The notes beneath the pieces were generated by a model, which did no database searches, had not been told where the DNA came from, and saw only the letters and a program-made list of their open reading frames with translations. Shown in pieces: positions 1 through 64,000 of a stretch of 64,000 nucleotides of DNA; the stretch's first letter is position 1, and every line of letters begins with the position of its first letter. Location: positions 14,784,041-14,848,040 of the forward strand of contig CM026562.1 of NCBI GenBank assembly GCA_015143295.1, read 5' to 3'. The position numbers and the translations under genes were made by a program. The DNA is from Tetracentron sinense. Lineage: Eukaryota > Streptophyta > Magnoliopsida > Trochodendrales > Trochodendraceae.

Positions 1-1364
1 ACCCTATTACCAGTAGCTAAAGCCCTGAGTGCTAGCATAATTTCATGCTCAGCCTGCTCTTTTCCTTCAGTATTAAATCCATGTTTCTCAAGCATTTTCT
101 TGATTGCTAGATTAAACATGGGCTTCCTTTGGTAAAGGTTATTTCTTATGCCCCTTCTGTTGTTTCGGGGGGTGACTTTACCTGTTTGCCCTGCGAAATG
201 AAAAACAATGGGCTTTTCCCATGTTCCTCTGGATGAGATAATGACATTGGGAATGACTTTCGTTGTCGGCCATTTTTTTCATGCACCGAGACTGACCTTA
301 GCTAGGCCATCAATCACATCTTGGATGTGTTGGCTCAACCTATGGAGATGCTTGTAGGGACTCCGCTTCTTCTGGCAGTCATTCCATGAAGGCTTCTTCC
401 AATGCTTGGTCTTCTCTACTTGTGACCACATTAACTGTGCATTCCATATTTTTATCTGACGAGCCATCCGAATTGGATGAGGAATCAGAATCAGGGAACC
501 CTGGTCTGTGATTGTTATGCCGGATTTGTTTATCAGTTGCCAGAACCTTCCTCTGTTTGGGAGTGAATACTAACTTATAAACGGGCAATGGTTTGCCTTC
601 GACCTCCTCCTGTTCTTCGGGATTGAACCCTAGTCTCTTGAGTTGTCTTTTGATTGCTGGTTCATACACAATCTTTTCCTGATACCGGTTTATTTCCCTG
701 TTCTGATCGGAGCCATGGGAAGTAGTAGCCTCGCCTGATTGCTTTGCAAGACCAAAGACAATGGACTTTCCCATTTTATTTCTTGGGGGAAGTATAAAGG
801 TAAGGCTATCTCCCGCCACTGACCATCCTCGCCACATGTTGGGACTGACTCTTGTCAAATTATCAGTCATTTCTCGATGAACCGCTTCATCCCATAGGGG
901 CTCTTGCAAAGGCTCTGCTTCTTCTTCTAAGGACCCCCTATGGCATCTTTTTCGTCTCTAATCGTGACTATATTTGCAGTCTGATGGTGGTTTCCTCCAA
1001 ACATGAAGACTGAGGGCTCATATCTTAGTCCTGGCGTATTTGTATCAACATACTCGTCGGTATCTAGTGCTTTATGTTGCTCCATTTTGAGCAAGGCTTC
1101 ATAAGCCGATAGAAGAGTTCCTTTGACTTGCTTTCCTTCTTTAGGATCGAACCCTTGGCCTTTGAGGAACTGGGTAGTTGATTTACCAAAGCTTATTTTC
1201 TTTCTATAAGGATTGTCGACCTTGTTATTTTCATCGGTCCATGAGGAGTTTATCCTGTCATATGCACCTAGGGAATTGAAGAGCATGGGCTTCTGTCCTC
1301 TTTTTTTGACTGGGACAGTAAGCCTGGAGGTAGTTTCTACCATTGTATAGTTCATCTTCCTCAA
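1..1364 (-). pseudogene. J pol: PR-RT linker with three degenerate tandem modules
   Basis: Minus-strand coding remnant downstream of the J protease. Three blocks repeat the same order of motifs: a KP.VF-like box (near 1290, 770 and 210), then a Y.+K box followed by an L...GF[ND]-E segment (near 1160, 630 and 85), then a short A/L-rich tail. The spacing is about 520-560 nt. Frames are broken between modules (near 910-930 and 280-380). Tat-lineage elements have a long, poorly conserved region here; no enzyme motif is visible and I assign no function. The repeat structure was read by eye and is approximate. Confidence 0.55.
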
Positions 1365-1424
1365 AGGGACTAGATGATGACCTTTCAGAGCTTGAAGAGG
1401 ATCAATTTGTTTAGCCTCACAAAT

Positions 1425-2075
1425 CTAGAAGGGGTCATCCGGTTTGTCCTTCTCAATCTTCTGGGAAGATTCGACCAAAGCTAGGGTTGGTTCTCTTTCT
1501 TTTTTTTTGAGACTTTGGAGTGTATTTGAACACCTTTTTCGGGACTGTAGTTTGGCAGGTCCATGATTGCTTTTCGGGTCACTCTCAACCTTTTCCCCTT
1601 TGGGCTTCTGTTGAATGCTTATTTGGGCACTTTTCACATAGAAATATGCATCTGCGTAATATGCCTTTGCATCATTAAATGGATCATCATAAGCATCGAT
1701 CCTTACTTGCCTGTTCCCTTGAGGGTATTTGAGGCATTGGTGATAGGTGGATGACACAACTAGATGGTTATGCATCCATTGAAGCCTCAATAAGGTGTTA
1801 TATGATGTATCAACATCGATAACCAGAAACGTTGTAGTTTCACCGATATCCCCAAACCTGGTTTTGAGGTTGATCATACCCATAGGCTTTTGCTCATTTT
1901 GATTGAAGTCTTAGATGATCAAGTTGCTTTCATGAAGCTGATTTATTTGTACGCCAAGCTTGGACAACATCCTTCTTGGGAGGATGTTGACGGTGAACCT
2001 ACATCTATCATTACTCTGGAGATACTAGTTTCATTGACTAGACCTGAGATGAACAGTGGTCGATTATGCTGGAGA
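1425..2075 (-). pseudogene. J aspartic protease (broken)
   Basis: Minus-strand retropepsin-like protease of the Tat lineage. A RPLFISGLVNE lead-in and an IDVGS active-site loop sit near 2000-2075. The rest of the domain (NILPRRMLSKLG, then TTTFLVIDVDTSYNTLLRLQ and a STYHQCLKY C-terminal motif) runs to about 1700 in another frame, so there is a one-base frameshift just after the active-site loop. An in-frame stop lies before the 1883 segment. The active-site third residue is V rather than the usual T/S/G. Downstream it grades into a hydrophilic linker. It would have processed Gag-Pol in the virus-like particle; this copy cannot be functional. Confidence 0.75.
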
Positions 2076-2529
2076 GTCTCAGGTCACATGTCTTCATCAT
2101 CGAAAGTGATTGTGAAAAGACAGGAGATTCCTGTTTGAGGAGACTGCGGCGGTTGACTTGTGACTTCTTCAGAAAAGTCCTCCAGGATTAGAAAGAGCAT
2201 ATATGAGGGACCTTCTTAATTCTGAAGATATCTTGAGAGCATCATAGACGTTTAGCAAGGAATGAATTTTCTTCAGATGTTCCAGAATGTCATACTTGAC
2301 CCTCTCATTACTGGGAGCTGTTTGAGCTTAGGCCGCTTGAGCTGTAGTCCGATTTTTATGTTGGACTGGCACAAACCTCGGTTGTAGCTTTCTTCTTGAC
2401 CGGAGGTTGAGTTGATAGACTTTGACAATCGTCTGATCTATCGGTTCAGACGACTCTCTTTCCAAGAATTGGACCATGATCACAGAACTGAAGTTCAACT
2501 TTCTTTTCTTGCTTTAAAAGGATGAATTA
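2076..2529 (-). other. J gag-PR spacer, left part
   Basis: Between the J protease and solo LTR A there is no convincing ORF on either strand. The stretch continues as J sequence at 14396-14754, as the shared AATTA duplication shows. I see only hydrophilic coding-like residue on the minus strand, interrupted by stops. Confidence 0.5.
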
Positions 2530-2740
2530 TGTAGGCTCCGGACCTTATCACATTTAATGCATGACACTTTCGTTGCCATTTTGCCTTTAAAGAGGTATAA
2601 TTAATAAATAAGGAAGAAATTAGAAATTCCAAAATGTTAGAAATGTTCCTTTTCGAAGTACGAACTCAACGCAAGTTGAATCGTCAAAATCCGACGAGCG
2701 AGTCAAAAGATATGGCCAAAACAATCTGGACCTGTAGGCA

Positions 2741-2908
2741 ACCGATCGCTCGGTCCATAGAGCGATCGATCGGTCCAAAACCGATCGATCGGTAGCTATC
2801 GACTGGTCAAGATTTTTGTATGGGGAAATTTTCCAGAGAGTTGATTTTTGGTCGAGAGCTCGGTCAACACACCGATCGATCGGTCATAAACACCGATCGC
2901 TCGGTCCT
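2741..2908. repeat. Palindrome cluster in LTR A
   Basis: Several copies and variants of the perfect palindrome ACCGATCGATCGGT, alternating with ACCGATCGCTCGGT, spaced 10-40 bp. The conserved block TTTTTGTATGGGGAAATTTT separates two sub-clusters. The cluster sits about 60-230 bp upstream of a TATA-like box, a position typical of enhancer elements in a U3 region. Confidence 0.85.
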
Positions 2909-2966
2909 CACGTTTTGCAGAATTTTCACTAAGGGCATTTTCGGCATTCGGGTGTTAAACCCTTTC

Positions 2967-2975
2967 TTATATAGG
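2967..2975 (+). promoter_or_regulatory. TATA-like box of LTR A
   Basis: TTATATAGG lies downstream of the palindrome cluster and about 250 bp upstream of the conserved donor-like site. This is a plausible Pol II core promoter; no transcript evidence is available here. Confidence 0.45.
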
Positions 2976-3223
2976 ATCGCCCGAGCCTTTAGGGCTCATT
3001 CTCAACACTTAGAAGATTTGGGAGATTAGAAGAGAGGAGAAAGGGTTTCCTGAGCAAGGGTTTTGCTTTTGGAGAAGAATCAAAGGGGTTTTGAGACCCT
3101 AGATCACTTCAAGTCTGGCTTTTCTCCAAGATCACGGCTCAAGCACCCGTGGAGAGCGTTCCCCAAGCTAGGGCAGCACCTCACGGTCGTTTCTGGAAGG
3201 GGTTTCTTCCTCATTTCTTCAAG

Positions 3224-3230
3224 GTCGGTA
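3224..3230 (+). promoter_or_regulatory. Splice donor-like site conserved in Tekay-type LTRs (LTR A copy)
   Basis: TCAAG|GTCGGTAC resembles a plant 5' splice site. Equivalent sites occur in every Tekay-type LTR here: 23773 and 31199 (A'), 41787 (G), 58893 (I) and 60572 (H) on plus; 4879 and 12299 (B), 32742 (C) and 36780 (D) on minus. The shared pattern is roughly AAG|GTNNGTAC, with variants in C (GTAACTAC), D and right B. Confidence 0.5.
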
Positions 3231-3826
3231 CTTCTTGCTACCCTCCTAGTTATAGATCCTTCTTTTACTTTATTTCTCCTTGTTTTCTTTCAATTACACA
3301 TGTGCTATGAGATGGATGGGTGTGAATGGTGAATGGAGACAGAATTGGCGATTGGATGCTGTGTGAAATGATGTGATGAATGAAATGGGAAGGGCATTGT
3401 CGCGCCCCAAAATATCCCCTAGGAGTTAAGGGATACTTTAGAGGTGACTACGTGTACCTGTCAAACCATCTGTAATGCAAGAGGCTAAACATAATATAAT
3501 ACAATGATAATCAGAGCGGGGAAACTAAACATAAGTGCGGAAGCATAAGCCAACTTTTTCTTTTCTTCTATTACTCCATATAGTATTCCAAGTTAACATA
3601 TACTAAATACAATCAAAGTAAAGGTGGACATGCCCACCTATCAAAATACAAAAAGGAACTCTCTAACCCTCTCCTCTCAACAGTAGTCGAGGTACGGCCA
3701 CACATCCAAGTCCCCATCCTCCTGAGACTGCCATGGGATAGGTGGCTCCCTCTCCTCTACATACTCCTCCTCGACCCAAGGCTCAGGGTCGAGGACATCC
3801 ACAGTACCTGCTGACATAAAAGTACG

Positions 3827-3847
3827 GCTGAGCATGGAATACTCAGC
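3827..3847 (-). repeat. Conserved 21-bp LTR hairpin (B 3' LTR copy)
   Basis: GCTGAG and CTCAGC arms (6 bp) around a 9-nt loop. The same or a near-identical block is found in all ten Tekay-type LTRs of the window: 11244, 13941, 19757, 22235, 24861, 32254, 42853, 60039 and 61608 besides this one. It is always followed in sense by CCGTAC-like and TATGTCGGCAGGT-like sequence. Confidence 0.8.
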
Positions 3848-4089
3848 GAGTACAAACTACTAGCTAACCATAACAATAGCGAAAGCATAACAACAGTGAG
3901 CAATACAAGATATTAATTTAAAGCAATAGTGAAAGCATAAGATACATAGCCATATCTTGACATGCGTGTATGAATGCAAAAACCTCGGTAAAACTCATGT
4001 CTCGGAAACCTTTTTCGTGTCTCGGTCAATCATGTATGTGTCGTGTCTTGTCTTGTATTTCATGTCTTGATTTGTTCTTGACTTGTATA

Positions 4090-4297
4090 CTTGTGAGCCA
4101 GAGGCTAGCACCCTTCCTTGGGCTACCAACCTCCTTGTCATGTTCTTGTTCCATTTCTCTTGTGAGCCAGAGGCTAGCACCCTTCCTTGGGCTACCAACC
4201 TCCTTGTCATGTTCTTGTTCCATTTCACTTGTGAGCCAGAGGCTAGTAGTACCCTTCACCTGGGCTACCAACCTCCTTATCATGTTCCATTTTCTTG
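4090..4297 (-). repeat. 69-bp minisatellite, 3 units (B 3' LTR)
   Basis: Units start at 4090, 4159 and 4228. Each has GAGCCAGAGGCTAG, a GGGCTACCAACCTCCTTG block and a T-rich spacer. Read in sense it is the same unit as the 68-bp repeat in A' LTRs, which confirms that B and A' are sister families. ORFs crossing it are artefacts of the repeat. Confidence 0.92.
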
Positions 4298-5272
4298 TTT
4301 GCTTTATTATGCACAATTACTCTTGGAAAACCCAATTCATGCATGCATGCGTGCTTGTGTGCTTGTCAATAGTGGTAATCATGATGACATACTTGGATGG
4401 GCGGATCACATGAATATGGCATTTCAATCCCTAACATAGTGGTATGAAAATTTAGGCAACATATAACACATTTGAGCAATTTATCATTCCTAAGAAAATT
4501 TACACAATTTCTATTTCCATTTTCTTCATTAAGTCCATTTATCCCTTGTTTAGTCATTTTATCAAACACACGGTGGGCCACATTTCTTAGTCCTTCCATT
4601 TCCCTTATTCAGTGCGTATTTTTCATCAAGACATCAAGGTACATTCGTTATTTGTAAAGTGCCCATCTTCCATTTTCCATTTCACACATCACACAACATC
4701 CATACGGCATCTAATCGCCTCAATCGACATCCCATCCACACATCCATACCTTTTTCTAATCTTGTTTATATTTAGTGGAGATGATACATTTTATAAGGAA
4801 GAAAACATACTACCAAGAGTCACATTTCACAATAGAAAATCTAGACTATTGCTAAGGGAAGTTAGTAGGGTGTACTAACCTTAGATCAAGGCTTGATGTT
4901 GAAGAAACCTTGAAATAAAAGCTCTATTTGGAAGGAGGAAGCCTTTGCTTGAAGGGGACTTGAGTTGGGGAAGAAACCCTTTTCAAAAACATCGTAGGAT
5001 CGCTGCCCTAGCTTGGAGAATGAGTCCCCACACGAGCTTGAGCCTTGAACTTGAAGCAACTCGAGTTGGGATGAGCTAGGGTTCTTAAACCCCTTTGATT
5101 CCTTCTCCAATGGAAAACCCTAGTTGCAAATCCCCTTCTCCTTTCTCTCTTTCTCTCAAAATCCCTTAAGTGCTGTGAATGAAACCCTAAAGGCTCGAGC
5201 AAGCCTTAAGGAGAAAGGGTTTAACCCCCAAAAGATGAAAAAGCCCTTAATGAAAATTCTGAAAAACACGAT

Positions 5273-5453
5273 GACCGAGCGATCGGTGGTTATGACCGAT
5301 CGATCGGTTGCCTACCGATTGATCGGTGTTATTGACCGGTCAAAAACTCACTCTCTGGAAAATTTTCCCATACAAAATTTCTGACCGTGCGATAGCTACC
5401 GATCGATCGGTTTTGGACCGATCGATCGCTCCATGGATCGAGCGATCGGTGTT
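5273..5453. repeat. Palindrome cluster in B 3' LTR
   Basis: ACCGATCGATCGGT-type palindromes and GAGCGATCGGT variants. Compared with the other LTR of the same element (12693-12821), this copy has two extra segments of about 32 and 19 bp. Each is bounded by palindrome units, consistent with deletion between repeats in the other LTR. Confidence 0.88.
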
Positions 5454-5661
5454 CTACTGGTCCCGACTGTTTTGGCCATATCTTTTGACTCGCTCGTCCG
5501 ATTTCGACGATTCAACTTGCATTGGATTCGTCTCTCGAAAACGCACATTTCTGATGTTTTAGAATTTCCGATTTCTCCCTTATTTATTAATTACACTACG
5601 AAACGGCCAATTAGCTACGAGAGTGCCATTCATTAAAGATGAAAAAGTCCGGGGTGCTACA

Positions 5662-5675
5662 TTCTCCCCCCCTTA
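5662..5675 (-). promoter_or_regulatory. B polypurine tract
   Basis: Read on minus, AAGGGGGGGAGAA lies directly before the TGTAGCACC start of the 3' LTR. This is the expected primer site for plus-strand DNA synthesis. The same tract precedes the A' 3' LTR. Confidence 0.9.
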
Positions 5676-5771
5676 CAAAAATTTCATCCTCGAAATTTGG
5701 ACAATGCGTGCTTTACAATTTAAACAACTTAGCATAACAATTCGAAACAAAATTACAAGTCATACACAAAA

Positions 5772-8700
5772 TCATTCAAACAACTCGGGGTACTTCGCCT
5801 TGACTTCGGCCTCACGTTCCCATGTAGCCTCTTCTAGAGCGTGATGTTGCCATTGCACGAGAACTAGCGGAATAGTCTTGTTGCGAAGTACTTGGTCTCT
5901 TCGATCCAAAATATGAACCGGCTTCTCAACCAAAGTGAGATCCTCTCGAATCTCAACCGGATCAAGCTCGATGACGTGAGAAGGATCCGGGATGTACTTC
6001 CGAAGCTGGGAGATATGAAACACGTTGTGGACCGCCGCCATGTGAACGGGCAAAGCAACACGGTAAGCAACTTCACCGACTCGAGTAATGATCTCGAATG
6101 GACCCACATATCTCGGGCTAAGCTTGCCTCTTTTCCCGAATCGCATAACACCCTTGGTCGGCAAAATCTTGATAAACACAAAGTCACCGACTCGGAATTC
6201 AAGATCCCTCCTTCGGTTGTCGGCATAGCTTTTCTGTCTGTCCTGTGCGGTCTTCAACCTCTCCCGTATAAGCTTGACCCTATCCGCGGTTCGTTCAATC
6301 AACTCGGGGCCCAAAATCTTTCTTTCTCCAACCTCATCCCAATACAAGGGGGATCTACAACTTCTTCCATATAAGGCTTCAAAAGGTGCCATTTGTATGC
6401 TTGCTTGATAACTTTTATTGTAGGCGAATTCCACCAAAGGTAGGTGATCCTTCCAACTTCCTTTAAAATCCAACATACAAGCTCGGAGCATATCTTCTAT
6501 CACTTGATTCACCCTCTCTGTTTGCCCGTCGGTCTGTGGGTGGAAAGCTGTGCTAAAGTCTAACCGGGAGCCCATTGCACCTTGAAAGCTTTTCCAGAAC
6601 CTGGATGTGAATCTTGGGTCTCTATCCGACACAATACTCACTGGCACCCCATGCAATCGGACTATTTCCTTGATGTATAGCTCCGCTAACTGATTGGAGT
6701 TGAATGTAGTCCGGTACGGTAAGAAATGAGCGGACTTCGTGAGTCTATCAATAACTACCCAGATAGCATCGGTCTTCTTGACCGTCTTCGGCAATCCCAC
6801 GATAAAGTCCATAGAGATATGTTCCCATTTCCACTCGGGAATAGGGAGAGACTGCAAAAGACCCGCCGGTCTCAAATGCTCCGCTTTCACCTGTTGGCAC
6901 ACCAAACACCGTGCCACATACTCCGCAACCTCCCTCTTCATGTTTCGCCACCAAAAGTGACTCTTGAGGTTCCGGTACATCTTCGTACCCCCGGGATGCA
7001 CTGTGTACTTTGAACGGTGAGCTTCATCCATGATCTCTCTTCGAAGGTCTGCATTGGCTGGGACACAAAGTCTTCCCTTGAATGTAATAGCACCCCGGCT
7101 ATTGAGAGAGAAGTCCGTACTACCCTTGGCAATTTCCTTGTCCCGAAAAGCCAACAAGTCAGCATCCGTGGCCTGGTACTCCTGGATCAAATCTATAAGG
7201 TACGGCCGAACCGTAACATTTGCCAAAACAGGACTACGGACAGAATCATTCACACTAATGTCCAGATTTGCCAAATCGTCTAACAGTTTCCATTCCCGCA
7301 CCAACATGTGAGCCAACAACCCCGATGGTTTCCTACTCAAAGCGTCTGCCACCACATTTGCTTTTCCCGGGTGATATTGGATCGTGCACTCATAGTCTTT
7401 TAAGAACTCAATCCAACACCGTTGTCGCAAATTGAGCTCTTTTTGGGAAAAGAGATATTTGAGGCTCTTGTGGTCCGTGTACACATAGAACTCCACCCCG
7501 TACAGATAATGTCGCCAAATTTTGAGTGCAAACACGACCGCCGCAAGCTCCAAGTCGTGAGTGGGGTAGTTCTTTTCATGCTCTTTCAACTGCCTTGATG
7601 CATAGGCAATGACTTTCTTGTGTTGCATTAGGACACACCCGAGTCCGACGTGCGAGGCATCACTATACACCTCATACCCAAAAGGTCCAGATGGCACAGT
7701 AAGGACAGGGGCTGTGGTGAGGCGTTTCTTCAACTCTTGGAAACTTACTTCACATTGGTCACTCCAACTGAACTTTGCACTTTTTCTTGTCAAGTAGGTG
7801 AGAGGTGCAGCCAAACTGGAGAATCCCTCCACAAATCTCCGGTAGTAGCCTGCCAATCCGAGGAAACTACGTATCTTCGTGACACTCTTGGGCCTCTCCC
7901 AACTCATGACTGCCTCAACCTTGGCTGGATCTACAGAAATACCCTCGACCGACACCACGTGTCCAAGAAATGCGACCTTCTCTAGCCAGAACTCGCACTT
8001 ACTCAATTTGGAATATAGCCTATGCTCTCTCAACATCTCCAGAGCAAGGCGGAGGTCTCGTGCGTGATCTTCCCGTGTCTAGGAATACACCAAAATGTCA
8101 TCAATGAATGCAATCACGCATTGATCCAAGTAAGATCGGAATACCCGGTTCATCAAATCCATGAATGCCGCCGGTGCATTCGTCAGCCCAAAAGGCATGA
8201 CAAGGAACTCGTAATGCCCATACCGAGTCCTGAAAGCCGTCTTCTGAACATCTTCCGCCTTGATCCTTAATTGGTGATACCCCGATCTAAGATCAATTTT
8301 GGAGAAGAATCTCGCTCCCTTCAGTTGGTCAAACAAGTCGTCTATCCTTGGCAAGGGATAACAATTCTTGATAGTTACCTTGTTCAACTGACGGTAGTCT
8401 ATACACATCCTCATAGACCCGTCCTTCTTCTTCACAAAGAGAACCGGAGCTCCCCACGGCGAGACACTTGGTTGGATGAAACCAAGTTGTTGTAACTCCT
8501 CAATCTGTTTCTTTAATTCTTCAAGCTCTATAGGGGCCATTCTATATGGTGCCCTTGAAATCGGAGCGGTACCCGGAGCAAGCTCTATAGCGAATTCGAT
8601 CTCTCTATCAGGAGGTAATCCGGGAAGTTCTTCCGGGAACATATCTAAGAACTCACTCACAACTGGAATAGCCGATGAGTTTTGTGCTTCTGGGTGTGCT

Positions 8701-9103
8701 ATACTCAAGGCTATGAGGCGAGCAATGTCCCTCTCTCTTAATCCTCGGAAGTGAAAAGGCTTACCCCCTTCCGGCTTGAAATTCACCGTCTTTTCAAAAC
8801 ACGCAACATGCCCGTGATGGTTGGCCAACCAATCCATACCAAGAATGACGTCAAAGTCTAAATCTTGGAAATCCAAAATGATAAGATCGGCCACTAGTTC
8901 ATTCTCCCCTACTTGAACCACACAATCTCTGAATATCTTGTTCGTGTCAACTGACTTACTGAGTGGAGTTGCAATGGTCAACTCCCGCTCTAATGGAATA
9001 GCCTTAGTCAAAAATCCCTTCGCGAAACTAGGTGACACAAAGGAGTGAGTGGATCCTGTGTCGATCAACACTCGGGCGAGACACTCGTTCACTAATAAAG
9101 CGC
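5772..9103 (-). pseudogene. pol: B pol: PR-RT-RNaseH-INT-chromodomain polyprotein (one stop)
   Basis: Minus-strand polyprotein of about 1,100 residues. In order: protease with [10 protein letters not shown] (near 9060); RT with an [11 protein letters not shown] block, DLRSGYHQ and a FIDDILVYS catalytic box (near 8105); RNase H with [12 protein letters not shown] and [10 protein letters not shown]; integrase with an H-H-C-C zinc region ([11 protein letters not shown]) and D,D,E core residues ([25 protein letters not shown]); the [18 protein letters not shown] segment; and a C-terminal chromodomain ([13 protein letters not shown]) ending in YPELFE. One in-frame stop at 8079-8081, just after the RT catalytic box, is the only break. 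The first codon is completed by splicing from gag. Chromodomains of this family are thought to direct insertion into heterochromatin. Confidence 0.95.
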
Positions 9104-9239
9104 CTGTGCGATTAAGTAGCTACTATTAGTAGATTTCAAACAACAACAAGCATCATACATAGGTAACCCTTAGTATAAATAATCACATAATAAACCATAG
9201 AAATTTACACAACTTAGACTCTAGAATTTTTTTGCGTAC
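9104..9239 (-). other. Putative 136-bp intron between B gag and pol
   Basis: On the minus strand GTACGCAAAA follows CAAG at 9240, and CGCACAG ends at 9104 before GCGCTTTA. Unspliced, gag runs into a stop at 9216-9214. The pol frame has its own stop inside this segment (near 9123), so no single ribosomal frameshift could join the two. Splicing in phase 1 joins them as [15 protein letters not shown], matching the uninterrupted gag-pol join of related elements. A' carries a segment of exactly the same length at the same place. The segment is AT-rich, as plant introns are. Confidence 0.75.
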
Positions 9240-10476
9240 CTTGCACGACATCGTCGGATGCACGTGCGTCTCTCTCCGATAGGGCGAAGACTCGGCCCTG
9301 AGTGGCTGGGCGAGGAGGCCGGGTAGACTGTGAGGCCCTCGAAGCCTGAGAAGAGCTAGGCTGAGATGTCTGCCTAGTCGGGGGCCTGCTCCCCGAAGAC
9401 TGAGCTGGCAATTGACGTCGGGGACAATCCCGAATCATGTGGCCCTGGTCGCCACAATGAAAACAGCCTCCTGTAGCCTTCCGACATTCCCCTACTGGAT
9501 GCCTCCTTCCACAAAGGGTGCAGACATCATGTGAATAAGTGGGAGGAGTATAACCCGTAGCCTGAGTCACTGCGGGGCGAGAAGCATACGAGGTAGCCGG
9601 GCGAAAAGCCGGTGGAGCAAAAGGGCGGGGGGCCTGTGGTGCCGAGTACATCCTCTGTGACTGAGCAGGCCCTGCGGACTGATAAGACATAGTCCTAGCT
9701 CTCTTCTCCCCTGAACTACTAGACTGTCCCTTCTCTATTCCTCTTCTCTTAAAGAACTCTTCGGAATTCGACTCGGCCAACAATGCCTTGTCCACAACTT
9801 CTGAATATGTCTCATGTCGGAACATTGAGACACGATCCTTGAGGTAGGCCTTCAACCCCCTCTCGAATTTTTGGGCCTTCATAGCCTCGGTAGCTATCAT
9901 GTGTGGAGCAAATCGAGATAGCTCTGAGAACTTGGCTTCGTAAGCCGCTACAGACATATTACCTTGCTCCAAGGTAATAAATTCAATTTCTTTCTTTTCT
10001 TTCATCCCAACCGGAAAGTACTTCTTGTAGAAAACGTCCAAGAATTCTCCCCATGTCCGTTCTTGGCCTTGCCGGGTCAACTCTCGGGTCCGAAGTGCAG
10101 ACTTCCACCAATGGTCGGCCTCGCCTTCAAGCATAAAGGCAGCCCATGTGACCCTCTCTACTTCCGTAGATGCCAATACCGAGAATATCTTCTCAAGTTA
10201 CCGGATCCAACCCTCGGCAACAAGTGGATTAATGCTTCCACAAAAAGTTGGAGGCCTCATCCTCCGAAAAGCTTCTATCCCGGCTTGGGCTCGGTTAGGA
10301 GGAGCAGGTATTAGTGCCGCATTAGGCGGAGTGGTCGGTTGCCTTGCCGCCAACATAGCCAAAGTCTCGGCTATGGATGCGAATGCTTGGGCAAAGTCGG
10401 GTTGATCATCACCCAATGGAGCATCGCCTCCATTACCCCTCGTGTTGTACCCGCGACCCCGGGTATTGCGTCTCAT
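9214..10476 (-). pseudogene. gag: B gag (one stop)
   Basis: Gag capsid-nucleocapsid precursor, minus strand. The ATG at 10476 gives MRRNTRGRGYNTRGNG, 9 nt after a TTCTCAG acceptor-like site. A capsid region follows (FRRMRPPTF, then AAFMLEGEADHWWKSA, then FLDVFYKKYFPVGMKEKKE, a classic Retrotrans_gag pattern), then a Ser/Pro/Arg-rich stretch and one CCHC knuckle (CFHCGDQGHMIRDC). The stop at 10198-10200 falls inside the capsid. The last codons before the unspliced stop lie in the putative intron. Role: forms the virus-like particle and binds element RNA. Confidence 0.92.
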
Positions 10477-10797
10477 GATTTCTCCTGAGAACGACAATAC
10501 AACATGAGTCTAACTTGGATACACATTTAGTACAAATTTCGCAATTCTCTCAATACATATTCATCAAGCATACTTAATAAGCACAACACAATTTATGCAC
10601 ATATGGTATAGAACTCAACATCGTCCATATAACCCGTGTTCCTAGCGTAGGACTCTAAGTTTGGTTGAGATTCAACCTATTTTGACTAGGACTAACTTGT
10701 TAGTCCATGCTTGGAATACAACTCGTTAAGGTAATTCTAATACCTAGTTCAATCATGGTATCATTCTTATGTGACCCTAGGGACTCTAATGCCTAGA
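10477..10797 (-). other. B untranslated leader
   Basis: Between the primer site and the gag ATG, about 320 nt without an ORF. On minus it ends in GTCGTTCTCAG, an acceptor-like site at 10485, shared with A'. Confidence 0.6.
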
Positions 10798-10809
10798 GCT
10801 CTGATACCA
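10798..10809 (-). promoter_or_regulatory. B primer binding site (tRNA-iMet)
   Basis: Read on minus, TGGTATCAGAGC lies 4 nt inside the 5' LTR end. It is complementary to the 3' end of plant initiator-Met tRNA, the usual primer for Tekay and many copia elements. Confidence 0.93.
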
Positions 10810-10813
10810 CCTC

Positions 10814-13030
10814 TGTCGCGCCCCAAAATACCCCCTAGGAGTTAAGGGATACTTTAGAGGTGACTACGTGTACCTGTCAAACCATCCTGTAATGCAAGAG
10901 GCTAAACATAATATAATACAATGATAATCAGAGCGCGGAAACTAAACATAAGTGCGGAAGCATAAGCCAACTTTTTCTTTTCTTCTATTACTCCATATAG
11001 TATTCCAAGTTAACATATACTAAATACAATCAAAGTAAAGGTGGACATGCCCACCTATCAAAATACAAAAAGGAACTCTCTAACTCTCTCCTCTCAACAG
11101 TAGTCGAGGTACGGCCACACATCCAAGTCCCCATCCTCCTGAGACTGCCATGGGATAGGTGGCTCCCTCTCCTCTACATACTCCTCCTCGACCCAAGGCT
11201 CAGGGTCGAGGACATCCACAGTACCTGCCGACATAAAAGTACGATTGAGCATGAAATACTCAGCGAGTACAAACTACTAGCTAACCATAACAATAGCGAA
11301 AGCATAACAACAGTGAGCAATACAAGATATTAATTTAAAGCAATAGTGAAAGCATAAGATACATAGCCATATCTTGACATGCGTGTATGAATGCAAAAAC
11401 CTCGGTAAAACTCATGTCTCGGAAACCTTTTTCGTGTCTCGGTCAAATCATGTATGTGTGTCGTGTCTTGTCTTGTATTTCATGTCTTGATTTCTTCTTG
11501 ACTTGTATACTTGTGAGCCAGAGGCTAGCACCCTTCCTTGGGCTACCAACCTCCTTGTCATGTTCTTGTTCCATTTCTCTTGTGAGCCAGAGGCTAGCAC
11601 CCTTCCTTGGGCTACCAACCTCCTTGTCATGTTCTTGTTCCATTTCACTTGTGAGCCAGAGGCTAGTAGTACCCTTCACCTGGGCTACCAACCTCCTTGT
11701 CATGTTCCATTTTCTTGTTTGCTTTATTATGCACAATTACTCTTGGAAAACCCAATTCATGCATGCATGCGTGCTTGTGTGCTTGTCAATAGTGGTAATC
11801 ATGATGACATACTTGGATGGGCGGATCACATGAATATGGCATTTCAATCCCTAACATAGTGGTATGAAAATTTAGGCAACATATAACACATTTGAGCAAT
11901 TTATCATTCCTAAGAAAATTTACACAATTTCTATTTCCATTTTCTTCATTAAGTCCATTTATCCCTTGTTTAGTCATTTTATCAAACACACGGTGGGCCA
12001 CATTTCTTAGTCCTTCCATTTCCCTTATTTAGTGCGTATTTTTCATCAAGACATCAAGGTACATTCGTTATTTGTAAAGTGCCCATCTTCCATTTTCCAT
12101 TCCACACATCACACAACATCCATACGGCATCTAATCGCCTCAATCGACATCCCATCCACACATCCATACCTTTTTCTTATCTTGTTTATATTTAGTGGAG
12201 ATGATACATTTTATAAGGAAGAAAACATACTACCAAGAGTCACATTTCACAATAGAAAATCTAAACTATTGCTAAGGGAAGTTAGTAGGGTGTGCTAACC
12301 TTAGATCAAGGCTTGATGTTGAAGAAACCTTGAAATAAAAGCTCTATTTGGAAGGAGGAAGCATTTGCTTGAAGGGGACTTGAGTTGGGGAAGAAACCCT
12401 TTTCAAAAACGTCGTAGGATCGTTGCCCTAGCTTGGAGAATGAGTACCCACACGAGCTTGAGCCTTGAACTTGAAGCAACTCGAGTTGGGGTGAGCTAGG
12501 GTTCTTAAACCCCTTTGATTCCTTCTCCAATGGAAAACCCTAGTTGCAAATCCCCTTCTCCTTTCTCTCTATCTCTCAAAATCCCTTAAGTGCTATGAAT
12601 GAAGCCCTAAAGGCTCGAGCAAGCCTTAAGGAGAAAGGGTTTAACCCCCAAAAGATAAATTAGCCCTTAATGAAAATTCTGAAAAACACGAAGACCGAGC
12701 GATCGGTGGTTATGACCGATCGACCGGTCAAAAACTCACTCTTTGGAAAATTTCCCCATACAAAATTTCTGACCGTGCGATAGCTACCGATCGATCGCTC
12801 CATGGACCGAGCGATCGGTGTTCTGCTGGTCCCGACTGTTTTGGCCATATCTTTTGACTCGCTCGTCCGATTTCGACGATTCAACTTGCGTTGGATTCGT
12901 CTCTCGAAAATGCACATTTCTGACATTTTAGAATTTCTGATTTCTCCCTTATTTATTAATTACACTACGAAACGGCCAATTAGCTACGAGAGTGCCATTC
13001 ATTAAAGGTGAAAAAGTCCGAGGTGCTACA
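10814..13030 (-). repeat. B 5' LTR (right end)
   Basis: 2217 bp, nearly identical to the left LTR. The main differences are two deletions in the palindrome cluster (12693-12821) and a few substitutions. Minisatellite units start at 11510, 11579 and 11648; the hairpin is at 11244 with one arm mutated; the donor-like site is at 12299. Confidence 0.95.
12693..12821. repeat. Palindrome cluster in B 5' LTR (contracted)
   Basis: Same motif set as the left LTR but shorter. One junction reads CCGATCGACCGGT and another joins ACCGATCGATCG straight to CTCC, as expected if recombination between palindromes removed the intervening units. Confidence 0.88.
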
Positions 13031-13452
13031 GGCATTGTATCCATAATGAACAAACACGTATGATGTGAGCATAACCCACCTAGAAAAGCATGTTGTAGGG
13101 TTAATAAATAATGAATGCACCATGTTTGATGAAATGCCAAGGTGAATGAAATGAATGATAAATTAAGAGATTGCATGTTTAAGGTTTATGGAAATTGCTA
13201 GGGTCATGATAGTGTGATTATTCGCTTTCCCTAAATGATGTGAATATTACATTGCTCAATCATTGATGTTACATGTGTTGTGAATTACCCAAATTTCATA
13301 TTTAAATTTAAGTGCAAGTATGCACACGATTCCCACGAGCACGGCATGCATGACATGATTTACCGAGGTTTTCAAGAACATGGTTAGAGGTGGGACATAT
13401 CCTACGATATGTTTTACCTCACTTTTCACAAGAAAACAAGAACCAACATTCC

Positions 13453-13600
13453 ACGAGGGGTCTCCCCTCACTCACAAGTGCATATCATGAAGAAGGGCCA
13501 CCCTTCCCTCGCAAGTACATACATATCATGAAGAAGGGTCTCCCTTCCCTCTCAAGTGCATTGCATAAAGAAGGGTCTCCCTTCCCTCTCAAGGCATCTC
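13453..13600 (+). repeat. Hairpin minisatellite in LTR A
   Basis: Units of about 45-55 bp, each with a short stem-loop: GAGGGGTCTCCCCTC, then GAAGGGTCTCCCTTC, separated by CAAGTGCAT-type spacers. It occupies the same LTR position as the unrelated 68/69-bp repeat of A' and B. Homologous arrays lie at 42383-42524 (G) and, shorter, at 61239-61308 (H). Confidence 0.8.
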
Positions 13601-14395
13601 ACAAGCGCATCTCACAAGGATATCTCACAAGTGTATCTCACAAGTTACATGATCACAAGCAAGCACACATGACATGCATGACATGACACGTACGACACGC
13701 TCGACAAGATCAAGCAAGACAAACACGACAAACTTTCAAGTACGAAAAGATATTTCAAACCAAGTCAAGTGCACGATGTTTTCAAGAGATTTTATCGGCT
13801 TTCTACGAAATACAAGCATGATTATAAATTGCTTTACTTCCTTGTATGATATGAATTGTTTCCGTCTAACATATATGGATTGCTCCTGATTTATGTATTG
13901 CCATTTTTATGCTATGACTATTGGTTTGTATTTGGTACCCGCTGAGTATTCCATGCTCAGCCGTACTTCTTATGTCGGTAGGTTCTGAGGGAGCTGCTGC
14001 TCCATTTGATGTTTGTGCTCCTGGTCCATGGGTGGAAGAGGAGTACGTTTAGGAGCCTTTGGAGGAACCTCCCGTAGAGGGTTATCAGTAGGTGGTGTTA
14101 GATTCTGAGTGGATTAGCTGTAGGTGAGCATGAATGATTATATCCATGTATTTTGGCGGGCATGTCCGCACTTTCTTTGTTTTGATTTCTTTGTATTAAA
14201 CTTGGACCATGTGTATATATTTAGAGGTTGTTAGACTTCCGCTGTGTTTTATAATTATGTTTCCGCTGTCATCCTCTATTGTATATGCTCCGTGGGTTTT
14301 GGCAGGTTGGTTTGTCAAGCAAGTCATGTAAGCCATGATTAGTCGTCCAAAGTTCACTCTAAATCCTAGGGTGGGTTTTGGGTCGCGACAAATTA

Positions 14396-17100
14396 TTTCT
14401 TCTTTTATATTGAACTGTTGGACTTTCAGGTTGGGATGAAATTTGTTCAGATGCTAGTGAACTGTTAGTTGATCCTGAGTCTAGGACTGTTTCTTCTGCA
14501 ACGAATGAATCTTGATTCTTGGGAAGGCTTGAGATTTGCACCGCTTGTCGTATTTGACGATGGTTTGGATTTAGGGCTTCAGGTGTACCTGGTCTCTCTT
14601 GAGGGTAATAAGATGGTACTTGTTCATCATCTGCCTCTCGTTCTCCTCCAAATGAAAATACTTCAGAAAGATCTGAGAGTCCTATAGGGGTTCGTCCCAG
14701 TGTAGATGGTCTCCTTTTTGGGAGTTCAATATCTTCAGATTGATTTAGCCAATCTTAAAATGCCTGGTGTCTTTCTAGACTGCAGGCTACCACTTGTCTT
14801 GGCATATTCAACCAGGAAGGGTCTTCATTTGAGACTGCATTAATGATATAGCAAGAGAAGATGTTGGATTCATCTCCTGAATCTGTTGCCTGGAGGCTAT
14901 CATAGTCGTAGTCGGAGTAGAAGCCTGGCGAGATAAAATCCATCAAGGTGATTGCCAATAATGGCTATTGTTCCAAAAGAGTGTCTTGGGTAGGGCTATT
15001 TTTCTTGGCTTTCCTTACTCTTTCCCTTTTTCTTTTTTTTTTTCAGCCTTAGCTATGCAGTTTCCTTCTTTTCTTTGGGCTTGAGCCTGCCTTGTAGCCT
15101 GAGCTTGCCTTTTAGTATCGGCATTTTGAGCCAACTACTTTTTTTCTTGGCTCATTTGCTTTCAAAGAGAGTTCAATCTTCTTTATCAGACAGTTTATCG
15201 CCAGGAAGGCTGCAACTTGAAGATGCTTCATCTTTATCAACTGGTTTTGAAGCCACCACCGTATTGGATGTAGCTGCCTGCTGGAGATCTTGACAAATGA
15301 CAATTCTTTATTGTCCAATAGTCGTTGAATAATATCCTTTAGTACAAAGCAGTCACTTATTTTATGACTGATTATACGATGATAAGGACAATATTTAGGA
15401 TCATTCTTCATCCCGATCTCTTGGGGTCTCCTGCTTTCTGGGGAGTGACGAGTTCATTGGCGAGGAGGTCTTCAAACAGATCATCAACAATGTCTTCAGA
15501 GAATGAATATGTTTTAGTCATTCTTTCTTCAATAGTGATTTTCTTTGGTGGGTCCCGTTTATCTTGTGATTATGGCCTTCTAGCTCCACCCTGAGTTGGT
15601 TTAGTACCAACTTTAACTAATCCTTTGTCATTGCTTGTTCGACCAATTGATCCACCGGCACTTGGTGCTGGTTGCGCAGTCTTTTTTGTTTCAACTACTA
15701 CGGCTGTTGAGGATTCAAGACAATCAGTGCCTCTACCTCACCTTCTTTTTCCTATGTGGCTCTTCATGTCATGTGCTTTTGTGTTCAGGTCTTCGAAACC
15801 AACAAAGGTTTGGGCCATATGGATAGTTGAAAGATCATTTTTGAAGTTGTTGAGGCACATCCGGATGAGTTCCAGCTGAGTGAAGTTTTGAGGACAGGAG
15901 AAGGTCAATGCTCTCCTTCGGGCAATGAACTCTGTTACAGATTCATTGTCTCTCTGTGTAGTCTCAATCAATTCTAGAACACCCACTCTTCATTGAGTGT
16001 TATAGAATTGTTTGTTGAATTCATTCACCATTGTACTCCAATCAGGGATTGAAGCCTCGGGGAGGTTGGCATACCATGTGAAAGCAGCACCCTCTAAGGA
16101 TTGTACAAATAGCTAGAGGCAAAGAGCTCCAGTTTTGGACACCAATCCGCATCTTGAAATGAAATGAGATAAATGTTGTCTCAAATCTCAGGTACCATCG
16201 AACATCTTGAATGTTGGTTGAACGAAGCCTGGCGAGAATGGAACCGCATCCACGATAGCTGGGTAGGGCTTTACGATCATCCGAACATCTTCTTCCTTTT
16301 CTTTAGCCTGCCGTATTTGATTGCGAACGGTTTCTTCAATTACAGCCAGAAGAGATGGTGACACCCCTCCTATGAGTGATGCCTGGTCTGGAACTGGTCC
16401 TATACTTGGTATAACTGGACGACTTGGAGGTGCAGGAGTTGTGCCTTGATTACTGCTATGTCCTTGGTAGAAGAAGTGCGGTCTCGATGCTGATGCAGAT
16501 TTGAGAGCTGATAATTGAGTAGCCAACTCTTGCATTTGAGACATGATGATAGTAATTTCATCATCTTTGTACTGGAGCTAGGCCTGTAAGGCGGCTGTTT
16601 GATCACCTGATGTTGGAGGTACTGATGCCGAAGGGCGATTTCCTTGACCTCTGTTACCGTCTAAATTTGCCATAATGACTGCTGCCGGTCGCTCTGATAC
16701 TGATCCTTGTGGGAGGAATAGATTTGGAAACTCCTATTCTGTGAAATAAGCACTGGGCATTCCGTATAGAGGGTTAGGTGCATTAAAAACCTCTCGAGGT
16801 AATTCTGGCACAACTTTCGGCATGATTGACTGAAGAACTGGTTCGTCAGAATCATAATCTTCGGTTGGAAGGATTCTTTCCAATTCTCTTGGAGAGGTTA
16901 TCGGGGTCACTTGTTGCTCTGATCCCTCTTGGTATCCACTGATATCAGGTTCTAAGGCTGATTAAACTAGGTCTTGGGGTTTTTCTTTACCTCTAACTTG
17001 ATTTTTGCGGCTCCTTTTTCTTCTTGGAATTGTTTGACCAGGAGCAACTGTTCCGACAGCTCTAGAAGATTCTGCTTCGTCCAAAGCGGCTAAAATAGCG
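14396..17100 (-). pseudogene. gag: J gag (fragmented)
   Basis: Minus-strand Tat-type Gag remnant. From its N-terminal side: an acidic segment with VVPELPREVFNAPNPLYGMP and an in-frame stop near 16735; a coiled, Ser-rich stretch with MSQMQELATQLSALK; a KPYPAIVDAVPFSPGF..PTFKMFDGT motif (near 16200); a capsid core with ESVTEFIARRRALTFSCP (15738-15986); a CPYHRIISHKISDCFVLKD motif (15112-15411), which replaces the CCHC knuckle in this lineage; and a Ser/Asp-rich tail running into solo LTR A. The segments lie in different frames, so there are several indels. Capsid role as in other gypsy elements; not functional. Confidence 0.8.
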
Positions 17101-17137
17101 GCAGCTAACTCTGAGAATCTTGCATTTTTGATATGTT

Positions 17138-17512
17138 TTACTCAGGCATTGCCCTATTTCCTTGGAACACTGGAGTTGTAAATTCTTTCGGAGCTGGGTT
17201 AAGTCTAGTGCTGATCACATTCACGGACACTCTTTCATAATGAGAATACGATGCTTCAGTCTTTGATTTTTCCCAAATAGAATGAACGGAAGTGGAGGGG
17301 TTAGTCCTCAATCCCTGATGAATAGAATGGACCTTGTCTGAGGCACCAGTTGACCTTCTTGACCTTTGATCTCTGGACTTTCTTGGCTTCGATCGATAAT
17401 TGTATACTTTCTTTGGCAGAGCCGAAGGGTACTTTCGGTTTTTGAGTTGAAGGATTTCTTCAGGAGTTTTCTTCTTGGGCATCTCAAAAGTAGAAGTGCT
17501 TTTATTTAGCAC
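17138..17512 (-). pseudogene. J basic pre-gag ORF fragment
   Basis: An open minus-strand frame of 124 codons upstream of gag. It is rich in Lys, Arg and Ser (PKKKTPEEILQLKNRKYPSA, then RSKPRKSRDQRSRRSTG). It resembles no enzyme. Ogre-type relatives carry an additional ORF upstream of gag, and this fragment may belong to such an ORF or to the Gag N-terminus. Function unknown. Confidence 0.4.
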
Positions 17513-17572
17513 TTTAACCCTAGGGTCATATAGTGCTCTGGTTCTTCTTTCTGGTTTAACACTTGATCTACC

Positions 17573-18325
17573 CTAGAATAGGCTTACATCTCTGGATGGA
17601 GGCCGTTGGTGTTGATGATGGACAGATGTCATCATTGATGTGAAGGTCACAAGGTTAGTGCCCTGGAGAGCATTCGGACCCAACCTAAATAGCAAATTCT
17701 TGTCTGTCTGTTTTGAAGTCAAAGTGGTTCTTGCATTAATAGCCTGATGATCTTGATTTTGGCGGTTAATGCCCCTTGTATTGCTTGAAGGCACTGAATC
17801 CTGTTCCAAGAGAACTCTTCTTTTGTTGCCTGTATACTGCCAACTCTTCTCCTTTTTGGAAAGGGAGCTATCCTCGAATGGTAGAGTGCCTATCCGGGGA
17901 TCTCCTTCTCTTTTGAGGGACCTTTTTCTGTGGACCATGTCCATTGATTGGTTCGGGCTTGTACCAGTGAATGGACCATGCCTCCAACCCTCGGACTGGC
18001 TTAGGCCTATGTTCCAGGTGGTTGGGCCTTCATTCCATGGACTAGGCTTGGGCCTATCCATGGATGGTCTTGAGTATCTGTCCATGGATAGTTTTGATGG
18101 TTTGTCCATGGATTGTCTATCCATGGATGGTCTTGATCTTCCGTCCATGGACGATCTTGATCTCCCATCCGTGGAAAGTCTTGATCTCCTATTCGTGGAC
18201 GGTCTTGATTGTCTATCTGTGGACAGTCTTGATCTTCAGTCCATGGACGGTCTTAATTGTCTGTCCGTGGACAGTCTTGATTGCCTGTCCGTGGACAGAT
18301 TTGGAGTTCTGTCCGTGAACTGTGT
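17573..18325 (-). pseudogene. J upstream ORF with octapeptide repeats
   Basis: Minus-strand frame upstream of gag. The N-terminal side (18325-18057) is built of 24-bp repeats coding variations of SMDR.SRP or STDRQSRL; one unit has a stop, so the open part starts near 18148. After the repeats come a Trp/Gly-rich segment (SPWNEGPTTWNIGLSQSEGW) and a basic segment ending near 17573. I do not recognise a family. Its place before gag fits the extra 5' ORF known in Ogre/Tat elements. The long plus-strand ORF over the same DNA (17769-18329) is its shadow. Confidence 0.5.
18057..18325. repeat. 24-bp coding minisatellite in J
   Basis: About eleven degenerate units, consensus near TCCATGGACGGTCTTGAT plus 6 bp as read on plus; one unit is shortened. 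The in-frame length (24 bp is 8 codons) means copy changes keep the reading frame. Confidence 0.85.
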
Positions 18326-18330
18326 TTGAT

Positions 18331-19373
18331 TCCTATCTGTGGGATACTTTGGACTTTGGTCCGTGAATTCTATCCATGAACGTTTCTTGTTCACGGATGA
18401 ATGGCTTGAGGTACTTCCCTCAATTTCTTTGTATTTTTAAAAGTTATTTGAGGGATTGTTCCTTAAGTCCTTGAGGCCCTTGGCCTTGTTCTTTTACCCT
18501 GGTGAAAATTGGGCAGCATCTCCTTTTTTTAAAGAATTTTTTAAAGGGGGAGTCCCAACAACCAACTTGGACTGAGGGGGCTCATAACCAACAAGTCCTA
18601 CAGTCGGCCAAAGTAACTGCGGTGTTTCCAATGCAGACTTTGGGATTTGGGACAACCTATTCAGCTTGGCCTAGTGTTTGACGTAGGTCTGCCTTTTGGG
18701 CTGACCTATCACTGAGTGGTACAACCACCCTGCAATGTGTGTACCTGGTTGGGTACACTCTCCACGGTGCACTCCGATTGGGGTGCAATACTCTATTTTG
18801 GAGTTGGTGGTAGTTTAGGTGTTCATTCCAGAGCGGGGATAGTTTAAACGCTCATTTTAGATCATAGGTAGTTTAGGCTCATTTCGGAGCATGGTAGCGT
18901 GTCATACAGATTTTGATTGACTTCTTTTGGACATTTTCAGATTTTATAGTGTTTTTTGAATTTTAATTTTTATAATGTTTTTAGATTTTGGTTTTATACT
19001 GTTTTGGGGCTTTTGGGGGGGTATTCAGGGCTTATTTGGAAACCCTGGGAGGTTAGTGAGGTCTAACTAGGATCAAGACTAACCTAAGTAGTGTAAAATG
19101 GAGAATATAGTAATTCTGTGCACAGAACGTTCAAACGGTTTGTGTACAGAAGCTGAGAATCAACTACTATTTTATGATCGTTTGAACGTAATAAGCATCG
19201 TTCGAACAATCAAGAAAAAAGAATGACTCTAACTCTGTGTTCAACCAAATTACGTAGATTTTAACCATTATTAGGGGAAAATGAGGTCTAATTGGAATTA
19301 GATGACTGAAATTAGGGCAAATAAATCAAAATTGGAATTTTGCTCATGGATTGTTCGAATGGTCCCAGACAGT
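18331..19373 (-). other. J leader and presumed 5' LTR part
   Basis: No ORF worth calling. Features seen: a possible minus-strand TATA box (TATAAAAT near 18941-18949), and at 19118-19362 a set of TTCGAA- and TTCAAA-centred inverted motifs of the form CGTTCGAACG/CGTTTGAACG. The same motif family reappears across the insertions at 37544-37590 and 56769-56861, so these pieces belong together. No clear primer site was seen, so the LTR edge is unplaced. Confidence 0.45.
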
Positions 19374-19959
19374 TGTCGCGCCCCAAAATCCCACCTAGGA
19401 GTTAGGCGTGACTTTGTGCGTGACTAACCTGTCTTACAAACCATCCTGTATAAGAATACCAAGGCATGACATAATAGATGCATAGCTAAAAATTTCTTTA
19501 ACATATAAGACAATATTCCAAGTTTATACAAAGCAAAATAATCCAAAAAGTGAAGTGGACATACCCACTTTAACAAAATACCAAAAGGAAACCTCACTGT
19601 CTCTCCACTCAACAATAGTCTAAATAGAGCCACCTATCTAGATCCTTGTCCTCTTGAGGCTGCAATGAAATAGCCGACTCTTCTTCCACATACTCCTCCT
19701 CAACTCATGGCTCAGGGTTGCAGATGTCAAACGGACCTACCGATATGAAACGTACGGCTGAGCATGGAATACTTAACGAGTACAAGCTACTAATTAACAA
19801 TGCCACAATTAATAATATCATGCGAGTACTTAAGATAACAATTCATAATTCATGCATTGAACTGGACATAGAAATCATACATTAAAACTTTTACTTAAAT
19901 TGTGCATAACTTTCAAAACCTTGTCTTAAGAGCTTTCGTAGAAAACCAAAGTATCTTAT

Positions 19960-20110
19960 TAGTTTTTATGAGTCATATGAGTTCTTATGAGTCTTATGAG
20001 CCTTATGAGTTCTTATGAGTCTTATGAGCCTTATGAGTCCTTATGAGCATTATAAGCCTATGATCCATAGAGACTTATGAGATGATCTTAGACTTGATCC
20101 TTATAAGCTT
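19960..20110. repeat. CTTATGAG-rich degenerate tandem repeat in LTR D
   Basis: Repeats of about 8-18 bp built on TTATGAG (for example CTTATGAGCCTTATGAGTTC). Related repeats continue on the other side of the E insertion (36070-36300) and in LTR C (22330-22920). Confidence 0.7.
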
Positions 20111-21486
20111 ATGAACCTATTAGACATATATGCCCAGAAAAGCCATTCCGGGATTGTACTAATCTACTTTATCAATAAAAGCATATTTACATTCACACAT
20201 TATCTTCTACATTGGGTAATATATATTGTAAAGTGTCTCATATGATGAGACTACGTTGTCCCTTAGGTAACATTGTAGGAAAACCATCCAGTTGGTTTTG
20301 AACCAATTGCTAAGGAGATATGGTTTTCCAGTTCCTTGTAGACCTAAAATTGTTTTAAGTTATTTAGAATACATCAGGACAATGTATTCCTACTAACTTA
20401 CACGTGGTTAGTTCCATATGATGGAGTGATGAATCTCAACCATTGAGAGAATGGTCTCTTGACTAAGATGTGGATTTAAGTAAGAAGTACTTATATTGAA
20501 ATAGGATCGCTTAGTGGATACCCTTAGAAATATGTTGTCTGTATATTTAGGGTAGTCCATTTGACAGAATGTCCTTAACCTGAGAGGTCGACATCTTCTA
20601 TAGTATTTGCCTATATAGCTTTGATGTAGCCAATCGTCAATGTCCATTACATCGGACTAAGTACGGGCTCGTTGGGTTATGTACGGTATACTAGAAGAAG
20701 TGTGTGTACGCTCAAAACAAGGAATCCACCATTCCTCTCTTAGAGTAATTTATATTGAGTTGATACTTGTCAAACCAGACTTGAAAAACCAGTGCTGGTA
20801 TTTATCGATAAAATAGTTTTATCGAGAATGTTGTTTTATATATAAAAGAAAGTAATAATAATTATTATTTCTTTTAAAAGGATTTCAAATAGTTTTAAGA
20901 GTCCAAGTTTGACTAAAAATATCAAAGAGAAAGACTTCTCAGTATAAGCCTAGATTATAGACAGTATAAGATATTGTCCCGTAAGCTTATAACAATATTG
21001 GAGGTGGAAGGACGTATCTGTAAACAAAGCTTGAAATAGATAATACCTGCAAGCAATTTTCCTTTTTCTGGGGGTTAATCACATTGTGTTAATGGACATT
21101 ATTGTGATTAGTGGAAGTCCAGGGACCTAGATAAAATTCTAAGATCCTAATGGAATTGTAGGAAAGTGTTTCCTAGCAACAGGGCTCAACCAAAAGGTAA
21201 GCACATGGTCCCATTACCGGAAATGAGAGATCCCTTTAAATCCCACACACTAGGACCTTCTTAAAGCTTTAATCGAATTAATTAAATTCTCCATATAATT
21301 CACTATATGGTATAGTGAATCTCTAATAGATCAAATCACATAAGATGTGATTAATTAAATGGGTAAGACCCATATGAGAATTTTGATAAAGATCAAAACA
21401 TTGACCAACATGAGTTTGGAACTCATAGAGGGGCGTGAGGTAGTGGGGCCCACCTAGGGTGGGACACCCACCTCAATAGATGCTAC

Positions 21487-21610
21487 TTTATTAGTTGCTA
21501 ATTGATTAGTTACCAAATTGGTTAGTTGCTAATTAGTTAGTTACTAAATTGGTTAGTTGATAAATTGATTAGTTACTAATTAATGACTTCCTACCAAATA
21601 GGAATAAGAT
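21487..21610. repeat. GTTAGTTRCTAATT low-complexity repeat in E1
   Basis: Degenerate tandem of units such as GGTTAGTTGCTAATTAGTTA, AT-rich. E2 has its own AT-rich repeat of GATTAAAAGTTAATC type at 34890-34990. Confidence 0.7.
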
Positions 21611-22329
21611 TAGTTACTAATTATTTGGTTTCTATTTTTGATAAAGCCTAATTGGATTAGGAAAGTATCATTAAGGAATCAAGTACGGAGATTCTAATTA
21701 AAATTAGAACTAAAGAGAATAGAAGGCCCAATGCCTATATATACAGTGGGACGCCCACCCTTGGAGTCCCCACTCCATTTTTGGCCTCCTCTCTTTCTCC
21801 CTTGTAGCTCATGCCCTCTTCTATCGCGACCCAAAATACCCCCTAGAAGTTAGGATACTTTGGCGTCGTGAACTTATCATACCTTGAACTCATCAACCCT
21901 CCTGTGATCAATACACAAGGTATCATACATAGCAGAAGAGTAGAAACAAAATACCATAATCAAATGGCCCATTTCTATAACTGGTTCCAAGTCTGAACTA
22001 ACAGGATATATACAAAATCTGAAGTGTGAAGTAGCGAGTGGACAGGTCCCACCCTCAACTACAAAATATAACTCTCTCTATTTCTCTCTCTCAGCAGTAG
22101 TCCAGATAAGGCCACCATCTGACGCGCCATCATCCTGAGGATGGTCCATAGGGGGCTTTGGCTCATAATACTCCTCCTCGACCCAAGGCTCAGTAGCATA
22201 CCCGCCAAGAGAACCTGCCAAAGTCAATAATTCGGCTGAGCATGGAATACTCAGTGCCTACAAACTACTAAAGAACAATTGGAATAATATTATAGAGCAT
22301 ACAATCCATAGAGCGTAGAAATCCTTAAA

Positions 22330-22920
22330 AACATAGTTTCAAACCATTTCTTATGAGTTTCCATATGAAATACAAAACCTTATGAGTTCATATGAGAATC
22401 AAGTTTCTTTTGAGGTCTTTGAGCTTATGAGATTCAAGTACTTATGAGATCTTTGAACTTATGAAATCTTTGAGCTTATGAGACTTATAAGATTCCTTAT
22501 GAGATACCTTATGAAATTTCCTTATGAGCATCCTTAGGAGATTCCCTTATGAGCTTCCTTATGAGATTGATTTTGAGCCAAACCTTAGCACCGGTAAAAA
22601 GACTTATGAGCCGGATATGTAAATATCCTTCACCGAATACATAGAAGTGGGCTACCAAGATCCTTGACCAACCTTTCCCGTTCGCTTTATCAAAGGTCTT
22701 ATGAGATTCACTTTGAGCCAGGTAGGATATACCCTACCCTTGACCAACCCTTCCGTTTGGCTTTATCATTTCTTTTGAACTTGGTAGCTTATGAGTCTTA
22801 TAAATTCTTAGGAAACTTATGAATGCTTCGATAAACAGTTCTTATGAGAAAATCTTGGAGTCATGCGAGACTTATGAGCATTAGGGTACTTAGAAAACCA
22901 TAGAGTGCTTGTGAACATAA
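22330..22920. repeat. CTTATGAG-rich repeat slot in LTR C
   Basis: Degenerate units with CTTATGAGAT and CTTTGAGC. Two longer copies contain GGGCTACCAAGATCCTTGACC-like or ACCCTTGACCAACC sequence, resembling the minisatellite units of B. It occupies the minisatellite slot between donor and hairpin. Confidence 0.65.
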
Positions 22921-23252
22921 TAGTATGCTTAGAAACCTTAGAAATCTAACATTATAATTTCCATACAAGTAATAGCTTACAATCCATGAGAATTCATCCA
23001 AGAATAGCATCATAGAAAACCTGGTTTAACTTACAAGAATTGTTGCACCCCGGACTTTTCCATCTCTAAATGAATAAGTATATCGTAGTTGAATGGCCTT
23101 CCGCGTGGTCTAATTAATAAATAGGGGAGAAATTTGAAATTCCAAAATTTCAGAAATGTGCGTTTTCGAGAGACGAATCCAACGCAAGTTGAGTCGTCGA
23201 AATCGGACGAACGAGTCAAAAGATATGGCCAAAACAGTCGGGACCTACAGAG

Positions 23253-23438
23253 CACCGATCGCTCGGTCCAGTCAGCGATCAATCGGTCCAAAACCGATCA
23301 ATCGGTAGCTATCGCACGGTCAAAACTTTTGTATGGGGAAATTTTCCAAGAGTGAGTTTTTGACCGATCGATCGGTCAATAATACCGATCGCTCGGTAGG
23401 CAACCGATCGATCGGTCATAACCACCGATTGCTCGGTC
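23253..23438. repeat. Palindrome cluster in A' 5' LTR
   Basis: At least seven ACCGATCGATCGGT or ACCGATCGCTCGGT units in two sub-clusters flanking the TTGTATGGGGAAATTTTCCA block. The 3' LTR copy is at 30679-30864. Confidence 0.88.
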
Positions 23439-24280
23439 TTCGCGTTTTTGCAGAAATTTCAGTAAGGACGTTTTCGTCGCTTGGGTGTTAAACCCTTACC
23501 CATAAGGGTTTGCTCGACCCTTTGAGCCCTCATTCACAACCCTTAGACATTTTGAGAGCTAGAGAGTGAGAAGAAGAGGGTTTTGACCTAGGGTTTCCAT
23601 TGAGGAAGAAATCAAAGGGGTGGACCATCCTAGGTCGTCCTCAAACTTGTATTTGCTTCAAGTTCAAGGCTTGGATTCTCCAAATCCAACCTCAAGCTCG
23701 TGTGGAGTACCTCTTCCAAGCTAGGGCAGCGTTTCTACATCATCCTCAAGGATTTCTCTTTCCCTTTTCAAGGTTAGTACACTCTTCCTAGTTACTTTGG
23801 TAATAACCTAGGATTTTCCTAAGTAAATATGTGTTAGATCTTCCCCATTGCTCTCTTGTGTTGGTATATGCTAAATCCCTAAAACATAAACAAGGTAATA
23901 CAAACAAAGGGCAGAATGTATGAATGGATGAGGAGTGGAGGCGATTGGATGCCATGTTGTGATGTATTGAATGATGGAAAAATGATGGAAGGGCATATTA
24001 CGCATAATGAACACACCCCAAGTGTTTGATGAAATGTTCGAATGAGAAAATATGAAATAACTAAAGGTAAAAAGGTTGAATACCACATGTTTGATAGGAT
24101 GCATGAATAAACTAAGATTTGAAAGCATGAGTCACATAAATGTTCCCCATTTGGCAAGTTGTATGCATGTGTTTATTTCGCTTCTTAAATTCTCATGTGA
24201 GTTGGAAATTGTTAAAATGCTATATGTCATCATGATTTCACGATTGCTATGCATGTGCACATATGTAAATGGAGGATATT

Positions 24281-24680
24281 GTCAAGGAGGTTGGTAGCCC
24301 AGGGATGTGCGGGTGCTAACCCCTGGCTCATAAGTAAGGTATTGTACTGTCAAGGGGGTTGGTAGCCCAGGGATGTGCGGGTGCTAGCCTCTGGCTCATA
24401 AGTAAGGTATTGTACTGTCAAGGGGGGTGGTAGCCCAGGGATGTGCAGGTGCTAACCCCTGGCTCATAAGAAGTGTATTGTACTGTCAAGGAGGCTGGTA
24501 GCCCAGGGATGTGCGGGTGCTAGCCTCTGGCTCATAAGAAGTGTATTGTACTGTCAAGGGGGTTGGTAGCCCAGGGATGTGCGGGTGCTAACCCCTGGCT
24601 CATAAGAAAGGTATTGTACTGTCAAGGAGGTTGGTAGCCCAGGGATATGCGGGTGCTAACATCTGGCTCATAAGAAATAT
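24281..24680 (+). repeat. 68-bp minisatellite, 6 units (A' 5' LTR)
   Basis: Units start at 24281, 24349, 24417, 24485, 24553 and 24621, each with GTCAAGGGGGTTGGTAGCCC, GGGATGTGCGGGTGCTA and CCCTGGCTCATAAG. AGCCCAGGG and CCCCTGGCT can form a bulged stem in each unit. The 3' LTR copy (31707-32068) has lost one unit. Confidence 0.95.
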
Positions 24681-25332
24681 TGAAAGGACAACTCAAAGAG
24701 GAATTGTATGATGCATAGACATGTTTTAGTTTCATAATAATTATGACTTGATAAAATGTTTATGTATGAGGTTGCTAGAAATGATTATGAACTATACTCC
24801 TCCCATTACTTGTATATGATGTTGTTCGTTATTACCATTGTTAGTTAGAGGCTTGTACTCGCTGAGTATTCCATGCTCAGCCGTACTTTCATGTCGGCAG
24901 GTACCCGAGTCCCTCTCGACATTTGTGATCCGGGTCCTTGGATAGAGGAGGACTATGGCGAGGAGGAACCTTATGAGGATCTAGTAGTCGAGCCTCAGGC
25001 GGAGGCGAGAGACTTAGACCATTGTTCCCACGGGGGTGACTATTGAGCGAGACAGAGTTGTATTTTGTCTTTTGTATTTTGTTAGGTGGGCCTGTCCACC
25101 TTAGGCTTAGACGTGTTGTACATATGTTAAAATTGGAATACTGTTTTGGGACTTTAGAAAAAAAAAAGAGTTGGTTGCGCTTCCGCATTTTTATGTTTAG
25201 CTTCCGCGCTCTGATTATCATTGTATTAGTATTATATTTTGTCTTGTTCATTTCAGGATGGTTTGGCAGGTTTGTATGGTCCACCTAAAGTATCCCTAAA
25301 CTCCTAGGGAGTATTTTGGGGCGTGACAGAGG

Positions 25333-25344
25333 TGGTATCAGAGC
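25333..25344 (+). promoter_or_regulatory. A' primer binding site (tRNA-iMet)
   Basis: TGGTATCAGAGC lies 4 nt downstream of the 5' LTR end, complementary to the initiator-Met tRNA 3' end. Confidence 0.95.
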
Positions 25345-25670
25345 CTAGGCGTTAGAGTCCTTAGGGTCACTAGAACTGATACTATGATTGAACAAGGTCT
25401 TAGGCCACTAAGAGGAGTCGTATTCCAAGTATAGACTAATAACTTAGTCTTAGTCCATAACCGGTTGGAAAGCCAAACCGCACTTAGTAACCTACGCTAG
25501 AACACGAACGTATGCTTGTTGTTGCTGTGTATACCTTGAATGAATTGTCATATGCTCAATAAATGATAGGGATGCTAAAATTGTTATTAAATATTGTGCA
25601 ATTATTGAATTGTTGCTAAACATGTATCCAAGTTAGACTCATGTGGTACTGTCGTTCTCAGGATCACATC
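25345..25670 (+). other. A' untranslated leader
   Basis: About 330 nt without an ORF. GTCGTTCTCAG ends at 25661, the same acceptor-like site as in B, 9 nt before the gag start position. Confidence 0.6.
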
Positions 25671-26924
25671 TTGAGACGCGATGCTTGGGGTCGCGGATAC
25701 AATACGAGGGGAAATGGAAGTGATGCCCCTTCCGGTGACGAGCAACCTGATTTTGCCCAAGCTTTTGCATCTATAGCCGAGACTTTGGCTATGTTAGCAG
25801 CAAGGCCGGTTGCTGTTACTCCTTCTACACCTCCGCCACCTCCGGCACACCATGCTTCAGGATTGGAGGCATTTAGGAGATTACGTCCTCCTACCTTTTT
25901 TGGTACTACTGACCCCATGGTCGCCGAGGCATGGGTGATGCAATTGGAAAAGATTTTTAGAGCGCTCCACTGCACGGATGAACAGAGAGTGGACTGGGCC
26001 ACCTTCGTGATGGAAGGTGCGGCCGAGCATTGGTGGAGAGCCGCACAGAGACAGAGGGAGTCCACCAGGGCGGGGGAGCCGTGGACATGGCCAGAATTTT
26101 TGGATGTCTTCTATAAGCAGTATTTTCCAGCAGCTGTCAAAGAACAGAAGGAGATTGAATTCATGACTCTTGAACAAGGAGAGTTGAGTGTGGCCGATTA
26201 TGAGGCTACCTTCGTGGAGTTATCGAGATTCGTACCTCACCTAATTGCATCACAGCATATGCGAGTCAGGAAATTTGAGCGGGGATTGAAACCCTCCATT
26301 AGAGACAAGGTCTCGATGTTCCAGGTGGCTACCTGGGGAGAGGTTGTGAGCAAGGCGAAACTTGCAGAGAAGAATTCGGAAGAATTCTTCAAGAGAAGGG
26401 ATATGACTCGAGGCCAGTCGAGTAGTTCGGGGTCGGCAGAGAAGAGGGTTAGGACAGCCCCATATCAGGCATCCAGGCTGATACGGTCACAGAGGCCTCC
26501 CTTGACATCACAGGTATCTCGGCCTACCACTACACCGGTACCTCGTCCCACACTTTCACAGGCCACCCGATATGTTCCACCTTCATCCTCATCAGCATTT
26601 GAGGAGTGCTCCTATTGTGGTCGGAGTCACCGGATTGGTGAATGTCAAAGGATTTCGGGTGGGTGCTTTCACTGTGGAGATGTGAATCACATGGTCAGGG
26701 ATTGCCCACACAGGTAGCTGCAGCCTATCCAACCCCAGGGGAGTAGGCCCCCAGTTCGACAGGATTCCCATCCGGGATCCTCACAGGCTTCTGCGTCTAG
26801 GCCTTCACGACCCACACCGTCCACTCCACCGCCTCGTAGGGCAAACCAGGGTCAGGTTTTTGCCTTATCGGAACAGGATGCACGTGCATCTGACGATGTC
26901 ATGCAAGGTACGCTATCATGCTAA
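25671..26924 (+). pseudogene. gag: A' gag (start changed, one stop)
   Basis: The position of the B start codon is TTG here (25671); the only in-frame ATG is upstream at 25641, inside the leader. The protein runs LRRDAWGRGYNTRGNG, capsid region with FVMEGAAEHWWRAA and FLDVFYKQYFPAAVKEQKE, then a basic and Pro-rich linker and one CCHC knuckle ([14 protein letters not shown]). A stop at 26715-26717, right after the knuckle, breaks it. The frame then continues to VMQ and, if unspliced, to a stop at 26922-26924 inside the putative intron. Confidence 0.92.
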
Positions 26925-27043
26925 AGTTTCGAGTTGTAATTGGCTGTTATTATGTAATGTGATTGCTTATATGTATGACATGCTACCTATACTTATGTGT
27001 TATTGCGTGAAATCTATTAACGTGAATTTAATTAATCACACAG
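26908..27043 (+). other. Putative 136-bp intron between A' gag and pol
   Basis: CAAG|GTACGCTATC at the left and AATCACACAG|GCGCGTTA at the right. Removal joins VMQ to [12 protein letters not shown] in phase 1. The length is identical to the B segment while the interior sequence differs. T/A-rich with a CTATTAAC branch-point-like motif 25-30 nt from the 3' end. In this copy the pol frame happens to be open through the segment, which is why a long ORF can be drawn from 26860. Confidence 0.75.
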
Positions 27044-30000
27044 GCGCGTTATTAGTGAATGAATGCCTAGCCCGAGTGTTGATCGACACAGGATCCACTC
27101 ATTCCTTTGTATCGCCTAGCTTTGCGAAAGGATTTCCAACCAAGTCCAGTCAGTTGAAGCATGAATTAACCATCTCCACACCGCTCGGCAAGTCAGTGGA
27201 CACGGACCATATATACAGGGACTGTGTAGTCCAAGTGGGACAGAATGAGTTGTTAGCCGACCTCATCATCCTGGACTTCCAAGACTTAGATTTCGATGTC
27301 ATACTTGGTATGGATTGGCTATCGGCTCACCACGGACATGTGGCATGTTTCGAGAAGATGGTGAACTTTGAGCTGATGGGAGTTAAGCCATTTCACTTTC
27401 GAGGGTTGAGGGAAAGAGACATTGCTCGCCTCACAGCTTTGAGCTTAGCAAACCCAGAAGCACAGAACTCCTCGGTCATTCCGGTCGTGAGTGAGTTCTT
27501 GGATGTGTTTCCGGAGGAACTTCTCGGATTGCCTCCGGATCGGGAGATTGAGTTCGCTATAGAGCTTACTCCAGGCACTGCTCCGATTTCAAGGGCACCA
27601 TATAGAATGGCCCCAATAGAGCTTGAGGAATTAAAGAAGCAAATTGAGGAGTTACAACAACTTGGTTTCATCCAACCAAGTGTGTCACCATGGGGAGCTC
27701 CGGTCCTCTTTGTGAAAAAGAAAGACAGGTCAATGAGAATGTGCATAGATTACCAGCAGTTGAACAAGATAACTATTAAGAATCGTTATCCTTTGCCTCG
27801 GATAGACGACTTGTTTGACCAACTGAAGGGAGCGAGATTTTTCTCTAAGATTGATCTTAGATCAGGGTATCATCAGTTAAAGATCAAGGCGGCAGATGTT
27901 CCGAAGTCGGCTTTCAGGACTCGGTATGGGCACTACGAGTTCCTTGTCATGCCTTTTGGACTAACGAATGCACCGGCGGCGTTCATGGATTTGATGAACC
28001 GGGTGTTCCGATCGTACTTGGATCGATGTGTGATTGTGTTCATAGATGACATTTTGGTGTATTCCCAGACATGGGAAGATTATGCACGAGACCTTCGTCT
28101 TGCTCTGGAGATGTTGAGAGAGCACAGACTATACGCTAAGTTAAGCAAGTGCGAATTTTGGTTGGAGAAGGTGGCGTTCCTAGGCCACGTAGTGTCGGCT
28201 GAGGGCATTTCTGTTGACCTGGCAAAGATAGAGGCAGTTATGAGATGGGAGAGACCCAAGAGCGTCACGGAGATACGTAGTTTTCTCGGGCTGGCAGGCT
28301 ACTATCGGAGATTTGTGGAGGGATTCTCCAGTTTGGCTGCACCTCTCACTTACTTGACGAGGAAGAATGCCAAGTTTAGTTGGAGCGACAAATGCGAAGT
28401 GAGTTTTCAGGAGTTGAAGAAACGCCTCACCACGGCCCCCGTCTTTACTGTGCCATCCGGGAGTGGTGGTTTTGTGGTTTACAGTGATGCCTCGCATGTG
28501 GGGTTGGGATGTGTACTTATGCAGCACGGCAAAGTCATCGCTTACGCGTCTAGGCAATTGAAAGAGCATGAGAAGAATTATCCCACTCACGATTTAGAGC
28601 TCGCCGCAGTTGTGTTTGCCTTGAAGATTTGGCGACATTATCTCTATGGGGAACAGTTCGACGTATTCACGGATCATAAAAGCTTGAAGTACCTGTTCTC
28701 CCAAAAGGAATTGAATTTAAGGCAGAGGAGATGGGTAGAGTTTTTGAAAGACTACGAATGTTCCATTCAATATCATCCGGGCAAGGCGAACGTTGTAGCC
28801 GATGCTCTTAGCCGGAAGCCCACTGGACTTTTGGCGCACATGATGCTGAGGGAATGGAGATTGTTAGAAGATGCATCCAACCTCGACATCAGTTTTAGTC
28901 TCCCTACTTTTGGGCCAGTAATGGCTAACATCACAGTTAGGCCATATATCCTAAGCATGACCAGGGAGTTGCAGGGAATGGATGCTGAGCTACTGTCTTA
29001 CCGAGACCAGTCAGTTAAAAGTGGCAGCAAGGATTTTGCGGTGAGGGATGATGGAATTATCACTTTCAAGGGAAGAGTATGTGTCCCAGCCGATGAGAAG
29101 CTTAAGCGAGAAAATTTGTACGAGGCTCACCGGTCCAAGTACACCGTTCACCCCGGGGGTACCAAGATGTATAGGGACTTGAAGAAGCACTTTTGGTGGC
29201 GGAACATGAAGCGAGAAATAGCAGAGTACGTGTCCCGATGCTTGGTGTGCCAACAAGTCAAGGCCGAGCACAGGAGACCGGCGGGTCTGTTACAGTCTCT
29301 CCCTATTCCCGAGTGGAAATGGGAACATATCTCTATGGACTTCATCGTGGGGTTGCCAAAGACAGTTAAAAAGACTGATGCGATATGGGTTGTGGTTGAC
29401 AAACTCACGAAGTCCGCCCATTTCTTACCGTACCGGACTACATTCAACTCAAATCAGTTAGCGGCCTTGTACATCAAAGAGATAGTCCGATTGCACGGAG
29501 TGCCAGTGAGCATTGTCTCAGACCGGGATCCAAGGTTCACATCCAGGTTTTGGAGAAGTTTTCAGGATGCCATGGGTTCCCGACTAGACTTTAGCACGGC
29601 CTTCCATCCACAGACGGATGGGCAAACCGAGCGAGTGAATCAGATTATTGAAGACATGCTCCGTGCATGTATGCTAGACTTCAAGGGAAGTTGGGAGGAT
29701 CCCTACCTTTGGTGGAATTCACCTACAACAATAGTTACCAGGCAAGCATACAGATGGCACCCTTTGAGGCTTTGTACGGAAGGAGTTGTAGATCTCCGTT
29801 GTATTGGGATGAAGTGGGAGAAAGAAAAATTTTGGGCCCCGAGTTGATTGAACAAACTGCGGATAGAGTTAAGCTCATCCAGGAAAGGTTGAAGACCGCA
29901 CAAGACCGACAGAAAAGCTATGCCGACAACCGAATGAGGGATCTTGAATATCGAGTTAGTGACTTTGTTTTTGTTAAGATTTCACCAACCAAGGGAGTTA

Positions 30001-30374
30001 TGAGATTCGGGAAAAGAGGAAAGCTTAGCTCGAGATATGTGGGTCCATTCGAGATCATTACTCAAGTTGGTGAGGTAGCTTACCGAGTTGCCTTGCCCGC
30101 TCACATGGTGGCGATCCACAACGTATTTCACATCTCCATGCTTCGAAAGTATATCCTGGATCCTTCTCATGTTATCGAGCTTGATCCGATAGAGATCCGA
30201 GAGGACCTCACCCTAGTTGAACAACCGGTGCAGATCTTGGATAGGCGAGATCAAGTCTTGCGCAACAAGACCGTTCCCTTGGTCTTGGTAAGATGGCAAC
30301 ACCATTCAAGGGAGGAAGCTACTTGGGAACGAGAAGCCGAAGTACGAGAAAAGTACCCTCATTTATTTGTTTAA
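27044..30374 (+). pseudogene. pol: A' pol: PR-RT-RNaseH-INT-chromodomain (one frameshift)
   Basis: Protease [10 protein letters not shown] (Asp codon at 27085); RT with DLRSGYHQ and FIDDILVYS (near 28040); RNase H with [12 protein letters not shown] and [18 protein letters not shown]; integrase zinc region ([22 protein letters not shown]), core residues in [15 protein letters not shown] and [10 protein letters not shown]; and a chromodomain near 30215-30370 (LRNKTVPLVLVRW..EEATWE). A one-base loss near 29700, after FKGSWED, shifts the frame inside integrase; the remainder is open to 30374. Otherwise intact. Close in sequence to B pol. Confidence 0.95.
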
Positions 30375-30452
30375 GGCCTTGACATTCCCTTGTATTTTGT
30401 TATAGTTTTACGCATGTATGTATCGTCCAAATTTCGGGGACGAAATTTTTGT

Positions 30453-30465
30453 AAGGGGGGGAGAA
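30453..30465 (+). promoter_or_regulatory. A' polypurine tract
   Basis: AAGGGGGGGAGAA directly before the 3' LTR, the plus-strand primer site. Confidence 0.93.
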
Positions 30466-32707
30466 TGTAGCACCCCGGACTTTTCCATCTTTAAATGAAT
30501 AAGTATTTCGTAGTTGAATGGCCTTCCGCGTGGTCTAATTAATAAATAGCGGAGAAATTTGAAATTCCGAAACATCAGAAATATGCGTTTTCGAGAGACG
30601 AATCCAACGCAAGTTGAATCGTCGAAATCGGACGAACGAGTCAAAAGATATGGCCAAAACAGTCGGGACCTACAGAGCACCGATCGCTCGGTCCAGTCAG
30701 TGATCGATCGGTCCAAAACCGATCGATCAGTAGCTATCGCACGGTCAAAACTTTTGTATGGGGAAATTTTCCAGAGAGTGAGTTTTTGACCGATCGATTG
30801 GTCAATAACACCGATCGCTCGGTAGGCAACCGATCGATCGGTCATAACCACCGATCGCTCGGTCTTCGCGTTTTTGCAGAAATTTCAGTAAGGATGTTTT
30901 CGTCTTTTGGGTGTTAAACCCTTACCCATAAGGGTTTGCTCGACCCTTTGAGCCCTCATTCACAACCCTTAGACATTTTGAGAGCTAGAGAGTGAGAAGA
31001 AGAGGGTTTTGACCTAGGGTTTCCATTGAGGAAGAAATCAAAGGGGTGGACCATCCTAGGTCATCCTCAAACTTGGATTTGCTTCAAGTTCAAGGCTTGG
31101 ATTCTCCAAATCCAACCTCAAGCTCGTGTGGAGTACCTCTTCCAAGCTAGGGCAGCGTTTCTACATCATCCTCAAGGATTTCTCTTTCCCTTTTCAAGGT
31201 TAGTACACTCTTCCTAGTTACTTTGGTAATAACCTAGGATTTTCCTAAGTAAATATGTGTTAGATCTTCCTCATTGCTCTCTTGTGTTGGTCTATGCTAA
31301 ATCCCTAAAACATAAACAAGGTAATACAAACAAAGGGCGGAATGTATGAATGGATGAGGAGTGGAGGCGATTGGATGTCATGTTGTGATGTATTGAATGA
31401 TGGAAAAATGATGGAAGGGCATATTACGCATAATGAACACACCCCAAGTGTTTGATGAAATGTTCGAATGAGAAAATATGAAATAACTAAAGATAAAAAG
31501 GTTGAATACCACATGTTTGATAGGATGCATGAATAAACTAAGATTTGAAAGCATGAGTCACATAAATGTTCCCCATTTGGCAAGTTGTATGCATGTGTTT
31601 ATTTCGCTTCTTAAATTCTCATGTGAGTTGGAAATTGTTAAAATGCTATATGTCATCATGATTTCACGATTGCTATGCACGTGCACATATGTAAATGGAG
31701 GATATTGTCAAGGAGGTTGGTAGCCCAGGGATGTGCGGGTGCTAACCCCTGGCTCATAAGTAAGGTATTGTACTGTCAAGGGGGTTGGTAGCCCAGGGAT
31801 GTGCGGGTGCTAGCCTCTGGCTCATAAGTAAGGTATTGTAGGTGCTAACCCCTGGCTCATAAGAAGTGTATTGTACTGTCAAGGAGGCTGGTAGCCCAGG
31901 GATGTGCGGGTGCTAGCCTCTGGCTCATAAGAAGTGTATTGTACTGTCAAGGGGGTTGGTAGCCCAGGGATGTGCGGGTGCTAACCCCTGGCTCATAAGA
32001 AAGGTATTGTACTGTCAAGGAGGTTGGTAGCCCAGGGATATGCGGGTGCTAACCTCTGGCTCATAAGAAATATTGAAAGGACAACTCAAAGAGGAATTGT
32101 ATGATGCATAGACATGTTTTAGTTTCATAATAATTATGACTTGATAAAATGTTTATGTATGAGGTTGCTAGAAATGATTATGAACTATACTCCTCCCATT
32201 ACTTGTATATGATGTTGTTCGTTATTACCATTGTTAGTTAAGGGCTTGTACTCGCTGAGTATTCCATGCTCAGCCGTACTTTCATGTCGGCAGGTACCCG
32301 AGTCCCTCTCGACATTTGTGATCCGGGTCCTTGGATAGAGGAGGACTATGGCGAGGAGGAACCTTATGAGGATCTAGTAGTCGAGCCTCAGGCGGAGGCG
32401 AGAGACTTAGACCATTGTCCCCACGGGGGTGACTATTGAGCGAGACAGAGTTGTATTTTGTTAGGTGGGCCTATCCACCTTAGGCTTAGACGTGTTGTAC
32501 ATATGTTAAAATTGGAATACTGTTTTGGGACTTTAGAAAAAAAAAAGAGTTGGTTGCGCTTCCGCATTTTTATGTTTAGCTTCCGCGCTCTGATTATCAT
32601 TGTATTAGTATTATATTTTGTCTTGTTCATTTCAGGATGGTTTGGCAGGTTTGTATGGTCCACCTAAAGTATCCCTAAACTCCTAGGGGGTATTTTGGGG
32701 CGTGACA
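30466..32707 (+). repeat. A' 3' LTR
   Basis: 2242 bp; near-identical to the 5' LTR. It lacks part of one minisatellite unit and a 14-bp segment flanked by ATTTTGT repeats near 32455. Palindromes at 30679-30864, donor-like site at 31199, hairpin at 32254. Confidence 0.95.
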
Positions 32708-33050
32708 AGAATCATGGTAGTTAGTTAGTAGAGTGTAGTTACCTTTTAGAAGAACCTAAAACTTCGAAAAGAACTCCTTGAAAGCAAGGTTCAAGTTTGG
32801 AAATCCTCCAAGTATGAGAAGGAAACACCTTCTTGTTGAGAAATCAACTCAAAAACAAGTCCTCCAAGCTTTCCTTCCTTCTTCTCCTTCCTCTCCTTCT
32901 TTCTCTTTAACTTTCACCCAAAAATTTCTTCTTAGGGTTCTAAGAACTCTAGACCACGAAATGGCCTTATATATGCATTAAGGGTGAGGCCAAAGACCCT
33001 TGCACCCCTAAAATATCCTAAGAGGGTGGCTATAAGGCAAAACAGACACC

Positions 33051-33206
33051 ACCGATCGATCGGTCATGAGGATCGATCGATCAGTTGAAAAACCCTTCTC
33101 TGTCTAAAAACACCATACAAAATATAACCTGACCGATTGATTGGTTATGGGCACCGGTCGATCAGTAGGGGACGAATCGATCGGTCACAAAACCGGTCAA
33201 TCGGTT
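33051..33206. repeat. Palindrome cluster in LTR C
   Basis: ACCGATCGATCGGT, GATCGATCGATCAG, ACCGGTCGATCAG and related decayed units. It lies upstream, in sense, of the TATA box at 32965-32978. Confidence 0.8.
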
Positions 33207-33786
33207 CTTCTGGGTTTTTGCCTGATTTTTCTCATCTTTCAATACTTCAAACTTTTCCAGCACTTTGCATTTAACCCATTTGAACCTTGGAACCATTCTT
33301 AAGACTTTAACTGACTTTAAAATGCATTATCCTTCACATAGAAAAGCCATTCCCTTTATCATTGAGATTCAACCAATACTTTACAATTTTCATCGAGCTT
33401 CATATACTATTCATGGCACTATTCACCGTGCATGAACATCAAGAACTGGGGTTCTACATCTTCACTCTTAGTTTTTGTTTGATCTTGAATAATATCAGAA
33501 CCAATCTTGTAAAAGAAAGGATCTTGAATTCAAGAGAAAAATAAAAGATCATGGAGCTTGGATTAGAAGGGCCAATAGCTTCCATTGGAGAAAAGCTTTA
33601 AATAAAAAGAAGGTTTGTGTGAATCGCGAATGTGACTTTTTCACTTGCAAAGTTTTGCGGGTATCATTTTGTCCTTCAAATCATGAAAACGATTTTTCTA
33701 TATCAAAGTTGCGAAGGTAATTGTTTTTATCCTTTATTGAATAAAATCAATTAGAACTATAGTTAGATCTTGGGATTCGATGTATG

Positions 33787-35992
33787 TGTTAGACATGATG
33801 CCCAGAAAAGTCATTTAGATTGTTAGATTTTTATTAATTTGATTCATAAAGATTTCTTCTTAATCTATTGTGTATTCATTATGGGTAATTGACCATCATC
33901 ATGAGATGATCTATACGATACGAGATATCGATAAAGGTCCATAGGATATATTGTAGAAAAGTTATGTGATTAGATTATCACAAGCAGATATAACTTTCCG
34001 GTTCCTTATACCTAATATAGTCACAACTATGAGTGAAGCTGGACACTTCACTTATATGGCTGCCAGAATGCTAAGATGTTCTCAATAGTTGAGATGTAGT
34101 TTTATCTCGAACTATTGTAGTGGAGACTATACATCAGCATATGGGTGCTTAAATGTACACTGACTGATTGCATTCAATGAGAGACCTATTGCATAAACAT
34201 ACTATAAGATAGTTGGTCTCTCATTCACATTGAACAGTTTCGATGATCCTTAGATCAAATGTGTTCATCTATGACTGAGCAGTGATCTAAGAGTTTTGAT
34301 TCTACCAACGTATTTTCTAACTTAGGGAATACAATACAGTGACAGTTGGATAGTCAGAAAGCTGTTCGAGTCATGATGAATTTCAAACAAGAAATCCATG
34401 CTCATTAATTTGAGAGATTATCCAAGTTCCGGGTAAGACAGTTGATTAAGTTCAAATCCTGTGCAGGTGATTTTGAAAACAAAATAAGTTTTGAAATATA
34501 CTTTTATTAAAAGGTATTATACTTATCAAAGGATTTTTTCAAAATGTTTTTCATGAGAAATTGTTTCTCATGGCTTAATCATAAGTCTTCGAAACCCGGA
34601 TGATTTGCAATGGGCTATGGGTTAGATAGTATGTCAATCTTGAAGGCCCATTAGGGATAATGTATTTGGAAGGATAAATCAAATTTAAAAGTTCATGTGG
34701 TGGGATCCGTAATGGTTAATGTTCATACATTGGGATTCAATTGCAATATGGATATCTCACGTCACTTGCAATTCCAATGTAATTCATGTTTAAGGTCAAT
34801 AGGATAACATTGGGTAAGCTAGGGTAAGAATGTCCCAAAGCAATCTGTGAAGGTGCTCACATAAGAAATATAAGCTCAATAATTGATTAAAAGTTAATCA
34901 ATTATTTAAGTGATTAAAAGTTAATCATTTAATTAAATAGATTAAAAGTTAATCTATGGTTTAAATTAATTATTAATTTAAATCTAGGGATTATTTTAAT
35001 AATTATTTGATTAACATAATTAAAGGGGAAATGGCTTTGACCCATATCCATAAACCCATTAAAATGGACCTTTAATGGGCCAAAGCCTATGGGTTTAAAC
35101 CCTAGGATGGGGCGCCCACTTGAGGAATCCTAATTGGATTAGGATTATGTTAATTGAATAATTGTTGAAATATAATTCCTATAATTTTGAAATTAAAATC
35201 CAATTGTTGGATTGCAATAAGGATGAGGATAAGTTGTAATTGGATTACAACTTGGAGTGCTTAACGCCTCAAACTCCACGCCCCCTTGAAGCTCATGCGC
35301 CCCCCCCCCCCCCCTCTCTGGTTTAGGTTTCCTAGTTTGACTAGGATTCCTCTCTTGTGTTGGATGTTGACTTATCCCTTTTAATTAAGGAATCCTCTTT
35401 TAATAGGGACTCTTTAATTAGTTGGATTACTATAACTAAAGTAGTTATAGATTAAGTAGGAGTTTAATTAATTAATAGTAAGAGTTATTATTAATTAATT
35501 AATCCTACTGGATAAGATCAAGTTGGAGTAGGATTAGGATAGGATCCTAGTCTATAAATATCCCAACACCCCAGACCATTAAGCACTTTTTTCTTGAATT
35601 TTTTCTCTCCTCTCCTCTCTCTCCAAACCGTGAGCCCTAGGGGTTACCCCTAGGGATTTTCGTGAGCTTCATTGGTGGTGCAAGTTGGGTTTTGTTTATT
35701 CTAGGATTTTGAACCTTAGTACTTTTGTTGATAGAAGGTCTACACCATTACTTCATCTTCTTCCTTTTGCTTCTATAATTCCAAAGGAGATTCTAAAGCT
35801 TCGTGGGGATAGCGAAGAATAAGGATCGAGCTTCTAGTATTTTTTCAGAGAAATCTCTACAAAGAGTTTTGACAGTTCGAGTGGATTTAAGCTTCACCGG
35901 TGAAAAGCATTCATCGAGGTGATACGACTAAAACTCTTAGATTATTTTGATGCTTTTTATGGTGTTAAGATCTAGGGGATCCGGTTTCCGCA
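33787..35992 (+). mobile_element. E2: LTR-like unit in tandem with E1
   Basis: Starts TGTTAGACATGATGCCCAG, directly after the E1 end, and ends GGATCCGGTTTCCGCA, about 2.2 kb. It has a TATA box at 35551, then a pyrimidine-rich leader-like stretch. No ORF, primer site or TSD found. 35993-36055 is unassigned sequence before D resumes. Possible readings: two solo LTRs, or the LTR pair of an element that lost its interior. Confidence 0.5.
35300..35314. repeat. Poly-C run
   Basis: Fifteen consecutive C inside E2. Its length may be unreliable in sequencing. Confidence 0.9.
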
Positions 35993-37070
35993 TAATTTTT
36001 TATTCGAATATGCCCCCCAAGAACTGTTTTTCTAAAATTAAAAAGAGGCATACTTTCATAATCGATCTTTGACTTATGAGTTTCTTATGAGAGCCTTGCG
36101 AGGCTTATGATCCTTCAAGACTTGTGAGCCGATCTTGGACTTGATCCTTATGAGCATTCGTAACCGATCTTAGACTTATGATCCGTAGAGAAAATTGTAA
36201 CTGATCTTAGAATTTACCAACCCATAGTTTGGCCTTGTCAAATGCTTATGAACTTATGAGTTTTCTTCTGAGATTTTCCTTAGAAATTTTTCTTGTGAAC
36301 CTTCTAAATAGCATGCTTATACAAAACCTCAGTCATGTAAGACATAGAGTGTTTATAGTGCTTGTGAGCATCCTAGCAACTTAGAAATCTTTATTCATGC
36401 ATATACAAGACATATAGGCATCATGCTAGATAAGAAAAGCTTTAAAATATTCAAGGCATGTTAGGATCACTTGAAAACATCATAATAGGCTTGAAAAACT
36501 ATTAAGAATAGGACATAGTTTTCATAAGCATCATTGTAGTCATAAGACACCTTTAAACATTGGATCATACCCATAGCACTTCATTCATGGAGATACCATA
36601 GAAATCAAACAGGGCTATAAGCCTATTTTATCAATACCATACCTAAATCCTAGTTTTCATAATGGAGATCAAAATAAAGTCAATAGTAGAAAGCATTTAC
36701 TCATTCAAGCTCATTAATTTCACAACAACTCATTTATTGTCCTTAAAGTGTAACAAAATTAACTAGTAGGGTGTACCTACCTTACAAAGCTTGAATCCCT
36801 TAAATATGGAGCTTGAGAAAGATTAAGGAGACTTGAAGAAGTGAAATGAGACTTTGGGAATCAAAACAAGCTCCACCCTTGGTCTCGGAGTCAAACCCTA
36901 GCTCTCCTCTTTCCTTCTCCTTCAAAATCCCCAAATTTTTGTCTTAGAGGGTTTGTGAAACCCTGAGGCCACAAAATTGGCCTAATATAGGCAAAGGGGT
37001 GGTCAAAGACCGACCTACCTTTAATAAATTGGCTTAAAAAGACCAAATAGGGCAACAGTGCGGGGGTTTG

Positions 37071-37240
37071 GTCGATCGGTGGTGACCATCGGTTGATCGG
37101 TGGAAAATCCCTCTATGGAAAATTTCCCCATACAAAATTCTGCCCATTCAGTCGACCGGTAAGGAGTATCGGTCGACCGATAGTGGTTCGGTCGACCGAT
37201 AGTGGCATTTGGTCGACTGGTAGCAAAGTCGGTCGACCAG
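37071..37240. repeat. Palindrome cluster in LTR D (GTCGAC type)
   Basis: GGTCGATCGGT, CGGTCGACCGATAG, CGGTCGACCAG and variants. The core is GTCGAC rather than CGATCG, but spacing and LTR position match the other families. Confidence 0.82.
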
Positions 37241-37519
37241 TTTGCTCTATACTTGGACTATTTTGATGTTTTTCCCATTTTTTCACATTTAGACTCTTTC
37301 CCACATATGTTGATACACCTATATGCCTCAAATGAAAACCCATTAAGACTTTAAAACATTCATAACTTATATAATGCTTTTGGTTAAAATCAAAACTCTC
37401 ATCTCTATTGATAACATTGTAACATACAATGAAACACATAAAGACTTCAATGCCTCAAAACACTATTCACAGCACTATTCACCGGGCTATGCAATCCGGT
37501 TTTGGGGTTTTACAACAGT

Positions 37520-37652
37520 AGACTATTAAACAACTTTTGTTCTGGGACTGTTTGAACGGTTAATGAACCATTCGAATGATATTCACTATAATTCACAGAT
37601 TTGGTTTCCAGATCGCGTTTCGAACCTTAATCTAGGCAATTTGAATTGATTT
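37520..37652 (-). other. J LTR-like sequence between D and F
   Basis: Contains TTTGAACGG and CCATTCGAATG motifs like those at 19118-19362, so it continues J across insertion D. No gene. Confidence 0.5.
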
Positions 37653-39122
37653 TGTGAAGCCCATGTTTTAGTATTGGCTTATTCCGGTGTCAAAACAAGT
37701 GAGTCTAGTGTATCTTGTGTCATTGCCTTCAAGAATCCACGACAAGTGAAGATGAAGACTGAAGAAGACCGGTTGAAGAAATTCTGATCATATCCTTCGT
37801 TTCACTCATAAGATGGTAAGTGACCTAGATGCCATGTTAACTTAGGAGGGAATTGATTTAGAATAGTCATAATATGATACCTTAGGTGGAAATTGACTTA
37901 GACTAATCATATGGACCTTAGGTGACTAGATATGTAAGCCCAAAATAAGTTAAAGGTTGTAAAAGTTCTTAAAAAACCAAGGTTGCTTGTGGAAGGCATA
38001 TCTCACAAAACATAGCTTGGATTTTACTCCATAATATATCAAATTGACCGTGTCGAAAAGATCTACAACTTTCGTGAATGATGTAAGACCTAAAAATGGG
38101 TTTCGAAAATGGGTTTTCACCTCAAGGTCGACCCTGAGCACTTTGGGTCGACCCTCGGTCTCAAAAATAATGTGTGGATAAAAAACACAGAACATCAAAA
38201 TATTGAGGGTCGACCCTGGGAGACACTTGGGTCGGCCGAAGTGCAATGTTGGGTCGACCCAAGTGACTCCCAGGGTCGACCCTGATATGGGATTTTTATC
38301 CTCTTTGGTTTTTAGCAACTTCTAAACCTTGGTTTTGATTTCTCTATCGAACTAGAACCCTTCTAGTCCGAAAAAGAGACTTGGGGAGAGGATTGAGAGG
38401 GTTTTTAGCTATCTCTAGAGTTCAAAGAAACTCTAATTTTCATTATCTCTCATTCCCTTTGTTATTCCTTCTTTGATCCTAGTTTTTGCTAGCCAATATT
38501 CGATTCTTGCTTGCTTGGACTTTCCCATTGATGGAGTCCATCTAGGATTTGATTTTAATCAAACCATCAACCCGTTCTGGAAAGAACAAATTGGCCGGAG
38601 TGTTCCAGAGCCTTTGCGAAGGAGATTGATCCAAGAAGGATTGTGGATGTATGATTTGGTCGGTGGAATCCGAAGCCGTCATTGACAGAGATCGATTGGA
38701 AGATCATGGTTGTTTTGGAAATCTAAGAGAACTACGAGCGGCTGCAGTTGATCATGGGACTTATGAGTACGTGATGACTTTTCGAGGTGTTGAGAACTAA
38801 GAATGGAAGGATCGTAGTGTCGAGTCCGAATGAGTCAAGTTCAAGTCTTGTAAGTTCTTGTTGACTTTGTCTTAGTGATATCTCTTGGCTGGACTAGGTT
38901 CCGTGGTTTTTGCCGGAAGGGTTTCTATGTAAAAATTGCTTGTGTTGTGGTTTGCTTGTTTCCCCTATTCCACACTTTAAAGTACATCATCCCTTAATTA
39001 ATAACTTAATTGTTAAATATTAAAAAGGGTAAATAGACTTGTAGGGAGACCTAACCATCCCTTTGAATTTGTGAGTTCTCAACTCAAATCTTAGATTTGA
39101 GGTCCACCGGATTGATTTTTCA
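37653..39122 (+). repeat. F 5' LTR
   Basis: Starts TGTGAAGCCC, ends TGATTTTTCA. Contains a GGGTCGACCC palindrome cluster at 38125-38284. ORFs inside it are not conserved with the 3' LTR and are ignored. Confidence 0.92.
38125..38284. repeat. Palindrome cluster in F 5' LTR (GGGTCGACCC type)
   Basis: About six units, including AGGGTCGACCCT, TTGGGTCGACCCAA and TGGGTCGGCCGA. The 3' LTR copy at 55739-55900 has some units mutated (GGGTCAACCC, GGGTTGACCC). F is copia, unrelated to the gypsy LTRs that carry the other palindrome sets. Confidence 0.88.
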
Positions 39123-39124
39123 AT

Positions 39125-39136
39125 TGGTATCAGAGC
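39125..39136 (+). promoter_or_regulatory. F primer binding site (tRNA-iMet)
   Basis: TGGTATCAGAGC two nt after the LTR end. Confidence 0.93.
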
Positions 39137-39183
39137 GGGTTCACTATTTTTTTAGTGCGATCTCATTCTTATATTCGGTGAAT

Positions 39184-41068
39184 ATGAATCTCCAAAGAGA
39201 GGGAGGATCCATCTCTTGTCCCCCATTATTTGATGGGAATAATTATGCCTATTAGAAAGCTCGAATGAGAGCGTTTCTAAAATCATTAGATGAGAGAGTA
39301 TGGATCTCCATTGAACAAGGTTGGACTCATCCAACAAAGACCATAGATGACCAGACCATCCCTAAACCTTCTTCTGAATGGACCAATGTAGATCTTGAAA
39401 GTTGTAGATGGAACAGTAAGGGTCTAAATGCAATCTTCGTTGCTGTCACACTTGATGAATTTTGACGTATTTCTAAATGTGACACTTCGAAAGAGGCATG
39501 GGATATTCTTCAAATTACCCATGAAGGGACTACAACTGTCAAGATCTCTAAACTTCAAATGCTTATCTCTAAGTTTGAAAAGTTGATGATGGATGATAAT
39601 GAAACTTTTGACAATTTTTATGCTAATCTAAGTGACATTGTCAATTCTAGTTTCAATCTTGGGGAAAGAATTCCTGAGTCCAAAATTGTTAGAAAAATTT
39701 TGAAATCTCTACCTGAGAGACTTCGATCAAAGGTCACCGCTATCGAAGAGAGCAAAAATATTGATGCTCTTAAAATTGAAGAGTTGGTTGGTTCTCTCCA
39801 AACCTATGAGTTAAATCTGAACCCATCTAAGAAACCAAAATCTATTGCCTTGAAATCTATCAAGGAAACCATAGATGTTTCAGATAATGACTCTAAGGAT
39901 GATGAAGAAGAGTTGACTTTATTTATAAAGAAATTCAGAAAATTTCTGAAATTTAATAAGAGATTTAATCCGAAAGGACAAAAATCTTTTGATAAGTCAA
40001 AGTCCAAGCATTTTGAAAATAAGAAACATCTTAAAAGTGCTGACAAAAAATCCCAAGGTGTTCAATGCTATGAATGCCAATGCTATGGCCATATTGCCGC
40101 TGAGTGCTCTAATAAGAAAAGATTTAAAGGTAAGGCAAGGCATGACAGTGAATCTGAATCTGAGGAATCAGATAGTTCTTCTTGTCAGAAGACTAGGGGT
40201 TAGTTATATGACCTTCACTGCATCTTTATCTAGGGTTGAAGAATCTTCTTCAAATGTTGTGAGTGACAAACACTATAGTGATGGTGAGGATGATGAGAGT
40301 CAAAATGACTCAGATTCTGAGGGAGACCTCGAGGCAACCTATGATGAGCTATTTCAGGAATTCCTAAAGCTGAAAAAGGTTCAGTTTTCCATATCCAAAA
40401 AGATCAAATCTATTGAAATGGAAAAAGATGCCTTAGACCAAGTGGCTTCAGGGTTAAGAGCTCTTATGTCACAGCTTGAGGAAGAGAAGGTTTCCCTCCT
40501 TGTCAAGACTCAACTTCTTGAATCTGATTTGTATGTTTGTCTTGATGAAAAACCAAGTCTTGAAATCAAGTTGGCTGATCTTGAGCAAAATCAGAGGTAT
40601 GGAGATGTGAATGGAACTTCACCTACCTCGAACACTGAGCCTGATGATAAAAGGCTCCCTCCTGAAAATAGGAAGGACCCTTCAACTTAGAAATTCATTC
40701 TTACATGTCATAAATGTGGAGTGAATGGTCATATTAAGCCTCGATGTCCTAAACTTCGAAGAATGCCTAATCATGGTTTTAAGAACCAAAATAATCTTAA
40801 TGGGAATCTTCAAATGAGAGTTGAGGTCCTAGTGGAGAAGTCTAGGAGTTTGTGTGTAGATGTGATGAAAATTGCTCACAACTCTAGACCACATGGTCAT
40901 GACACTCCTTATACTAGATATAAAGGTGGTAACGGGGAAAACCATAATGTCCGCCATAATTTTAGGACTCAATCCTGAAAAAGGAGGAATAGGAGGAAGA
41001 GGCAAAAGGTCATACCTACCTCAACTGAAACAATTAGAGACCAAAGGGTCAATCAAACTGCTAAAACC
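39184..41068 (+). pseudogene. gag: F gag (SIRE-type, broken)
   Basis: The ATG at 39184 begins MNLQREGGSISCPPLFDGNN, the usual start of SIRE Gag. Stops at 39253 and 39463 interrupt the N-terminal part. The central UBN2-type capsid region is open at 39559-40203 (SKFEKLMMDDNETFDNFYAN, KILKSLPERLRSKVTAIEES), followed by an acidic and Lys-rich segment and a CCHC knuckle (CYECQCYGHIAAEC). A one-base shift near 40200 moves the rest to the next frame: an acidic coiled-coil region, a stop at 40688, then a second knuckle (CHKCGVNGHIKPRC). The frame fades out before G; the few residues after G (VRKEDLKG) are its continuation. Confidence 0.88.
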
Positions 41069-41073
41069 GATTG

Positions 41074-43286
41074 TGTAGAGCCCCAGACTTTTTCATGTGT
41101 AATACATGACACTTTCGTAGCCAATTTGCCTTTAGTGTAGTACAATTAATAAATAAGGAAGAAATTGAAAATTCCGAAATGTTAGAAATGTTTCTTTTCG
41201 AAGTATGAACCCAACACAAGTTGAATCGTCAAAATCCGACGAACGAGTCAAAAGATAAGGCCAAAATAATTTGGACCTGCAGAGCACCGATCGCTCGGTC
41301 CATGGAGCGATCGATCAGTCCAAAACTGATCGATCGGTAGCTATCGACCGATCAAGATTTTTGTATGGAGAAATTTTCCAGAGAATTAATTTTTGGTCGA
41401 GAGCTCGGTCAACACACCAATAGCTCGGTAGGCAACCGATCGATCGGTCATAACCACCGATCGCTCGGTATTCGTGTTTTTGCAGAAATTTCATTAAGGG
41501 TGTTTTCATCTTTTGGGCGTTTCACTCATGCCTTAAAGGCTTTGCCCCATCATTTGAGGGTTCATACACAACCCTTAGAGTCTTTTGAGAGATAGAGAGA
41601 AAGGAGAAGGGTTTCCAAACCTAGGGTTTGCTTTGGGGAGAAATCAAAGGGGTTTCAAGACCCACAATCACCTCAAGCTTGGATTGCTTCAAGATTTCGA
41701 TTCAAGCATGCGAGGAGGAGTTTCTCCAAGCTAGGGCAGCACCTCACGGACGTTTTGGAAGGGGATTCTTTCCCTCATTTTTCAAGGTCAGTACTTCTTG
41801 CTACCCCTAGTCATAACTCCTATTTTCCTTTATTTTCTCCTTGTTTCCTTCCTTTGTACATGTGCTATGAGTTTGGAAGTGTGAACGTGGTGAATGGAGA
41901 TGGAATAGGCGATTGGATGCCAATGGTTGTGTTGTGATGATTGAAATGGGAGAGGGCATTGTATCCATAATAAACACACATTTATGATGTGAGTGAACTC
42001 ACCTAGAAAAGCATGATTTAGGTTTAAATGAATAATGAATAATGAACACACCATGTTTGATGAAATGCCAAGGTGAATAAAGTGAGTTGTAAATTAGGAA
42101 ATGCATGCCTAATAAATTATGGAAATTGCTAGGACCTATGATAGTGTGTTTTCTTGCTTTCCCTAAATGATGTGAATATTGCATTGCTCAATCATTGATG
42201 TTATATGTGTTGTGAATTACCCAAATGTCATGTTTAAATTCAAATGCAAGCATGCACACGAACCCACGAGCACGGCATGCATTACATGATTTACCGAGGT
42301 TTTCAAGAATGGGATTTAGAGGTGGGGCATATTCTACGATATGTTCTACCTCGATTTTCACAAGAAAACAAGAATAAACATTCCACGAGGGGTCTCCCCT
42401 CACTCACAAGTGCATAGCATAAAGAAGGGCCTCCCTTCCCTTGCAAGTACATACATATCATGAAGAAGGGTCTTCCTTCCCTCTCAAGTGCATTGCATAA
42501 AGAAGGGTCTCCCTTCCCTCTCAAGGCATCTCACAAGCGCATCTCACAAGTGTATCTCACAAGTTACATGATCACCAGCAAGCACGCATGACATGCATGA
42601 CATGACACGACATACAAGAATCAAGCAAGATAGACAAGACGAGTTTTCAAGCACAAAAATGGTACCTTAAGTCAAGTCAAGCGCACGGTGTTTTCAATGG
42701 TTTTATCGGCTTTTATGAATGCAAGCATGAGTATATACTGCTTTAACCTTATTGTTATGATATGAATTATTCCTGCTTTATATGTGTGAATTGTTTCCTG
42801 CTCTATGTATTGCTATCTGTATGCTATGACTATTGGTTAGTATTTGGTACCCGCTGAGTATTCCATGCTCAGCCGTATTTCTTATGTCGGCAGGTGATAG
42901 CGGAGCAGCTGCTCCTTTTGATGTCTATGCTCCTAGCCCATGGGTGGAAGAGTATGTCGAGGAACCTTTGGAGGAACCTCCGTTAGAGGGCTATTATTAG
43001 GTGGTGGTAGATTCTGAGTGAATAGCTGTGGGAGAGATGAGAGATATACTTTCATGTATTTTGGTGGGTCTGTCCGCACTTTCTTTTGGATTTCTTTTGT
43101 GTAAACTTGGATGTGTATATACATAGAGGTTTGTTTAGACTTCCGCTGTGCTTTATGGTTATGTTTCCGCTATGATGTCCTCTATTGTATATGCTCTGTG
43201 GGTTTTGCAGGTTGGTTTGTCAAGCAAGTCATGATTAGTCGTCCAAAGTTCACTCTAACTCCTAGGGTGGGTTTTGGGTCGCGACA
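41074..43286 (+). mobile_element. G: solo Tekay-type LTR inserted at the end of F gag
   Basis: TGTAGAGCCCC to GGGTCGCGACA, 2213 bp, TSD GATTG (41069-41073 and 43287-43291). Palindromes 41286-41470, donor-like site 41787, hairpin minisatellite 42383-42524, conserved hairpin 42853. Same subfamily as A, H and I. Confidence 0.95.
41286..41470. repeat. Palindrome cluster in LTR G
   Basis: ACCGATCGCTCGGT, AGCGATCGATCAGT, ACTGATCGATCGGT, ACCGATCGATCGGT; two sub-clusters around the conserved TTTTTGTATGG block. Confidence 0.85.
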
Positions 43287-43291
43287 GATTG

Positions 43292-43764
43292 GGTGAGAAA
43301 GGAAGACCTAAAGGGCTTCACTTAGCTCGTGTCTGTCATAGCGTAGGGTGTGCTAGTAATGTTATATCTTGTCCTAGTGCTATGCTTCGTCTATATACTA
43401 GTAGATTTTATTTTTCTTACTAGTTGTTATTTGTTTTGGTTTGTTTTTCTATTTTCTTTATTTTGAAAAATCCAAAATCATTGAAAAACTATAAAATCCA
43501 AAAAGATTTTTGTCATATTGCCCTTGTTTGACTTGCATAATCTGCATTCCTTGTGTGATCTTTATTTCTATACTTGTCTAGGGTTGAACATGAGTTTATT
43601 GCTGATTGAGGATATATCACCTTCATAGTCTCTTGGTTAGGCTGAAAATTAGACCAGTTTTACCTTGAACAGTTAGAGACTTATTCATGTGTGTATGCTT
43701 TACAAATTTCACATGCACTCTAACTAATTCTGTTGAGAGACGTCTATTTTCCAATCTATAGGTG
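43292..43764 (+). other. F interior, non-coding, left of K
   Basis: After a short remnant of gag reading there is only AT-rich sequence with phrases such as TCCAAAATCATTGAAAAACT that are common in the 3' part of SIRE-type elements. No pol motif seen. Confidence 0.6.
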
Positions 43765-43769
43765 TATGT

Positions 43770-45101
43770 TGATGTGCATAGAATAATGTTAATTACTACC
43801 CTTTTATTTGTATATGTTAATTATTTATCTTGTCTTAATTTTTCTAATTATAGTTTTTCTCTTATTATGTAGGAATTTGAGAGAGTTGCCTAGGAATGAG
43901 GCTAAATCAAGGAATTAGAGAAGAAAGACCCAAGTCCAAAAGTTCAAGTCTAAGTAAAGAAGATAAAGCCCAAGTCCAAGACTCAAGTCAAAGCACAAAT
44001 TGAAGAAATTCAAAGCTAAAACCCCATTAGAGAGAAAAGTCATACAGGGCCCACTCATCTAATTGGATTAAATCAATGAGAAGATAGGGTTGCTAATGTT
44101 TGGCAACCAAATCTACTAGAAAAGCAAGTAAATTCGTAGGTGGCAATATTGAGCAACAAATCCCCCCCAAAAAGGAAGATTTTCAGATTCCTGCCTAAAC
44201 TGACCATGACTCACTAATTTAGTCATAACTTTTGATTGAGATATTGGATTAAGGCAAGATTTGAGGCATTAGAAAGACGACTCAAAGGAGAACAATATTG
44301 CATTTCACGAGGATCTGCTAATTGGGACATTAAAGTGGTCAAAATATTCGGTCAAGTGGAGGCTTATGCATAGAGCACAGAAAAATCAGGGTTAAAAAGA
44401 GTTTTCTCTTCCTCTTTTGGGGACTCTCTCTCTTTTTGTCTCCCATTCTCTCTAGCCTAAATCCTATTCTCTTTTCTCTCTACCATTCTCTTTCTTTTCT
44501 TTGATTTTCTATTTTGTAAGAGTAGAAGAGGGAGTGGTGCAAAAAGTCAATCAAACATCAATGAAGAGCGTGATTTATTTCATCGGTTTTATCTTGAATG
44601 CTACAATGTTCGGCTAACTCATAATAAGGGGAAAAGGAGGAAACCAAGAATCCGGTAAGATTAATCCTTATTTTAGTTTTTAAATACTCCAAAATTGTAT
44701 TGTTACGAAAATATTAAATCTGAATTTTAATTAAAGTTTTCATAAGACCTATCTTCCGATCCAAAGCATTTGCTTGCTTATTGGATCGTGTTTCATTGGA
44801 GAATTTATATTAATTTTAGGATTAATTTTATTATATTTTTGGTGAAATCTGGATCTCCTATTCTCTTCAATTTTAACAAAAAAAAGGGTTTCTTTTCTTC
44901 TTCTTTTTATTCCATTAGTTTTATTTTATTTTTAATTATAATCTTAGCATAACAAATTTTAAATCGGTTTTTATTTAACCCATAAAATAATTCTAAATTA
45001 ATAATAGTACCTATTTAACAAGTCTATGTGGATCGACCCCGTTTTGCCACTATCTTACAATAGAAAGTGTGCGTTCGGGTTAATTATATTTGAGCACACC
45101 A
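43770..45101 (+). repeat. K left LTR (direct)
   Basis: 1332 bp, TGATGTGC to GAGCACACCA. It is followed by AATTT and the primer site, as in a normal 5' LTR. Contains poly-pyrimidine and AT-rich sequence; the small ORF at 44770 is not supported. Confidence 0.93.
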
Positions 45102-45106
45102 AATTT

Positions 45107-45124
45107 TGGCGCTGTTGCCGGGGA
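45107..45124 (+). promoter_or_regulatory. K primer binding site (tRNA-Asp type)
   Basis: TGGCGCTGTTGCCGGGGA, the signature primer site of Athila elements, complementary to tRNA-Asp with one difference from the common form. Confidence 0.9.
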
Positions 45125-45195
45125 CTAGTTCTTAAAAAGGTTTTTAAAAAATTTGGAATTTATTTTTGGGTTTGATTTTTTTTTTTTAGGATAGG

Positions 45196-45240
<45 letters not shown>

Positions 45241-46400
45241 TTTAAATCTAGGAATCCTTATTTCTGTAATTTTCAGGTTAGGTATAGATTAATTTTTTGT
45301 TTTTTACTTTAGTTTATTTTTATTTTTTTTAGAGTTTTATTTTTATTCTTTTTTTTTCTTTTTATTCTCCTTTTCCATAGTACTTTGAGTTTTCATTCTT
45401 ATTGCAGGAAATTGGAGAAGGAGATCTAAAAAGACAAGGAGCCGAAGGAGGATTTGGAAAAAAAAAATATTAGTTTTTTTTATTTTATGTAATTTTTTTT
45501 AGACCATTGTAGTAGGATTTTTTAAATCATTTGGGAAGGCCCAAATTGTAATAAATAGAGTAGGGAAGGAGGAGAGTTGGACTATACTCTCTCTGTACCT
45601 CGGGTTCGTACACCAAGTTTGGTGTTGGTAGCCCAGGTCGACTCAATTGGATCTTCCCTCACCTTGAGTGGGAGGTACGTACTTTAAACCTTACCCGCGA
45701 ATCTTTTACTTGTTAGCGGGGATTGTTTGATATCTTTAAATTAACGAGTGCTTGCATGCTTGACATAAATTTAATTGGAGCACCGTTTTTAGTAAGGGCA
45801 CCTTAAAACCCACGATAAAATAAGAACCGGATTTAATCACCGGATTCTTGCCCATAGGTTTAAGTACAACCCACTTTAGCACCCAACCAATCAATCTTAA
45901 ATAAAATTAATTAGACATTGGCCCTAGGACCTTCGAGCTCATTAGGATGAAGACCCACCAAAAGTTGGGCCAATTGCATTCTTTGACCAAACTCGATGAC
46001 AAGGAAAGCTCTATCCCTTTAAAGGGTGACAATCTTTGTTCTAGGAGAGCTGGTTTTTAAGCGGGACCCTTGCCTAGTGCATTGTGAACCCACCACTCAA
46101 CCTGGGAGCTTACCTGGTCGACTTGGTTTCATAAGATCAAGTTGGAGGCTTAGGTGCACTCTTCAAACCAGTTAGGAGCTGTCTAGTTAATTAGGAAAAA
46201 AAATTAGGTTGTTGGCGTGTTTCAATTGGACCGTGCTTGCTTGTGTGTTCATTATCAGGATTAGACTAGACTAGGATTTTTCTTAGAAGTCAATACTCCG
46301 GTTAATGTGTACTTGGGTACGTGTGAAAGGTCGTTTAATCAAAGTAGAACTCACAAGTAATCCCATCACATATATCGACGATTTTTCCATTTTCTCTGAA
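45125..46400 (+). other. K leader between primer site and gag
   Basis: About 1.3 kb, AT-rich on the left, with no ORF of coding quality. Long leaders are usual for Athila elements. Confidence 0.55.
45204..45232. repeat. (AT)n microsatellite
   Basis: About 14 AT units flanked by poly-T in the K leader. Confidence 0.9.
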
Positions 46401-47800
46401 ATGGCAAATCGTCCAGAAAGGACCCTGAATGAGCTTTTTGCTCATGCCTCTGCTACACCACCGACATGCATAGTCTTGCCAGAAGTGGTAGCAAATCAAT
46501 TTGAAATCAGGCCTGCAAATATCAACATGTTACCCAAATTCCATGGTTTTGAGAGTGAACAACCTTATATTCGCTTAAACAAGTTTCTGACAATTTGTCA
46601 AACATTTAGGAACCAAAACCTAGACAATGAGAGTGTCAAGTTGAGGTTATTCCCTCTATCCCTAGAAGATCACGCCGCTGCGAGGTTGAATTCTCTTCCG
46701 TAAAATTCCATCACGACATAGGATGAGATGTCCAAAAAGTTCATGGCCAAATTCTACCCAATCGCCAAAACTGAGAAAATTAAAGATGAGATTAGAAATT
46801 TTAGGGGTAAAGTAGTGGAGGAATTTCCTCAAGCATGGGAAAGATTCCATGATCTTCTTGTCAAATGCTCGCATCACGGGATTGACAAAGCTCAATTAGT
46901 CCACTGTTTCTATAAAGGACAAACAACTGCTCAACATACCTTGATAGAGTCCATGCACCAAGGCAAATTCATGAGACAAACTCCAACTCAAGCGTATGAT
47001 TTCCTGGTAGACTTAGTGGAGAATTCCCAAAATTGGAGCAGTAACAGGGATGAATATGAGAGGGAGGAACTAGGATCTAAAAGTCAAGGATTATATGATC
47101 CAAAGACAAACTCTGATCTAAAGAAGGTCATGTCTAATCTGGTCATTGGGGTAAATAATTTGACCAAAAAGTTTGATGCCTTTACAGTCTCGGCAAACAA
47201 GAATCCCCAATATGACCACGACTCTTTGAGTAGTCCAACTGATCCAATTGTCATGTGCCTACTATGTGGTAGCTCTGAGCACACAGTGGAAAATTGCCCA
47301 AGCTTGCTAGCTATCAAAGCAGAGCAAGCCAATGCCATAAACGGGTATAGCACTTTCAGGAAACCCACACCGAATTCATTCAGTTAGACATATCACCCTG
47401 ACAATAGGTTCCATCCAAATTTCTCATACAGACAGAATGAACCTATCCAATCTCAGGGTGGTCCGCCCGGTTTCCAAAGGAATTACCAAATGCGAGGTAT
47501 TCCCCAGTCTCCTCAGAACAATCATTCCATAGTGTCCCAACCAGCTTACTCAGCACCTCAACAGTCTAACAACTGTAGAAGTCTAGTGTCGGATCCCAAG
47601 ACCAACTACTCTCCTCCAGTACCTCAGCAGACATCCAACCTGGAGAATATGATGACTGCATGATGAAGCTACAACAGCAATTCATGCAACAACAGTTTCA
47701 GAAAAATTCAACCCAAGAAAGGACAAATCAAACAACTGCCCAAGCCATTGCAAAGATAGAAGTCCAAATCAGTCAGTTGACCTAATCAGTAGGAGGTAGA
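46401..47800 (+). pseudogene. gag: K gag (Athila, several stops)
   Basis: The ATG at 46401 gives MANRPERTLNELFAHAS, then NMLPKFHGFESEQPYIRLNK and the capsid core SVKLRLFPLSLEDHAAARLN. Stops at 46701-46703 and 46719-46721 split the capsid core. The same frame resumes with EMSKKFMAKFYP through CLLCGSSEHTVENC (a CCHC-like knuckle) and meets another stop at 47385. After it come YHPDNRFHPNFSYR and a Gln/Asn/Pro-rich region with further stops near 47660 and 47785. Confidence 0.85.
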
Positions 47801-50155
47801 GAGAATGGACAATTTCCTAGTCAAACAGTTCCTAACCCTAGGACCCATCCTATTCTTCCCAATCCTCCTAGAGGTCAATATGAGATAGGAAACAACTCAA
47901 CACCAACCCATGATGAGGTTCAGGCTATCCATACCCTACGGTCTGGCAAACAGGTAGACAATAAGGTTGAAATGTCTGAACAACCCGAAGAGAAAGAAGG
48001 TCCAAAAGAGAATGAGACAGCCCCAATGTCTATAGAGAAAGGGAAAGAAAAAAAGAACAAAGATCAATCCATCAACTTGTACATCCCAAAAGCCCCATAT
48101 CCGTAGCATCTGTAGGATAATCGAAAGAATTCACACTTTGAAGAAATCCTAGAAGTATTTAAGAATGTTCAAATCAATATTCCCCTTCTAGATGCCATCA
48201 AACAGATTCTTTCCTATTCTAAGTTCTTAAAAGACCTAACCACTGTCAAAAGGAAGACATCAATTCCTAGAGAAGCTGTTCTTGTAGCTCAATCTTCAGG
48301 GCTTATCCAGCACACCTTAGTGCCCAAATACAAGGACCCTGGATGTCTAACAATCTCCATCAGGATTGGAGATACTGTGATTGACAAGTGTCTTTTAGAC
48401 TTAGGGGCTAGTGTGAACCTTCTACCTTATTCTGTATACAAACAGCTAGGTTTGGGGGAGCTCAAACCTACAGACATCACCTTGAGTCTTGCAGATAAGT
48501 CAGTAAAGGTTCCAAAGGGAATAGTTGAGGATGTGATCATCAAAGTCAATGAGTTCTATTTTCCTGCAGACTTCGTAGTCTTGGACACCAAACCAGTCAT
48601 GAACCCTAGTCGTCACATTCCTGTGATACTTGGTCGCCCATTCCTCGCTACATCCGATGCAGTCATCAAATGTAGGAATGGAGTCATGACTTTGGCTTTC
48701 GGTAATATGAAGCTGACATTGAACGAATTCCACAATGGCTTCCAGAGCAACGAAATGGATGATGAGGAAGAGGTGAACATGATAGATGTTCTCGTAGGCC
48801 AAACCATTCAACAATCTTGTTATCAGGATCCTTTAGAGCAATGTCTAGCCCAGTTCAACATTGACATTGACATTGACGACTCCATCCGGGAAGTCAATGT
48901 CATGTTGGACTCAGCTCCACAAATGGACATCAGCCGGTGGAGAGAAAAGATAGAACAATTACCAGCGACCACCTCAGTGCCTGTGCCCTCTATCATCGAA
49001 CCTCCCAAGTTAGAACTCAAGCCATTGCCTGAATCTCTGAAATATGTCTTCCTAGGTAGTGCAGAAAGCCTCCCCATTATCATTGCTTCAGATCTAGAGA
49101 AAGATCCAGAGCAAAAGGTTCTTGAAGTTCTTCATTCCCACCCGAAAGCTATTGGATGGTCAATCGCAGACATAAAAGGAATTAGCCCATCTGTGGTCAT
49201 GCATCAAATTCATTTAGAAGAAGATGTTAAACCATCTAGAGAACCTCAGAGACGGCTGAATCCTGTCCTCAAGGTAGTAAGAGGAGAAGTGCTTAAACTC
49301 CTAGACACGGGTATTATATACCCTATATCTGACAGTAAATGGGTAAGTCCAATCCAAGTTGTGCCAAAAAAATCTGGAGTCACTGTTGCGACCAACAAAG
49401 ACAATGAACTAGTCCCAACTAGCCTCCAAACTAGCTGGCGAGTTTGCATTGACTATCGAAGGTTAAATATAATGACTAGGAAGGACCATTTTCCCCTACC
49501 ATTTATTGATCAAATGTTAGAGCGTCTAGCGGGTCATGCTTACTACTGCTTCCTCGATGGTTATTCTGGATATAACCAAATTTCAATAGCTCCTGAGGAC
49601 CAAGAGGAAACAACATTCACCTGTCCCTTTGGCACATTTGCCTATAGGCGTATGCCTTTTGGTTTGTGTAATGCACCAACCACCTTCCAACGATGTATGT
49701 TGAGTATCTTCTCAGACATGGTGGAGAGATTCCTGGAGGTTTTTATGGACGATTTCTCTGTCTTTGGATCGTCATTTGATGAATGTCTTAACCATCTGGC
49801 ACTTGTTTTGCAAAGATGTGAAGAAAAAAACCTAGTTCTTAACTGGGAAAAGTGTCATTTTATGGTTAATTCAGGGATTGTGTTAGGTCATGTAGTGTCA
49901 AAATATGGCATAGCAGTGGACAAGGCCAAGGTAGATGTCATTTCCAACCTGCCACCTCCTAAATCTGTTAGAGAGGTGAGATCATTCTTAGGCCATGCCG
50001 ACTTCTACCGTCGGTTCATTAAGGATTTTAGTAAGATCACAAGACCTCTGTGTGATTTACTGACAAAAGATGCTCCATCCAATTTTACCCATTCATGTTT
50101 AGATGCATTCGAGAGACTGAAAAAGGAGTTCCGTTTTCTAGCCAGGGCCAAATGA
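47801..50155 (+). pseudogene. pol: K protease and reverse transcriptase; RNase H deleted
   Basis: The open stretch 48320-50155 follows a broken lead-in (NIPLLDAIKQILSYSKFLKD). The protease has LLDLGASVNLLPYSV (residues 27-30 of the stretch are DLGA) and the Athila-type VILGRPFLAT. RT has KSGVTVATNKD, WRVCIDYRRLN, FLDGYSGYNQI and the catalytic VFMDDFSVFG box, ending in VREVRSFLGHADFYRRFIKD. About ten residues after SCLDAFERLKKEF the sequence jumps to YFWDEPYLFKYCPDQIIR, which normally lies just before the integrase zinc region. The whole RNase H domain is therefore missing. Confidence 0.9.
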
Positions 50156-51293
50156 TATTTTTGGGATGAGCCTTACTTATTCAAATACTGCCCAGACCAG
50201 ATCATTAGGCAATGTGTCCCTGAGTGCGATCAACGAAAAATTCTCGAGTTCTGTCACAATCATGCTTGTGGAGGACACTTTGGGGGAAAGAAGACTACTG
50301 CAAAAATCTTACAGTGTGGCTTCTACTGGCCTACTTTATTTCGTGATACTCATGAATATTGTAAGGCATGTGATCGTTGCCAACGATTAAGGTGAATCAC
50401 AAAGAGGAATAAAATGCCCCAAAATCCCATCCTGATCATCGAGATATTTGATGTATGGGGCATTGACTTTATGGGCCCATTGCCTATGTCTCATGGTTAT
50501 CTCTACATCCTAGTCGCGGTAGACTATGTCTCCAAATGGGTTGAAGCTCAAGCATGTCGAACAAATGACCATAAGGTGGTTGTTCAGTTCCTCAAAGATA
50601 CTATCTTTGCTCGTTTTGGTACTCCTCGAACCATCATTAGTGATGGGGGTAAGCATTTCTGTAATCGGGTTTTCGAGGCCTTAATGAAGAAGTATATCAT
50701 TCGTCATAAAGTTGCTACCCCTTATCACCCACAAACTAGTGGGTAGGTTGAAGTTTCCAATAGGGAGATCAAAATCATTCTAGAGAAAACAGTTAACCCC
50801 ACTAGGAAGGATTGGTCGTTGCGACTGAGTGACGCATTATGGGCTTATAGAACGGCCTACAAGACTCCAATTGGGATGTCCCCATACAGATTAATCTTTG
50901 GGAAAGCTTGTCACCTACCAGTCGAGGTAGAACATAAAGCGTATTGGGCTATCAAACGCTTGAATTTCGATCTTGACAAGGCAGGAGAAGTTAGGAAACT
51001 CCAACTTGATGAGTGAGCTTAGGCATGACCCCTATGATTGCACTAAAAAGTATAAGGACCGAATGAAAGTCATGCATGATAAACATATCCTTAGGAAAGA
51101 ATTTTTCCCAAGTCAGAAAGTCCTCTTATACAATTCTAGGCTCCACCTATTCCCAGGCAAGCTAAAATCACGGTGGACTGGTTCATATATAGTCCAAATA
51201 GTTCATCCTCATGATGCCGTGGAGCTTCAAAATTCAAAGGATGGGCATACTTTTCAAGTCAATAGGCAACGTCTCAAACCTTATCTCGAGTAA
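50156..51293 (+). pseudogene. K integrase (stops and a frameshift)
   Basis: Zinc region with HNHACGGHFGGKKTTAKI and CKACDRCQR. The core has [10 protein letters not shown] and [12 protein letters not shown], then YHPQTSG and VEVSNREIK separated by an in-frame stop near 50743, so the Glu-bearing motif follows the stop. Another stop lies near 50393. After KLQLDE the frame shifts and continues at 50973-51293 with CTKKYKDRMKVMHDKHILRK and a C-terminal region (FPGKLKSRWTGSYIV) that ends in QVNRQRLKPYLE. No chromodomain, as expected for Athila. Confidence 0.88.
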
Positions 51294-52601
51294 TTTACTC
51301 CAGAGGTAGAAGCAATTTTGTTGGATGATCCTGTGTATCAAGACTAAGACATTGCATTGCTCTGGCTGAAGACGTTAAACTTAGCGCTACAGGGAGGCAA
51401 CCCTGTCTTCTTGTACATATTTTGCAGGATGGTCACAGTGCATATGTCAGTTTGTATACCTTATTTGGTAAGAAGTTCCTACTCACATTGTTCATTTCAT
51501 TCACTGCATAACATTGGGGACAATGTTAGATTTAGGTTTGGGGGTGTGGACTTACCATTTAAAAAAAAATATTAAAAAATGAAATTTAAAAAAAAAGGGA
51601 GTTTGCTTATATTTCTCAAGATCTTGGCTCATACTCATAGGCATTTGGTGAAACATCATAAATCAGTCAGAATTTCAAAGTATTTAGGATATGAGTCCTT
51701 GTATACATCTCTTGCTTAGCAGATCTTAGAAACAAAGAAACCCCTGAAAATTCATTACACATCTGACTTGTCACCTAGAGTCCAAGTCAAAGAGAGTAGG
51801 TGTGACCCTTCTAATTACCTAGAATGTTAGGAAAGACCAGATGTGATGAACTATGACTTCCTTGTTCATTTGGTTGGCTGAGAAAGAAGAAAAACAGAAC
51901 TGGGTTATATATACATTTTGAAAAGCAACCAATGAATTAGATTGGGCACATCGGAAAGGGATACATATTCTCAGATTCGTATTTCAAAAAAAAAAATTTG
52001 GGGTGTTGAAAAGAAAAGACAAAATCCAAGATGTCAAGTGTAGAATTTGAGCAAAGAAAGCAAACGGGTAGTGTGAAAGCCCCCGATGTGAAAATACGAG
52101 TAAGCTGGAACATCACAGATAAAGCCCCTTAGAGGTATTAAGGTGAACATCCACAATTCTCGTTAACTCAGACAGGATGCTTAGTTTGAAGTTAGGTTCT
52201 AGGTCAATCTTATCATTCATGGCAGTTAGGAGTTAAACCCTGCTTTAGAAGACCGAACCTCGAAGTCACAAATCAGATATTCACATGTACTCAGGATTGT
52301 ATCTTATTCTAGAATTCTTCTAAGAGAGAGTTAGTATATGAGACTCATTTCTAAATTTGTAAGGAACCAATAACTGATAAATTTCAAATAGCCAATGCCT
52401 AGAAAAAAAAATGTTGAAGTAAGATCTTGTTAGATATATAGCAAACTTTTGAATTTTGTGGGTAAATTCTCTGCAAACCCTCACGAGACAACACTCGTCC
52501 ACTAGGGATAACCTAGGGGTTCAATGGCTTGTTGCACATGCTAAGTGCAACCGTGATACCTACGAAAGTGAGTTAGTTTTGCTCAAGGACTAGCAAAATG
52601 T
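51294..52601 (+). other. K post-pol non-coding region
   Basis: Two Athila-conserved motifs: GACGTTAAACTTAGCGCTAC followed by GGGAGGCAACCC (51371-51404), and ACATTGGGGACAATG with TTAGGTTTGGGGGTGTGG (51512-51549). The rest has no ORF; there is no sign of an env-like gene. Confidence 0.65.
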
Positions 52602-52614
52602 AGGTTTGGGGGTA
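52602..52614 (+). promoter_or_regulatory. K polypurine tract
   Basis: AGGTTTGGGGGTA, the usual tract before an Athila 3' LTR. It is followed after TGCAAAATT by the inner end of an inverted LTR rather than by TGATG. Confidence 0.7.
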
Positions 52615-52623
52615 TGCAAAATT

Positions 52624-53948
52624 TGGTGTGCTCAAATATAATTAACCCGAACACACACTTTCTGTTGTAAGATAGTGGCAAAACGGGGTCGATCCACAGA
52701 GACTTGTTAAATAGGTACTATTATTAATTTAGAATTATTTTATGGGTTAAATAAAAACCGATTTAAAATTTGTTATGCTAAGATTATAATTAAAAATAAA
52801 ATAAAACTAATGGAATAAAAAGAAGAAGAAAAGAAACCCTTTTTTTTTGTTAAAGTTGAAGAGAATAGGAGATCTGGATTTCACCAAAAATATAATAAAA
52901 TTAATTTATAAATTCTCCAATGAAACACGATCCAATAAGCAAGCAAATGCTTTGGATCGGAAGATAGATCTTATGAAAACTTTAATTAAAATTCAGATTT
53001 AATATTTTTGTAACAATACAATTTTAGAGTATTTAAAAACTAAAATAAGGATTAATCTTACCAGATTCTTGGTTTCCTCATTTTCCCCTTATTACGAGTT
53101 AGCCGAACATTGTAGCATTCAAGATAAAACCGATGAAATAAATCACGCTCTTTATTGATGTTTGATCGACTTTTTACACCACTCCTTCTTCTACTCTTAC
53201 AAAATAGAAAATCAAAGAAAAGAAAGAGATTGGTAGAGAGAAAAGAGAAAAGGATTTAGGCTAGAGAGAATGGGAGAAAAAAAGGGAGAGAGCCCCCAAA
53301 AGAGGAAGACAAAAACTCTTTTTATCCCTGATTTTTCTGTGTTCTATGCATAAGCCTCCACTTGACCAAATATTTTGACCCCTTTAACATCTTAATTAGC
53401 AGACCCTTGTGAAATGCAATATTGTTTCCCTTTGAGTCTTCTTTCCAATGCCTCAAATCTTGCCTTAATCCGATCTCTCAATCAAAAGTTATAAGCAAAT
53501 TAGTGAGTCATGGTCAGTTTAGGCGGGAATCTAAAAATCTTCCTTTTGGGGGGGGATTTGTTGCTTAATATTGTCACCCACGAAATTTACTGGCTTTTCT
53601 TGTAGATTTGGTTGCCAAACATCAGCAACCATATCTTCTCCTTGATTTAATCCAATTAGATGAGTGGGCCCTGTATGACTTTTCTCTCTAATGGGCTTTT
53701 AGCTTTGAATTTCTTCAATTTGTGCTTTGACTTGAGTCTTGGACTTGGGCTTTATCTTCTTTACTTAGACTTGAACTTTTGGACTTGGGCTTTTCTTCTC
53801 TAATTCCTTGATTTAGCCTCATTCCTATACAACTCTCTCAAATTCCTATATAATAAAAGAAAAACTATAATTAGAAAAATTAAGACAAGATAAATAACTA
53901 ACATATGCAAATAAAGGGGTAATAATTAACATTATTTTGTGCACATCA
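52624..53948 (-). repeat. K right LTR (inverted)
   Basis: 1325 bp, reverse complement of the left LTR with small differences, including a loss of about 10 bp near 52905. The inverted match starts a few bases before the LTR itself (CAAAATTT at 52617 pairs with 45101-45108), so the repeat arms include the spacer next to the primer site. Confidence 0.92.
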
Positions 53949-53953
53949 TATGT

Positions 53954-55254
53954 CTTATCCCAAAAGTGTGACTTTGGAAGACCAATCTAGAATGACCATA
54001 TTGTTAGTCATCCCCATTTTGTGTATCCTCCATGAGCAAAAATTGTTGCAATGAAAAGGGCTACCTACTGGGCCAATGTGAAATTCACTATTGGATGCAA
54101 ACAGTATGAAATGGCTACCTAGGCGGACAATATGTATCTATCTGGGTCACTAGAGTGAAAGCCCCTGCTACCAATAGCCAGGACCACCTACCTAGATAAT
54201 GTGAAAGTCATCATTGCATGAAAAGATATGTTCAGATAAAGAACATCAAAAGAAATCTTACAATGTTTGGAGGTATTTGACCAAAAGTAAATAAAAAATA
54301 TTGAGTCAAATAAAATGGATAAAGGAGCACCAAAATGTAAAAAATTGCATATCTGAATCTAACTAGGTTTGACTTCTAAGATTTATGTCTCCGGGAGTCC
54401 CCTTAGTGGTTAATGTCATATCCATGAAAAGGGAAAGAAACCTTGATCTAGTATCTTGTCAGACCACCACTATACACATATCGCTTCACTTTTGAACTGT
54501 TCACTAAATGTGAATAAGTGAATTGGCTATGCTTTAGCATTCCGTGAGATTTTGTTAGATGTGTATCCTCAGTCGGACTAATTAATCATGTTCTTCATTG
54601 GATTTGTAATTTTAAATTACTACTGCTTAGATGCTTTTGATGCATGTTTGTGTGGCACATGATACCTTTTTAGCATTAGTATTATGTGTTTCCTTATTAG
54701 TTGGTATGGGCCTTTCTAGCATAGGTGCCCTGATTTTGATGGTGTCCTTGATCTTAGGGGGAGAAGATCAAGTTGAGTTGTTGAGGGGGAGTTTTGTGCT
54801 TTATATTGCTATTTTGTTCCCCGCTCTTAGTCCCCTCATTGTCTGTATTTGCTTGGTTGTATTATGGTTATCTTGATATTTCACATGTGTTAAATTGATA
54901 TATTCTTTGTGATATTGGCTTTATGACTACCTTTGGTAATTGTGCCAAAAAGGGGGAGAATGTTGGGTATAAGTTCTCAAGTTCAGTACATTCCTTGCAA
55001 TACCTGTGCTTATATATTTTAATATTCTATACATGCTTCATTGGGTATTTTGTTTATAAGCATGTGCAGGTGCAGGGTTGCAGCACACAAATTTTACTTG
55101 ACAAGAGCTTCAATGTCTTCATTTAAGATAATTTCTTAATTAGTGTCATGTAATAGTGTTGGAGTCATGTAATTCCCTAATTCACCGTTTTGATGTGTTT
55201 GGGTGAGTTTGTGTCAAGTCATGTTCTTCAGTTTGGTTTTGCCACAGAATTACC
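53954..55254 (+). other. F interior, non-coding, right of K
   Basis: No coding similarity recognised. An internal purine-rich tract (CAAAAAGGGGGAGAATG, 54945-54961) precedes the terminal one, as in many SIRE-like elements. The ORF at 54631 codes a hydrophobic stretch but has no support. Confidence 0.5.
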
Positions 55255-55266
55255 AAAGGGGGAGAT
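55255..55266 (+). promoter_or_regulatory. F polypurine tract
   Basis: AAAGGGGGAGAT directly before the TGTAAAGTCC start of the 3' LTR. Confidence 0.9.
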
Positions 55267-56737
55267 TGTAAAGTCCTTGTTTTAGTGTTAACTTATTCCG
55301 GTGTCAAAACAAGTGAGTCTAGTGTATCTTGTGTCATTGCCTTCAAGCATCCACGAGAAGTGAAGATGAAGACCGAAGAAGACTAGTTGAAGAAATTCCG
55401 ATCATATCCTTCGTTTTACTTATAGGATGGTAAGTGACCTAGATACCATGTTACCTTAGGTGGGAATTGACTTAGAATAGTTATAATATAATACCTTAGG
55501 TAGAAATTGACTTAGACTAATCATATGGACCCTAGGTGACCAGATATGTAAGCCCAAAATAAGTTAATGGTTGTTAAAGTTCTTAAAAAACTAAGGTTTT
55601 TTTTAGAAGGCATTTCTCACAAACCATAGCTCAGATTTTACTCCATAATATATCAAATCGACCGCGTCAAAAAGATCTACAACTTTCGTGAATGATACAA
55701 GAGCTAAAATTGGATTTTTGAAAACAAGTTTTCATCTCAAGGTCGACCTTGAGCACTTTGGGTCAACCCTGAGTCTCAAAAATAATGTATGGATAAAAAA
55801 CACTGAACATCAATATATTGAGGGTCGACCCTGGAAGACACTTGGGTCGACCGAAGTGCAATGTTGGGTCGACCCAAGTGACTCCCAGGGTTGACCCTGA
55901 TCTGGGATTTTTTGTCTCTTTGGTTTTTAGCAACTTCTAAACCTTGGTTTTGATTTCTTTATTTAACTAGAACCCTTTTAGTCCGAAAAAGAGACTTGGG
56001 GAGAGTATTGAAAGGGTTTTTAGCTATCTCTAGAGTTCATAGAAACTCTGATTTTCATTATCTCTCCTTCCCTTTGTTAGTCCTTCTTCTATCCTAGTTT
56101 TTTCAAGCTACTGTTCCATTCTTGCTTGCTTGGACTTTCCCATTGATGGGGTCCATCTAGGATTTGATTTTAATCAAACCATCAACCTATTCTGGAAAGA
56201 GTAAATTGGCCGGAGGGTTTCAGAGCCTTTGCGAAGGAGATCGATCCGAGAAGGATCGTGGATGTGTGATTTGGTCGATGGAATCCGAAGCCGTCATTGA
56301 CGGAGATCGATTGGAAGATCGTAGTTGTTTTGGAGATCTAAGAGAAGTACGAGCGGCTGCGATTGATCACGGGACTTGTAAGTACGTGATGACTTTTTGA
56401 GGCGTCAAGGACTAAGAACTGAAGGATCGTAGTGTCGAGTCCGAAGGAGTCAAATTCGAGTCTTGTAAATTCTTGTTGACTTTGTCTTAGTGATATCTCT
56501 TGGCTGGACTAGGTCCCGTGGTTTTTGCCGGAAGGGTTTCCACGTAAAAATTGCCTGCGTTGTGGTTTGCATGTTTCTACTATTCCGCACTTTAAAGTAC
56601 ATTATCCCTTAATTAATAACTTAATTGTTAAATATTAAAAAGGGTAGATAGACTTGTAGGGAGACCTAACCATCCCTTTGAATTTGTGAGTTCTCAACTC
56701 AAAACTTAGATTTGAGGTTCACCGAATTGATTTTTCA
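55267..56737 (+). repeat. F 3' LTR
   Basis: 1471 bp, direct repeat of 37653-39122 with many substitutions. Palindrome cluster at 55739-55900. Confidence 0.92.
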
Positions 56738-56742
56738 GATTT

Positions 56743-57478
56743 AAGCCATACAAAAGTAAGCAGAGACCGTTCGAACGGTGGTGAGACCGTTAAGCTACTG
56801 GAATTTTGTTTTTGGCAAACAGTTTGACACCGTTCGAACGGTTATGGGACCGTTTAAACGGTCCAAGATAGAAATGGCCAGAAATGAGTTTTTGATGGGG
56901 TTTGGGCTGGGCTTTGTGCTTGGATTTGATTTTGAACATTGGAGGAGAATTTCTAGGCCTTAATTGATTGTTGGAGCATTGAAGAGATGGTAAAAAAGGA
57001 GGTGCAAAAATGTGATGCTGACACTATTCTTTTGCTGAGACCACCTCGATATCAACTCTTGCCTCTTCGACACTTTCCAATTTTTTTCATTTGACAATAT
57101 GCATTTTCTTTTAAAAACTAGATATATCATGATTTTCATCTCTTAGGTTGTAATTCCAATAAGACTTCAAATGCAGAAAAATAGCAAAATGGATGGTTTC
57201 AAATCTCATAGAAAATGACAAGACTTGAAATCTCAATATGATAAATTTAGTTTGTTAGAAACTTGGCCAAAATGACTTAAATTTCCTAACTACCACAACA
57301 AAGTGCAAAGTGTCAAACTTTATAAGTCCAAGCAAAAAAACTAACCCTTAAGGGTCCGTTCTTTTGTGGAGACATATAAAGTCTGATACTTTGCAAGTTA
57401 TGGACAATCCATTTTCTTTTAAGAACTAGATGTATAGATGCTTTTCATTTATTGGGATGTAATACCCATAAGACTTTA
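56743..57478. other. J-side sequence with TTCGAA palindromes and half of a tandem duplication
   Basis: At 56769-56861 there are ACCGTTCGAACGGT twice, plus GACCGTTTAAACGGTC. From about 57096 a block of roughly 300 bp begins (GACAATATGCATTTTC) that repeats at about 57400, continuing after LTR H at 62061-62220. No gene is recognised. Confidence 0.55.
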
Positions 57479-57783
57479 TGTAGAGCCCCGGAACTTTTTG
57501 CCATGTATTGGAACTCGTGCCAATGCAGTAAACCTTTGTAACCTCCTATTTCTATGAAATGAGAAAATTTGAAGGACTTTAAGTATTAAGTAGTTTTCCT
57601 AAGTTGGATATGTCGAAAACCCGAGCTACTGAATCTCATTTGTGGATCAATCAACCAAAAATGTTCCTCTTCAAAATATGAATCCAACACAAGTTGAATC
57701 GTCAAAATCGGACTAACGAGTCAAAAGTTATGGCCGAATTACCAAAGTAGGGAAAAATAGGAGAAAATAACAAAATCTGGAGT

Positions 57784-58031
57784 GTGCGATCAAATCGCAA
57801 GTCAGGTGCGATCGATCGCATGCAGGCGAAATGGGTCCCAAACTCACTGGGCCATATGCGATAGATGGATTCCCCAGGTGCAATAGATCGCAGGGTTCTG
57901 AGATCGATCGCAAGTATGTGCGATCGATCGCATGCAGGGGGAAATTAGACCAATGTGTTCGGGTTCATGTGCGATAGATCGCATCCAGGTGCGATCGATC
58001 GTAGATAAGCGTACGATCGATCGCATGCGAT
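57784..58031. repeat. Palindrome cluster in LTR H (GCGATCGATCGC type)
   Basis: TGCGATCGATCGCATGC, TGCGATAGATCGCA and variants, about eight units. The inner CGATCGATCG is shared with the other Tekay LTRs but the flanks are GC/GC instead of AC/GGT. Confidence 0.85.
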
Positions 58032-58438
58032 AGCAGATTCTGAATTTGAGGGTTTTTAACCCTTGTCTTGTTAGAAGGTTCTCATTTAGGGCTTTTTTAA
58101 CCTAGAGGAGAGAAAGAGGGAAGAGAAAGGAGAAGAGGATTTTGGGAAATCCTCCAAAGTAGCTTGGATTTGGAGATCAAGGGAAGCTCATCTTGAAGAT
58201 TTTTAAGCAAACGACCTTCCTCAAGCATGTAGAGCCCCGAACTTTTGACATTTATGCATGACACTTTCGTTTCCATTTTTTCCTTTAAAGAGAAATAATT
58301 AATAAATAAGGAAGAAATTGGAAATTCCGAAACGCCAGAAATGTTCGTTTTTGAAGTACGAACCCAACGCAAGTTGAATCGTCAAAATCGGATGAACGAG
58401 TCAAAAGATATGGCCAAAACAGTCTGGACCTACAGGCA

Positions 58439-58564
58439 ACCGATCGCTCGGAGGCTATCGACTGGTCAAGATTTTTGTATGGGGAAATTTTCCAGAGAGT
58501 GAAATTTTAACCGATCGCTCGGTTATGAAACCGATCGATCGGTCATTAACACCGATCGCTCGGT
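58439..58564. repeat. Palindrome cluster in LTR I (contracted)
   Basis: ACCGATCGCTCGG is joined directly to AGGCTATCGACTGG; the middle units present in A and G are missing. Two intact ACCGATCGATCGGT/ACCGATCGCTCGGT units remain downstream. Confidence 0.82.
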
Positions 58565-59566
58565 ACTCGCGTTTTTGTAGAAAATTTAGTAAGGGTGTTT
58601 TCGTCTTTTGGGCTTTTCACTCATACCTTAAAGGCTTTGCCCGATCATTTGAGGGTTCATACACAACCCTTAGAATCTTTTGAGAGATAGAGAGAAAGGA
58701 GAAGGTTTTCCAAAACCTAGGTTTCCATTTTGGAGAGAAATCAAAGGGTTTTGAAACCCTAGATCAACCTCAAGCCCGATTTCTTCAAGATTTCGGTTCA
58801 AGCATTCGTGGAGCTCGTGTGGGGCACTCTCCTCAAGCTAGGGCAGCAACTCACGTGCGTTTGGTGGAGGATTTCTTCCCCCATTTGTCAAGGTCGGTAC
58901 TTCTTACTACCCTCCTAGTTATAGCTTCCCTTTTTCCTTTGTTTCTCCTTGTTTTCTTTCACTTATATATGTGTTATGAGATTGGTGGTATGAATGGTGA
59001 ATGGAGATGGATGTTGGCGAATGGATGCCGTGGGGATGATGTGATGAATGAATGGGAAAGGGCATTGTACCAATAATGAACATACAAGTGTGATGGGAGC
59101 ATAACCTACCTAGAAAAGCATGATCTAGGTTTAAGTGAATAATGAACATACCCCATGTTTGATGAAATGCCAAGGTGAACAAAATAAATGATAAATTAAG
59201 GGAACCATGCTTAATTGCTCTTGAAATTTGTTAGGGTTCATGATAGTGTGTTTCTTACATTTCTTAAAATGCGTAGATTATTACTCACTTAAATTGTTAT
59301 ATGCTATGCTTTGTGAATTAACCCCAATTGCCATATTTAATTCCAAATGCAAGTATGCACACGATCTCACGAGCACGCATGAAATGACGTGATTTACCGA
59401 TGTTTTAAGTATGGGACGTAGAGGTGGGGCATATCCTAAGATATGTTTCACTTCGCTTTTGACAAGGGCAAGACAATCATGCATTTCATAGGGAAAGGTC
59501 TCCCATCCCCTCGCATGACACGCATAGCATAGCATCACATGACACGCCTAACTCTGCATGACATTA

Positions 59567-59780
59567 CACGCATGGATGCTAGTTGCGACGGGCTATGAAT
59601 GGCAACTAGGCATTCACATACACGCATGGATGCTAGTTGTGACGGGCTATGGACGGCAACTAGGCATTCACATTCCGCATGGATGCTAGTTGCGACGGGC
59701 TATGAACGGCAACCAGGCATACCCATCTGCATATAGGGTACTAGTTGCGACGGACTATGAACGGCAACTAGGCATGTGAA
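59567..59780 (+). repeat. Hairpin minisatellite, 4 units (LTR I)
   Basis: About 60 bp per unit: CGCATGGATGCTAGTTGC, then GACGGGCTATGAACG, then GCAACTAGGCAT. CTAGTTGC and GCAACTAG form an 8-bp stem in each unit. It holds the same slot as the unrelated minisatellites of A, G, A' and B. Confidence 0.88.
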
Positions 59781-62060
59781 CATGTTTAAATTATGAAAAT
59801 GCAAGCATGACAAGCATGACATGGTTAACAAGTTCCCAGTCACGAAAAAGGGTATTTCAAGTCAAGTCAAGTGCACGATGTTTTCAAGGGTTTTATCAGT
59901 CTTTCTGAATGCAAGCATGAATATATTGCTTTACTTCCTTGTATGATATAAATTGTTTCTGTTCTATATATGCAACTTACTTCCTACTTTATGTATGCTA
60001 TCTGTATGCTATGACTGTTGGTTAGTGCTTAGTACCCACTGAGTATTCCATGCTCAGCCGTACTTCTTATGTCGGCAGGTGATGGCGGAGCAGCTGCTCC
60101 ATTTAATATCTGTGCTCCGAGCCCTTGGGTGGAGGAGGAGTACGTCGAGGAGCCTTTGGAGGAACCTCCCGTAGAGGGTTACCATTAGGTGGTTGTAGAT
60201 TCTGAGTGAATAGCTGTGGGTGAGATGAGAGATCATATCCATGTATTTTGGCGGGTCTGTCCGTACTTTCTTCTGGTTACTTTTTGTATAAACTTGGACC
60301 CTATGTATATACTTAGAGGTTTGTTAAACTTCCGCTGTGTTTTATAGTTATGTTTCCGCTATAATGTCCTCTATTGTATATGCTCTGTGGGTTTTTGCAG
60401 GTTGGTTTGTCAAGCAAGTCATGTAAGTCATGATTGAGTCGTCCAAGATTCACTCTAACTCCTAGGGTGGGTTTTGGGTCGCGACAAAGCATCTAGAGTT
60501 CCTCAAACCAAAAGAGGGATTCTTCCTTAAGTTGGAACTACACATCAAGGGTTTTCTTCAACCTATTCAAGGTCGGTACCCTATACTATCCTTCTAGTTC
60601 ATCTCTTTTCCTTGTTTTCCTTCATTTTATGATTTTCCCTAATTTCTAAGTAAGATAATGAGATTGGATGAATAGATGAAGGTGGATGGTTGTGTGGATG
60701 TGAATGGGTGATTGGATGCCGCGTGGTTGTTGTGATGAATGAAATGGTAAGGGCATTGTATTAATAATGAACACACATATATGTTGTGAACATCAAACCA
60801 CCTAGAAATCCAAGATTTAGGTATTAAGCATAATACACATACCAAGTGTTTGATGAAATGCCACAATGAAGAGAATGATGATTTGTTCTTAGAAAATGCA
60901 TGTGTGAACTTCCTAAATTCCTAGAATGGTATTTTGATAGATTAAATACTCATTTATTTGATGTATTGATTATCAAAAGCAAATGCTTTACATGCCATTG
61001 TCATCCTTAATTGTACATGGAACCACAAGCACGGCATGTAGTCCATGAGTAGGGTTTCAAGCATTAAACACTGTGTTTTTTTTTCTAGGTTTTATTCCTG
61101 ATTCACAAACACCATGACAAGGCCAAACGAAATGGTTGGTAAATAGAGGTAGGGCCTATCTTACAATATGTTTTGCCTCGCTTTTTGACAAGAACAAGAA
61201 TACTCCAAGCATGCATGTTACACTTAATGCATTTCGTTAAAGAAGGGTCTCCCCTCCCTCACAAGTTGTTTCTCATTTAGGACGAGGGGCCTCTCCTCCC
61301 TCACAAGTAGCATGAACGTGTTTATTTTCCAAGCAAGCATGATACATGACATGACACGCATGATACAAGCATGACACGCATGACACGATACGATACGACA
61401 AGTCAAGACACATGACAAGACAAGTTTTCACGCACGAAAAGAATATTTTCAAGGCAAGTTAAGCACATGATGTTTTCAAGAGTTTTACCAGCTTTGATGT
61501 GATGCAAGCATGAACTATAAACTGTTTTTTTTCCTGTTATGATATAAATTGCTTCCTGCCTTATATTGTTATTGCTTGCTATGGTTGTTGGTTAGTATTT
61601 GGTACACGCTGAGTATTCCATACTCAGTCGTACGTCTTATGTCGGCAGGTGATAGTGGAGCGGTTGCTCCTTTTGATATCTGTGCTCTGAGCCCTTGGGT
61701 GGAGGAGGAGTACGTTGAGGAACCGATGGAGGAGCCTCATGTAGAGGGTCAGTATTAGGTGGTAGATTCTGAGTGATCTGTGGGTGAGCACGAGAGATTT
61801 ATACCCATGTATTTTGGCGGGCATGTCCGCACTTTCTTTGTTTTGATTTCCTTTTTGTATAAACTTGAATCATGTATATATACATAGAGGTTTTGTAGAT
61901 TTCTGCTATGCTTTGTAGTTATGTTTTCACTATGTCGTCCTCTAGTGTATATGCTCTGTGTATTTTGCAGGTTGGTTTGCTAAGCATGTCATGTAGGTCA
62001 TGACAAGTAGTCCAAGATTCACTCTAACTCATAGGGTGGGTTTTGGGTCGCGACACTTTA

Positions 62061-63758
62061 AATGTAGCAAAATGAATTATTTCAAATTTCATAAGAAATA
62101 GTACGACTTGAATTCTCATGATGGTAAAAATTAATTTTGTTAAAAATCTTGACAAAACAATTCAAATTTCCTACCAACTACAATGAGTCAATGACGAAAT
62201 AAAAAGTGTCAAGCTTTATAATAAGTTTAGCCAAAGAATGGAGGAAAATAGAAAGTCGACCACTCCGTCCCTTCGTGGGAAATTCATTCCTCTCCTTGAT
62301 CATCTTTATTGCTCAAGATGTGAGTATTTCTGTGGGTGGCATTATCAAATCTCCAAAACCAGGCGTTCCTGAACCTATGCATTTCTCAGAAGGTGGGACC
62401 AAGGAGGAAGCACAAAGTCAGCAAGAAACAGTGGTTTTGGGTTCCTAATTTCAACTGTTGTCCCATGTAGAAGAATTCCTCTCTCAAACAAAAAATCTAT
62501 TTAATCGTATTTAGTGGAGAAAGAGTGTTAATGTCACCTATAGGTGCTAATAATCCAATTTTAGAGTGTTGTACCACCTGGTTGCAAATTCAATGAATTT
62601 TCAGAGAACACCAGCACGAAGCGATAGATAAAATACAAACCACTTTATCAAAACCATCAACCAGGACAAAATATCCCACATGCCTCCCTACGACTCTAGA
62701 ATTGATAGGCACGTGGTCTCAAAAGGAAAAAATCTCCAATTACCTGTCTTAGTCAAATCATACGAACATCCAGCCACGACTTTTGAAATCTCAGCTATAT
62801 AACACGCAAATTCTTTTCTTTTATATAAAGCACTTGATTTCTTGATGTCAAAATAAGATAGACGGTATAAAAATAGATAATCTATTTCCCTTTTTCACAA
62901 AAAAATAGATAATCTTACTCTCAAACTCTTCGTCTACAAAGTAGTGATATTCTTTCTCTCTTCATTTTCGGATTCCTATCGAATGATTTAGGACGTAATC
63001 CTGGACGTGAGGAATAAAAAAAAGAGTTTCTCATTTTTCTTGCTTGATTTTTATTTTTGAATTTTTTGATAATTTATTGTCAACGATTCGACCGGATTGG
63101 CTATATCCGAATTTAATCTAATAATAAATCTAGCATATTCGATTCCAATCCGAGACCCGTCGGATTCCGACTTTACCCAATCTGAGTTCAGATCCGATTA
63201 TTTTATTTAAGATTCAAATTTGATCTGATTAATGTTAATTATTAAAAAAATCATATTTTAATCATATAAAAAATTTGAATCCAACCTTATTTCGCTTTGA
63301 TTAATGTATAGAAATAAAAATCGTTAAAACAATACGAAACGGGTGATCAGTATAAATTTTGATAACCCCTATACGATATTTATACTGATACGAAACAGAC
63401 GATATGTCGTTTATTAGTTATTTATGCTAGAATTCATTGTGTAATCGTAACTATATTTGTTATTTTGTCTTTAAGTTGTTTCTCATTACTTTATATTTGG
63501 TAAATTTAGTTCTCACAACTCATTTGATTTTCAGAAAATTTAATTTAAATTTTTTAAATAAAATAAAATTTTATATGTATCATCCGAAACCGATACGTAT
63601 AGCTTTCAGTTGAGACCGATACATCCCCTGAAACCGTATTTTTAATCATTTGATTAATGTTAATATCTTTAAAATTAGTACTTTAAGTATATAAAAATCT
63701 GTAATATATCTAAAACGGTAAAACAAATACATTGCATAAGTATATTCCCTTTTAAGTC

Positions 63759-63790
<32 letters not shown>

Positions 63791-64000
63791 TCTACTAATA
63801 AAAGTACATGGAGTATACTAAACTTTAAGTGGACCTAAACCATACTTTATTTAAATCCAAAACAATTTTTACTATTATTATGTGGGGGGACCCATGAGAC
63901 CTATATAATAGTAAATAATCGTTAATAGGAGAACATGTTGGTGGGTTCTATCTAATAAATCTATATTTAAAGTTATCCAAATATATGTATTTTATTAAGC
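62061..64000. other. AT-rich right flank; no supported gene
   Basis: 62061-62220 completes the second copy of the 0.3-kb tandem duplication. An 80-codon plus-strand ORF at 62206-62448 resembles nothing I know. At 62706-62713 GCACGTGG is a G-box, and TATA-like boxes lie at 62793 (CTATATAAC) and 62820 (TTATATAAAG), so a plus-strand promoter is possible but no gene follows in view. Beyond 63000 the DNA is AT-rich, with TATA-type low complexity. Confidence 0.45.
63757..63784. repeat. (TA)n microsatellite
   Basis: About 13 TA units. Confidence 0.9.

Follow-up and report, generated by a model that had tools for sequence, protein, structure and literature searches.

Plant LTR retrotransposons are generally without introns, Ogre and EVADE being notable exceptions (PMC12786077; here and below, PMC numbers stand for the portions of the papers at hand). 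Ogre, a Ty3/gypsy element of the Tat lineage, has two ORFs and an intron, which splicing removes from some transcripts and leaves in others, making a full polyprotein possible; the intron lies between GAG-PROT and RT, the gap between the ORFs averages 274 bp, and splicing has been shown (PMC6317226). Bianca (Ty1/copia) has two ORFs about 172 bp apart, with no splicing experiment given in the available portion of that paper (PMC6317226). In BARE1 (Ty1/copia), splicing near the end of gag removes 104 nt and shifts the balance of Gag to Pol, with unspliced RNA yielding Gag-Pol and spliced RNA Gag only, and the elements named as spliced are Bagy2, Ogre, CRR, and BARE1 (PMC3735527). Splicing in EVADE-like copia elements of Arabidopsis and sunflower yields RNAs for part of the proteins, the short spliced RNAs carrying gag (PMC12786077, PMC7730604); as far as its available text goes, the sunflower survey describes splicing in copia elements and no Tekay among the expressed elements (PMC7730604). 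In beet chromoviruses, a single ORF covers gag and pol (PMC3605345).

The window described here, meaning the whole 64-kb stretch of DNA that was analysed, holds two full-length copies, A' and B, of one Ty3/gypsy family in which a 136-bp candidate intron sits between gag and protease. This layout resembles Ogre in the two ORFs that an intron is proposed to part, and differs from it in position (before the protease), in length, and in that we infer splicing from the sequence. Ogre-type elements carry a second (archaeal-type) RNase H and no chromodomain, whereas A' and B do have a chromodomain, and the two RNase H models matched one overlapping region in them, giving no sign of a second such domain. 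The proposed strategy is Ogre-like, but the element is not an Ogre. Bianca shares the two-ORF layout but belongs to another superfamily, and the logic of BARE1 is the reverse of that proposed here. CRR is also a chromovirus, of the CRM clade, but splicing removes its RT. The single ORF of the beet chromoviruses likewise contrasts with the two frames of A' and B and the segment between them.

In many plant chromoviruses, Gag and Pol are made as a single protein, which raises the question of how more Gag than Pol comes about. An intron whose retention separates Gag from Pol would be a directly testable answer for one lineage and, if true, would mean that the Ogre strategy arose twice, convergently, within Ty3/gypsy. 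It would also be a natural experiment on a paradox, as elements that are copied through RNA ought to lose their introns unless the spliced RNA is kept out of reverse transcription. In surveys based on ORFs, intact members of such families could be counted as frame-broken. The available portions of PMC9289625, PMC11963269, PMC2864245, PMC6696364, and PMC2533021 make no mention of a gag-pol intron in Tekay, and no report of one was found in the open-licence PMC literature, as far as its available text extends. Gag-pol introns are already known, from Ogre and at another position.

Structure of the two elements

Each copy has its own perfect 5-bp TSD, so A' and B are separate insertions. Their features are as follows.

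23041..32707, plus strand: element A', TSD AGAAT at 23036-23040 and 32708-32712
23041..25328, plus strand: 5' LTR of A'
25333..25344, plus strand: primer-binding site of A', TGGTATCAGAGC, which we take to be of the tRNA-Met type
25620..26907, plus strand: gag of A' up to the donor, with an in-frame TAG at 26715-26717
26908..27043, plus strand: candidate intron of A', GTACGC...CACAG, 136 bp
27044..29847, plus strand: pol of A' (protease, RT, RNase H, integrase), the first two bases finishing a split Gly codon
29652..30374, plus strand: SH3-like and chromodomain part of A', in a frame different from pol
30456-30465, plus strand: purine-rich tract before the 3' LTR of A'
30466..32707, plus strand: 3' LTR of A', sharing about 96.4% identity with the 5' LTR
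3398..13030, minus strand: element B, TSD GGCAT at 3393-3397 and 13031-13035
10814-13030 and 3398-5661, minus strand: 5' and 3' LTRs of B
9240..10197, minus strand: open part of gag in B, as far as the donor
9104..9239, minus strand: candidate intron of B, 136 bp, borders as in A'
5772..9103, minus strand: pol of B from the acceptor, protease to chromodomain, with an in-frame stop at 8079-8081

The LTRs of both copies are 2.2-2.3 kb long, and those of B are 95.9% identical to each other. Pfam models identified gag (PF03732, CCHC), protease, RT, RNase H, integrase, and a terminal SH3-like and chromodomain part in A' and B; the chromodomain scored 25.7 bits in A' against a cut-off of 25.1, and 21.4 bits, under the cut-off, in B, while the integrase-core matches of both were under the Pfam cut-offs. 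Both copies are defective, A' through the TAG in gag and a chromodomain part out of the pol frame and B through the stop in pol. A 68-bp tandem repeat in the LTRs of A' (24240-24811, 31769-32204) is more extensive in the 5' than in the 3' LTR (five versus three reference windows), a copy-number change that arose since or during insertion.

The label Tekay, given in the initial annotation, is likely and not proven: the chromodomain after integrase, the domain order gag-PR-RT-RH-INT, and the primer-binding site speak for it, but the RT tree was built without CRM, Reina, and Galadriel references. Tekay/Del chromoviruses with a continuous gag-pol, such as Bongo of beet and Mtr58 of Medicago, share the domain order with A' and B, along with LTRs of about 2 kb and a tRNA-Met primer in Mtr58 (PMC2533021). 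One continuous gag-pol frame is the common, not strictly defining, state of Tekay/Del, and A' and B depart from it in having gag and pol in two frames with the segment between. Continuous Tekay/Del relatives carry the linker motif found on both sides of the A'/B junction. The tree, made from an RT piece of 92 sequences, paired A' with B at a support of 1.0, with neighbours beyond the pair unsupported; one of the relatives was del1-46 of Lilium, at 69% in RT.

The segment between gag and protease

The segment borders read CAAG/GTACGC...CACAG/GCGC with a phase-1 join, as the initial annotation had described, and the segment of B has the same length at the homologous place. The description of its interior as different between the copies was too strong: the interiors are homologous, with 94 of 129 aligned positions identical and an alignment score of 112 against a maximum of 73 among 500 shuffles. 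This alignment requires indels on both sides, and the equal length is therefore a net result.

The gag frame runs from the split Gly into the segment as GTLSC in A' (four residues after the Gly) and as GTQKNSRV in B (seven residues after it, ending eight codons in), each followed by a stop. The gag-frame stop noted earlier at 26922 in A' is present but is not the first, and gag of this copy is already broken upstream of the segment by the TAG. The pol frame is closed inside the segment of B by five stops, as had been stated, and is open without a stop through that of A' (ORF 26686-29847); the chance of 45 open codons in one frame at the composition of the A' segment is about 3%. The open pol frame across the A' segment is not a family feature, as B shows.

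Several features of the segments are those of plant introns. Their T content is 0.40 in both copies, against 0.23 and 0.26 in the 300-nt flanks of A' and 0.21 and 0.30 in those of B; plant introns are about 15% more U-rich than flanking exons (PMC3735527). The donor AAG/GTACGC fits seven of nine consensus letters. In B no other of the 21 GT sites fits as well; in A', with 22 GT sites, three others fit equally well and none better. A branch site is expected by consensus about 20-40 nt before the acceptor, and both copies have a candidate in that range.

27017..27021, plus strand: branch-like site TTAAC of A', branch A at -24, with more YTRAY matches at -13 and -9
9125..9129, minus strand: branch-like site CTAAT of B, branch A at -23, with another YTRAY match at -9

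These sites at -24 and -23 fall within a block common to both copies, TGAAATCTAYTAAY; for so short a motif, the match is by itself weak evidence of a branch point. No distinct pyrimidine tract was seen before the acceptor: 5 and 6 of the 10 preceding bases were pyrimidines, and other AGs scanned equalled or exceeded this. A pyrimidine-rich tract is not required of every plant intron.

A structured, self-splicing RNA was rejected, as neither segment folded unusually or more stably than its shuffles (z 0.18 and 0.97), and 136 nt is, to our knowledge, too short for group I or II introns. An origin by tandem duplication of the flanking exon was also unsupported, with 121 to 286 of 300 shuffles reaching or beating the alignments to the 150-nt flanks.

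Restoration of the gag-protease linker

In plant relatives, the end of gag and the start of protease are continuous, with RVFALT-like residues followed by a Gly and, 14 residues on, the catalytic Asp (in the 70 alignments listed, out of 124). It is the codon of this Gly that the segment interrupts. Alternative joins, made by linking short flanking stretches at GT-AG pairs in and near the segment, were scored against a profile of 121 continuous relatives. GT sites were taken from the segment itself and the 200 nt upstream of the donor, AG sites as far as 120 nt downstream of the acceptor. The relatives comprised the best 120 of 683 proteins and 28 from another protein search (148 in total), of which 27 were left out of the profile because they covered too little sequence ahead of the junction or could not be usefully aligned; some of the 121 are gene models and may have been spliced in silico. 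The named relatives among the matches listed are plants.

Among 699 constructs in A', the proposed join came first with 85.1 bits, against 80.2 for the runner-up and 52.8 for the highest-scoring unspliced form; among 714 in B it again came first, with 87.5 bits against 83.3 and 48.8. Each total includes three unspliced controls. The lead of the proposed join over the runner-up was modest, at about 4-5 bits per copy, and fell at the homologous site in both. The distance from the Gly to the catalytic Asp was 14 in 109 of the 110 profile members with the pattern and 16 in one, and it is 14 in the joined forms of both A' and B.

Relatives with and without the segment

A third member of the family is represented by P0121, a 247-aa protein from a 942-bp ENA contig that was found with the gag query of B and is 60% identical. 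It ends in KVFALTEQDAHASDDVVQG followed by TSSQSFITAWY, so that gag stops 11 residues past the junction Gly; at the protein level, its Gly-Thr implies GGN-ACN, compatible with G/GTAC. This stop just past the junction indicates the segment in a third member, although it may have some other cause. A second gag protein, P0122, lies closer to A' (68%), but its sequence does not reach the linker.

The nearest continuous DNA read, L001 and L002, is 55% identical in protease-RT and crosses the junction without the segment. These near-identical contigs (L001:2187-3203 and L002:2821-3837) carry a Ty3/gypsy gag-pol in assemblies named Geminicoccus and Solirubrobacter, and are apparently eukaryotic contamination of bacterial assemblies. 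The DNA of these continuous relatives and the proteins of others are without the segment, in keeping with a probable gain of the intron in the A'/B lineage. The initial annotation had named one-frame relatives lacking the segment as something that would tell against its reading. This holds in part, as the relatives seen are indeed one-frame; the segment is present in both copies of the window and is indicated in P0121. No relative was found in the viral contigs scanned; among genome contigs, the family query returned no relative, and a wider alignment returned at least four loci, namely the continuous L001 and L002 and the distant L003 and L004. None of the 28 proteins listed in the other protein search is a close family member showing the junction. 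The top pol match, P0001, was set aside as a chimera with two protease copies.

Age of the segment and selection on pol

As the segments of A' and B are homologous, the segment was present before the two copies split. Synonymous sites between them are near saturation, with pS of 0.69-0.93 in gag and 0.63 and 0.93 in the first two protease windows. Nonsynonymous divergence is low across the first 1,020 bases of pol (pN 0.02-0.10); beyond them, pN rises to 0.22 and 0.26 in two windows at 28789-29148 and to 0.44 in the last window, where the frame of A' is changed. The dN/dS was 0.04 in protease and 0.05 in a piece of RT; for gag, saturation gave no estimate, and pN was 0.25 in the capsid part. 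Pol was thus under purifying selection after the split and must have been translated despite the insert.

In RT, pS was only 0.29-0.45 at 27586-28065 and 28249-28428 (0.70 between them), against 0.5-1.07 elsewhere in pol; these dips look as if parts had been exchanged between subfamilies.

Proposed expression strategy and alternatives

The explanation that we favour, and consider highly probable as a whole, is a U2-type spliceosomal intron of 136 bp that was acquired by an ancestor of A' and B, in a chromovirus probably of Tekay/Del. That there is an intron at these borders we regard as very likely: the borders, the T-richness, the branch-like site, the linker restored in two diverged copies, and the gag stop of P0121 all support the spliceosomal-type reading first put forward for this locus. 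The support comes from two DNA copies, both defective, and from P0121, known as a protein. Joining CAA-G to GC fuses gag with the protease-RT-RNase H-integrase frame. If the intron is spliced from part of the transcripts, the unspliced RNA would serve as Gag mRNA and genome and the spliced RNA as Gag-Pol mRNA, and more Gag than Gag-Pol would be made. This regulatory half, in which splicing sets the ratio, would follow from the frames only, and we lean towards partial splicing with such an effect. The ordinary intron marks of the segment suggest that the element relies on the plant splicing machinery to make its enzymes.

Because the intron persists in an element copied through RNA, it can be argued that unspliced RNA is the normal template, and spliced RNA would rarely found new copies, since the intron would otherwise have been lost. 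We incline, if only slightly, to the broader view that a chromovirus lineage independently evolved a weak gag/protease intron as a switch from Gag to Gag-Pol, kept by selection through a deep divergence, with spliced RNA barred from reverse transcription. A true intron that is nearly always spliced, or that serves RNA export or stability, with no role in the ratio of Gag to Gag-Pol, is rather unlikely: the sequence data carry no measure of the splicing ratio, yet near-complete splicing would soon strip the copied genome of its intron, and this one outlasted the deep split of A' and B. Very unlikely, too, is a plain insertion that broke gag-pol, in defective lines that other elements mobilize by supplying helper proteins. 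Both copies are now defective, but the insert predates their split, its removal restores the linker exactly, and helper-moved defective lines would not have kept pol conserved under strong purifying selection.

That the segment is kept in the RNA, with Gag and Pol joined by recoding (ribosomal frameshift, readthrough, or bypass), seems improbable in the extreme. The pol frame of A', open from 26686 through the segment, would let recoding serve this copy alone; it fails for B on the five pol-frame stops, the early end of the gag frame in B counts against it as well, and a 136-nt bypass with GT...AG borders would be extraordinary. The claim that a frameshift could not explain the arrangement accordingly holds for B and draws nothing from A'. 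Scarcely credible is independent translation of pol, whether from a start or from an RNA of its own. BARE2 offers a precedent, its pol being thought to be translated without gag via scanning or internal entry (PMC3735527). In both copies, however, pol has its first Met at residue 89, after the protease active site with the catalytic DTG at 14, so an internal ATG start fits poorly; a non-ATG start is possible.

Pre-gag region and other repeats of the window

The ATG that would start gag in B is TTG in A' (25660-25680), and A' has an upstream in-frame ATG at 25641, only in that frame. About 40 bases before the gag start (25620-25662 in A' and the matching place in B), ending in TGTCGTTCTCAG/GA, are well conserved between the copies, whereas the 100 bases upstream of them are not. 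The end of this stretch resembles an acceptor, so the leader may hold a second intron, for which no donor common to A' and B was evident.

Other repeats of the window include another Ty3/gypsy-like element, with a gag ORF (PF03732) at 46722-47387 and a separate protease-RT ORF at 48116-50155. Repeats related to the LTRs of A' and B and their adjoining sequence, at 41070-43290 and 58227-62055, are without a gag-pol match and may be solo LTRs or remnants. The window also has, at 39466-40203, a fragment of a copia-type gag (PF14223).
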